Positions 1 to 64,000 of a stretch of DNA of 64,000 nt are shown here, one piece after another. Both the position numbers and the translations under genes were made by a program. Position 1 is the stretch's first letter. Each line of letters starts with the position of its first letter. The DNA is taken from assembly GCF_003335675.1 (NCBI RefSeq), contig NZ_QPHL01000017.1, forward strand, positions 496,001 to 560,000. The letters run 5' to 3'. This DNA comes from Winogradskyella sp. KYW1333. Lineage in GTDB: Bacteria > Bacteroidota > Bacteroidia > Flavobacteriales > Flavobacteriaceae. The notes under the pieces are model-generated. The model ran no database searches and was not told the origin of the DNA. It saw only the letters and a program-made list of their open reading frames with translations.

Positions 1-1
1 A

Positions 2-835
2 AAAATACTCCGATTAGAAGCATTTCTTTCAAATTTCATAAAAAGTAGACCAGTAGATGTTTGGTTACCTGAAAACTATTCACCAAATAAAATATACAAT
101 GTGCTTTATATGCATGACGGGCAAATGTTATTTGATGGTCCTTCAACTTGGAATAAACAAGAATGGAAAGTAGATGAATGGGCCACAAAATTGATGCAAG
201 AAGAAAAGACGGAGAACTTTATTGTTGTTGCTATACATAACATTGCAGAAATACGCTGGGAAGATTTATTTCCACAAAAAACTTTTGAATTTATCTCAGA
301 AGAGGAAAGAGTTCAAGTAAAAAGTTTATCGGGTTCAAAAGAGTTTAAGCTTAATGGAGACAATTACTTGAGATTTATTGTTAAGGAATTAAAACCAATA
401 ATCGATTCTTCTTTTTCAGTGCATAAAGGCAGAGATAATACTTTTATTATGGGTTCAAGTATGGGAGGCTTAATGACTATGTATGCAATTTCTGAATATC
501 CAGAAATATTTGGTGGTGGTGCTTGTTTGTCAACGCATTGGGTAGGTGCACTACCAGTTGATAAAAACCCATTTCCTGAGGGTATCTTTAGTTATATGGA
601 GCAAAATTTTCCATTGGCAGGTAAGCATAAAATTTACTTTGATTATGGCAATGAAACTTTAGATGCACATTATCCTCAGTATGCACCAGAAGTGGATAGA
701 ATATTAAAACTAAAGGGATATACAGACGTTGATTCTCGTAATCTGTTTTTTGAAGGTACCAACCACTCAGAAAACTCGTGGAATCAGAGGTTAGATATTC
801 CATTGACTTTCCTATTAGGAAAAAGGACAGATTAA
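2..835 (+). CDS. Putative esterase (esterase D / PF00756 type), 5' end cut by window edge
   Basis: An alpha/beta-hydrolase that probably cleaves ester bonds. The reading frame is open to the first bases of the window (it reads ...VDVWLPENYSPNK before the usual MHDGQ segment), so the GTG at 101 is not the real start and the N-terminus lies outside. The nucleophile elbow is GSSMGG, with the serine in the middle, and a C-terminal GTNHSENSW segment probably supplies the catalytic His. VWLPENY...LYMHDGQ is typical of the esterase D/enterochelin-esterase-like family. It sits about 105 bases upstream of an alpha-glucan degradation gene set, and a strong hairpin separates it from the GH31 gene. It may therefore be the last gene of a preceding unit, perhaps one with susC/susD genes outside the window. 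The exact substrate cannot be told. Confidence 0.85.
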   Translation, partial: KILRLEAFLSNFIKSRPVDVWLPENYSPNKIYNVLYMHDGQMLFDGPSTWNKQEWKVDEWATKLMQEEKTENFIVVAIHNIAEIRWEDLFPQKTFEFISEEERVQVKSLSGSKEFKLNGDNYLRFIVKELKPIIDSSFSVHKGRDNTFIMGSSMGGLMTMYAISEYPEIFGGGACLSTHWVGALPVDKNPFPEGIFSYMEQNFPLAGKHKIYFDYGNETLDAHYPQYAPEVDRILKLKGYTDVDSRNLFFEGTNHSENSWNQRLDIPLTFLLGKRTD

Positions 836-845
836 TAGCAACCTT

Positions 846-882
846 AAATCCTCACAAGTCAGTTTTGGACTTGTGAGGATTT
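846..882 (+). terminator. Perfect 15-bp hairpin after the esterase gene
   Basis: Bases 846-860 are perfectly complementary to 868-882, with a 7-base loop (AGTTTTG). The stem has a GC-containing centre and AAA/TTT ends, so it can terminate in either direction. It lies 11 bases past the esterase stop codon and 58 bases before the GH31 start. It is best read as an intrinsic terminator or an mRNA-stabilising hairpin between the two genes. Confidence 0.8.
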
Positions 883-940
883 ATAAACGAAAAGTGAAAT
901 AGGATTCAATTCGAAGTTTCACAATTAAAATTAAAAACAA

Positions 941-3376
941 ATGAGAAAGCTTTTTCTTAGTCTTTTATTCATTATAACTGACATAACGTGTTTATTTTCT
1001 CAGAATTCTGAGAGAGTTTACCAGTCACATTCTGAAGAGAACGGGATATTTTCAGTTACCACAAATGATGGAAAATATCTCTTTACATATTATTCAACAG
1101 AGATATTAGAAACCACTTTTATACCTAGTGGTGAAGAGACCAATGTAAACTCTCACGCTGTAATTTTGCAACCTAATAAAGTTGAGACAAACTACAAATA
1201 TGTTGGGAATGATATAACTTATGGGACTGAAGGCTTATCAGTAATTGTTACTACTGAACCCTTCAAAATAAGCTATACCTATAACGATAATCCTTTGATT
1301 TCAGAGAGAAGAGGGTATTATAAAAGTCCTCATGAATCTATGGAGTTAGTTAAAGATCATATAATTGCCGAAACATCTGAAAAAATTGAATTTAATCTTA
1401 CCGAAGAAGAGGTCTTGTATGGTGGAGGTTCTAGAGCACTTGACATGAACCGAAGAGGGCATAGGTTACCACTTTACAATAGAGCACAATATGGTTATCA
1501 GTCCTATAGTGAATTACTTAATTTCACCCTACCTATTGTGTTGTCATCTAAGAAATATATGCTCCATTTTGATAATTCCACAATTGGATATTTAGATCTA
1601 GATAGTAAAAAAGAAAACACTCTCACTTATGAAACGTTATCAGGAAGAAAGACATATCAAATCGTGGCAGGTAAAACCTGGTATGATGTAGTAGAAAATT
1701 ATACAAATTTAACTGGGAAACAGCCAATGCTACCACGTTGGGTACTTGGTAATTTTTCAAGCCGTTTTGGCTACCACTCTCAAAAAGAAACTTTAGAAAC
1801 TATTGATAAGTTTAAGGAAGATGAAATTCCAGTAGACGCCATAATTATAGATTTATATTGGTTTGGTAAGGAAATTCAAGGTACCCTAGGAAACTTTGAA
1901 TTTGATAGAGATTCTTTTCCAGAACCAACAAAAATGGTAGATGTTTTAAAATCTCAAAATGTAGAAACCACGTTAATAACTGAGCCTTATGTTCTTAAGA
2001 CTTCAAAGCGCTGGGAGGAGGCAGTAAATGAAGATATACTAGCTAAAGATTCCATTGGCAATCCTGCGGTTTTTGAATTTTATTTTGGTAAAGGTGGTAT
2101 AATAGACATCTTCAAACCTAAAGGAGAACGTTGGTTTAAAGATATTTATAATAAATTATCAGACTATGGCGTCAATGGCTTTTGGGGTGACCTTGGAGAA
2201 CCAGAGGAATTACCCAATTGGGTAAATTTTGAGACAGGTTCGGCAGATGAACTTCATAATATTTATGGTCATAATTGGGCAAAGCTGGTCTATGAGGCAA
2301 GTTTAGAATCAAATCCTAATCGAAGACCATTTGTATTAATGCGAGCCGGTTATTCTGGGTCGCAACGTTATGGAATGATACCATGGACAGGAGATGTGAG
2401 TAGAAGTTGGGGAGGGCTTATGCCACAACCAGAAATTGCATTGCAAATGGGAATGCAAGGAATTGCATACATGCATAGTGATTTAGGTGGATTTGCAGGC
2501 GCAAACCTTGATGATGAGCTTTATGCGCGTTGGTTGCAGTATGGTGTGTTTCAACCAATATTTAGACCTCATGCGGATGAAACCCTAGCCAGTGAACCTG
2601 TTTATAGAAGTGAAAAAGCTAAAAAACTTGCAAATTTCGCAATTCAGATGCGATATAGGATGTTGCCATACAATTACCATTTGATGGTTGAGAATCATTT
2701 TAAGGGTAGGCCATTAATGCGTCCTTTGTTTTTTGAGGAACCTAATAATGCCGATTTATTAGAGTATTCTGATGCGTATTTATGGGGAAATGATATTCTT
2801 GTTTCTCCAGTTTTAGAGGCAGGTAAGAAGACTCAAGAGGTTTATTTTCCAAAAGGTTCTATGTGGTTTGATATTGAGACTGATGAAGTTATTGAAGGCG
2901 GTCAAAAAAAGAGCGTAACGTTAAGTGAAAGTTTTATTCCTGTTTATGTACGAGGAGGATCTTTTATACCACTGGCAAAACTAATACAGTCTACAAAATC
3001 CTATGATGACGGTTATTTGCAATTGCAGTATTATCATGATGTTACAGTTTCAGAATCCCAACGTCACCTTTATATGGATGATGGTATTACAACAAATACT
3101 TTCGAAAATGGAGCGTATCAAACTTTACATTTTGAAGCAAAGATTAGGGAATCATGGTTAGAAATTGAATTCAATGCTAATAATGGCAAGAATTTTAAAC
3201 CTAGGACAAAAACCATTGATTTTACAATTCATAATATAGAAAAGAAACCAAAACGTATTAAGATTAATAATGAGAAAGTTAATGAAACATACAATTCTCA
3301 ATATAAGACCTTAACATTAAGTATTGATTGGGATACAAATACTGAGAAGAAAGTACGCATTAAACTAAGAAAATAA
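941..3376 (+). CDS. GH31 family alpha-glucosidase, exported
   Basis: A retaining exo-acting glycosidase that probably removes glucose from the non-reducing ends of maltodextrins in the periplasm. An N-terminal signal peptide (hydrophobic LFLSLLFII, ending near CLFSQ) precedes an N-terminal beta-sandwich, a TIM barrel starting about residue 260 and C-terminal beta domains. The catalytic nucleophile should be Asp417 in FWGDLGEPEE, and the acid/base Asp485 in WTGDVSRSW; both are GH31 signature positions. The 811-residue length is normal for bacterial GH31. The next gene starts 7 bases after the stop, so the gene is probably cotranscribed with the GH13, GH13 and GH97 genes that follow. Other GH31 specificities (alpha-xylosidase, sulfoquinovosidase) exist, but the neighbours favour alpha-glucan. 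Confidence 0.9.
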   Translation: MRKLFLSLLFIITDITCLFSQNSERVYQSHSEENGIFSVTTNDGKYLFTYYSTEILETTFIPSGEETNVNSHAVILQPNKVETNYKYVGNDITYGTEGLSVIVTTEPFKISYTYNDNPLISERRGYYKSPHESMELVKDHIIAETSEKIEFNLTEEEVLYGGGSRALDMNRRGHRLPLYNRAQYGYQSYSELLNFTLPIVLSSKKYMLHFDNSTIGYLDLDSKKENTLTYETLSGRKTYQIVAGKTWYDVVENYTNLTGKQPMLPRWVLGNFSSRFGYHSQKETLETIDKFKEDEIPVDAIIIDLYWFGKEIQGTLGNFEFDRDSFPEPTKMVDVLKSQNVETTLITEPYVLKTSKRWEEAVNEDILAKDSIGNPAVFEFYFGKGGIIDIFKPKGERWFKDIYNKLSDYGVNGFWGDLGEPEELPNWVNFETGSADELHNIYGHNWAKLVYEASLESNPNRRPFVLMRAGYSGSQRYGMIPWTGDVSRSWGGLMPQPEIALQMGMQGIAYMHSDLGGFAGANLDDELYARWLQYGVFQPIFRPHADETLASEPVYRSEKAKKLANFAIQMRYRMLPYNYHLMVENHFKGRPLMRPLFFEEPNNADLLEYSDAYLWGNDILVSPVLEAGKKTQEVYFPKGSMWFDIETDEVIEGGQKKSVTLSESFIPVYVRGGSFIPLAKLIQSTKSYDDGYLQLQYYHDVTVSESQRHLYMDDGITTNTFENGAYQTLHFEAKIRESWLEIEFNANNGKNFKPRTKTIDFTIHNIEKKPKRIKINNEKVNETYNSQYKTLTLSIDWDTNTEKKVRIKLRK

Positions 3377-3383
3377 TCCATAA

Positions 3384-5279
3384 ATGAAACACTATCAACT
3401 TGTCATATTTGCAATTAGTATCTTTAGTGTCATGGGATGTAAAAGTGACATAAAACAAGAAAAATCAGAAACGATTAAAACAGAACATCTTAAAAATAGC
3501 ATGAAGAAAAAAGTAGTTATTTATCAAGTTTTTACAAGACTTTTTGGGAATACAAATACCACAAATAGACCATGGGGAACAATTGAGGAAAATGGTGTTG
3601 GTAAGTTCAGTGATTTAACCGAAAAAGCACTAAAGGAAATTAAAGAACTTGGTATTACTCATATATGGTACACAGGTGTACCCCATCACGATATAATTAC
3701 AGATTACACTCAATATGGAATTTCAAATGATGATCCCGATGTTGTGAAAGGTAGGGCAGGATCACCATATGCAGTTAAGGACTATTATAATGTTAACCCA
3801 GATTTGGCTGATAATGTTGAAAATCGTTTGGAAGAATTCCAGGCTTTGATAGAACGAACACATAAAGTTGGTCTTAAACTCATTATTGATATTGTACCAA
3901 ACCATGTTGCTCGTAATTATAAAAGTTTAACCCTTCCTGAAGGTATTAAAGACTTTGGTGAAGATGATGATACGTCCGTAACCTATTCTGTAAACAACAA
4001 TTTTTATTATAATCCTGGTGAATCTTTTCAGGTTCCAGATTGGCAAAATGGATATCAGCCATTAGGAGGTGAAAGCCACCCTTTGATTGATGGTAAATTT
4101 GACGAAAATCCAGCCAAATGGACAGGTAATGGTTCTAGAGCATCAAAACCTAATGTCAATGATTGGTACGAAACTGTTAAGATTAATTATGGTATAAGTC
4201 CAGATGGTTCAAAAGATTTCGATGAGCTTCCTACTGGTTTTGAAAATGAAGATTATGAAGCACATTTCAAATTCTGGCAAGATAAAACAGTTCCAGATTC
4301 ATGGATAAAATTTAAGGATATTGCATTGTATTGGTTGGCTAAAGGTGTGGACGGATTCCGTTTTGATATGGCAGAAATGGTGCCAGTTGAGTTTTGGAGT
4401 TATATGAACTCGCATATAAAAATGAAGAATCCAGAAGCCTTCTTATTGGCTGAAGTATATCAACCGCATTTGTACAGAGATTACATTAAAAAAGGAAAAA
4501 TGGACTATCTCTATGATAAAGTTCAACTCTATGATACACTAAAGCATGTCATGCAAGGATATGGTAAAACAGATAATATCCCTCCAATTTTAGATGAATT
4601 ATCCGATATAGAGCATCATATGCTTCATTTTTTAGAAAATCATGATGAACAACGTATAGCGAGCCCAGATTTTGCCGGAGACCCAAATAAAGGGAAGCCG
4701 GCAATGGTAGTCTCAGCCACATCTTCGACTTCACCAACAATGATTTATTTTGCTCAAGAGTTTGGAGAACCTGGTGCAGAAGATTTAGGCTTTGGCGATC
4801 CTACGCGCACGTCAATATTCGATTATGGGTCTGTTCCAAGTTTGGTTCGCTGGGTAAATGACAAGAAATTTGATGGCGGTCAATCTACAGAATCAGAGTT
4901 AGAATTACGGGATTTTTACAAGAGACTACTCAATTTCACAATTAATAGTTCTGCCTTGATGGGTAATTATCAAGATATTCATTTATACAATCAGCAAAAT
5001 ACAGAATGGTACAATGATAAAGTATTGTCTTTTGTAAGATGGAATGAAGATGAACAATTGATAGTCATTTCTAATTTCAATGTAGATAATACGTATGGGT
5101 TTGAACTTCAGTTACCTGAAGGACTTATTGAAAAACTAGGTTTAGACAATGGAGAATATAAGGTAGAAGATCAACTTTATGATCAATATAATTCAACCTT
5201 AAAAGTTATAAATGGTAAAGCAGAAGTTAGAATTGACATTGAACCATTACAATCATTTATTTTAAAAATCAACCATTAA
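3384..5279 (+). CDS. GH13 alpha-amylase family lipoprotein (first copy)
   Basis: A glycoside hydrolase family 13 enzyme acting on alpha-1,4-glucans. The signal peptide ends in a lipobox (SVMGC, Cys19), so the protein is a lipoprotein, probably outer-membrane anchored. The barrel shows the family's conserved regions: IVPNHV (region I), DGFRFDMAE with nucleophile Asp328 (II), LLAEVYQ with acid/base Glu357 (III), and ENHDEQR with Asp421 (IV). A C-terminal beta domain follows from about residue 540. The 631-residue protein is longer than a minimal amylase because of an insertion of roughly 100 residues between regions I and II. The gene starts 7 bases after the GH31 stop and is followed by the second GH13 gene after 2 bases. 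Whether it is an amylase, a cyclomaltodextrinase or a glucanotransferase cannot be read from motifs alone. Confidence 0.9.
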   Translation: MKHYQLVIFAISIFSVMGCKSDIKQEKSETIKTEHLKNSMKKKVVIYQVFTRLFGNTNTTNRPWGTIEENGVGKFSDLTEKALKEIKELGITHIWYTGVPHHDIITDYTQYGISNDDPDVVKGRAGSPYAVKDYYNVNPDLADNVENRLEEFQALIERTHKVGLKLIIDIVPNHVARNYKSLTLPEGIKDFGEDDDTSVTYSVNNNFYYNPGESFQVPDWQNGYQPLGGESHPLIDGKFDENPAKWTGNGSRASKPNVNDWYETVKINYGISPDGSKDFDELPTGFENEDYEAHFKFWQDKTVPDSWIKFKDIALYWLAKGVDGFRFDMAEMVPVEFWSYMNSHIKMKNPEAFLLAEVYQPHLYRDYIKKGKMDYLYDKVQLYDTLKHVMQGYGKTDNIPPILDELSDIEHHMLHFLENHDEQRIASPDFAGDPNKGKPAMVVSATSSTSPTMIYFAQEFGEPGAEDLGFGDPTRTSIFDYGSVPSLVRWVNDKKFDGGQSTESELELRDFYKRLLNFTINSSALMGNYQDIHLYNQQNTEWYNDKVLSFVRWNEDEQLIVISNFNVDNTYGFELQLPEGLIEKLGLDNGEYKVEDQLYDQYNSTLKVINGKAEVRIDIEPLQSFILKINH

Positions 5280-5281
5280 AA

Positions 5282-6961
5282 ATGAAATATATAATTTTAA
5301 CAGTAGCTATTTGTCTATCGGTGATGACATGCAAAAACACATCTAATCAAGAACAAACTCAAGATAAAGTTGAAGAGACAACAACTTCTAGCACTCCTTT
5401 TGTTTGGGAAGGGGCAAATCTCTATTTCTTGCTAACAGATCGCTTTAATAATGGTGATATATCGAATGACATAAATTTTGACAGAACTAAAGAGCCTGGT
5501 AAACTTAGAGGTTTTGAGGGTGGTGATATTAAAGGTGTTACTCAAAAAGTTAAGGAAGGATATTTCACGGATTTAGGTATTAACGCCATCTGGATGACAC
5601 CAATAGTTGAGCAGATTCATGGAGCAACAGATGAAGGAACTGGGTTGTCATATGGTTTTCATGGTTATTGGACTAAGGACTGGACCAGCATAGACCCTAA
5701 TTATGGTACAAAGGAAGATTTACATGAGTTGGTTAAAGAAGCACATGCAAAGGATATAAGAATTGTCTTAGATGCAGTTATAAACCATATAGGTCCTGTC
5801 ACCCATAAAGATCCGGTTTGGCCAAGTGATTGGGTAAGGACAGAACCGCAATGTAAATATGATAATTACGAAAATACTATTACATGTACTTTGGTTAAGA
5901 ACCTACCAGACATTAAGACTGAAAGTAATGAGGAAGTTGAATTACCACCTCAATTGGTTGAAAAATGGAAAGCAGAAGGACGCTATGACCAAGAAGTAGC
6001 GGAATTAGATTCTTTTTTTGAACGAACAGGACATCCTAGAGCACCTCGTTTTTACATTATGAAATGGTTGACTGATTACATAACGGAATTTGGAATCGAC
6101 GGATATCGTTGTGATACGGTAAAGCATACTGAAGAATACGTATGGTCAGAATTCAAGAAAGAGTGTGATTACGCTTTCACCGAATTCAAGAAAAATAACC
6201 CAAATAAAGTAATAGATAACAACGACTTTTATCTGGTTGGAGAAGTTTACAATTATGGAATTTCAGGAGGAAAATACTTTGATTTTGGAGATAAAAAAGT
6301 AAACTATTATGATGATATGTTTACGCAACAAATCAACTTTGAATTTAAGTGGAACGCGAAAGAATTACAAGCTGAAACACTTTTCAGAAAGTATGACCAA
6401 AAGCTTAAAAATGACTTGAAAGGTTATGGTGTTTTAAATTATTTAAGCTCCCATGATGATGGTCAACCATTCGATTCAGACCGGAAAAAACCATTCGAAA
6501 CAGCAAACAAGCTATTGCTTTCACCTGGTGCCTCACAAGTGTATTATGGTGATGAATCAGCACGCTCCTTGGTTATTGAAGGAACTGTTGGAGATGCAAC
6601 ATTAAGATCTAAAATGAATTGGGATGAAATTGCCACAGATGACGCTAGAAAGAGCATTTTAAAGCATTGGCAAAAATTAGGTCAATTTAGAGCCAACCAT
6701 CCTGCTGTTGGAGCTGGAAAGCATCAGATGATTACTGCACAACCTTATTATTTTTATAGAACTTATCAGAAAGGTGGTTTTAGAGATTTAGTGGTTATTG
6801 GGTTAGATGTTCATAAGGGTGCAAAATCTATTGACGTCTCTAAAATGTTTAAAGATGAGGACAACATAAGAGATGCGTACTCAGGTAAAAAAACCAAAGT
6901 GGTTGATGGTCGCGTTGTGATTGATTCAGAATTTGATATTGTGTTACTAGAAAAAATATAA
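5282..6961 (+). CDS. GH13 alpha-amylase family lipoprotein (second copy)
   Basis: A second GH13 enzyme, clearly different in sequence from its upstream neighbour. The signal peptide ends in a lipobox-like SVMTC with Cys17. Catalytic residues are all present: Asp278 in DGYRCDTVKH (nucleophile), Glu321 in LVGEVYN (acid/base) and Asp392 in SSHDDGQP (transition-state stabiliser). The early motif LYFLLTDRFNNGD and the region-I motif DAVINHIG are typical of periplasmic alpha-amylases of the SusA/neopullulanase type. Gaps are 2 bases to both neighbours, which means tight cotranscription and probably translational coupling. It is expected to hydrolyse maltodextrins brought into the periplasm, feeding the GH31 and GH97 exo-enzymes. 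Confidence 0.9.
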   Translation: MKYIILTVAICLSVMTCKNTSNQEQTQDKVEETTTSSTPFVWEGANLYFLLTDRFNNGDISNDINFDRTKEPGKLRGFEGGDIKGVTQKVKEGYFTDLGINAIWMTPIVEQIHGATDEGTGLSYGFHGYWTKDWTSIDPNYGTKEDLHELVKEAHAKDIRIVLDAVINHIGPVTHKDPVWPSDWVRTEPQCKYDNYENTITCTLVKNLPDIKTESNEEVELPPQLVEKWKAEGRYDQEVAELDSFFERTGHPRAPRFYIMKWLTDYITEFGIDGYRCDTVKHTEEYVWSEFKKECDYAFTEFKKNNPNKVIDNNDFYLVGEVYNYGISGGKYFDFGDKKVNYYDDMFTQQINFEFKWNAKELQAETLFRKYDQKLKNDLKGYGVLNYLSSHDDGQPFDSDRKKPFETANKLLLSPGASQVYYGDESARSLVIEGTVGDATLRSKMNWDEIATDDARKSILKHWQKLGQFRANHPAVGAGKHQMITAQPYYFYRTYQKGGFRDLVVIGLDVHKGAKSIDVSKMFKDEDNIRDAYSGKKTKVVDGRVVIDSEFDIVLLEKI

Positions 6962-6963
6962 CT

Positions 6964-9090
6964 ATGAAAATTAAATTATTTACACTTGTTTTAATTGTGT
7001 CATTATTAGGATGTTCGGAAAATAATAATGAAATGATAGAAGTTTCTTCTCCAGAATCAAAGGTTAAAGTTGAGTTTAATATTAATGATAAAGGGCAACC
7101 ATATTATTCGGTAAAGTACAATAATGGAGTGGTAATCGATACCTCGTATTTGGGATTTGAATTCACAAATGCAGAAGCTATTGATTCTAATTTAAAAATA
7201 ATGACTGCTGAGATAAGTTCATTTGATGAAACTTGGCAGATGCCTTGGGGAGAACAAATTGATGTAAAAAATAAATACAATCAACTTGATATTAAACTTC
7301 AAGAAACAACTGATTTAAAAAGACAACTTAACGTTGTTTTTAGAGTATATGATGATGGAATTGGATTTAGATATGAATTCCCAGAGCAAGAAGGTTGGGC
7401 GGAAGCCTTAATTAAGGAGGAGCAAACGGAGTTTAATCTAACCGAAGATTATAAAACATTTTGGATTCCTGGAGATTGGGATATTTATGAGCATTTGTAT
7501 TCAGAGACTATGTTTTCTGAAATTGATGCAATTAGTAAGCGCGATCATCCAAATCTTGCCCAAACCTATATTCCTAATAATGCTGTAAATACACCCACTA
7601 CGTTGATTGGAGATAAAGGCTTACATCTAAGTTTTCATGAGGCATCCTTGATCGATTATTCAGATATGACACTTGGTGTAGATAAGGAGAACCTAAAGTT
7701 TAAAAGTATTCTAGTTGGTAGTGAAAATAAAGATTATAAGGTAAGAAGAAGTTTACCATTTAATACACCTTGGAGAACAGTGCAAATATCTGAAGATGCA
7801 GCTGGATTAATAGAATCAAATCTCATAGTAAATCTTAATGAACCAAATAAAATTGGTGATGTATCCTGGTTTAAACCAATGAAGTATACAGGTGTTTGGT
7901 GGGAAATGCACTTAAATAAATCATCATGGGATTATGGTATGGAACAAGTTGATGGTAAATGGGTTGATACTGGTAAGGCTCATGGAAGGCATGGTGCAAC
8001 AACAGAAAATGTAAAACGCTTTATAGATTTTTCTGCAAAAAATAATATCGGTGGCGTTTTAGTTGAAGGTTGGAATACTGGTTGGGAGCGTTGGATCGGT
8101 TTTCCTGATCGTGAAGGTGTTTTTGATTTTGTGACCCCTTATCCTGATTATGATTTTGAAGAAGTAACAAATTATGCGAGAGAAAAAGGTGTTGAAATTA
8201 TTATGCATCATGAAACATCCGCTGCAACAGAGACATATACAAAGCAAATGGATACTGCATATGCATTAATGCAGAAATACGGTATGCATGCTGTCAAGTC
8301 CGGGTACGTTGGAAAAATTTTACCAGATGGTGAGTATCACCATGGTCAGTATATGGTGAATCATTATAATAATGCTGTTGAAAAAGCAGCAAAATATCAA
8401 GTTGCGGTTAATGCACATGAGCCAATTAAGGCAACAGGGTTAAGAAGAACCTATCCTAATGCCATTTCTAGAGAAGGTCTGCGTGGACAAGAATTTAATG
8501 CCTGGTCAATTGAAAAAGGTAACCCTCCTAGTCATTTGCCTACTGTGGCCTTCACAAGAATGTTGGCAGGACCTATTGATTTTACACCTGGAATATTCAA
8601 TATTAAATTTGATGAGTACAAGGAAGAAAGTCAAGTAAATACTACGCTTGCACAACAATTAGCATTATATATTGTGATATATAGTCCGGTACAAATGGCG
8701 GCAGATTTAATTGAGCATTATGAGGCAAATCCCGAGCCATTACAATTTATAAAAGACGTTGGTGTAGATTGGGAAAAATCTACGGTTTTGAATGGTGAAG
8801 TTGGTGATTATGTGACTATTGCAAGAAAAGAAAAAGGCACTGGCAACTGGTTTGTCGGAGGAATAACAGATGAAAATTCAGTATCTTTTAAGTTGGATTT
8901 TGATTTTTTAGATGAAAATCAAGATTATGAGGCAATCCTATATAAAGACGGTCCTAAAGCCCATTGGGATAATAATCCTCTTGACATATTGATTGAAAAA
9001 CTAGATTTAAATAATCAGTCTAGTTTAGATGTTCAATTGGCTGAAGGCGGTGGTTTTGCTTTAAGTTTAAAAAAAATGACTAAGTCATAA
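6964..9090 (+). CDS. GH97 alpha-glucosidase lipoprotein, SusB-like (inverting type)
   Basis: Family 97 glycoside hydrolase, the SusB role of Bacteroidetes starch systems. It releases glucose from maltooligosaccharides. The lipobox is SLLGC (Cys17). An N-terminal beta-sandwich domain leads into the barrel (GVLVEGWNTGWERW). Glu417 (HHETSA), Glu486 (HEPIKATG) and Glu510 (REGLRGQE) have the same mutual spacing, 69 and 24 residues, as the three catalytic-centre glutamates Glu439, Glu508 and Glu532 of Bacteroides SusB. This predicts the inverting alpha-glucosidase subgroup rather than the retaining alpha-galactosidase subgroup. It is the last gene of the tight four-gene set; an unrelated glycosyltransferase converges on it from the other strand 86 bases downstream. 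Confidence 0.93.
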   Translation: MKIKLFTLVLIVSLLGCSENNNEMIEVSSPESKVKVEFNINDKGQPYYSVKYNNGVVIDTSYLGFEFTNAEAIDSNLKIMTAEISSFDETWQMPWGEQIDVKNKYNQLDIKLQETTDLKRQLNVVFRVYDDGIGFRYEFPEQEGWAEALIKEEQTEFNLTEDYKTFWIPGDWDIYEHLYSETMFSEIDAISKRDHPNLAQTYIPNNAVNTPTTLIGDKGLHLSFHEASLIDYSDMTLGVDKENLKFKSILVGSENKDYKVRRSLPFNTPWRTVQISEDAAGLIESNLIVNLNEPNKIGDVSWFKPMKYTGVWWEMHLNKSSWDYGMEQVDGKWVDTGKAHGRHGATTENVKRFIDFSAKNNIGGVLVEGWNTGWERWIGFPDREGVFDFVTPYPDYDFEEVTNYAREKGVEIIMHHETSAATETYTKQMDTAYALMQKYGMHAVKSGYVGKILPDGEYHHGQYMVNHYNNAVEKAAKYQVAVNAHEPIKATGLRRTYPNAISREGLRGQEFNAWSIEKGNPPSHLPTVAFTRMLAGPIDFTPGIFNIKFDEYKEESQVNTTLAQQLALYIVIYSPVQMAADLIEHYEANPEPLQFIKDVGVDWEKSTVLNGEVGDYVTIARKEKGTGNWFVGGITDENSVSFKLDFDFLDENQDYEAILYKDGPKAHWDNNPLDILIEKLDLNNQSSLDVQLAEGGGFALSLKKMTKS

Positions 9091-9176
9091 GTCAATAGAC
9101 AATAAATTTGTTTTCATAGTAATTTCATAGTCGGGTGTAGGAATTAGGGGTTAAAAAATTGACTAATTAAAATTAA

Positions 9177-10331
9177 TTATAAGAACTTTATTTTTTCTAG
9201 TTCTTTCTTAAAATGCAACGCTATAATCTCTGGACTCAGTTGATGCTTAATCTTTTTATAGTCTATACTTGTATTTTGCTGATTGATATTGTTTAGATAT
9301 TCAAATATTTCTTCTGTGTTTTCAAAAAGATACCCTATCTCTTGGTATTTTGAAAACAAATAATTAAAATATTCATTTCTAATGGCTAGTATAGGCTTTT
9401 CATTGTCAATGGCATCAAATATTGCTCCGCTTGCCCTTAAGATATATCCATCTTTTGGATATAAAAATATGACATAATCTAGCATTGACATATAATTATT
9501 CATTTCAGAACGACTTAATCTTCTTACATGAGAGTCAGGAATTGTTTTAATCCCATTTTTTTCCAATAAATCTTTGTTGTAGAATATTCGTCCGATAGAA
9601 TAGAACTTAATTTTTTTTATGGATTCTAGTAATTTTGAAAATTTAATTAAATTATCAATGAACAGCTTTTCACTTCTTATTTCTCCAAGATTTCCAATTC
9701 TAAGAAATCCATCATTAATTTTTTTTGATTTTACCTTTTCTCTAAAAATATATGAATGTTCAAAAAATATAGTTTTTTGATAAAAGTTATTAGAGACGTA
9801 CTTCTTTAAATTTCTTTGAATACTTTCTCCTAATACGCAGAAATATACGTTTTTAGGAGGTGTGAAATTTTTCTCTTTTATTTTGCGTAAGGCTTTTGAT
9901 GAAAGCGAATTCAAAGGACTTTTAGAGTCGTATAAATACTCAAGTTCACCGTGAAACATAAAAATTACTTTCTGGTTTAATATTTTGCTTAAAAATAATT
10001 GTATTGAAAGCCCCCATAAAACTGTATAGTTGAAAAAAATTACATCATTTCTATTTGTTTTAATTAAAATATAGCAACTTGTGAGTAATGCTGTTACAGC
10101 AAATAAATAACCGCTAATTCTTCTTTTAGCATTAATTACGGGTAAATACTTGAAAGATATGTTGTCAGGTATCTTTTTTAAGATGTTAAAGATGTTTATT
10201 TTGACTGTTTTAGAAGAGTAAAAGGTCACTTCATCATATATTTCCGAGAACATTTTCAATGATGAAGTATTGAACATTTCATGTTTTGAACCTATTGAAG
10301 TGTTGTCTACGTAAATTAGTTTATTACCCAT
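9177..10331 (-). CDS. Glycosyltransferase (GT-B fold, probable surface polysaccharide enzyme)
   Basis: Probable cytoplasmic glycosyltransferase of the GT4/GT1 type. The C-terminal half carries the usual GT-B layout: RIGNLGEIRSEKL opening the second Rossmann domain, IKFYSIGRI as a beta strand, LSRSEMNNYMSMLDYVIFLY, then the donor-binding region with GAIFDAIDNEKPILA. The N-terminal half is divergent, and a hydrophobic segment near residues 75-95 may touch the membrane. The protein is very rich in Lys, Ile and Asn and the DNA is more AT-rich than its neighbours. It stands alone between the starch locus and the GAF gene, with 247 bases of AT-rich spacer upstream. This is consistent with a recently acquired surface-polysaccharide gene, but acceptor and donor are unknown. 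Confidence 0.7.
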   Translation of the reverse strand: MGNKLIYVDNTSIGSKHEMFNTSSLKMFSEIYDEVTFYSSKTVKINIFNILKKIPDNISFKYLPVINAKRRISGYLFAVTALLTSCYILIKTNRNDVIFFNYTVLWGLSIQLFLSKILNQKVIFMFHGELEYLYDSKSPLNSLSSKALRKIKEKNFTPPKNVYFCVLGESIQRNLKKYVSNNFYQKTIFFEHSYIFREKVKSKKINDGFLRIGNLGEIRSEKLFIDNLIKFSKLLESIKKIKFYSIGRIFYNKDLLEKNGIKTIPDSHVRRLSRSEMNNYMSMLDYVIFLYPKDGYILRASGAIFDAIDNEKPILAIRNEYFNYLFSKYQEIGYLFENTEEIFEYLNNINQQNTSIDYKKIKHQLSPEIIALHFKKELEKIKFL

Positions 10332-10578
10332 CTAACAATAATACATAAAATCCTGTTGGAATTAAGTATAGATTATCTTTATATGCTTTGTCACTTAGAA
10401 TAAAGTTTAAAACGAACTTTTATTAAATTTAAAATTCATTATTTTGTTTACAAGTTTCATGAGAAATTGTGGTTTTCATTATTAAAATATACGTAATGTA
10501 ACAAAATGGATGTAAGATAGTCCTATTCAAAACGACTATTGTTTAACTAGTTAAATACAACCAACAAGAATTAGTACT

Positions 10579-12951
10579 ATGGATGTTAATGAAGGTTTAG
10601 AATCGCCATTAGTTATTAAAGTTAGCTTCAACAAATATTTAACTCAGTATGAGAATTTAATTGAAGCAGATAATGATTTTATTGCATTAAATGCTAGTAG
10701 AGTATTAAAAATAGCTGAGGATTATCCAATATTGCGAGATGGTTTTAGTGATTTAACAATTTTGCAGCAACATGAAAAGGAAATTGAAGGAATATTGCAA
10801 GATGCTTTTAGTCCGGTCCTTTCTTATAATGAAATTAAAACAGCATCAGTCCCTTTTTTAGATGTAATATTTAATTCTTCTACTCGATTTAAAAATATAC
10901 TTAAAACTGCTGGTGAAGATTTTGATTTGCAGATCAAAAATATGCCAAAGGACCAAAGATATATTATTGCCTGTTCAGTAATTTTAAACTTTTGTTACGG
11001 TTATAATCTCAATTTTAAACGCCCATTTTTTTATGAAATACCAGATGCAAATGGAGTAATGCGCTATTATAAGATACTATATAATGCGGATTTTATAGAA
11101 ATTATTCCAAAAAAGAATGCACCAAAAATTACAGACGAGGATTATGCACAACTTTTGGATAATTTTGAGAATATTGATTTATGGAAAGAAAAGTTCCCAC
11201 CAAACAGTTATGATTTCAAAGGATTTGTTATATCGAATATTTTTGATGTAACGGACGATCAATCTATTTCAAATATAAAATCATCATTAATAGGAGAAGA
11301 CAAGCGTAAAAATGATGGGTTTATGGAGGATTTTCATGAAATCTTTCGTTCACTTTTGGGTTTAAAAGAAATTAAGGTTGGATTCTCCATTTATAATAAG
11401 GAGGATGATACTTTTGAACGCGTATATGGAGCAGGTATGGATAGTTTTTTGCTTAATAATCTTGAAGTTTCAAATTGTTCTGATGCCTTATGTCGCTGGT
11501 CTTATGATAGATTGTTGCAAGAGAAAAAGTACTTTTCAATTTCAGATATAGTTAAAGCATTTTCCAAATCAAAAGGTCGTGCTCCGCATGTTAGGGTATT
11601 GCATGAGCAAGGGATAAAAAGTGCCATATTTTCACCTATTGCAAATGAAGATGGCTTAATGGGAATTTTGGAAATTGTCTCTGAAAAACCTCAGGTTTTA
11701 AACAGTATAAATGCTAATAAACTAGTAGACGTAATGCCATTTATAGTTTCTGCTGTTGAGCGTTCAAAAAATGAAGAGGAAAACCTAGTTGACGCTATTA
11801 TACAGCAAGAGTGTACATCGATACACCAAAGTGTACAATGGAGATTTAAGCAGGAGGCGAGAAAATATATTAAGGATGATCTTAATGGAAAAGAACCAAA
11901 TTTTAATCAAATAGCCTTTAATGATATTTACCCTTTGTTTGGTCAAATTGATATTAAGGGATCTTCTGAAGCCAGAAATAGCGCCACTAAACTCGATCTT
12001 AAAATTCAATTAAGCGCGCTGAAATCAATTATTAAAAATGCTTTAGATCAGGAAGCTCTACCTATTTACGAGCAGTATTTATATCAGATAAATGAATGGT
12101 TAGAATCGCTAGACAATAATTTCCAAGTGGATAGTGAGCAACAGATCAATGGTTTTATAAAACAGGATTTAAATCCTGTCTTAAATCACCTTAAGACAAA
12201 TAAGAACCTTGAAGAAGAAATACGGGTCTATTTAAATTCAATTGATAGTAAAGTTGGTACGGTATATCAAAACCGTAAAAATTACGATGAGACTATTGCT
12301 ACGATCAACAAGAATATGGCTTCCCTTTTAGACGAAAAGCAAATTAGTGCGCAGGCAATGTACCCACATTATTTTGAACGTTTTAAAACAGATGGAGTTG
12401 AGCATAACATGTATATAGGTGAATCCTTAACTAAAGAAGACAGTTTTAGTCCAATTTACTTATATAACCTAAGATTATGGCAATTACAGATTATGTGTGA
12501 AATGGAAAATTCATACTATCAGATGCAAACAGATTTTCCAATTAAACTAGATGTTGCTTCAATGATTTTGGTATTTAACCAACCATTGTCTATTAGTTTT
12601 AGAATGGATGAAAAGCAATTTGATGTAGATGGTACATATAATGCAAGATATGAAATAGTAAAAAAACGTGTAGATAAAGCATTTATAAAAGGAACCAATG
12701 AGCGTATTACGCAAAAAGGAAAAATAAGTATTGTTTATTCTCAAAAACAAGATGAAGAAGAATACCTTAGGTATGTTAAGTTTTTGCAATCTAAAAATTA
12801 CTTAGATAATGATATTGAAATTTTAGAGCTTCAGGATTTACAGGCTGTTACAGGTTTAAAGGCAATCCGTGTAAGTGTACTTTATCATAAGGATAATAAT
12901 GACAAAGAGTATTATACTTATGATGATTTAATGAAGGAGATCAGTAACTAA
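10579..12951 (+). CDS. GAF-domain protein of unknown function, partner of the HD-PycTM gene
   Basis: Large cytoplasmic protein with no signal peptide or membrane segment. A recognisable GAF domain spans roughly residues 245-400 (VGFSIYNKEDDTFERVYGAG..., ending IVSAVERSKNEEE); GAF domains commonly bind cyclic nucleotides or other small ligands. The N-terminal 240 residues and the C-terminal 390 residues match nothing I can name; the C-terminal part starts with a predicted helical stretch. It ends in a 4-base tail-to-tail overlap with an HD-domain/PycTM gene. The chosen ATG at 10579 follows an open AT-rich spacer. Function is unknown. Ligand sensing coupled to the convergent HD protein is an inference from position only. 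Confidence 0.75.
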   Translation: MDVNEGLESPLVIKVSFNKYLTQYENLIEADNDFIALNASRVLKIAEDYPILRDGFSDLTILQQHEKEIEGILQDAFSPVLSYNEIKTASVPFLDVIFNSSTRFKNILKTAGEDFDLQIKNMPKDQRYIIACSVILNFCYGYNLNFKRPFFYEIPDANGVMRYYKILYNADFIEIIPKKNAPKITDEDYAQLLDNFENIDLWKEKFPPNSYDFKGFVISNIFDVTDDQSISNIKSSLIGEDKRKNDGFMEDFHEIFRSLLGLKEIKVGFSIYNKEDDTFERVYGAGMDSFLLNNLEVSNCSDALCRWSYDRLLQEKKYFSISDIVKAFSKSKGRAPHVRVLHEQGIKSAIFSPIANEDGLMGILEIVSEKPQVLNSINANKLVDVMPFIVSAVERSKNEEENLVDAIIQQECTSIHQSVQWRFKQEARKYIKDDLNGKEPNFNQIAFNDIYPLFGQIDIKGSSEARNSATKLDLKIQLSALKSIIKNALDQEALPIYEQYLYQINEWLESLDNNFQVDSEQQINGFIKQDLNPVLNHLKTNKNLEEEIRVYLNSIDSKVGTVYQNRKNYDETIATINKNMASLLDEKQISAQAMYPHYFERFKTDGVEHNMYIGESLTKEDSFSPIYLYNLRLWQLQIMCEMENSYYQMQTDFPIKLDVASMILVFNQPLSISFRMDEKQFDVDGTYNARYEIVKKRVDKAFIKGTNERITQKGKISIVYSQKQDEEEYLRYVKFLQSKNYLDNDIEILELQDLQAVTGLKAIRVSVLYHKDNNDKEYYTYDDLMKEISN

Positions 12952-14162
12952 GAAGTTAAGTTAACGCCTGTCTCTGATAACATAAATGAAACACCAAAGG
13001 CTATTACACTAATCACAATTCCAATAACAAAGACGTTGTAAGTAACTCGTAATAAATTGTATTTTCTGTTAAGAACTAAACCTAAAAAATATAAATCTTT
13101 AGTCAAAGAACCGTATAAGTAATCTTTGTCTTTCATCATTTCTTCCATTGCCCACTCAAATTCATTGAGCTTCATTTGATGAAAATTTCCAAAAAACAAT
13201 AAATTAACTTTTTTATTGGCAACATCTTCCTTTGTAAATTGACCCTTAGTTACATTAGGGCGCGTAGCTAATACAGAAAGTACAATACAAATTACTGTAA
13301 AGCCCATAAATACCAAAGTAGGATATATTAGATAATCATTAGATGGATTATCTAATTTAGGAAGCAAGTTAGAAAGCGCAACGGAAATTATAATTGCATT
13401 TACGGATAATAATATATTAGCTTTTGTATCTGCTATATCGCTTAATGTAATATGATTTCTTAATGCTACTCTAAACATGGTTTCAACGCCACGATCCGGT
13501 AAATCTAACTTCTCTTTTTTAAACTGTAATTCAGCTTTTTTGTGTTTGATTTTGTCGGTGTCAATTTTAATTTTATTGTAGCTCTGTAAAAGATTTGCTA
13601 AATTTTTACCTTTTCGTTTTTCCCATTTACTAGCAGCGATATCTGAGTTAAAGGTATGATTGGTCAAAAATTCGATATTTGATATTAGCCATTCATCTTT
13701 TGTTAGGTTTTTATTTAAGGTTAGCTCCCATTCTTTCCTTAATAGTGAAGCATAATCCTCATAATTCTTACTAGAAATATGAGCGGAATCCGCATCTCTT
13801 ATAATACCCTCTAATTTTGTTTTTGGTTCATAGGTCATTTCTGTAGCACAAATAATTTCTGCAATTCTATCTATTTCAGTATCTGCTACATTATTTTGTT
13901 TTAGGAAATCTCTAGCGATTTTTGCACTTTCTTTTTCATGTCCATCTATAGTTTCTGTAAAACCAGTATCATGAAACCAAGCTGCAACAAGTAATTGACG
14001 TTTTTCATCATCCGTGATACCACTTTCCTCTTGCGTTAGCTCATTAATCTTTTCAACCACTCTTTGAGTATGGGCTAAATTATGATAAACAAATTTCGAA
14101 TCTAGTTTTTCATTAAGATAGTGTACTACATATTTTTCAACTTCAGTTAAGATATTTTCCAT
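12948..14162 (-). CDS. HD-domain phosphohydrolase fused to a Pycsar-type transmembrane effector module (PycTM / DUF5706)
   Basis: Two modules in one 404-residue chain. Residues about 10-170 form an HD phosphohydrolase: His31 (LAHTQRV), His64-Asp65 (AWFHDTGF) and Asp123 (IIRDADSAH) are the metal ligands of the HD superfamily, whose members cleave phosphodiesters or nucleotides. A charged, probably coiled-coil linker lies at 180-222. Residues about 227-395 match the PycTM effector family of Pycsar cyclic-pyrimidine defence systems: NHITLSDIADTKANILLSV, transmembrane helices near 248-268 and 279-299, LLFFGNFHQM, VLNRKYNLLRV, and a last helix near 374-395. No pyrimidine cyclase gene is adjacent. 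Whether this is a defence protein, a self-limiting effector (HD removing the activating nucleotide) or a housekeeping membrane phosphodiesterase is open. Confidence 0.85.
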   Translation of the reverse strand: MENILTEVEKYVVHYLNEKLDSKFVYHNLAHTQRVVEKINELTQEESGITDDEKRQLLVAAWFHDTGFTETIDGHEKESAKIARDFLKQNNVADTEIDRIAEIICATEMTYEPKTKLEGIIRDADSAHISSKNYEDYASLLRKEWELTLNKNLTKDEWLISNIEFLTNHTFNSDIAASKWEKRKGKNLANLLQSYNKIKIDTDKIKHKKAELQFKKEKLDLPDRGVETMFRVALRNHITLSDIADTKANILLSVNAIIISVALSNLLPKLDNPSNDYLIYPTLVFMGFTVICIVLSVLATRPNVTKGQFTKEDVANKKVNLLFFGNFHQMKLNEFEWAMEEMMKDKDYLYGSLTKDLYFLGLVLNRKYNLLRVTYNVFVIGIVISVIAFGVSFMLSETGVNLTS

Positions 14163-14294
14163 AGTGTTATCGCTAAAATGCTAATTTAAGAATTATTTGC
14201 TATCCATATAATGGCTAATTAGTAACTTAGCCATGAAAGCTATTTTATAGAACAAGATTCGTTTTGCTAGGTTTAAACTGGCCATTTTAAAATT

Positions 14295-15857
14295 ATGCAT
14301 TTAAATATTTTAGATACATATAACAAAGAATTACCACCGGATGATAATTCAGAGAATACGAGAAGACAAGTATTTGAAGCTGGTTATTCTTATGTAAGGC
14401 CTTTAATACCGTCTAACCCAGTTTTAATTCATTTATCTAAGCAATTAGCCAAAGATATTGGGCTTGAAGTTAAAGATTTAACCTCGAAGGAATTTTTAGA
14501 AATCTTTTCAGGAACCACAGTGTATCCAAATACCAAACCATATGCCATGGCATACGCAGGCCATCAATTTGGAAATTGGGCAGGACAACTAGGAGATGGC
14601 AGAGCTATTAATCTTTTTGAAGCAAATCATAATAATAATCAATGGGCATTTCAGTTAAAAGGGGCAGGTAAAACACCTTATTCTAGACAAGGTGACGGTT
14701 TGGCTGTTTTAAGATCCTCTATACGTGAATATCTATGCAGTGAGGCAATGTATCATCTAGGTGTGCCTACAACCCGTGCATTGAGTCTAATGCTCTCTGG
14801 TGATGATGTGCTAAGGGATATGCTTTATGATGGAAATTCTGCATACGAAAAGGGTGCAATAGTTTGCAGAGTTGCACCAACTTTTATTCGATTTGGCAAT
14901 TTTGAACTTTTTGCCTCTAGACAAGATTTTAAGAATTTAAAAAAACTTACTGATTATACAATAAGACATTTTTTTCCGCACTTGGGTAATCCTTGTAAAG
15001 CTGTTTATGTAGAATTATTTAGAGAAGTGACACTGCGTACATTAGACATGATAATTCATTGGCAACGCGTAGGCTTCGTGCACGGTGTTATGAATACGGA
15101 CAATATGTCCATTTTAGGACTTACAATAGATTATGGACCCTACGGATGGCTTGAGGGTTTTGATTTTGGCTGGACACCTAATACTACCGATAGACAAAAT
15201 AAACGCTATAGATTTGGTAATCAACCAAACATTGGTTTATGGAATCTTTTGCAGTTGGCAAATGCCTTGTATCCTCTAGTTGAAGAAGAAGAACCCTTTG
15301 AATCTATTTTAAAAAGTTACCAGACGGATTTTGAAAGGAAGTCATTAGAAATGATGTGTTCTAAACTCGGTTTACAGACCATTAAAGAGTCTGATTTAAA
15401 ACTTATAACCTTGCTAGAAGATTGTTTGCTAGCTGAAGAAACCGATATGACAATTTTCTTTAGATTATTGTCTAATTATAAAATGGGAGAACCAATGAAT
15501 GGTATTTCAATTATTAAAGATGCTTTTTACAATTTAGATCAATTGAATGATGATGCTATAGGCCATTGGAACAATTGGTTCTTAGAATACGATAAACGAT
15601 TGCAATTAGAATCTTTAACAAAAATTGATCGAAAAAAAGTCATGAATCTTGTAAACCCAAAGTATGTTCTCAGAAATTATATGGCACAGTTGGCTATTGA
15701 TAATGCAGACAAGGGTGATTATGGCTTAATTCATGAACTTTTTGACCTATTAAAACATCCATATGATGAACAGTCTAGCAAGGAAAAATGGTTTGCAAAA
15801 CGACCTGAATGGGCTAGGCATAAAGTAGGTTGTTCTATGTTGTCTTGCAGTTCGTAA
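14295..15857 (+). CDS. selO: Protein adenylyltransferase SelO (YdiU/UPF0061 family)
   Basis: Pseudokinase-fold enzyme that transfers AMP from ATP to Ser, Thr or Tyr side chains of target proteins; known family members act in redox stress. Visible signatures are GRAINLFE, QLKGAGKTPYSRQGDG (nucleotide-binding lysine region), REYLCSEAMYHLGVPTTRAL, HGVMNTDNMSI (catalytic loop) and DYGPYG in place of DFG. At 520 residues the length fits the bacterial family. The chain ends in Cys-Ser-Ser with Cys518 third from the end. This is the position of selenocysteine in animal SELENOO and of Cys in E. coli YdiU, and is thought to be redox active. The gene stands alone, transcribed divergently from the HD-PycTM gene across 132 bases. 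Confidence 0.95.
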   Translation: MHLNILDTYNKELPPDDNSENTRRQVFEAGYSYVRPLIPSNPVLIHLSKQLAKDIGLEVKDLTSKEFLEIFSGTTVYPNTKPYAMAYAGHQFGNWAGQLGDGRAINLFEANHNNNQWAFQLKGAGKTPYSRQGDGLAVLRSSIREYLCSEAMYHLGVPTTRALSLMLSGDDVLRDMLYDGNSAYEKGAIVCRVAPTFIRFGNFELFASRQDFKNLKKLTDYTIRHFFPHLGNPCKAVYVELFREVTLRTLDMIIHWQRVGFVHGVMNTDNMSILGLTIDYGPYGWLEGFDFGWTPNTTDRQNKRYRFGNQPNIGLWNLLQLANALYPLVEEEEPFESILKSYQTDFERKSLEMMCSKLGLQTIKESDLKLITLLEDCLLAEETDMTIFFRLLSNYKMGEPMNGISIIKDAFYNLDQLNDDAIGHWNNWFLEYDKRLQLESLTKIDRKKVMNLVNPKYVLRNYMAQLAIDNADKGDYGLIHELFDLLKHPYDEQSSKEKWFAKRPEWARHKVGCSMLSCSS

Positions 15858-15938
15858 TTAATCAAAATACTTTGGCTAATATTATATTATCTGTTAAAAT
15901 CCAAAATTTATAGATACTCTGTCGCTTATCATTCAAAT

Positions 15939-15970
15939 TTTGTAAGAAAAGTTAATACTTAATATATTTG
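15939..15970 (+). promoter_or_regulatory. Bacteroidetes-type promoter for the 1229-residue phosphatase/barrel gene
   Basis: TTTG at 15939-15942, 20 bases, then TATATTTG at 15963-15970. This matches the TTTG / TAnnTTTG consensus of the primary sigma factor of Bacteroidetes with ideal spacing. The start codon follows 26 bases downstream. Confidence 0.75.
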
Positions 15971-15996
15971 GATTATTAACTAATCAATACTCCCAC

Positions 15997-18900
15997 ATGA
16001 ATTTTTTACGTAAAACTGTTCTTTTATTAATAATTAGTCTTATTGTAAATGCATGTGCAACTCATAAATTGCAGGTGGAAAAAAATACAATTGTTGATTT
16101 TCCTGAAGATAAAATGATAAGACATTCTTTCTATTTATTGGGTGATGCTGGTAATTCTAAAATGAATCAAGTAGATTCCGCAATTATTAATTTTGGTGCT
16201 GCTTTAAGTGAGGCCTCTTCTAATAGTACCGCGATTTTTTTAGGTGATAATATTTATCCAAATGGGCTTACCAATAAAAAAGATAAAAAAAAGTTAGCGG
16301 AACATAGACTTAAGGTTCAAACGGATATCGCTAAAAATTTTAAGGGAAGAACAGTTTTTATTCCAGGAAATCATGATTGGTATAGTGGAATTAAGGGGTT
16401 AAAACGCCAAGAAAAATTTGTGGAAGACGAATTAGGTAAAAATACATTCTTGCCTGAAAATGGTTGCCCTATCGAAAAGGTTAATATCACAGATGATATA
16501 GTACTTATAATTGTAGATTCTCATTGGTATGTGGCAGATTGGGATAATTATCCAACAATCAATGATGAGTGTGATATAAAAACAAGAGTTGATTTTTTAG
16601 ATGAATTAAGAAGCGAAATAAAGAAAGCACGCGGAAAAACGACAATAATAGCAATTCATCACCCTATGTTTACTTATGGTCCTCATGGAGGCCAATATAG
16701 TTTTGCAAGCCATATGAAACCATTACCTGTTTTTGGTACGATTAAAAATATTGCTAGAAAAACAGGAGGTGTAATTAATGTGGATCTTCAGAATAAGATG
16801 TATAATGAATTAAAGAACCGCGTAGTTAGTTTGGCTCAAGATAACGACAAGGTGGTTTTTGTTTCAGGTCACGAACATAACTTACAATATATTATTGAAG
16901 GTGGAATACCACAAATAGTGAGCGGTTCAGGTTCTAAAACTTCAGCAACACGTTTAATAGGTAACGGAAAGTTTAGCTACGGAGTGAATGGTTATGCCAG
17001 ATTAGATGTGTTTACAGATGGCTCTTCTTTTGTAAGGTTTTATGAAACAGATATTAATGTTCCAGTTTATAAGACTTCAGTTTATGATTCAATAAAATAT
17101 GATATAAGTAATTATCCTTCAAAGTTTCCAGAAACGGTTACTTCATCTATATATAAAATAGAAGACGCTGAAAAATCAGGCTTTTATAAGTTTTTATGGG
17201 GAGAAAGATTCAGAAAGCAATTTACAACACCTGTAAAAGCTCCAGCCGTAAATTTAGACACCTTATTTGGAGGGCTGAAACCAGTAAGAAAAGGAGGTGG
17301 AAACCAATCAAAATCATTAAGGTTAGAAGATAAAAATGGCGCTCAGTATGTTATGCGTGCATTAGAAAAGCAAGCGGCTCAATATCTGCAAGCACTTGTG
17401 TTTAAGGATAAGTATATCGGTGATAAATTAGACGAGGATTTTACAACTAAATTAGTTATGGATGTGTTCACTGGGTCACATCCTTATGCGCCTTTTGTCG
17501 TTGGAGATTTATCGGATGCTGTTGGTATCTACCACACAAATCCAGTATTATATTATGTGCCTAAACAAAATGCACTTGGAAAGTATAATGGTGATTTTGG
17601 TAATGAGTTGTATATGATTGAGGAGCACACTTCAGAAGGGCATGATGACATAGCTAGTTTTGGATATCAGAACAAACTCTTAAGTACTGTTGATATGCTA
17701 GATAAGATCAGAAAAGACGAAGATTTTGTTGTTGATGAGGCATCCTATATAAAAGCACGATTATTTGATATGTTAATTGGTGATTGGGATAGGCATCAAG
17801 ATCAATGGCGATGGATTGAATTTAAAGAAGATGAAAAAAAAATCTTTAGGCCAATGCCAAGAGATAGAGATCAGGCCTTTTCTAAAATGAGTGACGGTTT
17901 TTTATTGGGTCTCGCTGTAAGACTTTTACCTTCTGCAGGACTTCTAAGAAAATATGATGAAGTCTTAGTAGATGAAAAAGAAATTAATGTAGAACCATAT
18001 CCTCTTGATATGGCATTAATTGAGGTATCTGACAAACCTATTTGGGATGCACAAGTAAAATATATCCAAGAGAACATTACTGATGAAATTATTGAAGAAG
18101 CATTTTTAAATATTCCTGAAGAGGTTAGAGATGAAGATGTAGAGGAAATTAAAAGATTATTGAAGGCCAGACGAGGTAACTTACAAGATATATCGGACAG
18201 GTATTATAAACTGATAAATAAATTTGCAGTTGTAAAAGGCACAAATAAGGATGATTGGTTTGATATAGAACGTTTGCCAAACGGTAAGACAAAAGTATCT
18301 GTGTTCCGTATTAAGGGTGGTGAAAAAGCGGATGTGGTACTTGAGCGAACCTATACCAATGAGGATACTAAGGAAATTTGGGTTTATGCTTTAGACGACG
18401 ATGATGTTTTTAATGTTTATGGTGAAGGTGACCAGTTAATTAAAGTACGTTTAGTAGGTGGGCAAAATAATGATACTTATGATATTAAAAATGGTAAAAG
18501 ACTAAAGTATTATGAACATAAAACAAAAAAGAATACTTATCTAACTAATAAAGGAAACAGAAAACTTACTGATGATTATGAAACCAATGTCTATAACTAT
18601 AAGAAATTAAAAAATGGTACAAACAAAATACTTCCAACTATTGGTGCAAACCCTGATGATGGTTTTAGTTTAGGTGTAACAAATGAATTGACAAACTATA
18701 ATTTTGAAAGAAATCCGTTCTCATCACAACACACCATCGCAGCTAGTTACTTTTTCGCAACTCAAGGGCTTGTGTTAAATTATAAAGGAGAGTTGGCAAA
18801 CGTATTCGGCACAACCAATCTGGTTTTTAATGTACATTATAATAGTCCAAATTTTGCCGTTAATTATTTTGGTTATGGAAATTCTACTGCAAACCCAGAG

Positions 18901-19686
18901 GTTGACAATGATAATATTGATTTTGATTTTAACCGAGTCAAAATCCGCACAATCAGTGCAACTCCTTCATTGATTTGGAGAGGGCAATATGGATCGACCT
19001 TTGAAGCAGGAATTGCATATGAGTCAAATGAGATTGAACGAACTCCTGGGCGCTATTTAGAAACTGAGTTCCCTGCTAACGATGAATTATTTGATCAGCA
19101 AGCATTTTTTGGTGCACAGGCAAAATATACTTATGATGTAAAGGATGACAAGACATTTCCAACATTAGGAATGATGTTTAGTGTTGAAGCTGGTTATAGA
19201 AATAATACAAATACAACAAAAGGTTTTGGTTATGTGATCCCTGAATTAGCATTTGATTACAAACTAGTACCTGAAGGTCAAGTTGTGCTGGCAACTAAAC
19301 TAAGAAGCCATATTAACCTTGGAGACGATTTTGAATTTTATCAGGCTGCTGTATTGGGAGATCAAACGGGATTAAGAGGTTATAGAAGAGAGAGATTCTC
19401 AGGTAAAAGTGCTTTCGTACAAAGTACTGACTTGCGTTTCAATTTAAGACGTAAGTCATCTAATTTCTTACCATTTAACGTAGGTTTTTTTGGAGGGTTT
19501 GATTATGGTAGAGTGTGGATAGATGATAGTAGGGTAGCTGATCCTAGTTTTAATGAAGATCAATGGAATACATCAATTGGAGGTGGCATATTTGTAACTG
19601 CTTATAGTATGATAAATGCTAATTTGTCTGCTTTCAACAGCGATGATGGTTTACGGATTGCATTTAAATTAGGGTTTGGGTTTTAA
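15997..19686 (+). CDS. Outer-membrane protein: metallophosphatase + kinase-like segment + Omp85-like barrel
   Basis: Starts with a lipoprotein-type signal peptide (LIVNAC, Cys20). Residues about 43-330 are a calcineurin-like metallophosphatase with all metal motifs: GDAG (Asp50), GDNIYPNG (83-90), GNHDWY (124-129), an AIHHPMF segment and GHEH (291-294). Residues about 430-700 contain LIGDWDRHQDQW (Asp598, Arg599, His600) and, 22 residues on, PRDRDQAF (Asp623/625). An upstream strand AQYVMRALEK (449-458) precedes them. The order resembles the catalytic and metal-binding loops of HipA/FAM20-type atypical kinases. From about residue 880 to the C-terminal Phe, alternating strands look like a BamA/surface-antigen beta barrel. 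Large metallophosphatase-barrel proteins occur in Bacteroidetes; the kinase-like reading is my inference. It probably acts at the outer membrane on phosphorylated substrates that are unknown. Confidence 0.8.
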   Translation: MNFLRKTVLLLIISLIVNACATHKLQVEKNTIVDFPEDKMIRHSFYLLGDAGNSKMNQVDSAIINFGAALSEASSNSTAIFLGDNIYPNGLTNKKDKKKLAEHRLKVQTDIAKNFKGRTVFIPGNHDWYSGIKGLKRQEKFVEDELGKNTFLPENGCPIEKVNITDDIVLIIVDSHWYVADWDNYPTINDECDIKTRVDFLDELRSEIKKARGKTTIIAIHHPMFTYGPHGGQYSFASHMKPLPVFGTIKNIARKTGGVINVDLQNKMYNELKNRVVSLAQDNDKVVFVSGHEHNLQYIIEGGIPQIVSGSGSKTSATRLIGNGKFSYGVNGYARLDVFTDGSSFVRFYETDINVPVYKTSVYDSIKYDISNYPSKFPETVTSSIYKIEDAEKSGFYKFLWGERFRKQFTTPVKAPAVNLDTLFGGLKPVRKGGGNQSKSLRLEDKNGAQYVMRALEKQAAQYLQALVFKDKYIGDKLDEDFTTKLVMDVFTGSHPYAPFVVGDLSDAVGIYHTNPVLYYVPKQNALGKYNGDFGNELYMIEEHTSEGHDDIASFGYQNKLLSTVDMLDKIRKDEDFVVDEASYIKARLFDMLIGDWDRHQDQWRWIEFKEDEKKIFRPMPRDRDQAFSKMSDGFLLGLAVRLLPSAGLLRKYDEVLVDEKEINVEPYPLDMALIEVSDKPIWDAQVKYIQENITDEIIEEAFLNIPEEVRDEDVEEIKRLLKARRGNLQDISDRYYKLINKFAVVKGTNKDDWFDIERLPNGKTKVSVFRIKGGEKADVVLERTYTNEDTKEIWVYALDDDDVFNVYGEGDQLIKVRLVGGQNNDTYDIKNGKRLKYYEHKTKKNTYLTNKGNRKLTDDYETNVYNYKKLKNGTNKILPTIGANPDDGFSLGVTNELTNYNFERNPFSSQHTIAASYFFATQGLVLNYKGELANVFGTTNLVFNVHYNSPNFAVNYFGYGNSTANPEVDNDNIDFDFNRVKIRTISATPSLIWRGQYGSTFEAGIAYESNEIERTPGRYLETEFPANDELFDQQAFFGAQAKYTYDVKDDKTFPTLGMMFSVEAGYRNNTNTTKGFGYVIPELAFDYKLVPEGQVVLATKLRSHINLGDDFEFYQAAVLGDQTGLRGYRRERFSGKSAFVQSTDLRFNLRRKSSNFLPFNVGFFGGFDYGRVWIDDSRVADPSFNEDQWNTSIGGGIFVTAYSMINANLSAFNSDDGLRIAFKLGFGF

Positions 19687-19725
19687 TTTAAAATTTATAC
19701 CAATCAGGTCAGTAAGCCCTAAAAA

Positions 19726-22700
19726 TTATTTCAATAGTACTTTCTTCGTTTTGTGTGCGTAACTATTTTCAATAATTAGTAGATAAATACCTCCGGTTAA
19801 TCCATTTACATTTATCTTTTGATTTAATAGGCCTAATTCTAAATTATGTGTTTGAACTAATCTACCTTGTAAATCATAAAGTTTAGCAATTGACCGGTGT
19901 TCCAATTTCCCACTTATATTTATTGTATTATTGATATAATCTGTAAAAATATTTAATGAATCAAATGATGGGTATTCACTTGAGAGTGAATTATCAAAAA
20001 ATCTTAAATATAGCCGCCCGTAAGCACTTAAGTCATCTGAAGGAGTTAAAATAAAATCACTATCATTCAATAATATACTTGATTGTGTGAGATGATCTTC
20101 CATATAAATAGAAATATTTTCTGGTAAGGTGTTTTCATCAAGACTAATAATCATTTCTTCACCTAAAGATGCATTAACGCCAATAGGAATTACGACATCA
20201 GAATAATCAAATTCGTTTAAAGACTGAATGGCAAATGGTAATCCTGAATTACTATTTACTAGAAATGAATAAATTGCAAAATTTGGAACTATTCCACCCC
20301 AAAGTTCAGCGTCATACCCTTTGTCAAGTCCTCTATTTGCATTTGGATTAAAGTAAAAGTCTGTATAGTATGAGTTTTCATTTTGATCAATTTTTAATTT
20401 TAAATGATTGAAAGTTGAACTTGAATTATTTCTTCCAACTATGAAGTCATTAGAATTACCAATCGCTCGCATACTTGGATTAAAACTGATTTGTCCTCCT
20501 CCCACATTAGCAGAGACAAAAAAGCCTTGCCCAGGAGCAATTAACGTTCCTGGATTTGAATCAGAAAATGCCTGGTTCCAAATGGTCCAACCATCACTGG
20601 CATCGCCATCATAACCGTAAACCGCAGCGCCTGAATTATTTAATTGACCAGTATTAGTACTCAAAAATTCACTTAAAGAGATATAGGACGGATATGGGTT
20701 ACCTATGAGATTCCATTCCTCATATGCTGGTCCACTATTATAAATTGGAACATTAACCGAGGCTAAATTCACTATACCATTGAATAAAAAAGTTCCGGTG
20801 TCAGAAGATGCTGCTCTGTATCCTAACCCTGGATCCAAGGTTGCTGATTCAGTATTTGAAAAAATTTGGTAACTTCCTGTTGATTTGTTAAAAGGTCCAA
20901 ATAAATAAAGGCTATTATCTGTATTGCTGAAGATATTTGGGTTGTCAATAATGAATTCACTAAATGTTTGTCCTGTTAAAGGAGCTGATATTAAATCATT
21001 AGATCCAATACCACCTTGGGAAGAACTATTACTATTGACATGTCTTTTGTAGATTATATTCCCGTCGATTGAGCCATGAGGAATTAAACTAGAAAACATT
21101 GACTCTGTGGAACGAAGTTCAATATAACCATTTCCATTTATGTGAATATTATCATGAGAAATAACTGAATAACCAGCTTCTATGATTAAAGAAGCATTGT
21201 TTTCTATATTTATAAAATTTAATTCAATATCAGATGATACCGTATATTGACCACTCAATATAAGCGCATTTTCTGTAGATGTAGAATCATCAGGTGCATA
21301 GGGGCTCCAAGAAGAACCATCGTAAATTATATCATAAGTGGGTACAGTTAAATTTATTACCAAAGTCTCTGAATTATTATAGGTTATGGTTAAGACTGCA
21401 CTTTTACCATAACTATTACCTGTGTAATTAATTATTATATCATGAGACGAATTATACTTTATTAGTTTAAAAGGAATATTACCTGAATAAATGCTGAATT
21501 CACTTGCATCACTACCGGACAGCACAACATCTTTTAAGATATTTCCAATATTTCCGTTGATGTTAGACAATGTTATAATTTTTGACTCTCCAATTCCAAA
21601 AATCACATTTTCTGTGCTTGTAAGTTCACTATTAATACTAGGCGAACCAACAGGATTGTCTTGTCCATAGAATTCCATATTTTTTTGGTTTCCTCCTCCC
21701 TGATTTGGAGATCCTCCTGCAACAAAAATTCCATTACCAGATACAATTCCTTGTGTACCATGCCTCTTATGATTTAAAGGGTCACCGTTAATCCATGATT
21801 CAGTTAAAGGGTCATATATTTCTGTTATATTTAATGCCTCGGAATTCCCAGGAACTTCACCACCGGATATGATTAGTCTATTCTCAAAGTTTGCAACAAT
21901 GCCAGCAGCCCTAGGAGTGGGGATATTTTGAGAAGGAGGTAATGTACTCCAAGTCTGGGTAGTAAAATCATAGACATCAACTTCCGATAATACAGGACCA
22001 AACACACCACCATCACCCCCTGATAGTCTACCAGAGGCAGCGTAAAGCTTACTGTTAATCACTGCTATGTGAAAATGATCACGTGGTCTGGGAGCATCAG
22101 CTAGTTGGGACCATATTCCAGTGTTTGGATCATATTCATCAAACCAATTAACATATCCACCAGAGTGTCCATTTGTGTTCCCAGCTAAAATGTAGAATTT
22201 ATCGTTATATACTGCCAAACCTGTTGATCCACGTTTTCTTCCCGAAGGAATTTCAGGACCTTGAATCCATTCTTGAGTTGCGGGGTTAAATGACCAAATA
22301 AAATCTGCTGGTGTTTCATTTGGATAGTTATTGGTCTTAAATGCACCAATTACCCAGATTAATCCTTGGTATTCAATGGCTTGGAAATGGTTAAACTCAA
22401 AGGGTGCTGAATTTACAAGTGAATTCCATGAATTATTTGCGTAATCATAAATATCTAATGTACGTGCACTTTCCCTTCCACCAAACATGAAGAACTTATC
22501 ACCAGCTTGAACAAATGAGCATTCATGCCGAGCAGTGTAATTTTCATTTTCATCCTTATCGCTCCAAACATTGCCAATAACCGTCCAAGTGAACTGCAGA
22601 TTAGTATCCTCTGAATAAGGTTTAGTAGCTATTACATTTACAAAATGTGTACCATCATTGTTTGGGCCTCCATTAAGTGCTGATACATCTACTGTTCCAA

Positions 22701-25700
22701 TAATTTGTCCATTCGTTGGCTCAATACTTAGGCCTAAAGGTTGACCACTAATGGTATAAGTTACATTCCCATCTGGATCACCACCACTTGCAGATATGGT
22801 TAAGTTAATGGATTCACCAACTTCATTAGACTGATCTGAAATAGGATCTATCTCCAATATCGGAAACTGATCTTCTATAGAAATCCATCTTGTTGAGCTT
22901 ACAGGTTCACTAATACCATCTAATCCTCCATTAACTACGATTAAACGGTCTCCAAATACTTTTGCACCTGGTGCTAATAAATTTTCTGGGAGTTCACACA
23001 ATTCTGACCATATATCGGTTATTGGGTCATATTCAGTAATAGTATTATAGAAAAAACTTTCACCATTACGACCACCAACAATAATTATTTTCCCGTTATG
23101 TACAATAGTACCAGGTTCAAAATGTGATCTTTTTGCAGGAAGGTCAGCAAGGCGCGTCCAACTATCTGTTGTAGGATTGTAAACATCTAAAAACTTTTGA
23201 TCATCGACACTAACATCATGCCCAAACTGTCCACCAATCGCATATACAAGACTATTGAAACTGGCACCACCGAGGTGATTTCTTGGATCTGGAAGTTGAG
23301 CTGCTGCAATCCAACCCAATCCTGGATTATTTGTGTCAAAAATATAATGTTCTCCTACATCAGTTTGTCTATCAGGCATCAATCCACCGAAAAAATGAAC
23401 TTTTCCATTATTGAAAGCACTCGCCCCAGATGCTCTAGGTGCTGGTAGATCTGGGCCATAGCTCCAGCTATCGGAGACAGTATTATAGATTTGGACCTTA
23501 TCGGTAGCAACGCCTGGGTGACTGCCAATAAAACCACCAATAATCCAGATGTCAGTGCCTACTTTAGCAATCCCAGCATGGGTTAAGGGTTCAGGCATTG
23601 GTGCACCATAACTCCATGTGTTTGAAATAGAATCGTAAATTTCAGTTGCTCCAGTAATTTGTAAACCACCTAAAAAACCTGCAAAAACATACAATTTGTC
23701 ACCAATCTTAGCACTTTGTGCTTCAATTTTCTCTAAATCAGAGTCTGCAAGAGGATTCCATTGACAAATATCAGGTGAGGTTACATTTATGTTTAGACTC
23801 TCTGTATCTGTGTTACCTTCTTCATCGGTAACTGTTAAGGTAACTTGGTAGCTTCCTGGTTGATTAAACGTATAATTAGGGTCTGCAATATTTGAACTAT
23901 CACCATTTCCAAAATCCCAATTATAGCTTACAATACTATTATTGTCATCTGTTGATGCAGTTCCAGTAAAATCGACGTTGAGAGGAGTCTCACCAGTTAA
24001 CACGCTGGCGGAAGCCACTGCGTTTGGTGGTTGATTTCCAGTTAGGGAAACTTGAATAACTTCAATGGCATTGATTAGAGGATTCTCTACTTCATGACCA
24101 AAAGAAATATTTAGTATGCCATCATCTACTGATGCTGGGTAAGACAGCATCCCAGCAACTTGATGACCAAAGCGAGTTATTAAATCAATATTATCTTGAA
24201 CTAAATTACCTTCAATAAAAATATCATAAATTCTATTCCCGGTCTGATTTGTGCCTTCAAAACTGTTACCCGAATATAAATTAACTGTATAATTTCCATT
24301 TGTAACAGGTATACTGAACTCCATTTCTGGGGCCGATGAAGAATCATATCTTTCACTATTGAATAATCCATTAAAGGTTACCTCATCAATATAATCTGGA
24401 ATAGAATTATCCCTATTTGAATATTGGAAACTCGAAGCAAAAATTTTGCCAGTGTTTACCGAATATGAGCCACTATTGTAAGCCCCTTCGGAAGGATTTG
24501 ACTCCCAATCTGGACCAGCATCAGTACTGTTAATTATTGTTGGGCTACCAGCACTTATTCTTACCACAGGTACTTCAATAGTTATTTCAGATGTTAAAGA
24601 AACAGATAAGGGACTATTGGAACCATTATGTATAATCTCTAATGTTGCGGTTTTAGTGCCTCCATTATTATCTGGAGTGAACGCTATTGGAATTAATGCG
24701 TCAGCCTGCGGGCCAATTTGTATGGGTAAACTTAAATTACTATTAAATAGATCGGCGTTTGTACCAACAAAATTGAGTTGCGTAATCTCAATGGCTCCAT
24801 TATTTGGATTTCCAAGATTCTTTAAGGAAAGATTTAATTCATTTATGCTACCTCCGGTATTTGATTGCCCAAAATCTAACATATTTGGCAATGGTTCTAA
24901 GGAATTTACAGAATCTTCAACAACATTTATGAAATCCCAAGTAGCTATATATTCACTTTCTGAACTACCAGATGTACTAATAATTCCTACTGCCACACCA
25001 ACACTATCATTTGGATCTAAAAAGCTTGCAGGTAATGTTATTGTTGAACCCAAAGAAGATATTGTTATACCATTATTTAGAGAGTAATAAACTTGAGCTG
25101 AATTAGTACTGGGATTCACGGAAATGTACAAATTTACACCAGTGGCTTGAAGTAGATTTGCAACATCATAGGTTGCAGAAGTACTAACTCCATTTTCTTC
25201 TAAGACAACTTTAAAACCATAAGTAGAGTCACCACTAACAGTTCCGTCCATTATAGCAACTTGGAGGTAATTGTCTTGATCTCCATTACCGATATAAATT
25301 CCATAAGATTGACCTGCCAAGGGAGCACTACCATTAAATGGAGTTTCTATTTTTGAATAAACAGTAAATGGATTTGAATTGGTATCTAAATTAACTCCAA
25401 ATTGAAATGCATTTTCTTGGTTATTAGTTTCATTCAATGAGGTGCCCGAAGAGACTTCATCTACTGTTGCTTTTCCTCCTGCACCTCCAAAAGACAAATT
25501 ATCAGAATTAAATTGATTAAGATAATCTGTAGCTCCAGATGGGTTTAATTGTAAACCAGTAAATCCTAAACCAAAAAAGCCTGTTCCAGGATCATTATTC
25601 CAAAACGGATAGTTAAGGGGTAGATTAGTACCAAGACCATTTTGAGCATCAATGGGGAAAGCATCATTAACATCTAAAATTCCATCATTGTCATCATCAG

Positions 25701-27585
25701 GATCAGTCAAGTCAGAAATAAAATCTGCATCATTGTCATCTGGTTGACTGCCGGCTGAGCAATGATTTGTTCCATTACTAATTTCGTCATCATTTATATA
25801 ACCATCATTATCGTAGTCCTCAGAACCAACATAATTTATATCATTGGGTTGAGGGCATTCACCAAAATCGACAGGTTCAAAAACAGTTACATCATTAGCT
25901 CCATAAGTTACTACCCAAATCGTTCCTGCATAAGTATGTGAATCACCTAAAGCTATTAAATCTAGTGGGATGCTACCGAAACCATTTAGAAATCCATTGT
26001 CTTTTGATAACAAGGTTGTCCCATCTGTATTAAATACATATCTGTTTATATTACCATTAAATGAAGCTGAAAGTATATCACCTTGCATTGCGCCATCAAA
26101 ATTTGTGGCGGTATATTCACAAATTCCATTTGTAGACGAATTTACAATATCAAGAATGTTTACATCTACACTATTCAGTGACCTGTCATAATTACCTTGT
26201 CTTGGATCATTTGGAAAATCAACCATTGTAAATCCAGTAGGATTAAAGTAGCCAGTTACACCAGAAATTAAACTTGACCAGTCATAAGCGCCATTCTCCA
26301 CCCAACTTGAACCATTATATTGATATTTATACACTCCCGCTTTATCAGGAAATGCTCTTATTGGCACCGGGTGACCACCATAGTATGTGTTATTAGCATC
26401 GTTGATAGTACCAACATAATGTAAGGCATCACCCTGTGTAGTCCCATTTTCTATATTGAATTGATTCGTTACATAATCTCCAGAACCTGAATTATATGTG
26501 GTTGAATTCTGGGTACCCTTAAGAGTATCATTATTATCATATATCAATGGAGCTCCACCCCAACCTGCATTAGGTCCATTATCATAAGTAAAAATTCGAC
26601 CATCTTCCGTTATAACTACATCATACGCGTTTCTGTAACCTGGCGAAAAAATTTGAACTGGGCCACCATTTTCTGAAAATGTTTGATTAAGTCCGTTATT
26701 GCCTCCAAAAGGATCGCCTAAATCTATGGTGGCATTATACATTGGGTGTGAGGAATCATATGGAAAACTTGGGTGTGTATTATCAATATCCTGACGCTCT
26801 GGATCGTTAAGTGAAGGTAAATCATATATGTAAGCGGTGTTGGCAGTTCTAGGATCTAAGTAAGGCCCACCATTATTAGACTCCATTTGTTCTAGTTGCG
26901 TAAGGTTAACAATAAGTAGAGCACCACTTAAATAAAATTCAGTAGAACCAGCAAAATTATTACTAGGCGCCCCTTCATTAGTATTTCCACCTACTTGTAT
27001 TAATAGATATGTGTTTCCGCCACTTGTAAACAAATCTAAACCGTTCGTGGAATGATTCTCTTCACACCTAGGAAGTCCACGCACCAAATCAACTTTTTCC
27101 CAAGCGTTTCCATTCCAGCTAAGTCTTGATAAAACTCCTGAATTTGTATCTAAATTTACATCATTTCCAGCACTGCCTCCACCACCTATGCGCGAATCCG
27201 AAGATGTGATATATAAAATTGGATTAGAAGCTGTACCTGCTGTTAGTATTCCAGTAATCTGTCTTGCTTGAGTTGAATTATTGGTCCCATCATCGTTATG
27301 ATTTGGAGTATTATTTTTTATTAATGTTATTTGATTTGTATTAGTAATTGAATATGTGCCATTTCCAGCCGAAGCACTATCTCTTTCAACATCATACTCC
27401 CATATTGTTCCATTTTGTTGGGACACATACAATTTTCCATTTGGACCAAAATCCAAAGATGTAGGGTTATTTATGTTGGTTCCAACTAAACCTGAAGAAC
27501 TAAAGCTTATTGACTGGGAGTTGATAATTTTATGGCTGAAAAGTAAAAGCAGACATAAAAATGTGAATCTAATTTTTAGGAACAT
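19726..27585 (-). CDS. Giant secreted multidomain protein (propeller, malectin, PKD, Kelch) with T9SS sorting domain
   Basis: A 2619-residue exported protein. After a signal peptide (LCLLLLFS) come, in order: a sugar-dehydrogenase-like beta-propeller (about 25-580, starting SLDFGPNGKLYVSQ); Asp-rich thrombospondin type 3-like calcium repeats (590-650, DYDNDG...DDDNDGILDVND); a lectin-like jelly roll (660-890); an ASH/choice-of-anchor segment (900-1000, MLDFGQSNTGG); a malectin-like domain (1006-1181); a PKD domain (1183-1266, YNWDFGNGDSS); a Kelch propeller (1271-1565); a cadherin/Ig-like domain (1571-1671); a second Kelch propeller (1673-1978); another ASH-like domain; and a C-terminal sorting domain (about 2540-2619, KLYDLQGRLVQ...GGIYLLIIEN...KTKKVLLK). 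The last signature marks export by type IX secretion and attachment to the cell surface. Carbohydrate binding or adhesion is likely, but no catalytic site could be assigned. Confidence 0.85.
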   Translation of the reverse strand: MFLKIRFTFLCLLLLFSHKIINSQSISFSSSGLVGTNINNPTSLDFGPNGKLYVSQQNGTIWEYDVERDSASAGNGTYSITNTNQITLIKNNTPNHNDDGTNNSTQARQITGILTAGTASNPILYITSSDSRIGGGGSAGNDVNLDTNSGVLSRLSWNGNAWEKVDLVRGLPRCEENHSTNGLDLFTSGGNTYLLIQVGGNTNEGAPSNNFAGSTEFYLSGALLIVNLTQLEQMESNNGGPYLDPRTANTAYIYDLPSLNDPERQDIDNTHPSFPYDSSHPMYNATIDLGDPFGGNNGLNQTFSENGGPVQIFSPGYRNAYDVVITEDGRIFTYDNGPNAGWGGAPLIYDNNDTLKGTQNSTTYNSGSGDYVTNQFNIENGTTQGDALHYVGTINDANNTYYGGHPVPIRAFPDKAGVYKYQYNGSSWVENGAYDWSSLISGVTGYFNPTGFTMVDFPNDPRQGNYDRSLNSVDVNILDIVNSSTNGICEYTATNFDGAMQGDILSASFNGNINRYVFNTDGTTLLSKDNGFLNGFGSIPLDLIALGDSHTYAGTIWVVTYGANDVTVFEPVDFGECPQPNDINYVGSEDYDNDGYINDDEISNGTNHCSAGSQPDDNDADFISDLTDPDDDNDGILDVNDAFPIDAQNGLGTNLPLNYPFWNNDPGTGFFGLGFTGLQLNPSGATDYLNQFNSDNLSFGGAGGKATVDEVSSGTSLNETNNQENAFQFGVNLDTNSNPFTVYSKIETPFNGSAPLAGQSYGIYIGNGDQDNYLQVAIMDGTVSGDSTYGFKVVLEENGVSTSATYDVANLLQATGVNLYISVNPSTNSAQVYYSLNNGITISSLGSTITLPASFLDPNDSVGVAVGIISTSGSSESEYIATWDFINVVEDSVNSLEPLPNMLDFGQSNTGGSINELNLSLKNLGNPNNGAIEITQLNFVGTNADLFNSNLSLPIQIGPQADALIPIAFTPDNNGGTKTATLEIIHNGSNSPLSVSLTSEITIEVPVVRISAGSPTIINSTDAGPDWESNPSEGAYNSGSYSVNTGKIFASSFQYSNRDNSIPDYIDEVTFNGLFNSERYDSSSAPEMEFSIPVTNGNYTVNLYSGNSFEGTNQTGNRIYDIFIEGNLVQDNIDLITRFGHQVAGMLSYPASVDDGILNISFGHEVENPLINAIEVIQVSLTGNQPPNAVASASVLTGETPLNVDFTGTASTDDNNSIVSYNWDFGNGDSSNIADPNYTFNQPGSYQVTLTVTDEEGNTDTESLNINVTSPDICQWNPLADSDLEKIEAQSAKIGDKLYVFAGFLGGLQITGATEIYDSISNTWSYGAPMPEPLTHAGIAKVGTDIWIIGGFIGSHPGVATDKVQIYNTVSDSWSYGPDLPAPRASGASAFNNGKVHFFGGLMPDRQTDVGEHYIFDTNNPGLGWIAAAQLPDPRNHLGGASFNSLVYAIGGQFGHDVSVDDQKFLDVYNPTTDSWTRLADLPAKRSHFEPGTIVHNGKIIIVGGRNGESFFYNTITEYDPITDIWSELCELPENLLAPGAKVFGDRLIVVNGGLDGISEPVSSTRWISIEDQFPILEIDPISDQSNEVGESINLTISASGGDPDGNVTYTISGQPLGLSIEPTNGQIIGTVDVSALNGGPNNDGTHFVNVIATKPYSEDTNLQFTWTVIGNVWSDKDENENYTARHECSFVQAGDKFFMFGGRESARTLDIYDYANNSWNSLVNSAPFEFNHFQAIEYQGLIWVIGAFKTNNYPNETPADFIWSFNPATQEWIQGPEIPSGRKRGSTGLAVYNDKFYILAGNTNGHSGGYVNWFDEYDPNTGIWSQLADAPRPRDHFHIAVINSKLYAASGRLSGGDGGVFGPVLSEVDVYDFTTQTWSTLPPSQNIPTPRAAGIVANFENRLIISGGEVPGNSEALNITEIYDPLTESWINGDPLNHKRHGTQGIVSGNGIFVAGGSPNQGGGNQKNMEFYGQDNPVGSPSINSELTSTENVIFGIGESKIITLSNINGNIGNILKDVVLSGSDASEFSIYSGNIPFKLIKYNSSHDIIINYTGNSYGKSAVLTITYNNSETLVINLTVPTYDIIYDGSSWSPYAPDDSTSTENALILSGQYTVSSDIELNFINIENNASLIIEAGYSVISHDNIHINGNGYIELRSTESMFSSLIPHGSIDGNIIYKRHVNSNSSSQGGIGSNDLISAPLTGQTFSEFIIDNPNIFSNTDNSLYLFGPFNKSTGSYQIFSNTESATLDPGLGYRAASSDTGTFLFNGIVNLASVNVPIYNSGPAYEEWNLIGNPYPSYISLSEFLSTNTGQLNNSGAAVYGYDGDASDGWTIWNQAFSDSNPGTLIAPGQGFFVSANVGGGQISFNPSMRAIGNSNDFIVGRNNSSSTFNHLKLKIDQNENSYYTDFYFNPNANRGLDKGYDAELWGGIVPNFAIYSFLVNSNSGLPFAIQSLNEFDYSDVVIPIGVNASLGEEMIISLDENTLPENISIYMEDHLTQSSILLNDSDFILTPSDDLSAYGRLYLRFFDNSLSSEYPSFDSLNIFTDYINNTINISGKLEHRSIAKLYDLQGRLVQTHNLELGLLNQKINVNGLTGGIYLLIIENSYAHKTKKVLLK

Positions 27586-27723
27586 AACGGATTGATAAAT
27601 AGCGGCATAAAATTCTATAAAGTTTTATAAATACCCAATATATTTATATAATATTTGATGTTTAACGAGATTTATCGATGAAGTACTTGGGTTATATTTT
27701 TTCGACTATTTATGTCAAAATGC

Positions 27724-28533
27724 TTAGTTCAAAATAAAGCTGTAAATATTACCTCCTTCAGTGCTATGGCGCTCGTCAGTTATTATTAAGATGGAGTCAT
27801 TTTTAAAGCAGATTCCTTCTTTTTGCGAATTATGCTTAAGGGGTAGTTTTTCTTTTTTACCTGAGAAAAAGTTGGTCTCATCATAATCAGTGAATTTCCA
27901 TAGCCGTTTATGGTTTAATAACACTACAGATTTGCCGTCAAAACTGATATCGGCTGAGGTCACCCTTGTGTCTTTACCTTCGAGTTCCAAAGAAGATATA
28001 TAAGTTGCTGTATGAGTACCAACAGCATTTGGTACGGTAAAAACACTAAAAATCTTATGCTCTTTGCTGAATAAATAAAAGATGTCTTTATGTATAAAAA
28101 ATGCCTCGAAATCTTTTGGCTTTGTGTCAGCTGGAAGAGTAAATTGGATTGTATGAGCTTTAGCGGTGCTATTCTCTAATTCCTTATTGTAGACTTTATA
28201 AATTTGAAAATAGGTACGTTTTTTATTATTGTTTCCAAAATCACCTATATAAATATTACCATATTCATCGGCTGTAATATCCTCCCAGTCAATATTTTTA
28301 GCCTCATTTAATGTTATATATTTAGATATTTCACCTGTTGTTTCTAAGCCATATAGTATATTCTCATTTCCAGAATCTTCTATAACCCAAATTAAATTTG
28401 AATTTGGAATTTTTTCAGATGCTGAAACTTCCTTGAGGCTATTTGGTAAATCCCCAAGTAATTCTAATTTCCCAAACGAAGTACAAGCAATTGTGATAAG
28501 TAGAATAAAAATTAGTCTTTTGGGTATTAACAT
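27724..28533 (-). CDS. Secreted beta-propeller-like protein of unknown function
   Basis: A 269-residue protein with an N-terminal signal peptide (LIFILLITIACTSFG). A Cys lies in the signal region, but the +2 context is not a convincing lipobox. The body has repeated short strands with the pattern NLIWVIEDSGNEN, EDITADEYGNIYIGDFGNN and ILIITDERHSTEGG. This resembles NHL/SdiA-regulated propeller proteins and suggests a soluble or surface-attached propeller. No enzyme motif is visible. The gene is divergent from the flavoprotein gene with only 28 bases between start codons, and no other gene is transcribed with it. I cannot assign a role. Confidence 0.7.
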   Translation of the reverse strand: MLIPKRLIFILLITIACTSFGKLELLGDLPNSLKEVSASEKIPNSNLIWVIEDSGNENILYGLETTGEISKYITLNEAKNIDWEDITADEYGNIYIGDFGNNNKKRTYFQIYKVYNKELENSTAKAHTIQFTLPADTKPKDFEAFFIHKDIFYLFSKEHKIFSVFTVPNAVGTHTATYISSLELEGKDTRVTSADISFDGKSVVLLNHKRLWKFTDYDETNFFSGKKEKLPLKHNSQKEGICFKNDSILIITDERHSTEGGNIYSFILN

Positions 28534-28561
28534 AGTAATTTTATAATTTCAATCTAAGACT

Positions 28562-29776
28562 TTGAGTAAACACAAAGATATTATAATTATTGGTGGTGGT
28601 GCAGCAGGATTTTTTGCTGGTATAAATATTGCAGAAAAGTTTCCTCAATTGTCTATTGCCATTTTAGAACGTGGTAAAGAAGGATTGCAAAAGGTTAAAA
28701 TATCTGGTGGTGGAAGATGTAATGTAACACATGCAGAATTTGTCCCATCTGAATTGGTAAAGAACTATCCTAGAGGCGAAAAAGAGTTGTTGGGTCCGTT
28801 TCATTCATTTATGACAGGTGATACCATTTCTTGGTTTCAAGAGCGTGGTGTAGAATTAAAAATTGAAGAAGATGGCAGGATGTTTCCTGTTTCAAATTCT
28901 TCCCAAACTATAATAGATTGTTTTATAAAAGAGAGTAATAAGCACGGTGTTGAAATATGTTATAATCAAGCTGTAAAATCATTTGAATTAGTTGAAGATG
29001 GTTTTTTAATTCATACCATCAAGGATCAATTTACATGTAATAAGCTTGTGATTGCCACTGGAAGTAATCCTAAAATGTGGAATTTATTAGAAGGGATTGG
29101 GCATTCTATAGTAGAACCAGTTCCATCTCTATTTACTTTTGATATTAATGATGAACGAATTAAGAATATACCAGGAGTCGTTGCAAAAAATGTAGATGTT
29201 AAAGTACTGGGAACTACCTTAAATTCTCATGGACCATTATTGATTACCCATGTAGGTATGAGCGCACCAGCAATTTTAAAACTTTCAGCCTTTGGTGCTA
29301 TAGAACTTGCAGAATTAAATTATAACTTTAAAATTAAAGTAAACTTTATTCAAAAAGATACTGATACTTGTATTGAGGATTTAAAAAAAGCAAAGATTTT
29401 ATTCGCAAAAAAATTAGTTGTAAACACTACCCAATTTGATTTGCCAAAGCGACTTTGGAAGAAATTGGTTGTTGCCTCTGGTATTTCTGACGAAATGAAA
29501 TGGGCAGAAATCAACAAATCTCAATTGGTTTCATTGGCCCAACAACTAACCCAAGCCGTTTTTCATGTAACTGGGAAAAGCACTTTTAAGGAAGAATTTG
29601 TTACAGCTGGTGGATTAGATTTAAAGGAAATAAACTTTAAATCCTTTGAAAGTAAATTAATACCGAATCTTTACTTTGCAGGCGAGGTAATAAATGTAGA
29701 TGCTGTAACTGGAGGTTTCAATTTTCAAAATGCTTGGACAGGAGCATATATTGTGGCACAATCAATTACTAAATAA
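28562..29776 (+). CDS. NAD(P)/FAD-dependent oxidoreductase, HI0933/BaiN-like, TTG start
   Basis: Flavoprotein of the HI0933/YhiN/BaiN family. The FAD-binding Rossmann motif IIIIGGGAAGFFAG begins at residue 7, KISGGGRCNVTH is the family signature near residue 47, and the chain ends with FAGEVINVDAVTGGFNFQ, where the FAD is closed off. The 404-residue length is normal. The start has to be TTG at 28562: an in-frame TAA sits at 28544-28546, no ATG or GTG lies between, and the next ATG is beyond the FAD motif. The substrate is unknown; family members include a bile-acid reductase in gut bacteria. The stop overlaps by one base the ATG of the decayed DUF1697 gene, so the two were probably once an operon. 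Confidence 0.88.
   Translation: MSKHKDIIIIGGGAAGFFAGINIAEKFPQLSIAILERGKEGLQKVKISGGGRCNVTHAEFVPSELVKNYPRGEKELLGPFHSFMTGDTISWFQERGVELKIEEDGRMFPVSNSSQTIIDCFIKESNKHGVEICYNQAVKSFELVEDGFLIHTIKDQFTCNKLVIATGSNPKMWNLLEGIGHSIVEPVPSLFTFDINDERIKNIPGVVAKNVDVKVLGTTLNSHGPLLITHVGMSAPAILKLSAFGAIELAELNYNFKIKVNFIQKDTDTCIEDLKKAKILFAKKLVVNTTQFDLPKRLWKKLVVASGISDEMKWAEINKSQLVSLAQQLTQAVFHVTGKSTFKEEFVTAGGLDLKEINFKSFESKLIPNLYFAGEVINVDAVTGGFNFQNAWTGAYIVAQSITK
28573..28580 (-). promoter_or_regulatory. Possible -7 element for the 269-residue secreted protein
   Basis: On the minus strand this reads TATCTTTG, a perfect TAnnTTTG element, 39 bases upstream of the minus-strand start codon. It lies inside the first codons of the divergent flavoprotein gene. 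No good -33 TTTG was seen, so support is moderate. Confidence 0.45.
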
Positions 29777-30317
29777 TGAAAACATATATCGCACTTTTAA
29801 GAGGAATAAATGTCGGTGGTTATAGAAAAGTGCCTATGGCTGAACTTATATATATTTTAGCTAATATTTGACTTGAAGGTGTAAAGACTTACTTTCAAAC
29901 TGGCAATATTATTTTTCAATCTGATGAACAAAAAAAACAGAATTAGAGAGAAGAATTCAAAATTCGATTCTCAATCATTTTGGCTTTGAAGTTTCTGTAT
30001 TGGTAAGAACAAAACAGGAGCTAAATTCAATATTTGAGAATTGCCCCTTGTCAGAAGATAAAAAATCAACAGTTATTTTGCAATACTTAGTCATGTGCCA
30101 AACAAAAAATCAGTAAACAAAGCTAGTCAAAAGACCTACGAAAATGAGGAGTATTTCATTATTGGTGACTGTATCTACTTTTATTGTACAACCAGTTATG
30201 GCAAAACTAAATTTAAATTACTTTGAGCATAAATTATCCATTGGTGTCACAGCCAGGAATTATAAAACTATGCTAAAATTGATAAGCATTACAGAAGAAA
30301 ATAGACCAAACCTCTAG
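29776..30317 (+). pseudogene. Decayed DUF1697 family gene
   Basis: Starting at ATG 29776 the sequence encodes MKTYIALLRGINVGGYRKVP, the unmistakable N-terminus of DUF1697 proteins. A TGA at 29869-29871 then interrupts it (codon 32), after which LEGVKTYFQTGNIIFQS continues in the same frame. The reading frame then shifts at an A8 run (29930-29937), giving LERRIQNSILNHFGFEVSVL, and shifts again near 30095-30105, giving ASQKTYENEEYFIIGDCIYF. A third shift near 30215-30225 brings the C-terminal IGVTARNYKTMLKL and a TAG at 30315-30317. One nonsense change plus about three frameshifts spread over a gene of normal length (about 180 codons) show a dead gene rather than a single sequencing error. The function of the intact family is not established. 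Confidence 0.92.
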
Positions 30318-30325
30318 ATTTTCTC

Positions 30326-30333
30326 TATTTTTG
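30326..30333 (+). promoter_or_regulatory. Possible -7 element upstream of mvaD
   Basis: TATTTTTG fits TAnnTTTG and lies 18 bases before the mvaD start, just after the end of the DUF1697 relic. The -33 region is not convincing, so this is a tentative promoter for the isoprenoid gene set. Confidence 0.45.
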
Positions 30334-30351
30334 TAACTGAATTAAAATTAA

Positions 30352-31425
30352 ATGATAGATCAAGATTTTATTCTTAAATCCTACAACTCCAAAGTAGAAA
30401 GAGGATCGGTAAAATGGTCGTCTCCAAGTAACATAGCTTTGGTGAAGTATTGGGGAAAACGCAAAAATCAAATTCCTGAGAATCCGTCGATTAGTTTTAC
30501 ACTATCAAATTGTAAAACTATAACCGAAGTAACATATACCAAGAAAAAAAGTACAGAATTTAGTTTTGAAGTTTTTTTCGAAGGTGAGAAGAATGAAGCT
30601 TTTAAACCTAAGATTCAAACCTTTTTTGAACGTATTGAAAGCTATGTCCCATTCTTAAGAGATTATCACTTTAATATTGAAACATCAAATACTTTTCCTC
30701 ATAGTTCTGGTATTGCTTCTTCTGCTTCAGGTATGAGTGCATTGGCACTTTGTTTAATGAGTATTGAGGAAGACTTGGGTGTAGATTATGCAGATGATTA
30801 CTTTAATCGTAAGGCATCTTTTTTAGCGCGTTTAGGATCAGGAAGTGCTTGTAGAAGTATTGAAGGAGAACTTGTGGTTTGGGGTAAAAATAAGAGTACA
30901 GAAAGCTCAGATTTATTTGGAGTTAGGTTTGATGGTGATATACACTCAAATTTTAAGGATTATCAAGATGCAATTTTACTAGTAGATAAAGGAGAAAAAC
31001 AAGTTAGCAGTACTCTGGGACATAAGCTTATGTACGGTCATCCATTTGCTAAGGAGCGATTTTTACAAGCACATGACAATTTGGACAAACTAAAGGATAT
31101 ACTGTCATCAGGTGATTTGAAGGAGTTTATAAAAATTGTTGAAAGTGAGGCCTTAACCTTACATGCAATGATGATGACAAGTATGCCATATTTCATTTTA
31201 ATGAAGCCAAATACTTTGGAAATCATAAACCGAATTTGGAAGTTTAGAGAAGAAAACAATTCAAATATTTGCTTCACTTTAGATGCTGGAGCTAACGTTC
31301 ATGTATTGTTTCCCAAGGCTGAGGAATCAAAAGTTTATGACTTCATTAAGAGTGAGTTAGTTGCATATTGCCAAAACGGTCACTATATTTGTGATAGCGT
31401 TGGGAATGGTGCAAAACGGTTGTAG
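30352..31425 (+). CDS. mvaD: Diphosphomevalonate decarboxylase
   Basis: GHMP-superfamily enzyme that decarboxylates mevalonate 5-diphosphate with ATP to give isopentenyl diphosphate, the last step of the mevalonate pathway. Signatures: SNIALVKYWGKRKNQIPENP at residues 26-45 (substrate-binding N-terminus typical of the family), the GHMP phosphate loop HSSGIASSASGMSALAL, and GSGSACRSI. The 357-residue length fits. The mevalonate kinase gene follows 24 bases later and a prenyltransferase after that. This shows an isoprenoid cluster and a mevalonate route instead of MEP, as usual in Flavobacteriia. Confidence 0.95.
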   Translation: MIDQDFILKSYNSKVERGSVKWSSPSNIALVKYWGKRKNQIPENPSISFTLSNCKTITEVTYTKKKSTEFSFEVFFEGEKNEAFKPKIQTFFERIESYVPFLRDYHFNIETSNTFPHSSGIASSASGMSALALCLMSIEEDLGVDYADDYFNRKASFLARLGSGSACRSIEGELVVWGKNKSTESSDLFGVRFDGDIHSNFKDYQDAILLVDKGEKQVSSTLGHKLMYGHPFAKERFLQAHDNLDKLKDILSSGDLKEFIKIVESEALTLHAMMMTSMPYFILMKPNTLEIINRIWKFREENNSNICFTLDAGANVHVLFPKAEESKVYDFIKSELVAYCQNGHYICDSVGNGAKRL

Positions 31426-31449
31426 CCAAACCTGGCAACTTAAAAAACT

Positions 31450-32379
31450 ATGAAAGGACCATTATTTTATTCTAAAATTCTATTATTTGGAGAATACGGA
31501 ATCATAAAAGATTCTAAAGGATTATCTATCCCTTATAATTTCTATAATGGAGCTCTTAAAGTTGACGAAAACCCTTCAGACGAAGCAAAAAAATCAAATA
31601 AAAGGTTAATTGCCTTTGTTGATTATTTGCGAAACATTGAAGAAGACTTGGTTTCTTTTGATTTTGACACTTTGCAAAAGCATGTAGATGCAGGTATGTA
31701 CTTTGACTCATCAATTCCACAAGGTTATGGTGTTGGTAGTAGTGGTGCATTGGTTGCAGCTATTTATGATAAATATGCAATGAATAAAATTACTGTATTA
31801 GAAAATTTGACCAGAGAAAAGTTGTTGAAACTTAAAACCATTTTCTCTTCAATGGAATCTTTTTTCCATGGTAAGTCTTCCGGTTTAGATCCATTAAATA
31901 GTTATTTGAGTTTGCCTATTTTAATAAATTCTAAGGATAATATTGAAGCTACAGGTATACCATCTCAGAAATCTGAAGGTAAAGGTGCGGTCTTCTTATT
32001 AGATAGTGGTATAGTTGGTGAAACTGCTCCGATGGTTAAAATTTTCATGGAAAACATGAAGAACGAAGGCTTTAGAAGTATGTTGAAAGAACAATTTATC
32101 AAACACACAGATGCCTGTGTGGATGATTTCTTAAAAGGTGATATAAAATCATTATTTAAGAATACAAAACAATTATCTAAGATTGTACTTAATAATTTCA
32201 AGCCAATGATTCCTAAACAATTCCATGAATTATGGAAGAAAGGGATTGAAACTAATGATTATTATTTAAAACTTTGTGGCTCTGGTGGAGGAGGATATAT
32301 TCTAGGATTCACCGAAAATATTGATAGAGCAAGGGAAGCACTCAAAGGACAGAAATTAGAGGTTGTATATAACTTCTAA
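31450..32379 (+). CDS. GHMP kinase, mevalonate kinase
   Basis: GHMP kinase that probably phosphorylates mevalonate at C5. FYSKILLFGEYGI near the N-terminus, the ATP phosphate loop IPQGYGVGSSGALVAA (about residues 91-106), FHGKSSGLDPLNSYLSLP and the glycine-rich KLCGSGGGGYILGF near the C-terminus are the three conserved kinase motifs. At 309 residues it is shorter than animal mevalonate kinases but usual for this bacterial group. Its position between mvaD and the UbiA gene supports the assignment. Phosphomevalonate kinase is a possible alternative for a GHMP protein in such a cluster, since no separate one is seen in the window. Confidence 0.85.
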   Translation: MKGPLFYSKILLFGEYGIIKDSKGLSIPYNFYNGALKVDENPSDEAKKSNKRLIAFVDYLRNIEEDLVSFDFDTLQKHVDAGMYFDSSIPQGYGVGSSGALVAAIYDKYAMNKITVLENLTREKLLKLKTIFSSMESFFHGKSSGLDPLNSYLSLPILINSKDNIEATGIPSQKSEGKGAVFLLDSGIVGETAPMVKIFMENMKNEGFRSMLKEQFIKHTDACVDDFLKGDIKSLFKNTKQLSKIVLNNFKPMIPKQFHELWKKGIETNDYYLKLCGSGGGGYILGFTENIDRAREALKGQKLEVVYNF

Positions 32380-32424
32380 TATAGATTTTCCTGAACTTAT
32401 TTCAGGATTTAATTTTCTAAATCC

Positions 32425-33327
32425 ATGCTTTCAAGACAGCAAAAACATATACTCCTTAAATTTTTCAGCTTATTTTCTGTTGTACGTGGATATAATATTC
32501 TTATTGTTGTTATCGCTCAATATTTGGCTTCCATATATATTTTTGCGAACCACCTACCCGTTAAAACAGTTTTGTTAGATGTTAATTTATTAATGCTTGT
32601 TTTGGCTTCTTCGGCAACAATAGCTGCTGGTTATATCATTAATAATTTTTACGATTCAGAAAAGGACCTTATCAATCGTCCGCAAAAAACAATGTTGGAT
32701 AGATTAGTTAGTCAAAACACCAAACTCTCATTTTATTTTGTGCTAAATTTCTTAGCTATAGTCTTTGCAAGCTATGTATCTTTCAAGGCTGTTGTTTTCT
32801 TTGTGCTATACATCTTCGCTATATGGTTCTATTCGCATCGTTTAAAAAGACAACCAATAACAGGTAATATTGTTTCGGCAGTATTGACGGTGACTCCATT
32901 TTTTGCTATTTTTATTTACTATCGAAATTTTGAGCTGGTAATCATCGGTCATGCGATATTCTTGTTTTTACTGATTTCCATGCGTGAGCTTATAAAAGAC
33001 TTGGAAAATATTAAAGGAGATTTGGCATTGAATTACCGTACTGTTCCTGTTGTACACGGAGAACGAATAACAAAACTGATGCTAAGTATTGTAGCACTAT
33101 TAACAATTACTGTAGCAACAATTCTGATACTTTATTTTGAAATAGGACATATGTATTATTTCTTTTATCTATGTATATTTTTGTTGTTGGTATTTCTTTT
33201 TGTTTTATGGAAATCAGAAAAGAAGACACACTATTTACTTCTTCATAATGTACTTAAGTTTATAATTGTTGCTGGTGTATTTTCAATATTATTAATTGAT
33301 ATATCTATTGTTTTAAATCGTATATAA
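32425..33327 (+). CDS. UbiA family prenyltransferase (geranylgeranylglycerol-phosphate geranylgeranyltransferase-like)
   Basis: Integral membrane aromatic/polyol prenyltransferase. The first Asp-rich motif is NNFYDSEKDLINRP (about residues 73-86); the second is MRELIKDLENIKGDLALNYRT (about 188-208). Both bind the Mg-prenyl diphosphate. Some eight hydrophobic segments alternate with short loops across its 300 residues. Relatives in Bacteroidetes are annotated as geranylgeranylglycerol-phosphate geranylgeranyltransferase, but heme O, menaquinone or tocopherol-type acceptors cannot be excluded from sequence. It sits 45 bases after the mevalonate kinase gene, and its stop overlaps the nitrilase start by one base. 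Confidence 0.85.
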   Translation: MLSRQQKHILLKFFSLFSVVRGYNILIVVIAQYLASIYIFANHLPVKTVLLDVNLLMLVLASSATIAAGYIINNFYDSEKDLINRPQKTMLDRLVSQNTKLSFYFVLNFLAIVFASYVSFKAVVFFVLYIFAIWFYSHRLKRQPITGNIVSAVLTVTPFFAIFIYYRNFELVIIGHAIFLFLLISMRELIKDLENIKGDLALNYRTVPVVHGERITKLMLSIVALLTITVATILILYFEIGHMYYFFYLCIFLLLVFLFVLWKSEKKTHYLLLHNVLKFIIVAGVFSILLIDISIVLNRI

Positions 33328-34274
33328 TGGAGCATAACTTAAAAATTGCAATGGCTCAAATCGCACCAGTCTGGTTAGATAAACATGCCACATTAAAGAA
33401 AATTGAACAGTCTATAATTGATGCCACTAGAGAAAATGTAGAGCTTATAGTTTTTGGTGAAGCTCTTTTACCAGGATATCCATTTTGGTTGGCTCTTACT
33501 GGAGGGGCAGAGTGGAATACAGATATTAACAAGACGCTTCATGCGCATTATGTAAGCAATTCTATATGCATTGAAAAAGGGGATTTAAATTCAATATGTA
33601 AATTGGCTAAAACGAATAATTTAGCCATTTATTTAGGGATTATGGAGCGACCTACTGATAGAGGAGGGCACAGTATTTATGCATCATTGGTCTATATAAA
33701 TGAAAGGGGTGAAATAAAATCTGTACATAGAAAGCTACAGCCAACTTACGATGAACGCTTAACTTGGGCTCCTGGTGATGGCAATGGGCTACAAGTTCAC
33801 CCTATAAAGTCATTTACAGTAGGTGGTTTAAATTGTTGGGAAAATTGGATGCCTTTACCAAGAACAGCATTGTACGGTCAAGGTGAAAATTTACATATAG
33901 CCGTATGGCCTGGCAGTGATCATAACACAAAAGATATAACAAGATTTATTGCACGGGAGTCACGCTCTTTTGTGGTTTCGGTTTCAAGTTTAATGAACAA
34001 AATGGATTTTCCTGAGAACACACCTTTCTATAATGAAATTATAAAAAATGCGCCTGATATATTAGCTAATGGAGGCAGTTGTATTGCAGGACCAGATGGT
34101 GAATGGATTGTGGAGCCAGTAATCAATAAAGAGGGTTTAATAATTCAATCTATTAACTTTAATAGAGTATTAGAAGAGCGTCAAAATTTTGATGTTGTTG
34201 GCCATTACTCTAGACCCGATGTAACAAAATTAACTGTCAATAGAGATAGGCAAACTACTGTAGAAATTAAATAG
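33327..34274 (+). CDS. Nitrilase / carbon-nitrogen hydrolase
   Basis: Cytoplasmic CN-hydrolase with the complete Glu-Lys-Cys triad: Glu in FGEALLPGYPFW (about residue 46), Lys in HRKLQPTYDERLTW (about 132) and Cys in GGLNCWENWMPL (about 168). The CWEN context and PGYPFW motif are characteristic of true nitrilases (nitrile to acid plus ammonia) rather than the amidase or omega-amidase branches. At 315 residues it is full length. The start ATG overlaps the UbiA stop by one base (TAATG), so translation is probably coupled and the gene is part of the isoprenoid operon, although no metabolic link is obvious. The physiological substrate is unknown. Confidence 0.9.
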   Translation: MEHNLKIAMAQIAPVWLDKHATLKKIEQSIIDATRENVELIVFGEALLPGYPFWLALTGGAEWNTDINKTLHAHYVSNSICIEKGDLNSICKLAKTNNLAIYLGIMERPTDRGGHSIYASLVYINERGEIKSVHRKLQPTYDERLTWAPGDGNGLQVHPIKSFTVGGLNCWENWMPLPRTALYGQGENLHIAVWPGSDHNTKDITRFIARESRSFVVSVSSLMNKMDFPENTPFYNEIIKNAPDILANGGSCIAGPDGEWIVEPVINKEGLIIQSINFNRVLEERQNFDVVGHYSRPDVTKLTVNRDRQTTVEIK

Positions 34275-34293
34275 TTAATGTAAAGTATTGTTA

Positions 34294-34301
34294 TACCTTT
34301 G
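34294..34301 (+). promoter_or_regulatory. Possible -7 element upstream of the RluB-like gene
   Basis: TACCTTTG fits TAnnTTTG, 20 bases before the ATG at 34322. No clear -33 TTTG is seen at the expected distance. Confidence 0.5.
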
Positions 34302-34321
34302 CAGCCTAAAATTTAAGTGTT

Positions 34322-35161
34322 ATGAGCAGAAATCAAGATGGAAGAGGAAAAGGGAAAGCTTCAAGCAGAAAACCTCCCAGAAGTAATGCAAAGGGTTTTG
34401 CTAAGGATAACAGATTTTCTAATAAAAAATCTCAGCCGAAAAAAACATCGAATCCAGATGAGATTCGTTTGAATAAATACATTGCAAATTCTGGAATTTG
34501 TTCTAGGCGAGAAGCTGATGAAAATATTGCTTTAGGATTAGCCACTGTAAATGGGAAGATTATTACCGAAATGGGTTATAAAGTGAAGCTTGGTGATGAA
34601 GTTAAGTTTGATGGAAGGCGTATTAGTCCAGAGCCAAAAGTTTACGTACTTCTAAATAAACCGAAAGGATTTGCTACTACTACAGCAGAAGGAAAGGGTA
34701 GAACGGTTATGGATTTAGTTGCCAATGCAACCAATGCTAAAATTAAACCCATTGGCCGATTAGGTAGAAATTCTTTAGGCTTACTCTTGTTTACCAATGA
34801 TGATGAGGTGATTCAAAAGTTTACCAATTCTAAAACAGGTGTTGCGCGACTATTTCAAGTAGAACTAGATAAAAATCTAAAATTTGAAGACCTTAAAAAA
34901 ATTCAAGAGGGATTCAAGGTTGAAGGAAAGCTCATTGCCGTTGAAGAAGTTAGTTATATACAAGGTGAGTCTAAAAATAAAATAGGCATAAAAATTAAAA
35001 ATACTGGTAACACCATATTAAGAACAATTTTCGATTACCTTAAATACGATATTGTAAAAATTGATTGTGTTGCAATTGGTCATTTAACTAAAAAAGATAT
35101 TCCTAGAGGGCATTGGAAACACTTAACTACACAAGAGGTTAATACTCTTAAAATGCTTTAA
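34322..35161 (+). CDS. RluB/RsuA-family pseudouridine synthase paralogue lacking the catalytic Asp
   Basis: A basic N-terminal tail of about 45 residues (RGKGKASSRKPPRSN) is followed by an S4 RNA-binding domain (IRLNKYIANSGICSRREAD) and an RsuA/RluB-like catalytic domain (VYVLLNKPKGFATT, ending IPRGHWKHL). In active enzymes the motif is GRLDxxTxGLLL, with Asp as the nucleophile. Here it is GRLGRNSLGLLLF, Gly replacing Asp (codon GGT where GAT would be expected). The C-terminal GRNRxVRR motif has also become GNTILRTIF. The frame is intact and of family length, so this is not a broken gene. It is either an inactive RNA-binding paralogue or a neofunctionalised one. It follows the nitrilase by 47 bases. 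Confidence 0.85.
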   Translation: MSRNQDGRGKGKASSRKPPRSNAKGFAKDNRFSNKKSQPKKTSNPDEIRLNKYIANSGICSRREADENIALGLATVNGKIITEMGYKVKLGDEVKFDGRRISPEPKVYVLLNKPKGFATTTAEGKGRTVMDLVANATNAKIKPIGRLGRNSLGLLLFTNDDEVIQKFTNSKTGVARLFQVELDKNLKFEDLKKIQEGFKVEGKLIAVEEVSYIQGESKNKIGIKIKNTGNTILRTIFDYLKYDIVKIDCVAIGHLTKKDIPRGHWKHLTTQEVNTLKML

Positions 35162-35278
35162 GTTATATTATACATTACAACAATTCAATAGTCTTGAAGC
35201 CAATTTTAATATAATATTTCATTAATATTTATTTTAATTTCATTTGTATCTTAGTATTACTAATCAACCCTAACTAAG

Positions 35279-35575
35279 ATGAAAGATAATCTTAAACGTG
35301 TAATTGTAGATTTCAAGAAGCTAACACCTGAGATACTCGCATTGTTAGTAGAAAAGTATCCCGACGGCTATGACGATAATCATATTATTTCATTTAGAAA
35401 TGCCAAAAATGAAATTGTTGAGGCTGTTGAAGTTACCACAGAAGACACAAAGTATTTAGTTAAAGTAAGTACTAAATTAGCGGTGACTATGGAGAATTAT
35501 GATGAAGATGATTATGAGGATTTTGAAGGAGATGATCCTGATGCCATACAACCACCTGAAGATTTAGAGGATTAA
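35279..35575 (+). CDS. Small acidic protein of unknown function
   Basis: A 98-residue soluble protein with a mixed N-terminal half (RVIVDFKKLTPEILALLVEK, then YPDGYDDNHIISFRNA) and a strongly acidic tail (about residues 75-98, MENYDEDDYEDFEGDDPD). No signal peptide or membrane segment is visible. Codon use and the ordered first 70 residues support a real gene; I know no function. It follows the RluB-like gene by 117 bases and overlaps the last 4 bases of the convergent membrane glycosyltransferase gene. An acidic tail like this is common in proteins that bind basic partners such as nucleic-acid proteins, but that is only a suggestion. Confidence 0.7.
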   Translation: MKDNLKRVIVDFKKLTPEILALLVEKYPDGYDDNHIISFRNAKNEIVEAVEVTTEDTKYLVKVSTKLAVTMENYDEDDYEDFEGDDPDAIQPPEDLED

Positions 35576-36933
35576 ATATTTATCTTTTTCTTCAGCACGA
35601 CTTCCCAAATAAATACAGAAAACACAATGAGGTATTCAAAAGCTAATACCCATAGATTTTCGGTATAATCAATGTCGGCATAAGCAAAATAGCTTAATAT
35701 TATTACAACAGACCAAATTAGAGCGTATCTGTAGGCAGCGTAAATAGAAAGTATGATTAGTGTTGTTAAATACCATGGATGTACTGTAGTACTTAAAAAC
35801 AGATAACAACTAAGTGTCAAAAGCATTGAAGTTGCCAATTCAGTTATCGTGTGTGTTGCTCTGAAAAAGGAAAAGTAAAGGATTATAGATAAGGATATCA
35901 GTGGAAATATTTTAGTAATTATTGCTATTTCATTATATCCAGTAATGGCATAACCAATTTCTCTGGCCAAATAATATATGCTACCATTAAATTCAAAATT
36001 ACCGAACCATAATCCAATGGTTTTCGAGTAATTAGTAATAAATTCCATTGAAAAAAATGGTATAAAGAAGAGAATTAGGGTTACTCCAACAACTGAGTAA
36101 AACTTTATCAATTTCTTAAAATTTACCTTTCCATTTTCTTTTTTAAACCATTTAAAAAATAATGGTAAAAACATTATTGGGATTAATTTTATGGAGATTG
36201 AACAAGCCAAAATAATTGCGGATATTAACCACTTCCTGCAATGCAGTAAGTACAGACTCCAAACGAAAAAGAAAACCATTACACCTTCAAAATGAAGGTT
36301 ACCTGTTAGCTCTATAATTATAAAAGGGTTAAGTATGTACCAAAAGATTCTGCCGGATGGAATATTTAATTTCTCAAGGAGTTTTTTACCAAAATATAGT
36401 GTGCCTAAATCTGCACCAATAATAAGTATTCTCATACCGACAATCGAATTCAAAATACTGTGGCCAGGAAACAAATTTGCAATGACAAAGCATAGCTGGT
36501 TTAATGGTGGATAGTTTGTGTAATTTGAAGCACTTAGACTTCCCATTCCATGATATAGTTCTAGTTGATTTGGAAAATTTGTTAGAGCTCCTAATTCCAT
36601 CTGATAATCAGGAGTACTTAAATACGGATTTAAACCAGACAATATCATCTGACCATCCCAAATAAAACGATAAAAATCTTGTGAAAGATTTGGTATTGCA
36701 AATAGAAATAAAAGTCTAAATAGAACAGAAGCAATAACTAGAATCCTAAAGTAGAATCCACTTGACTTAATAACGAGATAAGCAAAAACAAAAAGACCCA
36801 CATATAGCAGAGGGAGTTTTAAAGTATCGGTTCTTGCTAAATCATAGGCAAAGATTAAATACAATATGGAACTCAAAATAATAAAAACAAGTGGTAACTT
36901 TTTGTATTTAATTATATTGATTATTCCGAGCAT
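35572..36933 (-). CDS. Polytopic membrane glycosyltransferase, mannosyltransferase (GT87/GT-C) like
   Basis: A 453-residue integral membrane protein with ten or more hydrophobic segments. After the second to third segment comes the loop NLSQDFYRFIWDGQMILSGL followed by NPYLSTP. D-x-x-R-x-x-x-DG...G-x-NPY is the first-loop signature of GT-C polyprenyl-phosphate-dependent mannosyltransferases of Bacteroidetes and actinobacteria. It would transfer a sugar from a lipid-phosphate donor on the periplasmic side. The dolichol-phosphate-mannose synthase-like GT2 encoded some 2.7 kb away could supply such donors. Its stop overlaps the stop of the small acidic gene by 4 bases. Confidence 0.75.
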   Translation of the reverse strand: MLGIINIIKYKKLPLVFIILSSILYLIFAYDLARTDTLKLPLLYVGLFVFAYLVIKSSGFYFRILVIASVLFRLLFLFAIPNLSQDFYRFIWDGQMILSGLNPYLSTPDYQMELGALTNFPNQLELYHGMGSLSASNYTNYPPLNQLCFVIANLFPGHSILNSIVGMRILIIGADLGTLYFGKKLLEKLNIPSGRIFWYILNPFIIIELTGNLHFEGVMVFFFVWSLYLLHCRKWLISAIILACSISIKLIPIMFLPLFFKWFKKENGKVNFKKLIKFYSVVGVTLILFFIPFFSMEFITNYSKTIGLWFGNFEFNGSIYYLAREIGYAITGYNEIAIITKIFPLISLSIILYFSFFRATHTITELATSMLLTLSCYLFLSTTVHPWYLTTLIILSIYAAYRYALIWSVVIILSYFAYADIDYTENLWVLAFEYLIVFSVFIWEVVLKKKINI

Positions 36934-37016
36934 ATAGCCAAAGATAAAATTATTTGCTTCGCGACATTTAATGCCTTTATAAAAAGATTTTTAACTTTAA
37001 GAGCAATACTTAAATT

Positions 37017-37445
37017 ATGAGTTATTCTATTCACCACAATTTTTTATTTCTTAAGGACATCGAATCAGTATATAATGCTATATCTCAGCCCGAGCATCTT
37101 GTCAAGTGGTGGCCATTAAAATGCAGTTGAATTCCAGAACTTGGAGAATTATACAATTATAACTTTACAGATAAGTATAACTGGTATGCCGAGGTTAGTT
37201 CATGCAAGAAAAATGATCACATTCATTTTAAAATGACGGAATCAGATGAAGATTGGAATCCAACAACATTTGGTTATAATTTAGAGGAAAAGGAAAATAG
37301 GACCTACATTAGATTTTTTCATAAAGATTGGTCTGAATGCAATGATCACTTTAAGCACTCGTCCTTTTGCTGGCCACTTCTATTAAAAGGTTTGAAAGAT
37401 TACTTAGAGAAAGGAATTGTTATTGCTTTTGAGAATAGAGCCTAA
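37017..37445 (+). pseudogene. SRPBCC/AHSA1-like domain gene interrupted by one in-frame TGA
   Basis: From ATG 37017 the frame reads a 142-codon SRPBCC (START-like) domain: IHHNFFLKDIESVYNAISQP, HLVKWWPLKCS, then TGA at 37128-37130 (codon 38), then IPELGELYNYNFTDKYNWYA through to WPLLLKGLKDYLEKG and TAA. The residue expected at the stop is Gly (CSGIPxxG is usual in relatives), so a single GGA-to-TGA change explains it. Everything else in the frame is intact. It could be a very recent pseudogene, a sequencing error, or a gene whose downstream part (from ATG 37233) is still made as a fragment. The 3' end overlaps the stop of the GT2 gene on the other strand. Confidence 0.85.
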
Positions 37446-38935
37446 ACTTTAGAACCTAAAGATTTAAAAAAGACATACCCAAACCCAATAAATAGCATCA
37501 GGTGAAATGGAAATAGTCCAAAGTCACCACCCTGATCACCAACAATAAAAGCGCTGTATAATCCAAATCCAAAATACAGCATTAGAAGACCTTCTATGAT
37601 GACGTGTGGAGATACTTTTTTACGTAGGTATTTATTGTTTTTCCAATTATCTTTAAACATTCTAATATTAAATTTAGGTGTGCGTACAAACTCACTCTTC
37701 TTGCCTGCATGACCTTCAAGTACTGCAATGGAATTATGCAATGAGAAGCCCATGGCAATAGAAAAGAAAGTGAAAAACATGCCTGTGTATCCAAAGAATT
37801 TCTTAAATCCACTACCATAAATATTTCTGTACATAAACCAATAGCAAACAAAAAAGATAATAGTACTCATTACAAAGAAACTCATAACGTAGAAGTAGTC
37901 TCTGAGATGAGCATATTCATTTTTAATGTAGAGCATAGGTATACTTAATACTGCTACCACAAAAATGCTTAAAAACATGGAACTGTTTAGTAAATGAAGA
38001 AGTCCGTGTATTTTAGTTTTGGTAGAAATATTTTTAGATTTAATTACGCGCCACAGCATTTTTCTGAAATTCTCTGCACCTCCTTTATTCCATCTAAACT
38101 GTTGAGAACGCGCGGCACTTATTACAATCGGTAATTCTGCAGGTGTTTCTACATCTTCTAAATACTTAAATTTCCACTTCTTAAGTTGTGCTCTATAACT
38201 TAAATCTAAATCTTCAGTCAATGTGTCTCCTTCCCAATTACCTGCATCTTCTATGCAGGTCTTTCTCCAAATACCAGCTGTTCCGTTGAAATTGATAAAG
38301 TGTCCTTTTGAGTTACGACCAACCTGTTCTAAGGTAAAATGTGCGTCTAATGCAAAGGCTTGGATTTTGGTTAACAAAGAATAATTTCTGTTAATGTGTC
38401 CCCAGCGCGTTTGTACTACGCCAATTTCTTCATCTTTAAAATAAGGAATGGTGCGTTTTAACCAGTTTGGTTGAGGTAAAAAGTCTGCATCAAATATTGC
38501 TATAAAGTCACCTTTGGCAATTTTTAACCCTTCCTTTAATGCGCCAGCTTTAAATCCAGTTCTATCAGTTCTGGTGATGTGTTTGATATCAAGTCCAGTA
38601 GATGCTAATTTTTCAACATGAGCTTTAGTAGTATGAATAGTTTCATCAGTAGAATCATCTAAAACCTGTATTTCTAATTTATTCTCAGGGTATTCTATGA
38701 GAGCAATGTTGTCTAGAAGACGTTCCATAACATACATCTCATTAAAAACCGGTAGTTGAATAGTTACATATGGAATTTCATTAGGATTATTCAGGTCAAA
38801 AGTTTCACATTCTTCACGTTTCTTTTTTGAACTTAAATAATTATAAAGCAAGTTGAGTTGTGCGAGTGCATACATAAAAATAAGCACTATTGCTATTGTG
38901 TAAACTACAATTATGAAATACTGAAGATAAATCAC
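37442..38935 (-). CDS. Membrane-bound GT2 glycosyltransferase (cellulose synthase/ceramide glucosyltransferase-like)
   Basis: A processive-type family 2 glycosyltransferase. One transmembrane helix at the N-terminus (VVYTIAIVLIFMYALAQL) precedes the cytoplasmic GT-A domain with VLDDSTDET (about residue 90), FDADFLP (about 149), NGTAGIWR, TEDLDLSYR (catalytic Asp and helix) and QQFRWNKG, the QxxRW motif of beta-glycan synthases. Four to five C-terminal transmembrane helices follow. 497 residues is the common size of this Bacteroidetes family, where the product is not established. The start codon overlaps the end of the upstream DPM1-like gene by 4 bases (ATGA), so the two GT2 enzymes are coupled. 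Confidence 0.87.
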   Translation of the reverse strand: MIYLQYFIIVVYTIAIVLIFMYALAQLNLLYNYLSSKKKREECETFDLNNPNEIPYVTIQLPVFNEMYVMERLLDNIALIEYPENKLEIQVLDDSTDETIHTTKAHVEKLASTGLDIKHITRTDRTGFKAGALKEGLKIAKGDFIAIFDADFLPQPNWLKRTIPYFKDEEIGVVQTRWGHINRNYSLLTKIQAFALDAHFTLEQVGRNSKGHFINFNGTAGIWRKTCIEDAGNWEGDTLTEDLDLSYRAQLKKWKFKYLEDVETPAELPIVISAARSQQFRWNKGGAENFRKMLWRVIKSKNISTKTKIHGLLHLLNSSMFLSIFVVAVLSIPMLYIKNEYAHLRDYFYVMSFFVMSTIIFFVCYWFMYRNIYGSGFKKFFGYTGMFFTFFSIAMGFSLHNSIAVLEGHAGKKSEFVRTPKFNIRMFKDNWKNNKYLRKKVSPHVIIEGLLMLYFGFGLYSAFIVGDQGGDFGLFPFHLMLFIGFGYVFFKSLGSKV

Positions 38936-39642
38936 CTGAAACTATATTTAAAAATCCACCAAAGGATTTTTACGCCTGCAAATATAGCACCTTTTATGGT
39001 ACCTGAAACTTTTGAGACACCTATTCTGTTTCTGTAATTGACAGGGATTTCTCTGTAGGTGAATTTTTGTTTGAGTGCTTTCAGTTGCATTTCTACTGTC
39101 CAACCATAAGTTTTATCCTCCATTTTAAGATCTAATAATTTAGAATACTTGATAGCACGAAATGGTCCTAAATCTGTAAAGGTTGATCTAAAAAATAAGC
39201 GCATTAAACTCGTTGCAAGCCAGTTGCCAAAAATTTGAGGTAAGGTCATTGATCCTTTTTCTCGTAGTTCTTTTACACGTGCACCAACTACAAAATCCAC
39301 ATTATCTTCTATAATCGGATTGACAATTTTTACTAGCTCTTCAGGATAATCACTATAATCCCCATCTAAAAAAACAATGATACCTGCTTTTTTTTCTTGT
39401 TGAGCAATGTAATCCATGCCTTTGAGACAAGCATAACCATACCCTTTTTGTGTTTCGACCAACACTGTGGCACCTGAACCTTTGGCATTCTTTTCTGTAT
39501 TGTCTGTAGAATTATTGCTTACTACAATAACTTCATCTACAATATCTGGGATATCGTTTATGACATGTTTAATAGAATCCTCTTCGTTAAAAGCAGGAAT
39601 TATAACTTTAATGATGGGCATTACCTCAATTTGAAGTTGCAA
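38932..39642 (-). CDS. GT2 glycosyltransferase, polyprenyl-phosphate sugar synthase-like (DPM1-like)
   Basis: Soluble or membrane-associated GT2 enzyme of 236 residues. It has the N-terminal IIPAFNEEDSIKHVI, VVSNNSTDNT, the metal-binding FLDGDYSDYPEEL (DxD near residue 94) and WTVEMQLKALKQK; the C-terminal IPVNYRNRIGVSKVSGT is typical of dolichol-phosphate mannose or glucose synthase relatives. No C-terminal membrane helices are present apart from one weak segment near the end. It probably charges a polyprenyl phosphate with hexose, or modifies a lipid. A 4-base overlap with the downstream cellulose synthase-like gene and a 12-base gap from the upstream ferredoxin-like gene suggest a single operon. 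Confidence 0.82.
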   Translation of the reverse strand: MQLQIEVMPIIKVIIPAFNEEDSIKHVINDIPDIVDEVIVVSNNSTDNTEKNAKGSGATVLVETQKGYGYACLKGMDYIAQQEKKAGIIVFLDGDYSDYPEELVKIVNPIIEDNVDFVVGARVKELREKGSMTLPQIFGNWLATSLMRLFFRSTFTDLGPFRAIKYSKLLDLKMEDKTYGWTVEMQLKALKQKFTYREIPVNYRNRIGVSKVSGTIKGAIFAGVKILWWIFKYSFR

Positions 39643-39654
39643 AAATACAACTTC

Positions 39655-41244
39655 TTAATTCTCATTTACCAATTTCCTCAAATCAACATCATTACCTAGA
39701 AGTATTTCATTAGGGTTAATTCGTCCTTTCATACTATCATTTTCTAATTTTAGGACACCCCTTGGACAAACCGCAGCACAAATGCCACAACCAACACAAC
39801 TTGAGCGCACAATATTTTCACCTTTTTGGGCATAATGTCTTACATCAATACCCATTTCGCAACTGTTTGAGCAATTTCCACAAGAAATACATTGGCCACC
39901 ATTGGTTGTTATTCTAAACTTTGAGAATAGGCGTTGCTGAAATCCTAGTACAGCAGCCATAGGACAACCAAAACGACACCAAGCTCTACTTCCTAAAATT
40001 GGGTAAAAACCTGTACCGATTACACCTGAGAAAATAGAACCAATATATATACCATAAGCTGATCTTAAGTTTCCGGATTTTATGTAAAAAAGTTGATCCG
40101 TTGTACCTGTGAAATGCATTATCAGAAGAAGAGTAATTACAAGAAAAAACCCAATAGCACCATATTTGGCATCCTTACCAAGTTCATTTCGTTTAAAAAT
40201 CATTACACCAGCGAAAATAATTGTCAAAAAGCCTATCACAAGTGAAATGAAAACACCTCTTGTTAACCAAAAATCATTACTCTTATAACCTAAATATGTA
40301 TAGATCATTGCAGTTGTCATAACAACTGAAAAGACAAGTACTAAGTGAATTAACCAACGTTCTAGTTTCCATGCTGACAATTTTTTTGAAGATAAATGCC
40401 TAAAAGAATCACCCGCTGTTTCAGCAAGACCTCCACAACCACAGACCCATGAGCAATACCACCGTTTCCCATATTTGTAAGTTAAAATGGGTGTAATTAC
40501 AAATATTGATAGAACACCGAATAATATAAGAGCTAATCCAGTATTACCATTAGATAAAAAGGCTTTTACAGACCATTCATCAAAAATATAATAGTTAAGT
40601 GGCCAGATGCTCTTAAGATCATAATATGGTAAATCATTATTCATTATATACATAAATTCCGGAATCAAAAAGGCAAAACCTAATTGAAAAAACATTACCG
40701 ATACAGTTCTAATTTGTTGATAACGATTATGTCTGTATTTTAAAATGAACTTATAACCAAAAGCTAAAATTGCAATTGTGTAAAGTGTACCATAAACAAA
40801 CCATTGGCTTGCATTTCTGCCACTTAACAATTGACTAAGAGGGTCAAATAAACTGATTAAGCCTGTATTCGCCACACCATCTTTTCCTAGTCCTAAATAT
40901 TGAGGATAGAAATAAAGAACAATATAAAAGGCAGTAAGAATAATCCCTACCGACCAGCCCCAAAATCCTCTTGAAGAAATTGATTTGAACCATACTCCAT
41001 CATTTTTTATGCCTTCTAATTTGTTTAAATAGGCTTCCCTAGAATAAAAAATCGTTCCAATTACAATTAGACCCAAAGCAAATGTTAGAAATAATCCTTT
41101 GTTTGGAAAACTTGTATTGAATAGAGCAAGAGTTAAAATAAATAGACCAATTAGTCCTAAACCTAGAGCTATTTTCTGTTTGGTTGTAATGTTTAAAGCA
41201 TCTGGTGTTGCCAATGACATGCTATGATTTAATTTATTACTCAT
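39655..41244 (-). CDS. Polytopic membrane protein with 4Fe-4S clusters (NapH/NosR/CcoG-like)
   Basis: Membrane electron carrier of 529 residues. About ten hydrophobic segments surround two Cys-rich loops characteristic of the NapH/NosR group (CSWVCGCGG near residue 268 and CRFGCPMAAV near 418). The C-terminal soluble part has two classic 4Fe-4S motifs, CISCGNCSNSCEMGI and CVGCGICAAVCPRGV. In the family such proteins pass electrons between quinol or flavin and periplasmic or cytoplasmic partners. Only 2 bases separate it from the upstream FAD oxidoreductase gene, its likely electron-donating partner. The physiological acceptor is not visible here. Confidence 0.85.
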   Translation of the reverse strand: MSNKLNHSMSLATPDALNITTKQKIALGLGLIGLFILTLALFNTSFPNKGLFLTFALGLIVIGTIFYSREAYLNKLEGIKNDGVWFKSISSRGFWGWSVGIILTAFYIVLYFYPQYLGLGKDGVANTGLISLFDPLSQLLSGRNASQWFVYGTLYTIAILAFGYKFILKYRHNRYQQIRTVSVMFFQLGFAFLIPEFMYIMNNDLPYYDLKSIWPLNYYIFDEWSVKAFLSNGNTGLALILFGVLSIFVITPILTYKYGKRWYCSWVCGCGGLAETAGDSFRHLSSKKLSAWKLERWLIHLVLVFSVVMTTAMIYTYLGYKSNDFWLTRGVFISLVIGFLTIIFAGVMIFKRNELGKDAKYGAIGFFLVITLLLIMHFTGTTDQLFYIKSGNLRSAYGIYIGSIFSGVIGTGFYPILGSRAWCRFGCPMAAVLGFQQRLFSKFRITTNGGQCISCGNCSNSCEMGIDVRHYAQKGENIVRSSCVGCGICAAVCPRGVLKLENDSMKGRINPNEILLGNDVDLRKLVNEN

Positions 41245-41246
41245 TA

Positions 41247-42551
41247 CTAGGCAGTTTGTAGTTGATTGTTATAGGATTGAATTATTTGTTTTTCAAATCT
41301 TGAATAAAACTCAGGATCAAAATTTGCTTCAGCAAGATGATTAATTACATAATCAACATCTCTTTTTTCGGTAAGCCACGTGTCAAATGTTTCATGTCGC
41401 ATCCTAATTCCAAAGGTGTTGATGCCTAGAAATTTATTTGTGTTCTTATCATAAGCTACTGTTATGCATTTAGTGTCATCTTCGTGTTTCCAATGAAAAT
41501 GGGCTTCATTCTCAGGTCTGCCTTTTTTGCCATGTACCCAGCCATAGGTTTGGTATTCTATATCTAAAAATTTAGCCGAGTTAAACCAGTGTCCTGGATT
41601 GTACTTTATGCGATTGCCACAAATAGTTTGTGCAAGTACTTCACCCATCATTCGACCAGTATACCAAACCGCTTCAATTGGCCTTCTATTTCCTATGGCT
41701 TCGTGTTGCTCCGCACAATCTCCTATAGCGTAAACGTTGGGAATATTTGTTTCTAAATATCGATTTACTTTAACGCCTCGACCAGTTTCAATTTCAGAAT
41801 CCTTTATAAAATCTATATTAGGAGAAACTCCAGCAGTTAACCCAACTACATCGCATTCAATTTCTTCTCCAGTTTCTTCGATGATTACAGATATAACTTT
41901 ACCGTTTTCATCAGATTTAATTTCCTTAAGGTTTGTAGATAAACGTAAATCAATATGATGATTTCTTATGTGTCTATTAATTATTCCACTTTCGCCTTCA
42001 GGTAATACACCATTCCAAAAGCTAGACTCTCTAACAAGAAATGTGACAGGGATTCTACGACTATTTAACATTTCTGCAAGTTCAATACCAATTAAACCAC
42101 CACCAACAATTACAGCACGTTTACACTCTTTATTATTAGGAGCAAATTTTTCAAGATTTTCTAAATCCTGTTTGTGGTACATTCCCATAACACCTTCCAA
42201 ATCTTGTCCTGGCCACCCAAATTTATTTGGTTTGCTTCCAGTTGCAATTACAAGTTTGTCATAGTTCAATGTTTCACCATGAGAAAAATGAAGAACTTTA
42301 GAGTTAGTGTCAATGAATTCTACAAAACCTTGTTTAAGATCAATACGATTTTTATCCCAAAACCAATCCTCGTAAGGTTGGGTATGTTCAAATTTCATAT
42401 GTCCCATATAAACATACATCAAAGCAGTACGTGAGAAAAAATATTCTGCTTCTGCTGAGATAATGGTAATTTTTTTATCCGATAGTTTTCTGATGTGTCT
42501 TGCAAGTGTAACACCAGATATACCATTGCCGATTATTACGACGTGTTCCAT
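41247..42551 (-). CDS. FAD-dependent pyridine nucleotide oxidoreductase
   Basis: Flavoprotein with two dinucleotide-binding motifs: VVIIGNGISGVTLARH directly after the start (FAD) and AVIVGGGLIGIELAEML near residue 155 (NAD(P)H). The FAD-closing motif NVYAIGDCAEQ is near residue 278. The frame extends upstream to a TTG at 42578, but the ATG at 42551 puts the Rossmann motif at the N-terminus as expected, so I chose it (434 residues). It resembles the nitrite/rubredoxin reductase branch. A 2-base gap to the membrane 4Fe-4S protein gene predicts a NAD(P)H-to-ferredoxin-type membrane electron conduit. The region past residue 330 (FGIRMRHETFDTWL) is a family-specific tail. Confidence 0.87.
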   Translation of the reverse strand: MEHVVIIGNGISGVTLARHIRKLSDKKITIISAEAEYFFSRTALMYVYMGHMKFEHTQPYEDWFWDKNRIDLKQGFVEFIDTNSKVLHFSHGETLNYDKLVIATGSKPNKFGWPGQDLEGVMGMYHKQDLENLEKFAPNNKECKRAVIVGGGLIGIELAEMLNSRRIPVTFLVRESSFWNGVLPEGESGIINRHIRNHHIDLRLSTNLKEIKSDENGKVISVIIEETGEEIECDVVGLTAGVSPNIDFIKDSEIETGRGVKVNRYLETNIPNVYAIGDCAEQHEAIGNRRPIEAVWYTGRMMGEVLAQTICGNRIKYNPGHWFNSAKFLDIEYQTYGWVHGKKGRPENEAHFHWKHEDDTKCITVAYDKNTNKFLGINTFGIRMRHETFDTWLTEKRDVDYVINHLAEANFDPEFYSRFEKQIIQSYNNQLQTA

Positions 42552-42650
42552 ATTGAAATTGATTGTTAGTATAGACAATAGGTCGAAGGTTTTGTTAAAA
42601 CCTTAACAGCCATAGTTGAATTTCTTTAAATTTAGGCATTATTTAGTTTT

Positions 42651-43667
42651 ATGAAACATTTAATTTCTTTGATTTTTTCCATTTTAATATTTGGCTGTGC
42701 AGCTAGTGTTTATAAATCTGAGAAAATAAATGGCGTAAGTTTTGTGGCTATGAATACAGCTGTAGATAGCACTAATATAGTACCGGTAGTTGAGGTAAAT
42801 GCTAATTATGCTGCTGTTATGCCATTTGGATTTATAAGAGATTTAGATCAACCTAAGGTTATACATAATACGGATAGACAATGGTATGGTGAAACTAGGG
42901 CAGGAGCAAAGCAATACATATACGAATTACAGAAGAAAAATATTTCCATTATGATAAAACCTCAAATATGGGTTAGTCGTGGAAAATTTACTGGAGAAAT
43001 AATGATGCAATCTGAAACCTCTTGGAAAGAACTAGAGGATTCATACAGTAATTTTTTAATGGAATATGCAGAACTTGCTGAAGAAGTAAATGCAGAAATT
43101 CTTTGTGTTGGTACCGAACTAGAACTGTTTACAAAATACAGACCTGAATATTGGTACTCGCTAATAGAAAAGATTAGGTCAGTCTACAAGGGTAAGTTAA
43201 CTTATGCTGCCAATTGGAATGAATATAGAAAAACACCTTTTTGGGATAAATTGGATTTTATTGGTATTGATGCCTATTTTCCAGTAAGTGATCATAAGAC
43301 TCCGAGTTTTGAAGATTGTTTGGCTGGATGGCAAAAACATAAATTTGAAATATTAAAATTATCAAGTACCTATAAAAAGAAAGTACTTTTTACTGAGTAT
43401 GGTTATCGCAGTGTAGATTATGCAGGTGAAAAACCTTGGGATTATTCTAATAGGGAAGGGTCTGTAAATCTTGAAGCTCAAGTAAATACCACAAAAGCGC
43501 TATTTGAAACATTTTGGTATGAAGACTGGTTTGCTGGAGGATTTGTTTGGAAATGGTTTCATATTCACAATAAAGTCGGTGGTCCAGATAATAATATGTT
43601 TACACCACAGAATAAACCAGCCCAGGAGGTTATAAGAGTTCAATACGGATATTCAAACAACTATTAA
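42651..43667 (+). CDS. GH113-like glycoside hydrolase lipoprotein
   Basis: Predicted outer-membrane or periplasmic lipoprotein (lipobox IFGCA, Cys16) with a family 113-type TIM barrel, the family of beta-1,4-mannanases. The acid/base should be Glu in LCVGTELELF (about residue 163) and the nucleophile Glu in VLFTEYGYRS (about 250). ANWNEYRKTPFWDKLDFIGI and the C-terminal GGFVWKWFHIHN complete the barrel landmarks. The 338-residue length is right. It is followed with no gap by a phosphatase gene (TAA then ATG directly). Both genes converge on the arsenosugar operon. Mannan specificity is inferred from the family, not shown. Confidence 0.85.
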   Translation: MKHLISLIFSILIFGCAASVYKSEKINGVSFVAMNTAVDSTNIVPVVEVNANYAAVMPFGFIRDLDQPKVIHNTDRQWYGETRAGAKQYIYELQKKNISIMIKPQIWVSRGKFTGEIMMQSETSWKELEDSYSNFLMEYAELAEEVNAEILCVGTELELFTKYRPEYWYSLIEKIRSVYKGKLTYAANWNEYRKTPFWDKLDFIGIDAYFPVSDHKTPSFEDCLAGWQKHKFEILKLSSTYKKKVLFTEYGYRSVDYAGEKPWDYSNREGSVNLEAQVNTTKALFETFWYEDWFAGGFVWKWFHIHNKVGGPDNNMFTPQNKPAQEVIRVQYGYSNNY

Positions 43668-44396
43668 ATGCGAAACTTAGTTATTGGAGATATTCACGGT
43701 GGTTTAAAGGCCCTTGTTCAGTTATTAGAACAATTGAAAGTTAAATCAGGAGATAAACTTGTTTTTCTTGGTGATTATGTTGATGGCTGGAGCGAATCTG
43801 CACAAGTTATTCAGTATCTTATTGAGTTGTCTAATGCTGTAGAGTGTGTTTTTATTAAGGGTAATCACGATGTTTGGTGTGAAGATTGGCTCAGGGAAGG
43901 ATTGGCAAATCCAGTGTGGTTAGCTCATGGTGGTAAAGAAACTGTTGAAAGTTATTCTGAATTTACGTATGAAGAAAAAAAGCAACATCTACAGTTCTTT
44001 CAAGCTATGGAACTTTTTCATTTAGACAAGGCAAATAGATTATATGTACATGCTGGGTTTACATCTATGCATGGCGTACAACGAGAATATGAAATAAGAA
44101 ATTTTTACTTTGATAGAACCCTATGGGAAATGGCTTTAACAATGGATAAACGTATTTCTAAAACATCTGACAGATATCCTCAGAGATTAACCCATTACTC
44201 GGAAATTTATATTGGCCATACTCCAACATTGAATTATCATAAGCATGAACCTATGAATGCTGTTAATGTGTGGAATGTTGATACAGGTGCCGCTTTTACA
44301 GGGAGGCTTTCAGCTATGAATGTTGATACAAAAGAAGTCTTTCAAAGTGATCCTGTTACTTATTTGTATCCTAAAGAGCGAGGCAGAAATAAGTAA
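43668..44396 (+). CDS. Calcineurin-like metallophosphoesterase (PP2A-like serine/threonine phosphatase)
   Basis: A 242-residue cytoplasmic phosphatase with the complete motif set of the PPP/ApaH-like group: GDIHGG at residues 7-12, GDYVDGW (35-41), KGNHDVW (65-71), HAGF (about 126-129) and GHTPTLNYH (about 185). Two metal ions bind through these residues. Substrates may be phosphoproteins or dinucleoside polyphosphates, which the sequence does not decide. It begins on the base directly after the GH113 stop codon and ends on the base directly before the stop of the convergent arsenosugar glycosyltransferase gene, so no intergenic DNA exists on either side. Confidence 0.9.
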   Translation: MRNLVIGDIHGGLKALVQLLEQLKVKSGDKLVFLGDYVDGWSESAQVIQYLIELSNAVECVFIKGNHDVWCEDWLREGLANPVWLAHGGKETVESYSEFTYEEKKQHLQFFQAMELFHLDKANRLYVHAGFTSMHGVQREYEIRNFYFDRTLWEMALTMDKRISKTSDRYPQRLTHYSEIYIGHTPTLNYHKHEPMNAVNVWNVDTGAAFTGRLSAMNVDTKEVFQSDPVTYLYPKERGRNK

Positions 44397-45089
44397 TTAT
44401 TTTACATGATTTTTGTAATAGTGATAGATGTCATTGGCATCAGCACCCAACCAACGTTTTACATAAATGGTCCAGAAGTGATATTGTAATTTCCAAATGC
44501 CAACTTTTTTGTATTGTCTTGCTGAGGTTCTTATTTTACTATTTATAACTACAAATTGTTTTCGGGCATATAGTTCATTAATTAAAATATTGTCCTCATA
44601 AATAAGGTAATCTTCATCATAGCCACCAATATCTTTGAATAGTTCTCGTGTTATAAATTGACTTTGATCGCCTCCACGACATGGTCTCCAATTAAATTGT
44701 GTGAGCCAACTGGCAAGTCTTAACCACCAATGATTACTATCAAACTGCATTCTAAAGCAACCAGCCTTATTTTCTTTAGAAATATCATCTAAAATTAAAA
44801 TATCGAAATTCTTTGGAGGTAAAGCATCAGCATGAAGAAAATATAAGACCTCACCATTCGAAGCTTTAGCACCCAAATTCATTTGTTTTGCTCTTCCTTT
44901 TTCTGAGTTTAAAAGTTGAACATCAGCAAAGCAAGCAACAATATCCTTTGTTTTGTCCGTACTGCCACCATCTACTACAATTATATCTGAAATATTGGAG
45001 CTATTTGAATTGGCATCGATATGATGCAATAGTTTCCCGATGAATTTTTCCTCATTAAGAACAGGAATAACAATTGAAATCTTACTCAT
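44397..45089 (-). CDS. Arsenosugar biosynthesis glycosyltransferase, TIGR04283 type
   Basis: A family 2 glycosyltransferase of 230 residues: ISIVIPVLNEEKFI at the N-terminus, IIVVDGGSTDKTKDI, then LLNSEKGRAKQMNLGAKAS and FLHADALPPKNF (metal-binding Asp). GRAxQMNxGA plus HADxxxP is the signature of the TIGR04283 group, found with radical SAM ArsS genes. It is the last gene of the eight-gene minus-strand operon, and its ATG overlaps the end of the DUF547 gene by 8 bases (ATGAGTAA). It probably adds a sugar or aglycone-related group to the arsenic-containing ribose; the acceptor is inferred. Confidence 0.88.
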   Translation of the reverse strand: MSKISIVIPVLNEEKFIGKLLHHIDANSNSSNISDIIVVDGGSTDKTKDIVACFADVQLLNSEKGRAKQMNLGAKASNGEVLYFLHADALPPKNFDILILDDISKENKAGCFRMQFDSNHWWLRLASWLTQFNWRPCRGGDQSQFITRELFKDIGGYDEDYLIYEDNILINELYARKQFVVINSKIRTSARQYKKVGIWKLQYHFWTIYVKRWLGADANDIYHYYKNHVK

Positions 45090-46059
45090 TCAAGTCCCAA
45101 TTATAGTCCTTGAAACTTTTACTTGCAGTGTCAGAAATCTGAACTTCAGAATACAAATTCAGAAAATCAATTAGGTTTCTGTATTGTTTGAAATCTTTAG
45201 CAAACCACTTAAATATTTTGGAGAGTCTAATTCTGTTAGTAGAAATTTCGTTCTTAGATGAATCACTAAGAAATTCTTTGGTTGAATTTGTCAGTAACGT
45301 TTCAAGGTTTGAAGCTGTGAAGGCTTCATTTTGAAGTTTGGGGCAAGATTCTGAAGCACAGACAATGGCAAAGTGGATTCTAGGTTCATTCATCTTACGC
45401 AATATTTTGTGTTCAATATCATTGAGATTTAAACACTTATCACCAAATTTCCATAATCGCTGGTCCCATGGATCTTTTATGTCCTTAATGCTTTTGATAG
45501 GATAATTACGTAGAATCAAGTCGACAGTTAAGGCATTATAGGCGTTGATCCAAAAGGCTAATTTTTCTTCCTGGGAATAATCATTAATTTTAGAAAAACC
45601 CATTTTTAGCATCTTTATATAAACTGCTAAACCTTTTGCGTCTTTTTGAAATCCTTTGTAATTAACAGAACCATCTTCTGTTACATATTTTTTTAATAGG
45701 GCCTCCCAGATTTCATGGTTTTCATAAAATCGTTTCGAAATATTTTGATGAAAACTTAGATCATTAATAGAATCATTTTGTTTTTCTTTCATAAGTTCCT
45801 TTGCCTCATCTAAACTTTCGGCTTCAGCTATTGTAGTTCCTTTATCATCAGTAACCTCAATCATTTCAAATATTTCGCCTTCTTCTGGTATTGGAGGAGG
45901 AGGTGGAGGAGGTGGCATCGTTGCATCAGGTACCTTCGTAATAATCAATGAATCTATCACAGCTTTATCTTGTGAAGTATTCTTAACAACTTCTTTTTTT
46001 GTACCACAGGAAAACAAACCTAGTGCAACAAAAAGGATTAAAGTTCTAATAAGTGTCAT
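45082..46059 (-). CDS. DUF547 domain lipoprotein in the arsenosugar operon
   Basis: Probable lipoprotein. I chose the ATG at 46059, because it gives a perfect signal peptide (TLIRTLILFVALGLFSC, lipobox FSC) and a 10-base gap after the ArsM stop; an open frame runs upstream to 46110 inside arsM. After a low-complexity segment with eight consecutive prolines (DNA 45893-45916, ATMPPPPPPPPIPEEGE) comes the DUF547 domain: KLAFWINAYNALTVDLIL, then IKDPWDQRLWKFGDKCLNLN and IHFAIVCASESCPKLQ, with conserved Asn and Cys. The function of DUF547 is not known; some relatives resemble peptidases or transglutaminase-like folds. Its place between ArsM and the last glycosyltransferase suggests an envelope role for arsenosugar handling. 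Confidence 0.85.
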   Translation of the reverse strand: MTLIRTLILFVALGLFSCGTKKEVVKNTSQDKAVIDSLIITKVPDATMPPPPPPPPIPEEGEIFEMIEVTDDKGTTIAEAESLDEAKELMKEKQNDSINDLSFHQNISKRFYENHEIWEALLKKYVTEDGSVNYKGFQKDAKGLAVYIKMLKMGFSKINDYSQEEKLAFWINAYNALTVDLILRNYPIKSIKDIKDPWDQRLWKFGDKCLNLNDIEHKILRKMNEPRIHFAIVCASESCPKLQNEAFTASNLETLLTNSTKEFLSDSSKNEISTNRIRLSKIFKWFAKDFKQYRNLIDFLNLYSEVQISDTASKSFKDYNWDLNE

Positions 46060-46069
46060 GCCATTTTGT

Positions 46070-47038
46070 TTAGCAACATCCACCACCATCGTAGTGAAAT
46101 GTTGATTCACTAATGTAGACGTCGTCTCTACCCAACCCTTTCAATGCACCTGCGGTTTTATCGCAAACTGCTAAAGGTTGGTTTTTGAGTAATGTGTGGC
46201 CTGCCTTATCATCAAAATAATCATTTTCACCAAAATAGATGGCGGCTTTTCCTGTAAAAACACAAGGCCCATCCACTGGCATAGGATCTTTTATAGCTGC
46301 AACTTCTATGGATTCTATATATATTAATTCGTCTGTTGGATAGTGTTTAGGGTCCAATATTCTATAAGGTTTTCTGGCTCTTATTTCAATTGTACCAAAT
46401 CCCGCATCAGTAAGGGCTTTTACATATTCTGCAATTGGCAAGCTACCGCTGAGGCACAAAGCTCTTAATCTCTCGTCATTACGTAATGCATCATTCATCG
46501 GTTGTTCGCATGTAGGGTCGCTCATTACTAACCTGCCATGAGGTTTAAGTACACGGTACATCTCATCAATGGCTTTTTTAAGATCATCTGCTTTGAAGAT
46601 ATTGAAAAGGCAATTTTGTGCTGCTACATCTATGCTATTATCTTCTACGGGAAGATTCATAGCATCACCCTTTTTAAGTTCAACAAAATCACTTTTAAAC
46701 CATGGATTTAGTTCTTCAGCTTCCTTAAAATTTTTACGTGATGCCTCTAACATTTCATCAACCACATCAATACCAATAACGCCACCTTTCTGCCTGTTGA
46801 AATATGCAAACTGCAAAAGTTCCATACCACCTCCAACACCAACATAAAGCATTTTGGGATTGTTGGTTAAATCTCGTGCATGCACTGTACTGCCACAACC
46901 ATAGTTCATTTCTTGCATTATTCTAGGAATCTTTAAACCTGGAAGTTCCCAGATAGGATTTGTGGTACAGCATAATCCAACATCTGGCGTTAAAGCAGCT
47001 TCCTTATATACATCGTGTGTGGTTTCTAAATAACTCAT
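46070..47038 (-). CDS. arsM: Arsenosugar biosynthesis arsenite methyltransferase ArsM
   Basis: S-adenosylmethionine-dependent methyltransferase that methylates trivalent arsenic. The SAM-binding Rossmann fold is clear: LYVGVGGGMELLQF (about residue 65), IGIDVVDEML, and DNSIDVAAQNCLFNIF (about 129-145). Arsenic-binding thiols may include the Cys pair in GLCCTTNP (22-23), Cys48 in MNYGCGS and the C-terminal Gly-Gly-Gly-Cys-Cys. The long C-terminal half with KPYRILDPKHYPTDELIYIE is specific to the arsenosugar branch of ArsM. It follows the purine nucleoside phosphorylase gene with no gap. In the pathway it makes the di- or monomethylated arsenite that ArsS uses. Confidence 0.92.
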   Translation of the reverse strand: MSYLETTHDVYKEAALTPDVGLCCTTNPIWELPGLKIPRIMQEMNYGCGSTVHARDLTNNPKMLYVGVGGGMELLQFAYFNRQKGGVIGIDVVDEMLEASRKNFKEAEELNPWFKSDFVELKKGDAMNLPVEDNSIDVAAQNCLFNIFKADDLKKAIDEMYRVLKPHGRLVMSDPTCEQPMNDALRNDERLRALCLSGSLPIAEYVKALTDAGFGTIEIRARKPYRILDPKHYPTDELIYIESIEVAAIKDPMPVDGPCVFTGKAAIYFGENDYFDDKAGHTLLKNQPLAVCDKTAGALKGLGRDDVYISESTFHYDGGGCC

Positions 47039-47851
47039 TTATAATGTCTTTATTAATTCTTTAAATAGGGTTATCATATTAGGTTCGGCTTTGTTTGCCA
47101 TTTCTATGATTTCGGTGATATTTACAGGTTTAAGATTATCAGGATCACATTCGTCTGTTAAAACTGAAATTGCCGAGGCTTTTAGACCTAAATGATTTGC
47201 AACTATTATTTCTGGTACTGTACTCATACCTACCGCATCTGCACCAATAATCTTCAGCATTCTGTACTCAGCTCTGGTTTCTAATTGCGGTCCAACAACA
47301 CTTGCATATACACCTTTATGTAGTTTAATATTATTAGTGTTTGCAATTTCTTCTATTGTTGTATTTATCTCAGAATTATAAGGAGCGCTCATATCAGTAA
47401 AACGCTCACCTAATTCTGATACACCTTTAAAGGCTAATGGAGAGCTACCTTGCAAATTAATATGATCATCAATTAACATTAGCTCGCCTTTCTTAAAATC
47501 TAAATTAATAGCACCTGCAGCATTGGAAACTAAAAGAGTTTTTATTCCGAGTTTTTCCATTATTCTAACTGGGAAAGTAACATCTTGAAGTGAATAGCCT
47601 TCGTAAACATGGAAACGGCCTTGCATTACAACAACCTTTTTGCCTGCTAATTTACCGAAAATGAGTTTTCCCTTATGAAACTCTACAGTTGCGGTAGGAA
47701 AGTTTGGAATGTGATTATAACTGGCCTTTGCAATTATCTCAACCTCGTTTATGAGTTGACCAAGTCCAGTACCTAAAATTATACCAATTTCAGGTTTGTC
47801 AAAGCCTTTGCTCTGCAAATATTCTGTGCTTTCAGTTATGTATTTAATCAT
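47039..47851 (-). CDS. Purine nucleoside phosphorylase (arsenosugar operon member)
   Basis: Trimeric-type PNP of 270 residues that splits purine nucleosides with phosphate. Landmarks: GIILGTGLGQLI (phosphate loop), QGRFHVYEGYSLQDVTFPVR, VSNAAGAINLDFKKGELM, VVGPQLETRAEYRML and GADAVGMSTVPEIIVANHLG (purine-site residues). Its ATG overlaps the preceding gene by 8 bases (ATGATTAA) and the next gene starts on the base after its stop, so it is a core operon member. A reasonable role, inferred, is removal of adenine from the arseno-adenosine intermediate that ArsS makes, freeing the arsenic-ribose for glycosyl transfer. Confidence 0.92.
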   Translation of the reverse strand: MIKYITESTEYLQSKGFDKPEIGIILGTGLGQLINEVEIIAKASYNHIPNFPTATVEFHKGKLIFGKLAGKKVVVMQGRFHVYEGYSLQDVTFPVRIMEKLGIKTLLVSNAAGAINLDFKKGELMLIDDHINLQGSSPLAFKGVSELGERFTDMSAPYNSEINTTIEEIANTNNIKLHKGVYASVVGPQLETRAEYRMLKIIGADAVGMSTVPEIIVANHLGLKASAISVLTDECDPDNLKPVNITEIIEMANKAEPNMITLFKELIKTL

Positions 47852-48473
47852 TTAACTGTTGTATTTTTTCTTGTAATTCTAAGTTTGATTTATAGAAATC
47901 TGAAGCAATTAAATCTTCATAAGTATCAATGTCATTTAATGTTTCTAAGGTACTTACTGAAACGTTTAATTTTTGTAACTCCTGTAACGTTGTCTTCAAT
48001 AGATGATTTTGACTCCATGGTTTATTCTGAAATATTTCAGGCACCATCGATCTAAGGCCAATTAAATAATAACCACCATCTTCTGCAGGTCCGAATACTG
48101 AAACTGAATCATCAAGTGAATTAATACTCTCTTTAATATGACAGGATGTAATTGTTGGTAAGTCAGAACCAATTAAGACTATTTTTTTATAACCAGCATT
48201 AAAACTATCATTGAAGGCATTATACATTTTTTCGCCTAAATCTTCCCCTTGCTGAACAGTTTTGTTTTCATTTGGCCAATGAGATTCTGTTATAGAACTA
48301 GAGTAATAAATTTTAATGTCACAGTTTAGGTTTCTTGTTGCTTTCTCTGTAACTTTTACGAGTTCTGAGTAAACTTCAAAAGCACCAATGTCTCCAATGG
48401 TCTTTGCTAATCTTGTTTTTACAGTACCGAGAGTTATATTTTTTACAAAAACTATTACTAATGCTTTAGTCAT
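47844..48473 (-). CDS. Arsenosugar biosynthesis glycosyltransferase, TIGR04282 type
   Basis: A 209-residue nucleotide-sugar-transferase-like protein: VIVFVKNITLGTVKTRLAKT at the N-terminus, then QQGEDLGEKMYNAFNDSF, IVLIGSDLPTITSCH (Asp of the metal site) and VFGPAEDGGYYLIGL. This is the family often described as rSAM/selenodomain-associated transferase 1, found beside radical SAM ArsS genes. Its ATG overlaps the rhodanese stop by 8 bases (ATGACTAA). Along with the TIGR04283 enzyme at the operon end it may assemble the glycosidic part of the arsenosugar; donor and acceptor are unknown. Confidence 0.88.
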   Translation of the reverse strand: MTKALVIVFVKNITLGTVKTRLAKTIGDIGAFEVYSELVKVTEKATRNLNCDIKIYYSSSITESHWPNENKTVQQGEDLGEKMYNAFNDSFNAGYKKIVLIGSDLPTITSCHIKESINSLDDSVSVFGPAEDGGYYLIGLRSMVPEIFQNKPWSQNHLLKTTLQELQKLNVSVSTLETLNDIDTYEDLIASDFYKSNLELQEKIQQLND

Positions 48474-48960
48474 ATACCTTTTTACCTTTTAAAAGCCATT
48501 TGCTCCAATCCTTTGAAAATGCATGTACATTTTCAGTTGCTTCTTCTTTCGAATTATAAACCGTGAAGTTATTGTTTTTCCATTCAAAAATACCGCCAAA
48601 CAAATTGTAAACATTTTTATGGCCCTCTTTCTTTAGTTTTTCTGCAATGTCTTCAGATCTTACACCTATGGAGCAATACACAACTATCATGGCATCATTA
48701 TCCGATAAAAATTTTTTAGTTTCAATAAGACTAAAATTATCATAGCCTACATGGATAGCATTTTTGAGATGGCTAACTTTATATTCTTCAATTTCTCGAG
48801 CATCTAATAATACTGCTTCTACACGTGGCGTTGCCAATTCATTTGCAGTAATATATGGGATACTTTCTTTATTGTATTTTTTTAATACGTCAGCTATAGT
48901 TTCTTGAGAAAAAGAAAATAGGTTAACTATTGAGAATATGATTAATAGGGAATTTTTCAT
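48466..48960 (-). CDS. Exported rhodanese-like protein in the arsenosugar operon
   Basis: Single rhodanese domain protein. The ATG at 48960 is chosen: it yields a signal peptide MKNSLLIIFSIVNLFSFSQ, whereas the TTG at 48972 lies within the end of arsS. Within the domain, LLDAREIEEYKVSHLKNAIH and MIVVYCSIGVRSEDIAEKL are visible, the latter with the active-site Cys in a CSIGVR loop; NVYNLFGGIFEWKNN follows. Persulfide transfer is the family chemistry. An exported rhodanese in this operon might handle thiol-bound arsenic or sulfur in the periplasm, which is inference. It is separated from ArsS by 4 bases and overlaps the next gene by 8. Confidence 0.87.
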   Translation of the reverse strand: MKNSLLIIFSIVNLFSFSQETIADVLKKYNKESIPYITANELATPRVEAVLLDAREIEEYKVSHLKNAIHVGYDNFSLIETKKFLSDNDAMIVVYCSIGVRSEDIAEKLKKEGHKNVYNLFGGIFEWKNNNFTVYNSKEEATENVHAFSKDWSKWLLKGKKVYD

Positions 48961-48964
48961 AATG

Positions 48965-50029
48965 TTAAGCAACGGTTCCTTGGCAGCTGCTTCCAGCGCC
49001 CGCTGTACAGCCGTAACAATGTTGTGAAATAATAATATTTCTTCCTTCTAATAGCTCTTCATTGTATTGAGAAATGTGCTTTACTTTGCTATTTACAGGT
49101 AACTCTAACATCTGGTTAAAATCACAATCGTATAAATATCCATCCCAGCTTATTGATAAGGTATTTGTGCACATAACATTAGCTACAGCATCAGGATTGT
49201 AGGCATCTACCAATTGATACATGTAGTCTTCGTAGTTTTCTGAAGCAATTAAATAATCCAAGAATCTACTTATCGGAAGATTTGTAATAGCAAATAAATT
49301 ATGAAATTGAATACCAAAATCTTCTAGTAATGCCTTTTTAAAATCCTTTTCCATCGAAGCCTGATTGCCAGGAAGAAATGCACCAGATGGGTTGTAAACT
49401 AAATCTAACCTCAAGCTACTATTGGGCATGCCATAACCAATATCATTTAATTCCTGTAACGCTTTAATGGATTTGTCAAAAACACCATCACCACGCTGTT
49501 TGTCGGTTTTGCCTCTTGTCCAATGTGGCATGGAGCTCACCACGTGAACATTGTGTTTTTTGAAGAATTCTGGTAAATCATAATACTTTTTATTTGCTCT
49601 AATTATGGTGAGATTTGATCGCACTATAAAATCTTTAATACCTGCTTTTGATGCTTCTTCAACAAACCATCTAAAATTAGGATTCATTTCAGGTGCACCA
49701 CCTGTGAGATCTAAAGTATGTGCCTCCGTATTTTTTATTACTTCCAGACATTGAATCATTGTCTCTTTGGTCATAATTTCCTTTCTGTCAGGGCCAGCAT
49801 CTACATGACAATGCTCGCAGACTTGATTACACATATAACCAACATTAATCTGTAATATTTCAAGTTTTTTCGCCTTAAGTGGAAATTGATTCGTATCCGC
49901 AATTTTATCTTTAAATTTTGGTAACTCACCATTCTGAAAAATTCCATTTGATAGAATTTCTAACTGTCTTTTGCTCTGAGCTAATAAACTCTCTCGCTTA
50001 TGAAGAGATTGGGTTTTAACTTTTGTCAT
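48965..50029 (-). CDS. arsS: Arsenosugar biosynthesis radical SAM protein ArsS
   Basis: Radical S-adenosylmethionine enzyme that adds the 5'-deoxyadenosyl group to methylated arsenic, the committing step of arsenosugar synthesis. The cluster-binding Cys triplet is MCNQVCEHCHVDAGP (CxxxCxxC, about residues 70-80). DLTGGAPEMNPNFRWFVEEA and FIVRSNLTI follow. The C-terminal Cys-rich tail ISQHCYGCTAGAGSSCQG belongs to the family extension. Many relatives are selenoproteins; here the corresponding positions are Cys and no in-frame TGA is present. It follows the peroxidase-like gene after 6 bases. Confidence 0.93.
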   Translation of the reverse strand: MTKVKTQSLHKRESLLAQSKRQLEILSNGIFQNGELPKFKDKIADTNQFPLKAKKLEILQINVGYMCNQVCEHCHVDAGPDRKEIMTKETMIQCLEVIKNTEAHTLDLTGGAPEMNPNFRWFVEEASKAGIKDFIVRSNLTIIRANKKYYDLPEFFKKHNVHVVSSMPHWTRGKTDKQRGDGVFDKSIKALQELNDIGYGMPNSSLRLDLVYNPSGAFLPGNQASMEKDFKKALLEDFGIQFHNLFAITNLPISRFLDYLIASENYEDYMYQLVDAYNPDAVANVMCTNTLSISWDGYLYDCDFNQMLELPVNSKVKHISQYNEELLEGRNIIISQHCYGCTAGAGSSCQGTVA

Positions 50030-50035
50030 TTAATA

Positions 50036-50371
50036 CTATCCATCAAGTTTATTCACTTTATTCATCATCTGAACACCATGCACTAAGGTTGCACCACTTT
50101 TAATTGCAGCTCCTACATGTATGGCTTCCATCATTTCTTCTTTGGTAATTCCACGTTCTAATCCATCTTTAGAATAAGCATCTATGCAATAAGGACATTG
50201 CTCTGTATGTGCGACTGCTAATGCAATTAATGATTTTTCTCTAGCAGTTAATGCACCTTCTTCAAATACCTTACCGTAATAATCAAAGAATTTGTTTCCA
50301 AGTTCTTCGCTCCAGTCATTGATTTTGCCGAATTTCCTGAGGTCTGCAGGGTCGTAATATGTTTTAGACAT
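50036..50371 (-). CDS. Arsenosugar biosynthesis-associated peroxidase-like protein (carboxymuconolactone decarboxylase family)
   Basis: First gene of the operon, 111 residues, an AhpD/CMD-fold protein. The redox motif EQCPYCIDAYSKDG (CxxC) is followed by EEMMEAIHVGAAIKSGATLV, where the conserved His completes the proton-relay site seen in AhpD. The family is regularly encoded next to ArsS and is thought to act on peroxides or thiols. It may keep arsenic trivalent or protect the radical enzyme; that role is inferred. The region upstream (50372-50486) should hold the operon promoter, but no convincing TAnnTTTG element was found there. Confidence 0.9.
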   Translation of the reverse strand: MSKTYYDPADLRKFGKINDWSEELGNKFFDYYGKVFEEGALTAREKSLIALAVAHTEQCPYCIDAYSKDGLERGITKEEMMEAIHVGAAIKSGATLVHGVQMMNKVNKLDG

Positions 50372-50486
50372 TGATTAGTTTATTATTGGTTTTTACAAAA
50401 AATCAAGATAGTATTTTTTGTCGAAGTTAATTCTTAAAGATTACAGAAAATATCAATATTCATAAAACAAGTTGTTTGCCAATAAA

Positions 50487-50646
50487 CTAATAATCAATTT
50501 TGTCTTCTTTATCTTCCCAATTTTTAAAAACTTTTAGAGCAGTTTCTCTTGCCAATTATTTCACCATCTTTTACAACTATATATCCAAATGGGCCACCTT
50601 CATTATTTTTCACTCCATTTATTGCAACTTCTATTGCCTTTATCAT
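50487..50646 (-). pseudogene. Deletion relic of a guanine/cytosine-type nucleoside deaminase
   Basis: Reading the minus strand from ATG 50646 gives AIEVAINGVKNNEGGPFGYI followed by VVKDGEIIGK, the N-terminal strand-helix of the CDA-fold nucleoside deaminases (GGPFGxxVVKDGxIIG). The frame then jumps to ALKVFKNWEDKEDKIDY plus TAG, the usual C-terminal end of guanine deaminases. The junction is near 50540. The middle of the protein, about 100 residues including the zinc-binding His-Ala-Glu and PCxxC motifs, is missing. This is an internal deletion with frameshift; no functional deaminase can be made. Confidence 0.85.
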
Positions 50647-50797
50647 AAACTGTTATTTGTTATTCATAGGACATCAACTTTCATTAATTCGTATAGTAAT
50701 CTCAATATTATTTTAAGGATATTTATTATTAATAAAAAATTTCGAGAATTAGGCTAATATCTTAAATGATTTTAAATCTAAAAAATAACCTTTAATA

Positions 50798-52045
50798 CTA
50801 GAATCTTCGGTCTGGATGAAAGCCATCAATATTTAAGGATGTCTTTTTATTTGAGATAATCTCTGAAACTAAAAGACCTGTTGCAGTACTCATACTCCAG
50901 CCCATCATGGCATGACCAGCAGCTATAGTAAGGTTAGGGCACCTTGTTGATTTTCCAATATAGGGTAATCCATCTGGTGAAATAGGGCGTAATCCACATG
51001 CGGCCATTTCTTTTTCTGAATGAGTTAATTCTACAGTTGGATAATAACGTTTAGCTGCATGTGCAATAGCGTCAACTCTTACTTTATTAATATTATGGTT
51101 AATTCCTGCAATTTCCATTGTACCAGCGAAACGTGTAAACCCATTCATAGGTGTTACAGCCGCTTTTGCTTCGGTTAATATGGCTGGAATCGTTATGCCT
51201 GTAGGTTTTTCTGTATTTATACGATAACCTTTCCCCGCCTGTAAGAGCAATTTTAAACCTAATTTTTTACTTAATAATGAACTCCATGAGCCAGCAGCAA
51301 GAACGACTTCATCCACATTTAAGGATTGTTTATTAGTTTTAAGAGCTTTTATGTTTTGTTTTTCAACCACTAAGTCTTCAACTTTTTCATTAAGGTAAAA
51401 AGTAACCCCTGCTTTATGTAAATAGTCCTTCATGTCTCTCATAAATTCATGAGGAGTGGTGTGGTGGTCACATTTAAAGTAGGCACCACCGATGGTATCA
51501 ATTTCTACATTAGGTTCTAATTCTTTAATTTCTGAGGGTGTTACTCCTTTAGCTTCTAATCCAAGTACTGTTGCCATTGCTACAAGCTTAAGTTCTTCGT
51601 CTAACATTTTTTGAGTTTGACAAAGCATAAATAAACCCTTCTTCTCGTAATGTGCCGTAAATTTTTCAGTTGATTTTATTTCATCAAAGAGCTTCTGACT
51701 CAAAACAGCAATATCTCTAATTAATGGAGCAGATCTTGTAACATGATCTGCATTGCATGATTTGTTAAAGGCCCATGCCCATTTAAAAAAATCTAAATTT
51801 AATCGAGGTTTTATATATAAAGGACTTGAAGAATTAAACATCCATTTTAATCCTTTTTTCATTACACCTGGTGCGGATAATGGAATTATGTGACTAGGAG
51901 ATAAGTATCCTGCATTAACGTAAGAAGTACCGGAATTTAGATTTGATTGATCTACAACAGTTACCTGATAACCTTCCTTAAGTAGAAAATAGGCTGAACA
52001 TAAACCTATAATTCCGCCACCAATAATAACAACATTTTTACTCAT
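50798..52045 (-). CDS. FAD-dependent oxidoreductase, D-amino-acid dehydrogenase (DadA)-like
   Basis: Flavoprotein of the DAO superfamily, 415 residues. VVIIGGGIIGLCSAYFLL at the N-terminus binds FAD; NAGYLSPSHIIPLSAPGV is the DadA-like active-site region, EVVLAAGSWSS lies in the middle, and the end has CGLRPISPDGLPYIG followed by AAGHAMMGWSMSTATG. Substrate is probably a D-amino acid, or hydroxyproline/sarcosine in related branches. No partner genes (racemase, dehydratase) are next to it. It is transcribed alone on the minus strand, 143 bases downstream of metX; a weak AT/GC inverted repeat in that gap is not convincing as a terminator. Confidence 0.88.
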   Translation of the reverse strand: MSKNVVIIGGGIIGLCSAYFLLKEGYQVTVVDQSNLNSGTSYVNAGYLSPSHIIPLSAPGVMKKGLKWMFNSSSPLYIKPRLNLDFFKWAWAFNKSCNADHVTRSAPLIRDIAVLSQKLFDEIKSTEKFTAHYEKKGLFMLCQTQKMLDEELKLVAMATVLGLEAKGVTPSEIKELEPNVEIDTIGGAYFKCDHHTTPHEFMRDMKDYLHKAGVTFYLNEKVEDLVVEKQNIKALKTNKQSLNVDEVVLAAGSWSSLLSKKLGLKLLLQAGKGYRINTEKPTGITIPAILTEAKAAVTPMNGFTRFAGTMEIAGINHNINKVRVDAIAHAAKRYYPTVELTHSEKEMAACGLRPISPDGLPYIGKSTRCPNLTIAAGHAMMGWSMSTATGLLVSEIISNKKTSLNIDGFHPDRRF

Positions 52046-52188
52046 ATTTAATTCGCACGCACCTAATAAATATAAACTAAAAATAAATTTTGTAATTGAA
52101 TTAAATAAAACATTAATTAAGAATTTGATTCTAAACTGGAAAACCTAAACAAGACTGTCTGGGTTTTTGAGATAAATAGCACATTAAC

Positions 52189-53196
52189 TTAAGCAACACA
52201 TTTCGACTTAGTGATAATGGTACTTGAGTTAACTTTAAATATTGGATTCAAGAATCTTTCCAATTGGTCAAATTCAATTAAGAATGCATCATGCCCATGG
52301 ATAGATTTAATTTCGTGAATTGCCACATTGTTCTTTACGCCTTTTAAATCAACAAAAGCAGACCAGTTTTCTTCTGGTTTGAAGAATAGATCTGAATTAA
52401 TCGTGACAATATGGATGTTTGATGATATCTGACGTGCAACCTCAATAAAATTACCTCTTCCTTCGGTTATGTCAATAGTTCTTAATATATGATTCATCAT
52501 TTTGTATGCAGAAAGTATAAATCTATCGCTTAGTCTCTTTCCATGATGATTTAACCAAGATTCTACATTAAATAAATTTGAGTTTCTCTTTGATCGCTCA
52601 AATTTTTTGGTAAAGGATTCAGGTGTTCTATAAAGAGTCATAGCATGCATCCTTGCATCTTCTAAAGGTTTTCTAGAATTATTTAGAATAGCATCTTGAA
52701 TATGGCAATTTGCAATTAGCCAATCTGTAGATTTCCAATCAGTTGCGATTGGAATAAGGTTATTAATAAGATTTGGTTTTAGTGTTGCTAATTCCCATGC
52801 AATGCCTCCACCAACGGAACCGCCAATTACAGAAAATACAGAATCAATACCAAGCTCCTCAATTCCAAAAGCAAAAATTTTGGCAATATCCCTAGCGTTA
52901 TAATCTTTATAATTATCGATTAAATCGTTTGCCGAAGTATCAAAACCATTCCCGGGAATATTGAACGCCAAAATGGTATAAGTACTAGTGTCAATACACT
53001 TATCTGCACCAATCAGGTCATTCCACCAGCCATTTGGTCCAATAACAGTAGAGTTTCCGGTAAGTGCGTGAATTACTAAAACAATCGGTGCTTTTCCTAA
53101 ATCAATACCAAAAGTCTGGTAAGACAAGGAAAGTTCCGAAGTCTTACCAGAATTGGTTTTAAAATTTGAAATTTTGATATGTTTTAATCTACTCAT
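52189..53196 (-). CDS. metX: Homoserine O-acetyltransferase-like alpha/beta hydrolase (MetX)
   Basis: Acyltransferase of the alpha/beta-hydrolase fold that acylates homoserine for methionine synthesis. Visible are VLVIHALTGNSTVIGPNGWW near the start, STYTILAFNIPGNGFDTS, the nucleophile elbow IGGSVGGGIAWELA (about residue 122), and the C-terminal His motif IKSIHGHDAFLIEFDQL. The elbow is GGSVGGG, not the usual GGSMGG, but Ser and context are kept. At 335 residues it is slightly shorter than typical MetX (about 370), lacking part of the lid region. It lies 7 bases after the OsmC gene in the riboswitch-controlled operon. Confidence 0.87.
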   Translation of the reverse strand: MSRLKHIKISNFKTNSGKTSELSLSYQTFGIDLGKAPIVLVIHALTGNSTVIGPNGWWNDLIGADKCIDTSTYTILAFNIPGNGFDTSANDLIDNYKDYNARDIAKIFAFGIEELGIDSVFSVIGGSVGGGIAWELATLKPNLINNLIPIATDWKSTDWLIANCHIQDAILNNSRKPLEDARMHAMTLYRTPESFTKKFERSKRNSNLFNVESWLNHHGKRLSDRFILSAYKMMNHILRTIDITEGRGNFIEVARQISSNIHIVTINSDLFFKPEENWSAFVDLKGVKNNVAIHEIKSIHGHDAFLIEFDQLERFLNPIFKVNSSTIITKSKCVA

Positions 53197-53203
53197 TATA
53201 GAT

Positions 53204-53656
53204 TTATGAAATATTATATTCTTTTTCTACCGCAATTGAAATTGGTGTTGAATTTTGAAGATTATCCTTAACAGGGCAACGGTCTTCAACTATCTGTAAC
53301 CATTTTGTTAAAGTTTCAATATCTGCATCTGTATCAGGGATTAAATGAAGTTTAATAGATTTAAAACCTGCTCGTTCTACATTAGAGCTTCCCAAAAACC
53401 GATTTGGGTTTAATTCGCCATTAACTTCAATCTTTAAATTATTGATGGTAAATCCTAGTTCTTTCGCAACAACATGTCCAACCACGTTTATACAACCAGC
53501 AAATCCTGCTAGTATATACTCAACTGGATTTGGATAGTCGTCGGTGCCACCCAAGGCTTCTGGTTCGTCAACTGTTAATGTAAATTGTCTTGTATTTCCT
53601 ATGAATTTTGTTTCTGAAGTACTAACTCCTGAAACACTAAATTGTAAATTACTCAT
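53204..53656 (-). CDS. OsmC/Ohr family protein
   Basis: A 150-residue member of the OsmC fold, thiol-dependent peroxidases. The conserved elements are EALGGTDDYPNPVEYILAGF followed by AGCINVVGH (first Cys) and VEDRCPVKDNL (second Cys). These two cysteines form the redox pair. It lies between metY (79 bases upstream) and metX (7 bases downstream), so it is part of the methionine operon. A link to sulfide or persulfide detoxification during direct sulfhydrylation is plausible but inferred. Confidence 0.88.
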   Translation of the reverse strand: MSNLQFSVSGVSTSETKFIGNTRQFTLTVDEPEALGGTDDYPNPVEYILAGFAGCINVVGHVVAKELGFTINNLKIEVNGELNPNRFLGSSNVERAGFKSIKLHLIPDTDADIETLTKWLQIVEDRCPVKDNLQNSTPISIAVEKEYNIS

Positions 53657-53735
53657 TTTTCTGTCTTTTAGATTTTTAAATTATAACAGATGCCCTAATA
53701 AAAGCGCATTTGTTTCAACTAAACAACACTAAAGG

Positions 53736-55034
53736 CTAGTTTTGAAGAGCTATTTGCTGTTTCACAACGGCAAAGGCTTCTTTTAAATCGGCTTTTAAAT
53801 CTTCGATATTTTCAATTCCAACAGAAAGTCGAATAAGATCTTTGGTTACACCAGTGCTCTCTTGTGCCTCATCACTAAGTTGTTGATGTGTTGTGCTAGC
53901 AGGATGTATTATTAGCGATTTGGTATCGCCAATATTTGCTAAAAGAGAGAACAGTTTTGTTTTGTCTGCAATAATCTTCGCCGCGTCATAACCCCCTTCT
54001 ACTCCAAAGGTTACTATACCGCTTTGTCCTTCAGGTAAATATTTGTCAGCAAGGACCTTGTAATTGCTGGTTTCTAGTCCAGGATAGTTTACCCAAGTAA
54101 CTTCAGGTTGATCTTGCAACCATTTTGCTAATTCTAGTGCATTTTCACTGTGTTTCTTAATTCGTAATTCTAAAGTCTCCAATCCTTGGATGATCTGAAA
54201 TGCGTTAAACGGGCTTAAAGAACCACCATAATCTCTTAACCCTTCAATTCTCACCTTAGCAATAAAAGCTGCAGCTTCAAGAGCTTCACTATAAACTAGA
54301 CCATGGTAACCAGCAGACGGTTCTGTGAATTCTGGGAATTTACCATTAGTCCAATCAAAAGTACCAGCATCAATAATTACGCCTCCCAACGCTGTACCAT
54401 TACCATTAATGTATTTTGTTAATGAATGGATTACAATATTAGCGCCATATTCTATTGGATTTAGTAGATACGGTGTGGCAACGGTATTATCTACGATTAA
54501 AGGCACCTTATATGCTTTTGCTTCATTAGCTATAGCTTCAATATCAAGAACATCTAGCTTTGGGTTTCCTAATGACTCAATGAAGAAAGCTCTTGTATTT
54601 TCTTGAGCTGCTCTATTAAAGTTTTCAGGATTAGATGGATCCACAAATGTAGTGGTTATACCATGTCTAGGTAATGTAACACTCAATAAATTATAGGTGC
54701 CACCATAAAGACTGTTCGATGCAACAATATGGTCACCTGCTTTCAATAGTGTTAATAAACTAGTTGCAATTGCAGAAGTGCCTGAGGCTGTCGTTACTGC
54801 AGCAATCCCACCTTCTAGCGTAGCCAATCGCTGTTCTAAAATATCATTTGTTGGATTGTTAATTCTGGTATAAATATTACCAGTTTCGGCTAATGCGAAA
54901 AGATTAGCCGCATGATCTGAATCATTGAACACGTATGCTGTTGATTGATAAATTGGAACAGCTCTTGTTCCGCCATTTTTTTCAACATCGTGTCCTGCAT
55001 GCAACGCATTGGTTGCGAATTTTTGTGTACTCAT
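53736..55034 (-). CDS. metY: O-acetylhomoserine sulfhydrylase (MetY)
   Basis: PLP-dependent enzyme that forms homocysteine directly from O-acetylhomoserine and sulfide. Family landmarks are ALHAGHDVEKNGGTRAVPIY and QSTAYVFNDSDHAANLFA, then NIYTRINNPTNDILEQRLA, the PLP lysine in IHSLTKYINGNGTALGG (about residue 210), and LIHPASTTHQQLSDEAQ near the C-terminus. The 432-residue length fits MetY, which is longer than cystathionine gamma-synthase. The SAM riboswitch leader 165-245 bases upstream supports the methionine role. The three genes metY-osmC-metX give a complete acetylation-sulfhydrylation route to homocysteine. Confidence 0.95.
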   Translation of the reverse strand: MSTQKFATNALHAGHDVEKNGGTRAVPIYQSTAYVFNDSDHAANLFALAETGNIYTRINNPTNDILEQRLATLEGGIAAVTTASGTSAIATSLLTLLKAGDHIVASNSLYGGTYNLLSVTLPRHGITTTFVDPSNPENFNRAAQENTRAFFIESLGNPKLDVLDIEAIANEAKAYKVPLIVDNTVATPYLLNPIEYGANIVIHSLTKYINGNGTALGGVIIDAGTFDWTNGKFPEFTEPSAGYHGLVYSEALEAAAFIAKVRIEGLRDYGGSLSPFNAFQIIQGLETLELRIKKHSENALELAKWLQDQPEVTWVNYPGLETSNYKVLADKYLPEGQSGIVTFGVEGGYDAAKIIADKTKLFSLLANIGDTKSLIIHPASTTHQQLSDEAQESTGVTKDLIRLSVGIENIEDLKADLKEAFAVVKQQIALQN

Positions 55035-55198
55035 TTTTCTAAGTTTTTGAGTTAATAAATAATTAAACCAAAAGCCAAATAAGCTTCTTGTGAAGCGTAC
55101 TTAATAGAAAAATGTTATAAAGAAATAAGCCAATTGCAGATGAGTAATTGGTCTTTAGTTATCTATCCAAACTTGCAAAAAATGACTTGCTCGTTTAA

Positions 55199-55278
55199 GT
55201 AGAATTTAGCACCTTCTCAGTAAATCTGAGGGTTGCTAAGGTTTCATCGGGTCTAATCCCTCCACCTTTCTTGATAAC
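55199..55278 (-). promoter_or_regulatory. SAM-I (S-box) riboswitch upstream of metY
   Basis: Read on the minus strand, the segment contains the conserved S-box core in order: TATCAAGAAAGGTGGAGGGA, then CCCGATGAAACC, GCAACC and AAGGTGCTAAATTC. These are the invariant SAM-binding and kink-turn elements. The aptamer ends about 165 bases before the metY start. The 164-base downstream part (55035-55198) has two small hairpins on the minus strand, CCAATT...AATTGG (55130-55151) and GCTTC-ACAA-GAAGC (55083-55096). No strong terminator with a U-run is obvious, so the expression platform is unclear. Together these account for the 349 bases without a gene at 55035-55383. Confidence 0.93.
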
Positions 55279-55308
55279 ATTTCAGTAAGTTTTTGAACTT
55301 TATGAGTA

Positions 55309-55341
55309 CAAATATTGCATCACAGAAATTTAAAATCCAAA
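55309..55341 (-). promoter_or_regulatory. Bacteroidetes-type promoter for the SAM riboswitch and met operon
   Basis: On the minus strand TTTG (55338-55341), 21 bases, then AATATTTG (55309-55316). This differs from TAnnTTTG by one base. The riboswitch begins about 30 bases downstream, as expected for a leader. Confidence 0.6.
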
Positions 55342-55383
55342 TTTAATTTTGGTTTTTATGCTTTTTTTATGAATTCGTGAAAA

Positions 55384-56934
55384 TCAAGGCGCGTATTTTG
55401 TCAAATATTTATTTTTAATGATCTCACTAACGGTTTTATTCTCAATTTTACTCTCTAACCAAGAAATAATATCAAGATAAAGAAATGATCTGCGCTCAAA
55501 AGGATGGTCTTCATAAACCTTAAGTCTTTCTAGTAAATCTTTAAATGCGTTCTTAAGATCGTGTGGATAAATATCTTGTAAGCCTCTGATAAATTTTATC
55601 ATTTCCTTTTGAACTTCATGTAAGTCGTTCATTTTAATCAAGAACTTGTAGGTGCTTCTCAACAAAGAATCTAAATGATAATCTAGGCCTGCTTCATAAT
55701 GAGCAACAAGATTCAAAACTCTAGAAAAACAGAGTAAATCCTCGCGCATTGATAGAGATTTGTTAGTGATAATCTTATTAAGATGTTTTATACAAGCTTT
55801 ATTGTTGCCAGCTCCAAATTCTAAACTAGCAAATTTGTAGTAAAATATCATTTGATGATGAGGGTCAATACGATTGCTGTATTCTAACAACTGGTTTTCT
55901 ATTTTAGGAATAAGTTCTAGTCCATCTTCAAAACTCCCATCAATAAAATGCTGGTTTATACTATGAAAATTAGTATACAAGAAAACCAATGTAGAAACAT
56001 TTTGATCTTTAATAAATTTTGTATTATCAACCGTTTCTTTTAAGTGATTTAATTTCTCTACAAACTTGGGTTTATTTCTCAAATAGAAAATTGACTCTAA
56101 GAGGTAATTATTTCCCTTTAAAAAGAATACAGGGTTTAGGTTTATCATTTTGGGGTTGTCATAAAAAAGATCGACAAGTTTAGATGAGTACTTATAACAA
56201 CTTAAAAAGTCTTGCATTAAAAAACTGTACCATAGATGTGCTTTATATAACCATAGTTTTTCTCTAAAGCCAATTTTTTTGAAATCAATCTTTGGTAGCC
56301 TGTCATTAAAATATTTTGTAACAACTTGGCTTTCATCTTGATTTTTAACATAGCCGGTTTTTAGCATTATGCTATATAATTGAAGAGATAGGTTTGATAA
56401 TTTCGAAGCAATAACATTTAATGAGCTTAACTCTTTAGCTTGTATAGCAAGTTCATCTGCACGATTACTGATACTTCGTGTAATGTACTGGGCTTCAATA
56501 ATTTTTTCGAGTTCAACAATTTCAAATGCCATATTTTTTTCTTCGTTTGAAATTGCCAAATCTTTGGCTTTATCTAAAATTTTTAGACTTTGCTTGTATA
56601 ATCCTTTGTGATAAAGAATTGAGGCAAAATCTAGTTGTTCTCTAATTTGAGAACGAACATTTTGATGTGATGGGTTTAGCTTTAAACTAATTAATATTTG
56701 CTTATAGAGATGAGCTTTAACATTGGGGAGTTGTTGTTTTTTAACAATCCCTGTCTTAATTATAGCAGCTTCATCATAAACTTTAGCCTTATCTAAAAAG
56801 TTGAATAAATTTAAGAATTTTGAGTCTGTATTTACACCTAGTCTACCTACATAAAGCTTGAACTGTCTTTTTTCGGACTTGTTCAAGGATTTTACCAGTG
56901 AAAATAAGTTGTCTTTTTGACCTTTAGTTATCAA
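55384..56934 (-). CDS. Large all-helical (TPR-like) protein of unknown function
   Basis: A 516-residue soluble protein, no signal peptide, no membrane segments. It is almost wholly helical, rich in Leu, Lys and Asn, with repeated pairs of amphipathic helices (for example FASILYHKGLYKQSLKILDK near residue 105 and later FKDLLERLKVYEDH) that look like degenerate tetratricopeptide repeats. The N-terminus is FSLVKSLNKSEKRQFKLYVG. No enzyme motif is visible. It stands alone between the SAM riboswitch leader and leuA, divergent from leuA with 144 bases between. I do not recognise a function. Confidence 0.75.
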   Translation of the reverse strand: MITKGQKDNLFSLVKSLNKSEKRQFKLYVGRLGVNTDSKFLNLFNFLDKAKVYDEAAIIKTGIVKKQQLPNVKAHLYKQILISLKLNPSHQNVRSQIREQLDFASILYHKGLYKQSLKILDKAKDLAISNEEKNMAFEIVELEKIIEAQYITRSISNRADELAIQAKELSSLNVIASKLSNLSLQLYSIMLKTGYVKNQDESQVVTKYFNDRLPKIDFKKIGFREKLWLYKAHLWYSFLMQDFLSCYKYSSKLVDLFYDNPKMINLNPVFFLKGNNYLLESIFYLRNKPKFVEKLNHLKETVDNTKFIKDQNVSTLVFLYTNFHSINQHFIDGSFEDGLELIPKIENQLLEYSNRIDPHHQMIFYYKFASLEFGAGNNKACIKHLNKIITNKSLSMREDLLCFSRVLNLVAHYEAGLDYHLDSLLRSTYKFLIKMNDLHEVQKEMIKFIRGLQDIYPHDLKNAFKDLLERLKVYEDHPFERRSFLYLDIISWLESKIENKTVSEIIKNKYLTKYAP

Positions 56935-57078
56935 TTGAAATATGGCTTATGTTACTGATTATCATATATATAATATACTTTATTGAGTTTGAACATCGTA
57001 AAATCAAAAGGCATGGAATATACAAACTAAGTTTCAAGGTATAAATTCGTATAACAATACTAAACTTTATTTTGATAA

Positions 57079-58254
57079 ATGTCAAAAAACAATATTCAAA
57101 TATTTGATACAACCTTACGAGACGGAGAGCAAGTACCAGGTTGCAAACTAAACACTGAACAGAAGGTTGTCATTGCGTCAAAATTAGATGCTTTAGGTGT
57201 AGATGTGATTGAAGCTGGATTTCCAGTATCAAGTCCAGGAGATTTTAAATCGGTTGAGGCTATTTCCAAAATTGTTAAAAATGCAACAGTATGTGGTTTA
57301 ACAAGGTCTGTTGAAAATGATATAAAAGTAGCAGCTGAAGCTTTAAAAAAAGCTAAGAAGCCACGAATCCATACCGGAATTGGAACTTCTGAGTCACATA
57401 TTCTTCACAAATTTAAAACTACAAAAGAGGATATTTTAGAAAGAGCTTATGTTGCTGTAAAATATGCCAAGTCTTTTGTTGAAGATGTTGAGTTCTATGC
57501 TGAGGATGCTGGTAGAACAGATAATGAATACTTGGCTAGAGTATGTGAAGTTGCCATAAAAGCAGGTGCAACTGTTTTAAATATTCCTGATACTACGGGC
57601 TATTGTTTACCAAGTGAGTATGGTGCGAAAATTAAGTACCTCATGGAGAATGTAAAGGGGATTGAAAAGGCGATTTTGTCTTGTCATTGTCATAATGATT
57701 TGGGATTGGCAACTGCAAACTCAATAGAAGGTGTTATTAATGGTGCAAGGCAAATAGAATGTACTATAAATGGTATTGGTGAACGTGCTGGAAATACTGC
57801 TTTGGAGGAAGTAGTTATGATTTTGAAACAGCATCCATATCTTAACCTTGATACTAATATTAATACATCAATGCTATATGGCATTAGTCAATTGGTGAGT
57901 GATAATATGGGTATTTATACCCAACCTAATAAGGCTATAGTTGGTGCTAATGCCTTTGCACATAGTTCTGGTATACATCAAGATGGTGTGATTAAAAATA
58001 GAGAGACTTACGAGATAATTGATCCTAAAGATGTTGGTGTTACTGACTCTGCTATTGTTCTTACTGCACGAAGTGGGAGAGCTGCTTTAGCATACAGAGC
58101 TAAAAAAGTTGGTTACGAATTAACAAAACTTCAATTAGATGAGGTTTATAGTAACTTTTTAAGTTTTGCTGATAGAAAAAAACAAATAGATGACAATGAT
58201 ATTCATCAAATTATAGAAACGAGTAGAGTTTATAACGAAATAATATCGGCATAG
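57079..58254 (+). CDS. leuA: 2-isopropylmalate synthase, short form without C-terminal regulatory domain
   Basis: First enzyme of leucine synthesis: condenses acetyl-CoA with 2-ketoisovalerate. The HMGL-like TIM barrel shows [16 protein letters not shown] near the start (metal-binding Asp and catalytic Arg), [16 protein letters not shown] (His pair) and [20 protein letters not shown] helical subdomain ends the chain with [13 protein letters not shown] and the region after it. At 391 residues it lacks the C-terminal LeuA allosteric domain of the about 520-residue form, so leucine feedback may be different. Citramalate synthase is an alternative for short forms, but the adjacent leuC-leuD-leuB genes support isopropylmalate. 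The next gene starts 3 bases later. Confidence 0.9.
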
Positions 58255-58257
58255 GCT

Positions 58258-59640
58258 ATGGGAAAAACATTATTCGATAAAGTCTGGGATGCTCATGTTG
58301 TAAGTAATATTGAAAATGGTCCTCAGATCTTATACATAGATAAGCATTTAATACACGAAGTTACGAGTCCTCAAGCTTTTAATGAATTGAAAGAGCGAGG
58401 AATTCCTATTTATAGGCCAAGCCAAACAGTTGCAACTGCCGACCATAATACACCAACCCTGAATCAAGATAAACCAGTTAAAGATGAGTTGTCAAGGAAA
58501 CAATTACAACAACTTTCAGAAAACTGTAAAGCCAATAATATTACATTATACGAGTTAGGCCATAAATATAATGGAATAGTGCATGTAATGGCTCCGGAGT
58601 TAGGTATTACGCAACCAGGAATGACAATGGTATGTGGAGACAGTCACACATCAACTCATGGAGCATTTGGAGCCATTGCTTTTGGTATTGGTACAAGTCA
58701 AGTAGCTCAAGTATTTGCTAGTCAATGTTTGTTGCTTACTAAACCTAAAAGTCTTAGAGTTTCTGTAAATGGAAAGCTAAAGCCAGGTGTTCTTCCTAAG
58801 GATGTAATCCTTTATATCATATCAAAACTTGGCACAAATTCTGGTACGGGTTATTTCTGCGAATATGCGGGAAACGTGTTTGAAGAAATGAGTATGGAAG
58901 GTAGAATGACGGTCTGTAATATGAGTATTGAAATGGGGGCAAGAGGTGGAATGATTGCGCCAGATGAAATTACCTTTGAATATGTAAAAGGAAGAGAGTT
59001 TGCACCAAAAGATGATGATTTAACCAAAAAATTAGAATATTGGAAAACTCTACCAACAGATAAAGATGCAAAATTTGATAAAGAGTATTTCTTTGATGCT
59101 GAGGATATAGAGCCTATGGTAACCTATGGTACTAATCCAGGAATGGGAATAAAAATCAATGGTAATATACCTGTTGAAAACAACCTGTCTTTTAAAAAGT
59201 CATTGAAATATATGAATTTTGAAGCTGGTGAGAGTTTAATTGATAAACCAATTAACTATGTGTTTATTGGTAGCTGTACAAATTCTAGAATTGAAGATTT
59301 TAGAGTTGCCGCTAATTATGTGAAAGGGAAGAGAAAAGCAGATAATGTTACTGCGTGGTTAGTTCCAGGAAGTAAACAAGTAGAAGCACAAATAATTAAA
59401 GAAGGACTAAAGGATATTTTTGATGATGCTGGTTTTGAATTACGACAACCTGGTTGTTCTGCATGCTTAGCTATGAATGATGATAAAATTCCTCAAGGTG
59501 AATATTGCGTGTCAACCTCTAATAGAAATTTTGAAGGTAGACAAGGTCAAGGTTCAAGAACCATATTGGCCAGTCCGTTAGTGGCAGCTGCTACAGCTGT
59601 TGAAGGAAGAATAATTGATATTACAAAACATTTAAATTAA
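58258..59640 (+). CDS. leuC: 3-isopropylmalate dehydratase large subunit
   Basis: Aconitase-family iron-sulfur subunit, 460 residues, which isomerises 2- to 3-isopropylmalate with LeuD. The start is [40 protein letters not shown] is family signature 1; the cluster Cys residues are in [14 protein letters not shown] and in the pair [11 protein letters not shown]. The chain ends [13 protein letters not shown]. It is linked to leuA by a 3-base gap, and its stop overlaps the leuD start by one base (TAATG). Confidence 0.96.
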
Positions 59641-60230
59641 TGGAGAAGTTTATAACACTTAGGTCAACAGCTATTCCGTTGAATATAGAAAATGTTGATA
59701 CTGATCAAATTATACCTGCTCGATTTTTAAAAGCTACTGATAAAAAGGGTTTTGGTGATAATGTTTTTAGAGACTGGAGGTATAAAAAGGATGGTTCTGT
59801 AAATACTAGTTTTGTTTTAAACAATTCAGATTATAAAGGAAGTATTTTAGTCGCAGGAAATAATTTTGGATGCGGATCTAGCAGGGAACATGCTGCTTGG
59901 GCCATTGTTGGTTACGGTTTTAAAGTTGTAGTTTCTAGTTTTTTTGCTGATATATTTAAGGGAAACGCATTAAATAACGGACTACTACCTGTTCAAGTTT
60001 CTGAACCTTTTTTGAGTGACATCTTAAACGAAATTGAGTCTAATCCAGAAACAGTTATTAAAGTTAATCTTGAAGAGCAAAAAATTTCTATTGAACGAAA
60101 AAATATTTCAGAAAAATTTGAAATAGACCCATATAAGAAAACTTGCATGATCAATGGTTATGATGACATTGATTACCTTGTTAATAATAAAGAATTAATT
60201 GAAGCTTTTGAAGCTCAAAAAATATTTTAA
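59640..60230 (+). CDS. leuD: 3-isopropylmalate dehydratase small subunit
   Basis: Swivelling small subunit of isopropylmalate isomerase, 196 residues. [20 protein letters not shown] near the N-terminus, then [20 protein letters not shown] (substrate-binding signature) and [20 protein letters not shown] are diagnostic. Its ATG overlaps the leuC stop by one base, so coupled translation is likely and the two subunits would be made in equal amount. leuB follows 8 bases later. Confidence 0.96.
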
Positions 60231-60238
60231 AGAATTAG

Positions 60239-61357
60239 ATGAAATTAAAAATAGCATTATTACCAGGTGATGGTATAGGGCCAGAAGTAACTAACCAAGC
60301 GGTTAAGGCATTAAAGGCTATTGCTTCAGAATACAATCATAATTTTCAGTTTACTCAAGCGAATGTAGGAGCTGTTGCAATTGACAAGTTTAACGATCCC
60401 TTACCCAAAGAAACATTAGATTTATGTAAATCTAGTGATGCGGTTTTATTTGGTGCCATAGGTCATCCTAAATATGACAATGATCCTTCAGCTAAAGTTA
60501 GGCCAGAACAGGGTTTGTTGAAATTGAGAAAAGAGTTAGGGCTTTATGCAAATATTAGACCAGTTAAGGCGTATCCAACTTTATTAAATAAATCACCCTT
60601 AAAAAAGGAAATAATTGAGGGCACGGATATTTCTATTTATAGAGAATTAACTGGTGGAATTTATTTTGGAAAGAAAGAACTTAGTGATGATGGAAATATT
60701 GCGTCAGATTTGTGTGAATACTCAAGACCAGAGATTGAGCGTATTGCACATTTGGCATTTAAATCTGCACAAACTAGAAACCATAAAGTTACATTGGTTG
60801 ATAAGGCAAATGTGCTAGAAAGTTCTCGATTATGGAGGCGGGTAGTCACAGAGGTTGCAAAGGGGTATAGTCAGGTAACTTTAGATTTTCTTTTTGTAGA
60901 TAATGCGGCCATGCAAATGATTCTTAACCCTAAGCAGTTTGATGTTATCTTAACTGAGAATATGTTTGGCGATATTATAAGTGATGAAGCTAGTGTTATT
61001 GGTGGTTCAATAGGATTGTTAGCTTCGGCATCTGTTGGAGACAAATATTCCATGTTTGAACCTATACACGGATCCTTCCCTCAAGCTACGGGAAAAGGAA
61101 TTGCGAATCCAATTGCCTCAATTTTATCCGCAGCAATGTTGCTAGATCATTTTAATTTAAATACAGAAGCAGAATTAATAAGAGCTGGTGTGGAAAAATC
61201 TTTAAAACTTAAAATTTCAACACCAGATATTAATCCAGCGTCAGATAAAGTGACAACTTCAATTGTTGGTGATTTCATTGAAGATTTTATCTTTAATCCC
61301 AAGGAGACAAATCTAAATTTCATGAATATTCATTTAGGTCAATCAACAATTATTTAA
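60239..61357 (+). CDS. leuB: 3-isopropylmalate dehydrogenase
   Basis: NAD-dependent decarboxylating dehydrogenase of the leucine pathway, 372 residues. It starts IALLPGDGIGPEVT (nucleotide-binding loop), contains RELTGGIYFGKK and the metal-binding signature ILTENMFGDIISDEASVIG, and continues to LLASASVGD and FEPIHGSFPQATGKGIANP. Length and motifs fit LeuB rather than isocitrate dehydrogenase. The ppc gene begins 3 bases after its stop. Confidence 0.96.
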   Translation: MKLKIALLPGDGIGPEVTNQAVKALKAIASEYNHNFQFTQANVGAVAIDKFNDPLPKETLDLCKSSDAVLFGAIGHPKYDNDPSAKVRPEQGLLKLRKELGLYANIRPVKAYPTLLNKSPLKKEIIEGTDISIYRELTGGIYFGKKELSDDGNIASDLCEYSRPEIERIAHLAFKSAQTRNHKVTLVDKANVLESSRLWRRVVTEVAKGYSQVTLDFLFVDNAAMQMILNPKQFDVILTENMFGDIISDEASVIGGSIGLLASASVGDKYSMFEPIHGSFPQATGKGIANPIASILSAAMLLDHFNLNTEAELIRAGVEKSLKLKISTPDINPASDKVTTSIVGDFIEDFIFNPKETNLNFMNIHLGQSTII

Positions 61358-61360
61358 ATT

Positions 61361-63949
61361 ATGCCAACAGAGCCAAAACTGAAGCGTTTTAACCAAAACG
61401 TTTTATCTAAATATCAGATATACAATAGTATATTTATGACCCTTCCTTTTGACACCCTCTCTAAAACTGTGGCTTTACTGCCATTGTTTTATGAAACATG
61501 TAAAAAAGGATTTGACAATCATGAAGATCCTACCATTATTGTTAATACGTTTTTTAAGAAGTATCAAGCAAGAAGATCTGCACAGAGTCAGATAAATCTA
61601 TTGTTCAGGTTCATTCAATATATAGAACGACAAGTGGTTTTGTTTGATGCAGTAGAGGATGCGGCCTTTCCTGTAGTTAACAATATGGAAGGTATTGGGA
61701 CATTGAGAAGTTTAAAAGAAAACGCCCAAGCAGAAAATAAAATTGAATTATTGCAAGAGTATTTAGAAGCTTTTAAAGTTAGAATAGTATTAACAGCACA
61801 TCCAACGCAATTTTATCCTGGCACCGTTTTAGGGATAATTACAGATTTAGCTGAAGCTATTAAAGTTGATAATCTTACTGAAATTCGAAGTTTACTTGGT
61901 CAGTTGGGTAAGACTCCTTTTTTCAAAGATAAAAAGCCGACACCTTATGATGAAGCTGTCAATCTTATTTGGTACTTAAAAAATGTATTCTATCATTCAT
62001 TTGGAGATATATATGATTATGTTCAAACAAATATTTTTGAAAAAAAAGAAATTGATAATTCAATTGTAAATATTGGTTTTTGGCCAGGTGGAGATAGAGA
62101 TGGCAACCCGTTTGTGACACCTCAAATAACGCTAAATGTAGCGCGAAAATTAAAAGAATCTATAATTAAAAGTTACATTAAAGATGTAAAGTATTTGAGA
62201 AGGCGACTAACCTTTAAAGGAATTAGAGAAAGAATTATAGATTTAAATCATAGACTTCATAACACATTATTACATAAAGACCATTCTACTAGAATTTCAC
62301 TTATAGAATTTAGGCGAGAGCTTTATGATATTAGAGATGTACTAATAAACGAACATCAATCATTATTTGTAGATAAAGTAACCACTCTAATTAATAGAAC
62401 TACTCTTTTTGGATATCATTTTGCAAGTTTAGATATAAGACAAGATAGTCGTGTGCATGATGCCATGTTTAGAGCTTTGGTAAAGGAATTAATTGAAAAT
62501 AAAACTGAATTGTTCCCTGAAGACTTCCATGATTATTCGCTTGATAAACAATTAAAGCACCTGTCTGAAATAAAAGGTTTAATAGCAGATGATATTGAAT
62601 TTAAGGATGAAATGGCAATTAATATTGTTGAGACAATTAGAGCCATGAAAACCATACAAGATAAAAATGGTGAAATTGCATGTAATAGATACATCATAAG
62701 TAATAATCAAACAACAATGAATGTGCTTCAGTTGTTTGCAATGCTTAAGATAATTGCCTTTGGAGACAATCTGACGGCCGATTTAGTTCCATTATTTGAA
62801 ACAGTTACGGATTTGGAAGCTTCGCCAGCAGTAATGGAGGAGTTATATACAAATCCAAATTACAGAAAACACCTTGAGGAAAGAGGAAACAAGCAAACAA
62901 TTATGCTTGGTTTCAGTGATGGTACTAAAGATGGTGGATATTTAATGGCTAACTGGGCAATATTTAAAGCAAAAGAGAGATTAACTGCATTATCAAGAAA
63001 ATATGATATTGATGTGATATTTTTTGATGGTAGAGGTGGTCCACCAGCAAGAGGAGGAGGTAAGACTCACCAGTTTTATGCATCTTTAGGACCAACCATA
63101 GAAGACAAAGAAATTCAGCTTACAATACAAGGACAGACCATTAGTTCTAATTTTGGTACTGTTGATTCTTCTCAATATAATATGGAGCAATTGATAAGTT
63201 CGGGTATTTCAAATAGATTGAATGATAAGAATTTAGAGATGCTAAAAGAAGATAAATTGGTTATGGATAACTTGGCGAATCTAAGCTATGATACCTATAT
63301 CAATTTTAAAAAGCACCCGAAATTTTTATCATACCTTGAACAAATGAGTACTTTGAAGTACTATGCTAAAACCAATATTGGCAGTAGGCCTTCAAAAAGA
63401 GGTAAATCTGACAGTTTAGTTTTTGCAGATTTACGTGCTATACCGTTCGTGGGATCCTGGAGTCAATTAAAACAGAATGTTCCTGGATTTTTTGGAGTTG
63501 GTACAGCATTAAAGCATTATGAAGAGAAGGGTGAGTTTGAAAAAGTACAACACTTGTATCAAGAATCTAGATTTTTTAGAGCACTTATTGCAAATAGTAT
63601 GATGTCTTTGTCTAAGTCCTTTTTCAACTTAACTAGATACATGTCTGAAGATCCAGAATATGGTGATTTTTGGAATCTTATTTATGAGGAGTATTTAACC
63701 TCAAAGCGCTTGATATTAAAACTTACTGGTTCAAAAGAACTCATGGAAGACGAACCAGTTTCTAAAGCTTCAATTGATGTTAGAGAATCTATAGTCTTAC
63801 CTTTGCTGACCATACAACAGTATGCCCTTAAGAAAATTCAAGAGTTAGAGAAAGATAAGTCTAACAATGCGGAAGAAATAAGGGTGTTCGAAAAAATGGT
63901 TACTAGATCATTGTTTGGGAATATTAATGCAAGTAGAAATTCTGCTTAA
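61361..63949 (+). CDS. ppc: Phosphoenolpyruvate carboxylase
   Basis: Carboxylates phosphoenolpyruvate with bicarbonate to oxaloacetate, the anaplerotic reaction that supplies aspartate-derived amino acids. The chain is 862 residues. RIVLTAHPTQFYPG carries the catalytic His; GFWPGGDRDGNPFVT, DIRQDSRVHD and GFSDGTKDGGYL are other family sites. The loop is FFDGRGGPPARGGG instead of FHGRGGxxxRGGG: the His usual in E. coli-type enzymes is Asp here, while both arginines are kept. This looks like the Bacteroidetes variant rather than a defect. It is the last gene of the leu operon, 3 bases after leuB, and is followed by a terminator. Confidence 0.93.
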   Translation: MPTEPKLKRFNQNVLSKYQIYNSIFMTLPFDTLSKTVALLPLFYETCKKGFDNHEDPTIIVNTFFKKYQARRSAQSQINLLFRFIQYIERQVVLFDAVEDAAFPVVNNMEGIGTLRSLKENAQAENKIELLQEYLEAFKVRIVLTAHPTQFYPGTVLGIITDLAEAIKVDNLTEIRSLLGQLGKTPFFKDKKPTPYDEAVNLIWYLKNVFYHSFGDIYDYVQTNIFEKKEIDNSIVNIGFWPGGDRDGNPFVTPQITLNVARKLKESIIKSYIKDVKYLRRRLTFKGIRERIIDLNHRLHNTLLHKDHSTRISLIEFRRELYDIRDVLINEHQSLFVDKVTTLINRTTLFGYHFASLDIRQDSRVHDAMFRALVKELIENKTELFPEDFHDYSLDKQLKHLSEIKGLIADDIEFKDEMAINIVETIRAMKTIQDKNGEIACNRYIISNNQTTMNVLQLFAMLKIIAFGDNLTADLVPLFETVTDLEASPAVMEELYTNPNYRKHLEERGNKQTIMLGFSDGTKDGGYLMANWAIFKAKERLTALSRKYDIDVIFFDGRGGPPARGGGKTHQFYASLGPTIEDKEIQLTIQGQTISSNFGTVDSSQYNMEQLISSGISNRLNDKNLEMLKEDKLVMDNLANLSYDTYINFKKHPKFLSYLEQMSTLKYYAKTNIGSRPSKRGKSDSLVFADLRAIPFVGSWSQLKQNVPGFFGVGTALKHYEEKGEFEKVQHLYQESRFFRALIANSMMSLSKSFFNLTRYMSEDPEYGDFWNLIYEEYLTSKRLILKLTGSKELMEDEPVSKASIDVRESIVLPLLTIQQYALKKIQELEKDKSNNAEEIRVFEKMVTRSLFGNINASRNSA

Positions 63950-63974
63950 CATATAAAAATCAATAAAAACTAAA

Positions 63975-64000
63975 AAGCCTTATAGATTTCTATAAGGCTT
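63975..64000 (+). terminator. Intrinsic terminator after ppc
   Basis: Perfect 11-bp stem, 63975-63985 with 63990-64000, and a 4-base loop (ATTT), 26 bases after the ppc stop. The stem is preceded by A-rich sequence. The T-run expected on the 3' side falls at or beyond the window end. It marks the end of the leu-ppc operon. Confidence 0.8.

Follow-up and report, generated by a model that had tools for sequence, protein, structure and literature searches.

In a 64,000-nucleotide stretch of DNA from Winogradskyella sp. KYW1333 (GCF_003335675.1, NZ_QPHL01000017.1, positions 496,001 to 560,000 of the forward strand; hereafter the window), we identified an eight-gene operon encoding predicted arsenosugar enzymes, together with a second group of genes that belongs with it by synteny. 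We put at roughly even odds (about 50%) the reading that a complete arsenosugar operon has here become joined to a more extensive module for an envelope glycolipid. In this view the arsenosugar genes appear to form one branch of a jointly inherited set that probably produces a sugar-carrying membrane lipid and that persists in some relatives lacking the arsenic genes.

An eight-gene operon with curated arsenosugar families

Eight ORFs, all on the minus strand and tightly packed, occupy positions 44397 to 50371. With corrected starts, adjacent genes either share 8 bp or leave gaps of 0 to 10 bp, so a single transcript is likely. In profile searches, seven of the eight proteins scored above curated NCBIfam cut-offs and the DUF547 protein above its Pfam cut-off. 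The original prediction of an eight-gene operon that includes arsenosugar families is thus confirmed, all ORFs being found and each exceeding the cut-off of its family. The genes are:

50036..50371, minus strand: AhpD-like protein, first gene (TIGR04169, 189 bits, cut-off 120)
48965..50029, minus strand: ArsS radical SAM enzyme (TIGR04167, 443 bits, cut-off 300; CX3CX2C motif, C67, C71 and C74)
48466..48960, minus strand: exported rhodanese (NF045521, 201 bits, cut-off 145; active-site loop CSIGVR)
47844..48473, minus strand: TIGR04282 protein, CofC-like nucleotidyltransferase or glycosyltransferase (191 bits, cut-off 134)
47039..47851, minus strand: purine nucleoside phosphorylase, PNP (NF006054, 348 bits, cut-off 218)
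46070..47038, minus strand: ArsM (NF038099, 573 bits, cut-off 400)
45082..46059, minus strand: DUF547 lipoprotein (PF04784, 98.5 bits, cut-off 27)
44397..45089, minus strand: TIGR04283 protein, GT2 family glycosyltransferase (232 bits, cut-off 182)

For the rhodanese, ATG 48960 is the probable start in place of the TTG 48972 of the ORF list, and the DUF547 protein probably begins at ATG 46059, which yields the lipobox LFSC, instead of GTG 46110. The three motif cysteines of ArsS are invariant across 14 aligned sequences. No Rfam elements were found between 35000 and 53500, and no tRNA genes in the window. A short minus-strand ORF at 50524 to 50646, with no Pfam match, resembles a deaminase remnant by eye.

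Enzymes of the ArsM family supply methylated arsenite, and those of the ArsS family add an adenosyl group. Both ArsS and the arsenosugar-type ArsM exceed their cut-offs, which supports membership of an arsenosugar operon at the gene level; the product itself is predicted. The pathway originally proposed is supported at this same level, as ArsM and ArsS go together: within the Flavobacteriaceae, NF038099 was found in 38 of 40 ArsS-positive genomes and 0 of 40 ArsS-negative ones. Arsenosugar biosynthesis by ArsM and ArsS in Synechocystis is described in studies (Xue 2019, Cheng 2021) as cited in PMC8552651 and PMC12159101. The window shares with a system of that type the curated ArsM and ArsS families, the TIGR04282/TIGR04283 pair and the nucleoside phosphorylase, but here they form part of a wider cluster that also holds envelope, redox, GT2 and GT-C genes.

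The cluster extends beyond the eight genes

The boundary originally drawn after eight genes proved too short: five more minus-strand genes at 35572 to 42578 belong to the cluster by synteny, and two convergent genes lie between the halves.

43668..44396, plus strand: metallophosphoesterase, convergent (PF00149; opposite-strand synteny at 29/181 ArsS loci)
42651..43667, plus strand: GH113 glycoside hydrolase, convergent (PF22612; opposite-strand synteny at 40/181 loci)
41247..42578, minus strand: pyridine nucleotide-disulfide oxidoreductase, FAD- and NAD(P)H-type (PF07992)
39655..41244, minus strand: NapH-like membrane protein with 4Fe-4S (ferredoxin) domains (in 39/40 ArsS-positive and 9/40 ArsS-negative genomes)
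38932..39642, minus strand: GT2 resembling polyprenyl/dolichyl-phosphate sugar synthases (PF00535)
37442..38935, minus strand: cellulose-synthase-like GT2 (PF13641; NCBIfam matches all below cut-off)
35572..36933, minus strand: polytopic membrane protein, GT-C-like (in 40/40 ArsS-positive and 10/40 ArsS-negative genomes)

Membership of this second half rests on synteny, and genome-level co-inheritance covered the genes at 39655 to 41244 and 35572 to 36933. The first half continues into the second without interruption at loci L172, L177, L179, L194, L224, L228 and L237. Within -5/+10 kb of ArsS, in flanks of about 10 kb, the FAD enzyme was found at 43, the NapH-like protein at 37, the dolichyl-phosphate-synthase-like GT2 at 18 and the cellulose-synthase-like GT2 at 13 of the 181 loci. 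The GT2 at 38932..39642 stayed below the cut-offs of TIGR04182 (114 bits, cut-off 325) and NF041391 (65 bits, cut-off 375). No Pfam family reached its cut-off for the GT-C-like protein; the six best Foldseek matches to its model (mean pLDDT 55.5, best E 0.018) were ALG6, PimE, ArnT and three GPI-transamidase chains, the last three also being GT-C-like proteins.

Co-inheritance of a module with and without the arsenic genes

We compared 80 related Flavobacteriaceae genomes, 40 ArsS-positive and 40 ArsS-negative, in counts and Fisher tests that leave kinship aside; 20 of the 40 negative calls (G305, G345, G360 and G382 included) mean that the genome is missing from the list of ArsS matches. TIGR04282 was present in 40/40 positive and 11/40 negative genomes, TIGR04283 in 36/40 and 9/40, and DUF547 in 38/40 and 12/40 (36 and 7 at E<=1e-50). 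A lipid-modifying enzyme co-inherited with these genes was also found in the same 80 related genomes, kinship again ignored: a fatty-acid hydroxylase, counted at any genome position, in 39/40 and 11/40, with the GT-C gene also present in 10 of these 11 ArsS-negative genomes. The window operon contains no lipid-modifying enzyme, the hydroxylase occurring only as a 52% relative on contig C3. In many relatives the hydroxylase gene lies inside the operon; in the window genome it is unlinked.

Taking TIGR04282, TIGR04283, DUF547, the NapH-like protein, GT-C and the fatty-acid hydroxylase as six module genes, we found all six and no ArsM in 8 of the 40 ArsS-negative genomes, and none of the six in 27. 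The DUF547 protein is of the operon type in only five of these eight; in G305 and G382 it is 35 to 37% identical, and in G229 the match is weak and partial. In G182, G212, G284, G345 and G360, all lacking ArsS and ArsM, the order TIGR04282-PNP-DUF547-TIGR04283-NapH-GTC is kept on one strand of one contig, with DUF547 between PNP and TIGR04283.

The eight genomes with the whole module fit the alternative that it serves surface glycans or lipids in a pathway of its own and merely adjoins the arsenic genes, with ArsS products never attached to it, and in some ArsS-positive genomes (G286, G311 and G283) ArsS and the module do lie on different contigs. Yet in these same three genomes ArsM sits between PNP and DUF547 even though ArsS is elsewhere, TIGR04282 and GT-C are both present in all 40 ArsS-positive genomes, and a plasmid island in another phylum (see below) groups several of the same genes. 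We regard this explanation as unlikely.

TIGR04282 and the nucleoside phosphorylase

NCBIfam classes TIGR04282 as a glycosyltransferase. The window protein scored 26.4 bits against PF01983 (CofC; cut-off 22) and matched PDB 3cgx at 1e-27. A KTRL motif is kept in 141 of 165 TIGR04282 copies; only 60 of them carry another CofC-like motif. From these sequence features we consider it a candidate CofC-type nucleotidyltransferase acting on a sugar-1-phosphate. Its gene precedes that of PNP in 92 of 109 cases.

The window PNP is the sole match to itself in the genome at E<=1e-30, and two more distant PF01048 proteins are present. As PNP also occurs in 28 of the 40 ArsS-negative genomes, it could simply serve housekeeping. 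We considered whether PNP had been retuned for arsenoadenosine. Asp233 is found in 107/107 aligned operon PNPs (109 found, two short ones excluded) and presumably corresponds to Asn243 in human PNP numbering, a position at which Asp favours adenine. Because the same Asp is present in PDB 4lna and 4m1e and PNP is widespread, we did not count Asp233 as evidence of specialization and set this idea aside.

DUF547 and rhodanese

Among 181 ArsS loci, of which 81 contain ArsM and 100 do not, DUF547 was found at 75 and rhodanese at 70. The expected association of the two with arsS/arsM loci was borne out for most ArsM-containing loci, with DUF547 near 64/81. Both are absent from most of the 181, however, and this speaks in part against the roles originally proposed for them. 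By this locus-level count, rhodanese is near ArsS at 59 of the 81 ArsM-containing loci versus 11 of the 100 without ArsM. Given this enrichment, the rhodanese may have a redox or sulfur function linked to arsenic, and it would be an accessory of the first half of the operon. Its CxxGxR motif is kept in 84 of 86 orthologues. Rhodanese and DUF547 had been described as having no assigned role; for the rhodanese this needs qualifying, as it is a member (201 bits against 145) of its own model, NF045521 'rhoda_near_glyco', yet the printed model description gives no function.

TIGR04283 is the next gene after DUF547 in 64 of 88 orthologues, and the fatty-acid hydroxylase, found near ArsS at 39/181 loci, precedes DUF547 in 33 of the 88. 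The proposed anchoring as a lipoprotein is not a conserved property of DUF547: a crude lipobox pattern was present in 42/88 orthologues, and those of L146, L148 and L154 carry, by eye, plain signal peptides. Nor did a dedicated arsenic function hold up, as DUF547 persists in genomes without ArsS and ArsM (matches in 12/40 ArsS-negative genomes at E<=1e-8 and 7/40 at E<=1e-50, none of them with ArsM) and in ArsS-free, lipid-type operons of Pseudoalteromonas and Catenovulum. Because the module genes co-occur in ArsS-negative genomes without ArsM, we assign DUF547 to a separable envelope/lipid module and think it unlikely that its function is dedicated to arsenic. An envelope role is supported in the wider sense of linked lipid and membrane glycosylation genes, but not as an arsenic-specific role of DUF547.

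These observations bear on plain arsenosugar detoxification, in which all eight genes would serve the production and export of water-soluble arsenosugars, with the rhodanese forming thio-arsenicals and DUF547 anchoring or exporting them. The joint inheritance of ArsS and ArsM and the presence of DUF547 and rhodanese near most ArsM-containing ArsS loci agree with it, as does the loss of ArsM, DUF547 and TIGR04283 together in ArsS-positive G202 and G409, where DUF547 does follow ArsM. It does not account for a DUF547-TIGR04283 adjacency kept without ArsS and ArsM, for DUF547 in ArsS-free lipid-type operons or for a lipobox that is not conserved, and we judge it rather improbable.

The AlphaFold model of DUF547 has a mean pLDDT of 81. 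A Foldseek search with it gave no match at E<=0.001, a search by sequence gave no solved structural relative at E<0.2, and the best VIA-align Z score was 5.0, to 14-3-3 chains, which does not show the fold to be either new or known. We assigned no catalytic role to DUF547, as the L165 orthologue lacks both motif cysteines. Among the matches listed from CC-licensed PMC articles, no paper was found that links DUF547 with ArsS; judging by titles and abstract starts, the 20 of 21 articles listed for DUF547 alone concerned mostly plants.

A proposed route to ribosyl and arsenoribosyl glycolipids

From the observed gene set, conserved order and co-inheritance we infer the following chemistry for the merged operon and module. 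ArsM would supply methylated arsenite, to which ArsS would add the adenosyl group. PNP would then remove adenine to leave (5-dimethylarsinoyl-5-deoxy)ribose-1-phosphate, and the CofC-like TIGR04282 protein may activate this (arseno)ribose-1-phosphate to a nucleotide sugar. The GT2 enzyme TIGR04283 could move the activated sugar onto a membrane acceptor, giving a ribosyl or arsenoribosyl membrane glycolipid that the fatty-acid hydroxylase, the FAD/NapH-like redox pair and the GT2/GT2/GT-C set would modify and extend; DUF547 would work on the lipid-linked product on the far side of the cytoplasmic membrane. In genomes that lack ArsS and ArsM, ordinary nucleosides would provide the module with unmodified ribose. 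That these genes jointly make a ribosyl glycolipid in bacteria, with arsenoribose replacing ribose wherever ArsM and ArsS are encoded, is a tentative and somewhat doubtful proposal.

If it is true, the cluster would be a candidate for the genetic basis of arsenosugar lipid synthesis, in which DUF547 and TIGR04283 would act at the membrane. Marine organisms are called a rich source of arsenolipids, the metabolism of which is little known (PMC7345539), and a 2024 study of algal arsenic cycling states that several pathways are yet unknown (PMC11009773). A common marine bacterial family provides a defined, co-inherited gene set in which enzymes for lipids and membrane glycosylation are tied to ArsM and ArsS, and relatives that have the module but not the arsenic genes are natural controls. 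The presence of TIGR04282 and TIGR04283, both currently annotated as arsenosugar genes, is not enough to show that a genome produces arsenosugars, because 9 of the 40 ArsS-negative genomes carry both and no ArsM. ArsS-negative genomes with the module might instead belong to salvage users that take up ready-made algal arsenosugars for incorporation into lipids. At 18 to 21 of 218 clustered ArsS loci there are SusC-like, SusD-like and sodium:solute symporter-like genes, which fit uptake of this kind, but we consider salvage very unlikely.

Related gene groups in other bacteria

Some proteobacterial plasmids agree with a separable envelope/lipid module: on them DUF547 shares gene runs with TVP38/FAD oxidoreductases and sterol desaturases, whether ArsS is there or not. 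An island on an Acinetobacter portensis plasmid (L269) shares ArsS, DUF547, TIGR04283, TIGR04282, a nucleoside phosphorylase and an arsenite-methyltransferase-like protein, the last scoring below every NCBIfam cut-off. Relatives of the window operon contain counterparts of its phosphate transporter (42% identity) and its sterol desaturase (29%). It differs in having a TVP38/FAD fusion instead of separate FAD and NapH-like genes and an MTA phosphorylase instead of PNP, and no GT-C set is annotated in the stretch shown. In the Pseudoalteromonas and Catenovulum operons, DUF547 likewise adjoins a TVP38-type (VTT)/FAD oxidoreductase in a run with a sterol desaturase, but no ArsS, ArsM, TIGR04282 or TIGR04283 is annotated in the stretches viewed, which do include an ABC transporter and a CDP-alcohol phosphatidyltransferase. 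Plasmids of B. glumae and Legionella have no lipid gene beside DUF547. A plasmid search with the window TIGR04283 protein at E<=1e-25 returned Hymenobacter only. In Thiodictyon, a GT2 and a sterol desaturase immediately precede ArsS.

The window operon

The original prediction described an eight-gene arsenosugar operon whose DUF547 lipoprotein and exported rhodanese had no assigned role. The relevant features in the window are:

44397-50371 (-): eight ORFs, namely ArsM, ArsS, TIGR04282, TIGR04283, a purine nucleoside phosphorylase (PNP), an AhpD-like protein, the rhodanese, and the DUF547 lipoprotein
50524-50646 (-): short ORF just upstream, which by eye resembles the start of a deaminase gene interrupted by a stop; no Pfam match

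All eight ORFs were confirmed as members of the families named, every score exceeding the curated cut-off, and they are separated by 0-10 bp gaps or joined by 8-bp overlaps. The gene content of the operon thus held, but its boundary did not, as the cluster goes on beyond the proposed limit. The genome assembly, of Flavobacteriaceae type, is a 2.8-Mb draft split into 17 contigs, and its closest named ArsS loci, among the best 80, come from Winogradskyella, Gaetbulibacter, and uncultured members of the Flavobacteriaceae.

DUF547 and rhodanese belong to the ArsM-containing operon type

ArsS scored above the cut-off in 80 of 198 sampled Bacteroidota genomes and in 191 of 249 sampled Flavobacteriaceae genomes. 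We annotated 220 sources: 79 phylum loci, 80 named loci (the best 80 matches, and so skewed in favour of the window), 60 family loci, and the window; two loci (L099 and L101) lost ArsS at gene picking. Dereplication at 98% ArsS identity left 209 loci, and removal of 28 with short flanks left 181, of which 81 carry ArsM within -5/+10 kb of ArsS. Across the whole set, only a minority have DUF547 (75/181) or rhodanese (70/181). Both are nevertheless members of the ArsM-containing operon type, since DUF547 occurs in 64 of the 81 loci with ArsM versus 11 of the 100 without, and rhodanese in 59 versus 11. The corresponding counts were 73 versus 19 for PNP, 55 versus 40 for TIGR04283, 77 versus 73 for TIGR04282, and 79 versus 75 for the AhpD-like gene. 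Some Bacteroidota loci (L039, L042, L049, and similar ones) read ArsS-TIGR04282-TIGR04283, with neither ArsM nor AhpD nearby.

The larger cluster

In many locus maps a second half follows TIGR04283, or follows opposite-strand GH113 and phosphoesterase genes; it comprises an FAD oxidoreductase, a NapH-like protein, a polyprenyl-sugar-synthase-like GT2, a cellulose-synthase-like GT2, and a GT-C-like polytopic protein, for which the top structural matches of a low-confidence model were ALG6, PimE, and ArnT. At locus L179, the AhpD-like gene through the polytopic gene, which is cut by the locus end, lie on one strand with gaps below 400 bp and without rhodanese. Similar uninterrupted runs lacking rhodanese, ArsM, DUF547, and TIGR04283 occur at L177, L194, and L224, and at L172 up to the CesA-like gene at the locus end; at L228 and L237 the run extends as far as the NapH-like gene. 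At L194 and L224 (genomes G202 and G409), ArsS shares one run with the FAD, NapH-like, GT2, and GT-C genes, and the genome search found no match in either for ArsM (E<=1e-60), DUF547 (E<=1e-8), or TIGR04283 (E<=1e-40).

Among 218 loci, before duplicate removal, inserts included a fatty-acid hydroxylase at 44 loci, a phosphate transporter at 13 and, at 18-21, genes resembling SusC, SusD, and a sodium symporter. At L120-L125, L129, and L130, a SusC/SusD-like pair, a sodium:solute symporter-like protein, and a phosphoesterase sit between ArsS and rhodanese, an insertion that hints at an uptake function.

Proposed chemistry

The roles of ArsM and ArsS are those of published work, as given in citing papers. 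TIGR04282 resembles CofC in profile matches; 141 of 165 copies carry a KTRL motif and only 60 of 165 a second CofC-like motif. PNP directly follows TIGR04282 in 92/109 cases. The phosphorylase would yield a sugar-1-phosphate and adjoins the CofC-like enzyme, which suggests a nucleotide-sugar step. TIGR04283 directly follows DUF547 in 64/88 cases, and the hydroxylase precedes DUF547 in 33/88.

A module separable from ArsS and ArsM

We compared 40 of the 191 ArsS+ family genomes, mostly top-scoring, with 40 of the 58 ArsS- genomes, 20 of them recorded as having no match and 20 inferred from absence in the match list.

Genomes carrying each gene (ArsS+, n = 40; ArsS-, n = 40); raw counts, uncorrected for relatedness
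ArsM: 38; 0
TIGR04282: 40; 11
TIGR04283: 36; 9
DUF547: 38; 12
NapH-like: 39; 9
GT-C: 40; 10
Fatty-acid hydroxylase, any genomic place: 39; 11
PNP: 40; 28

The window genome's only hydroxylase relative is unlinked (contig C3) and just 52% identical to the operon type.

The ArsS- positives largely coincide: all six module genes (TIGR04282, TIGR04283, DUF547, NapH-like, GT-C, and hydroxylase) occur in 8/40 genomes and none in 27/40. Five of the eight (G182, G212, G284, G345, and G360) have an operon-type DUF547, in the order TIGR04282-PNP-DUF547-TIGR04283, then NapH-like and GT-C, all on a single strand of one contig, with ArsS and ArsM both absent. G305 and G382, the latter a one-contig genome of stated completeness 100%, keep TIGR04282-PNP-TIGR04283, NapH-like, and GT-C in the same order, and their DUF547, a more distant one, is on the opposite strand; G229 has only a weak DUF547 match. 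Several genomes carry a second DUF547 paralogue, about 35% identical, near the NapH-like gene (G412:C4:92422-93027 and G206:C25:1140244-1140888).

The two unexplained genes have different affiliations: DUF547 sorts with an envelope/lipid module that is separable, and rhodanese sorts with the operon of the ArsM type. The boldest remaining reading is an arsenosugar-lipid product; we consider it rather unlikely, and it is within reach of single-gene deletion tests.

Other phyla and plasmids

Two cases count against the link between DUF547 and lipid genes: in Burkholderia glumae the gene preceding DUF547 encodes a radical SAM protein and the annotation shows no lipid gene close by, and in Legionella adelaidensis the DUF547 gene is without lipid-gene company. 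In Pseudoalteromonas and Catenovulum, DUF547 adjoins an FAD oxidoreductase in the company of an ABC transporter, CDP-alcohol phosphatidyltransferase, and sterol desaturase, with no ArsS in the stretches viewed. A Roseomonas plasmid region (L264, L268), in which no ArsS is annotated, reads TIGR04282-DUF547-two radical SAM proteins-phosphonate-type ABC transporter, with a second DUF547 downstream of an FAD oxidoreductase.

ArsS was found in 52 plasmid records, of which those from Hymenobacter, Pseudanabaena, Acinetobacter, and Thiodictyon and a single B. glumae record were inspected for their annotations. The distance between DUF547 and ArsS is about 2-6 kb in Hymenobacter (where the two are on opposite strands), Acinetobacter, B. 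glumae, and Cupriavidus, the last measured from match coordinates as its record lists no features; none is annotated within 6 kb of ArsS in Pseudanabaena or Thiodictyon. In Thiodictyon, ArsS is immediately preceded by a GT2 and a sterol desaturase. The Acinetobacter island additionally carries an MTA phosphorylase, a phosphate transporter, and a sterol desaturase, the latter two being 42% and 29% identical, respectively, to the flavobacterial genes.
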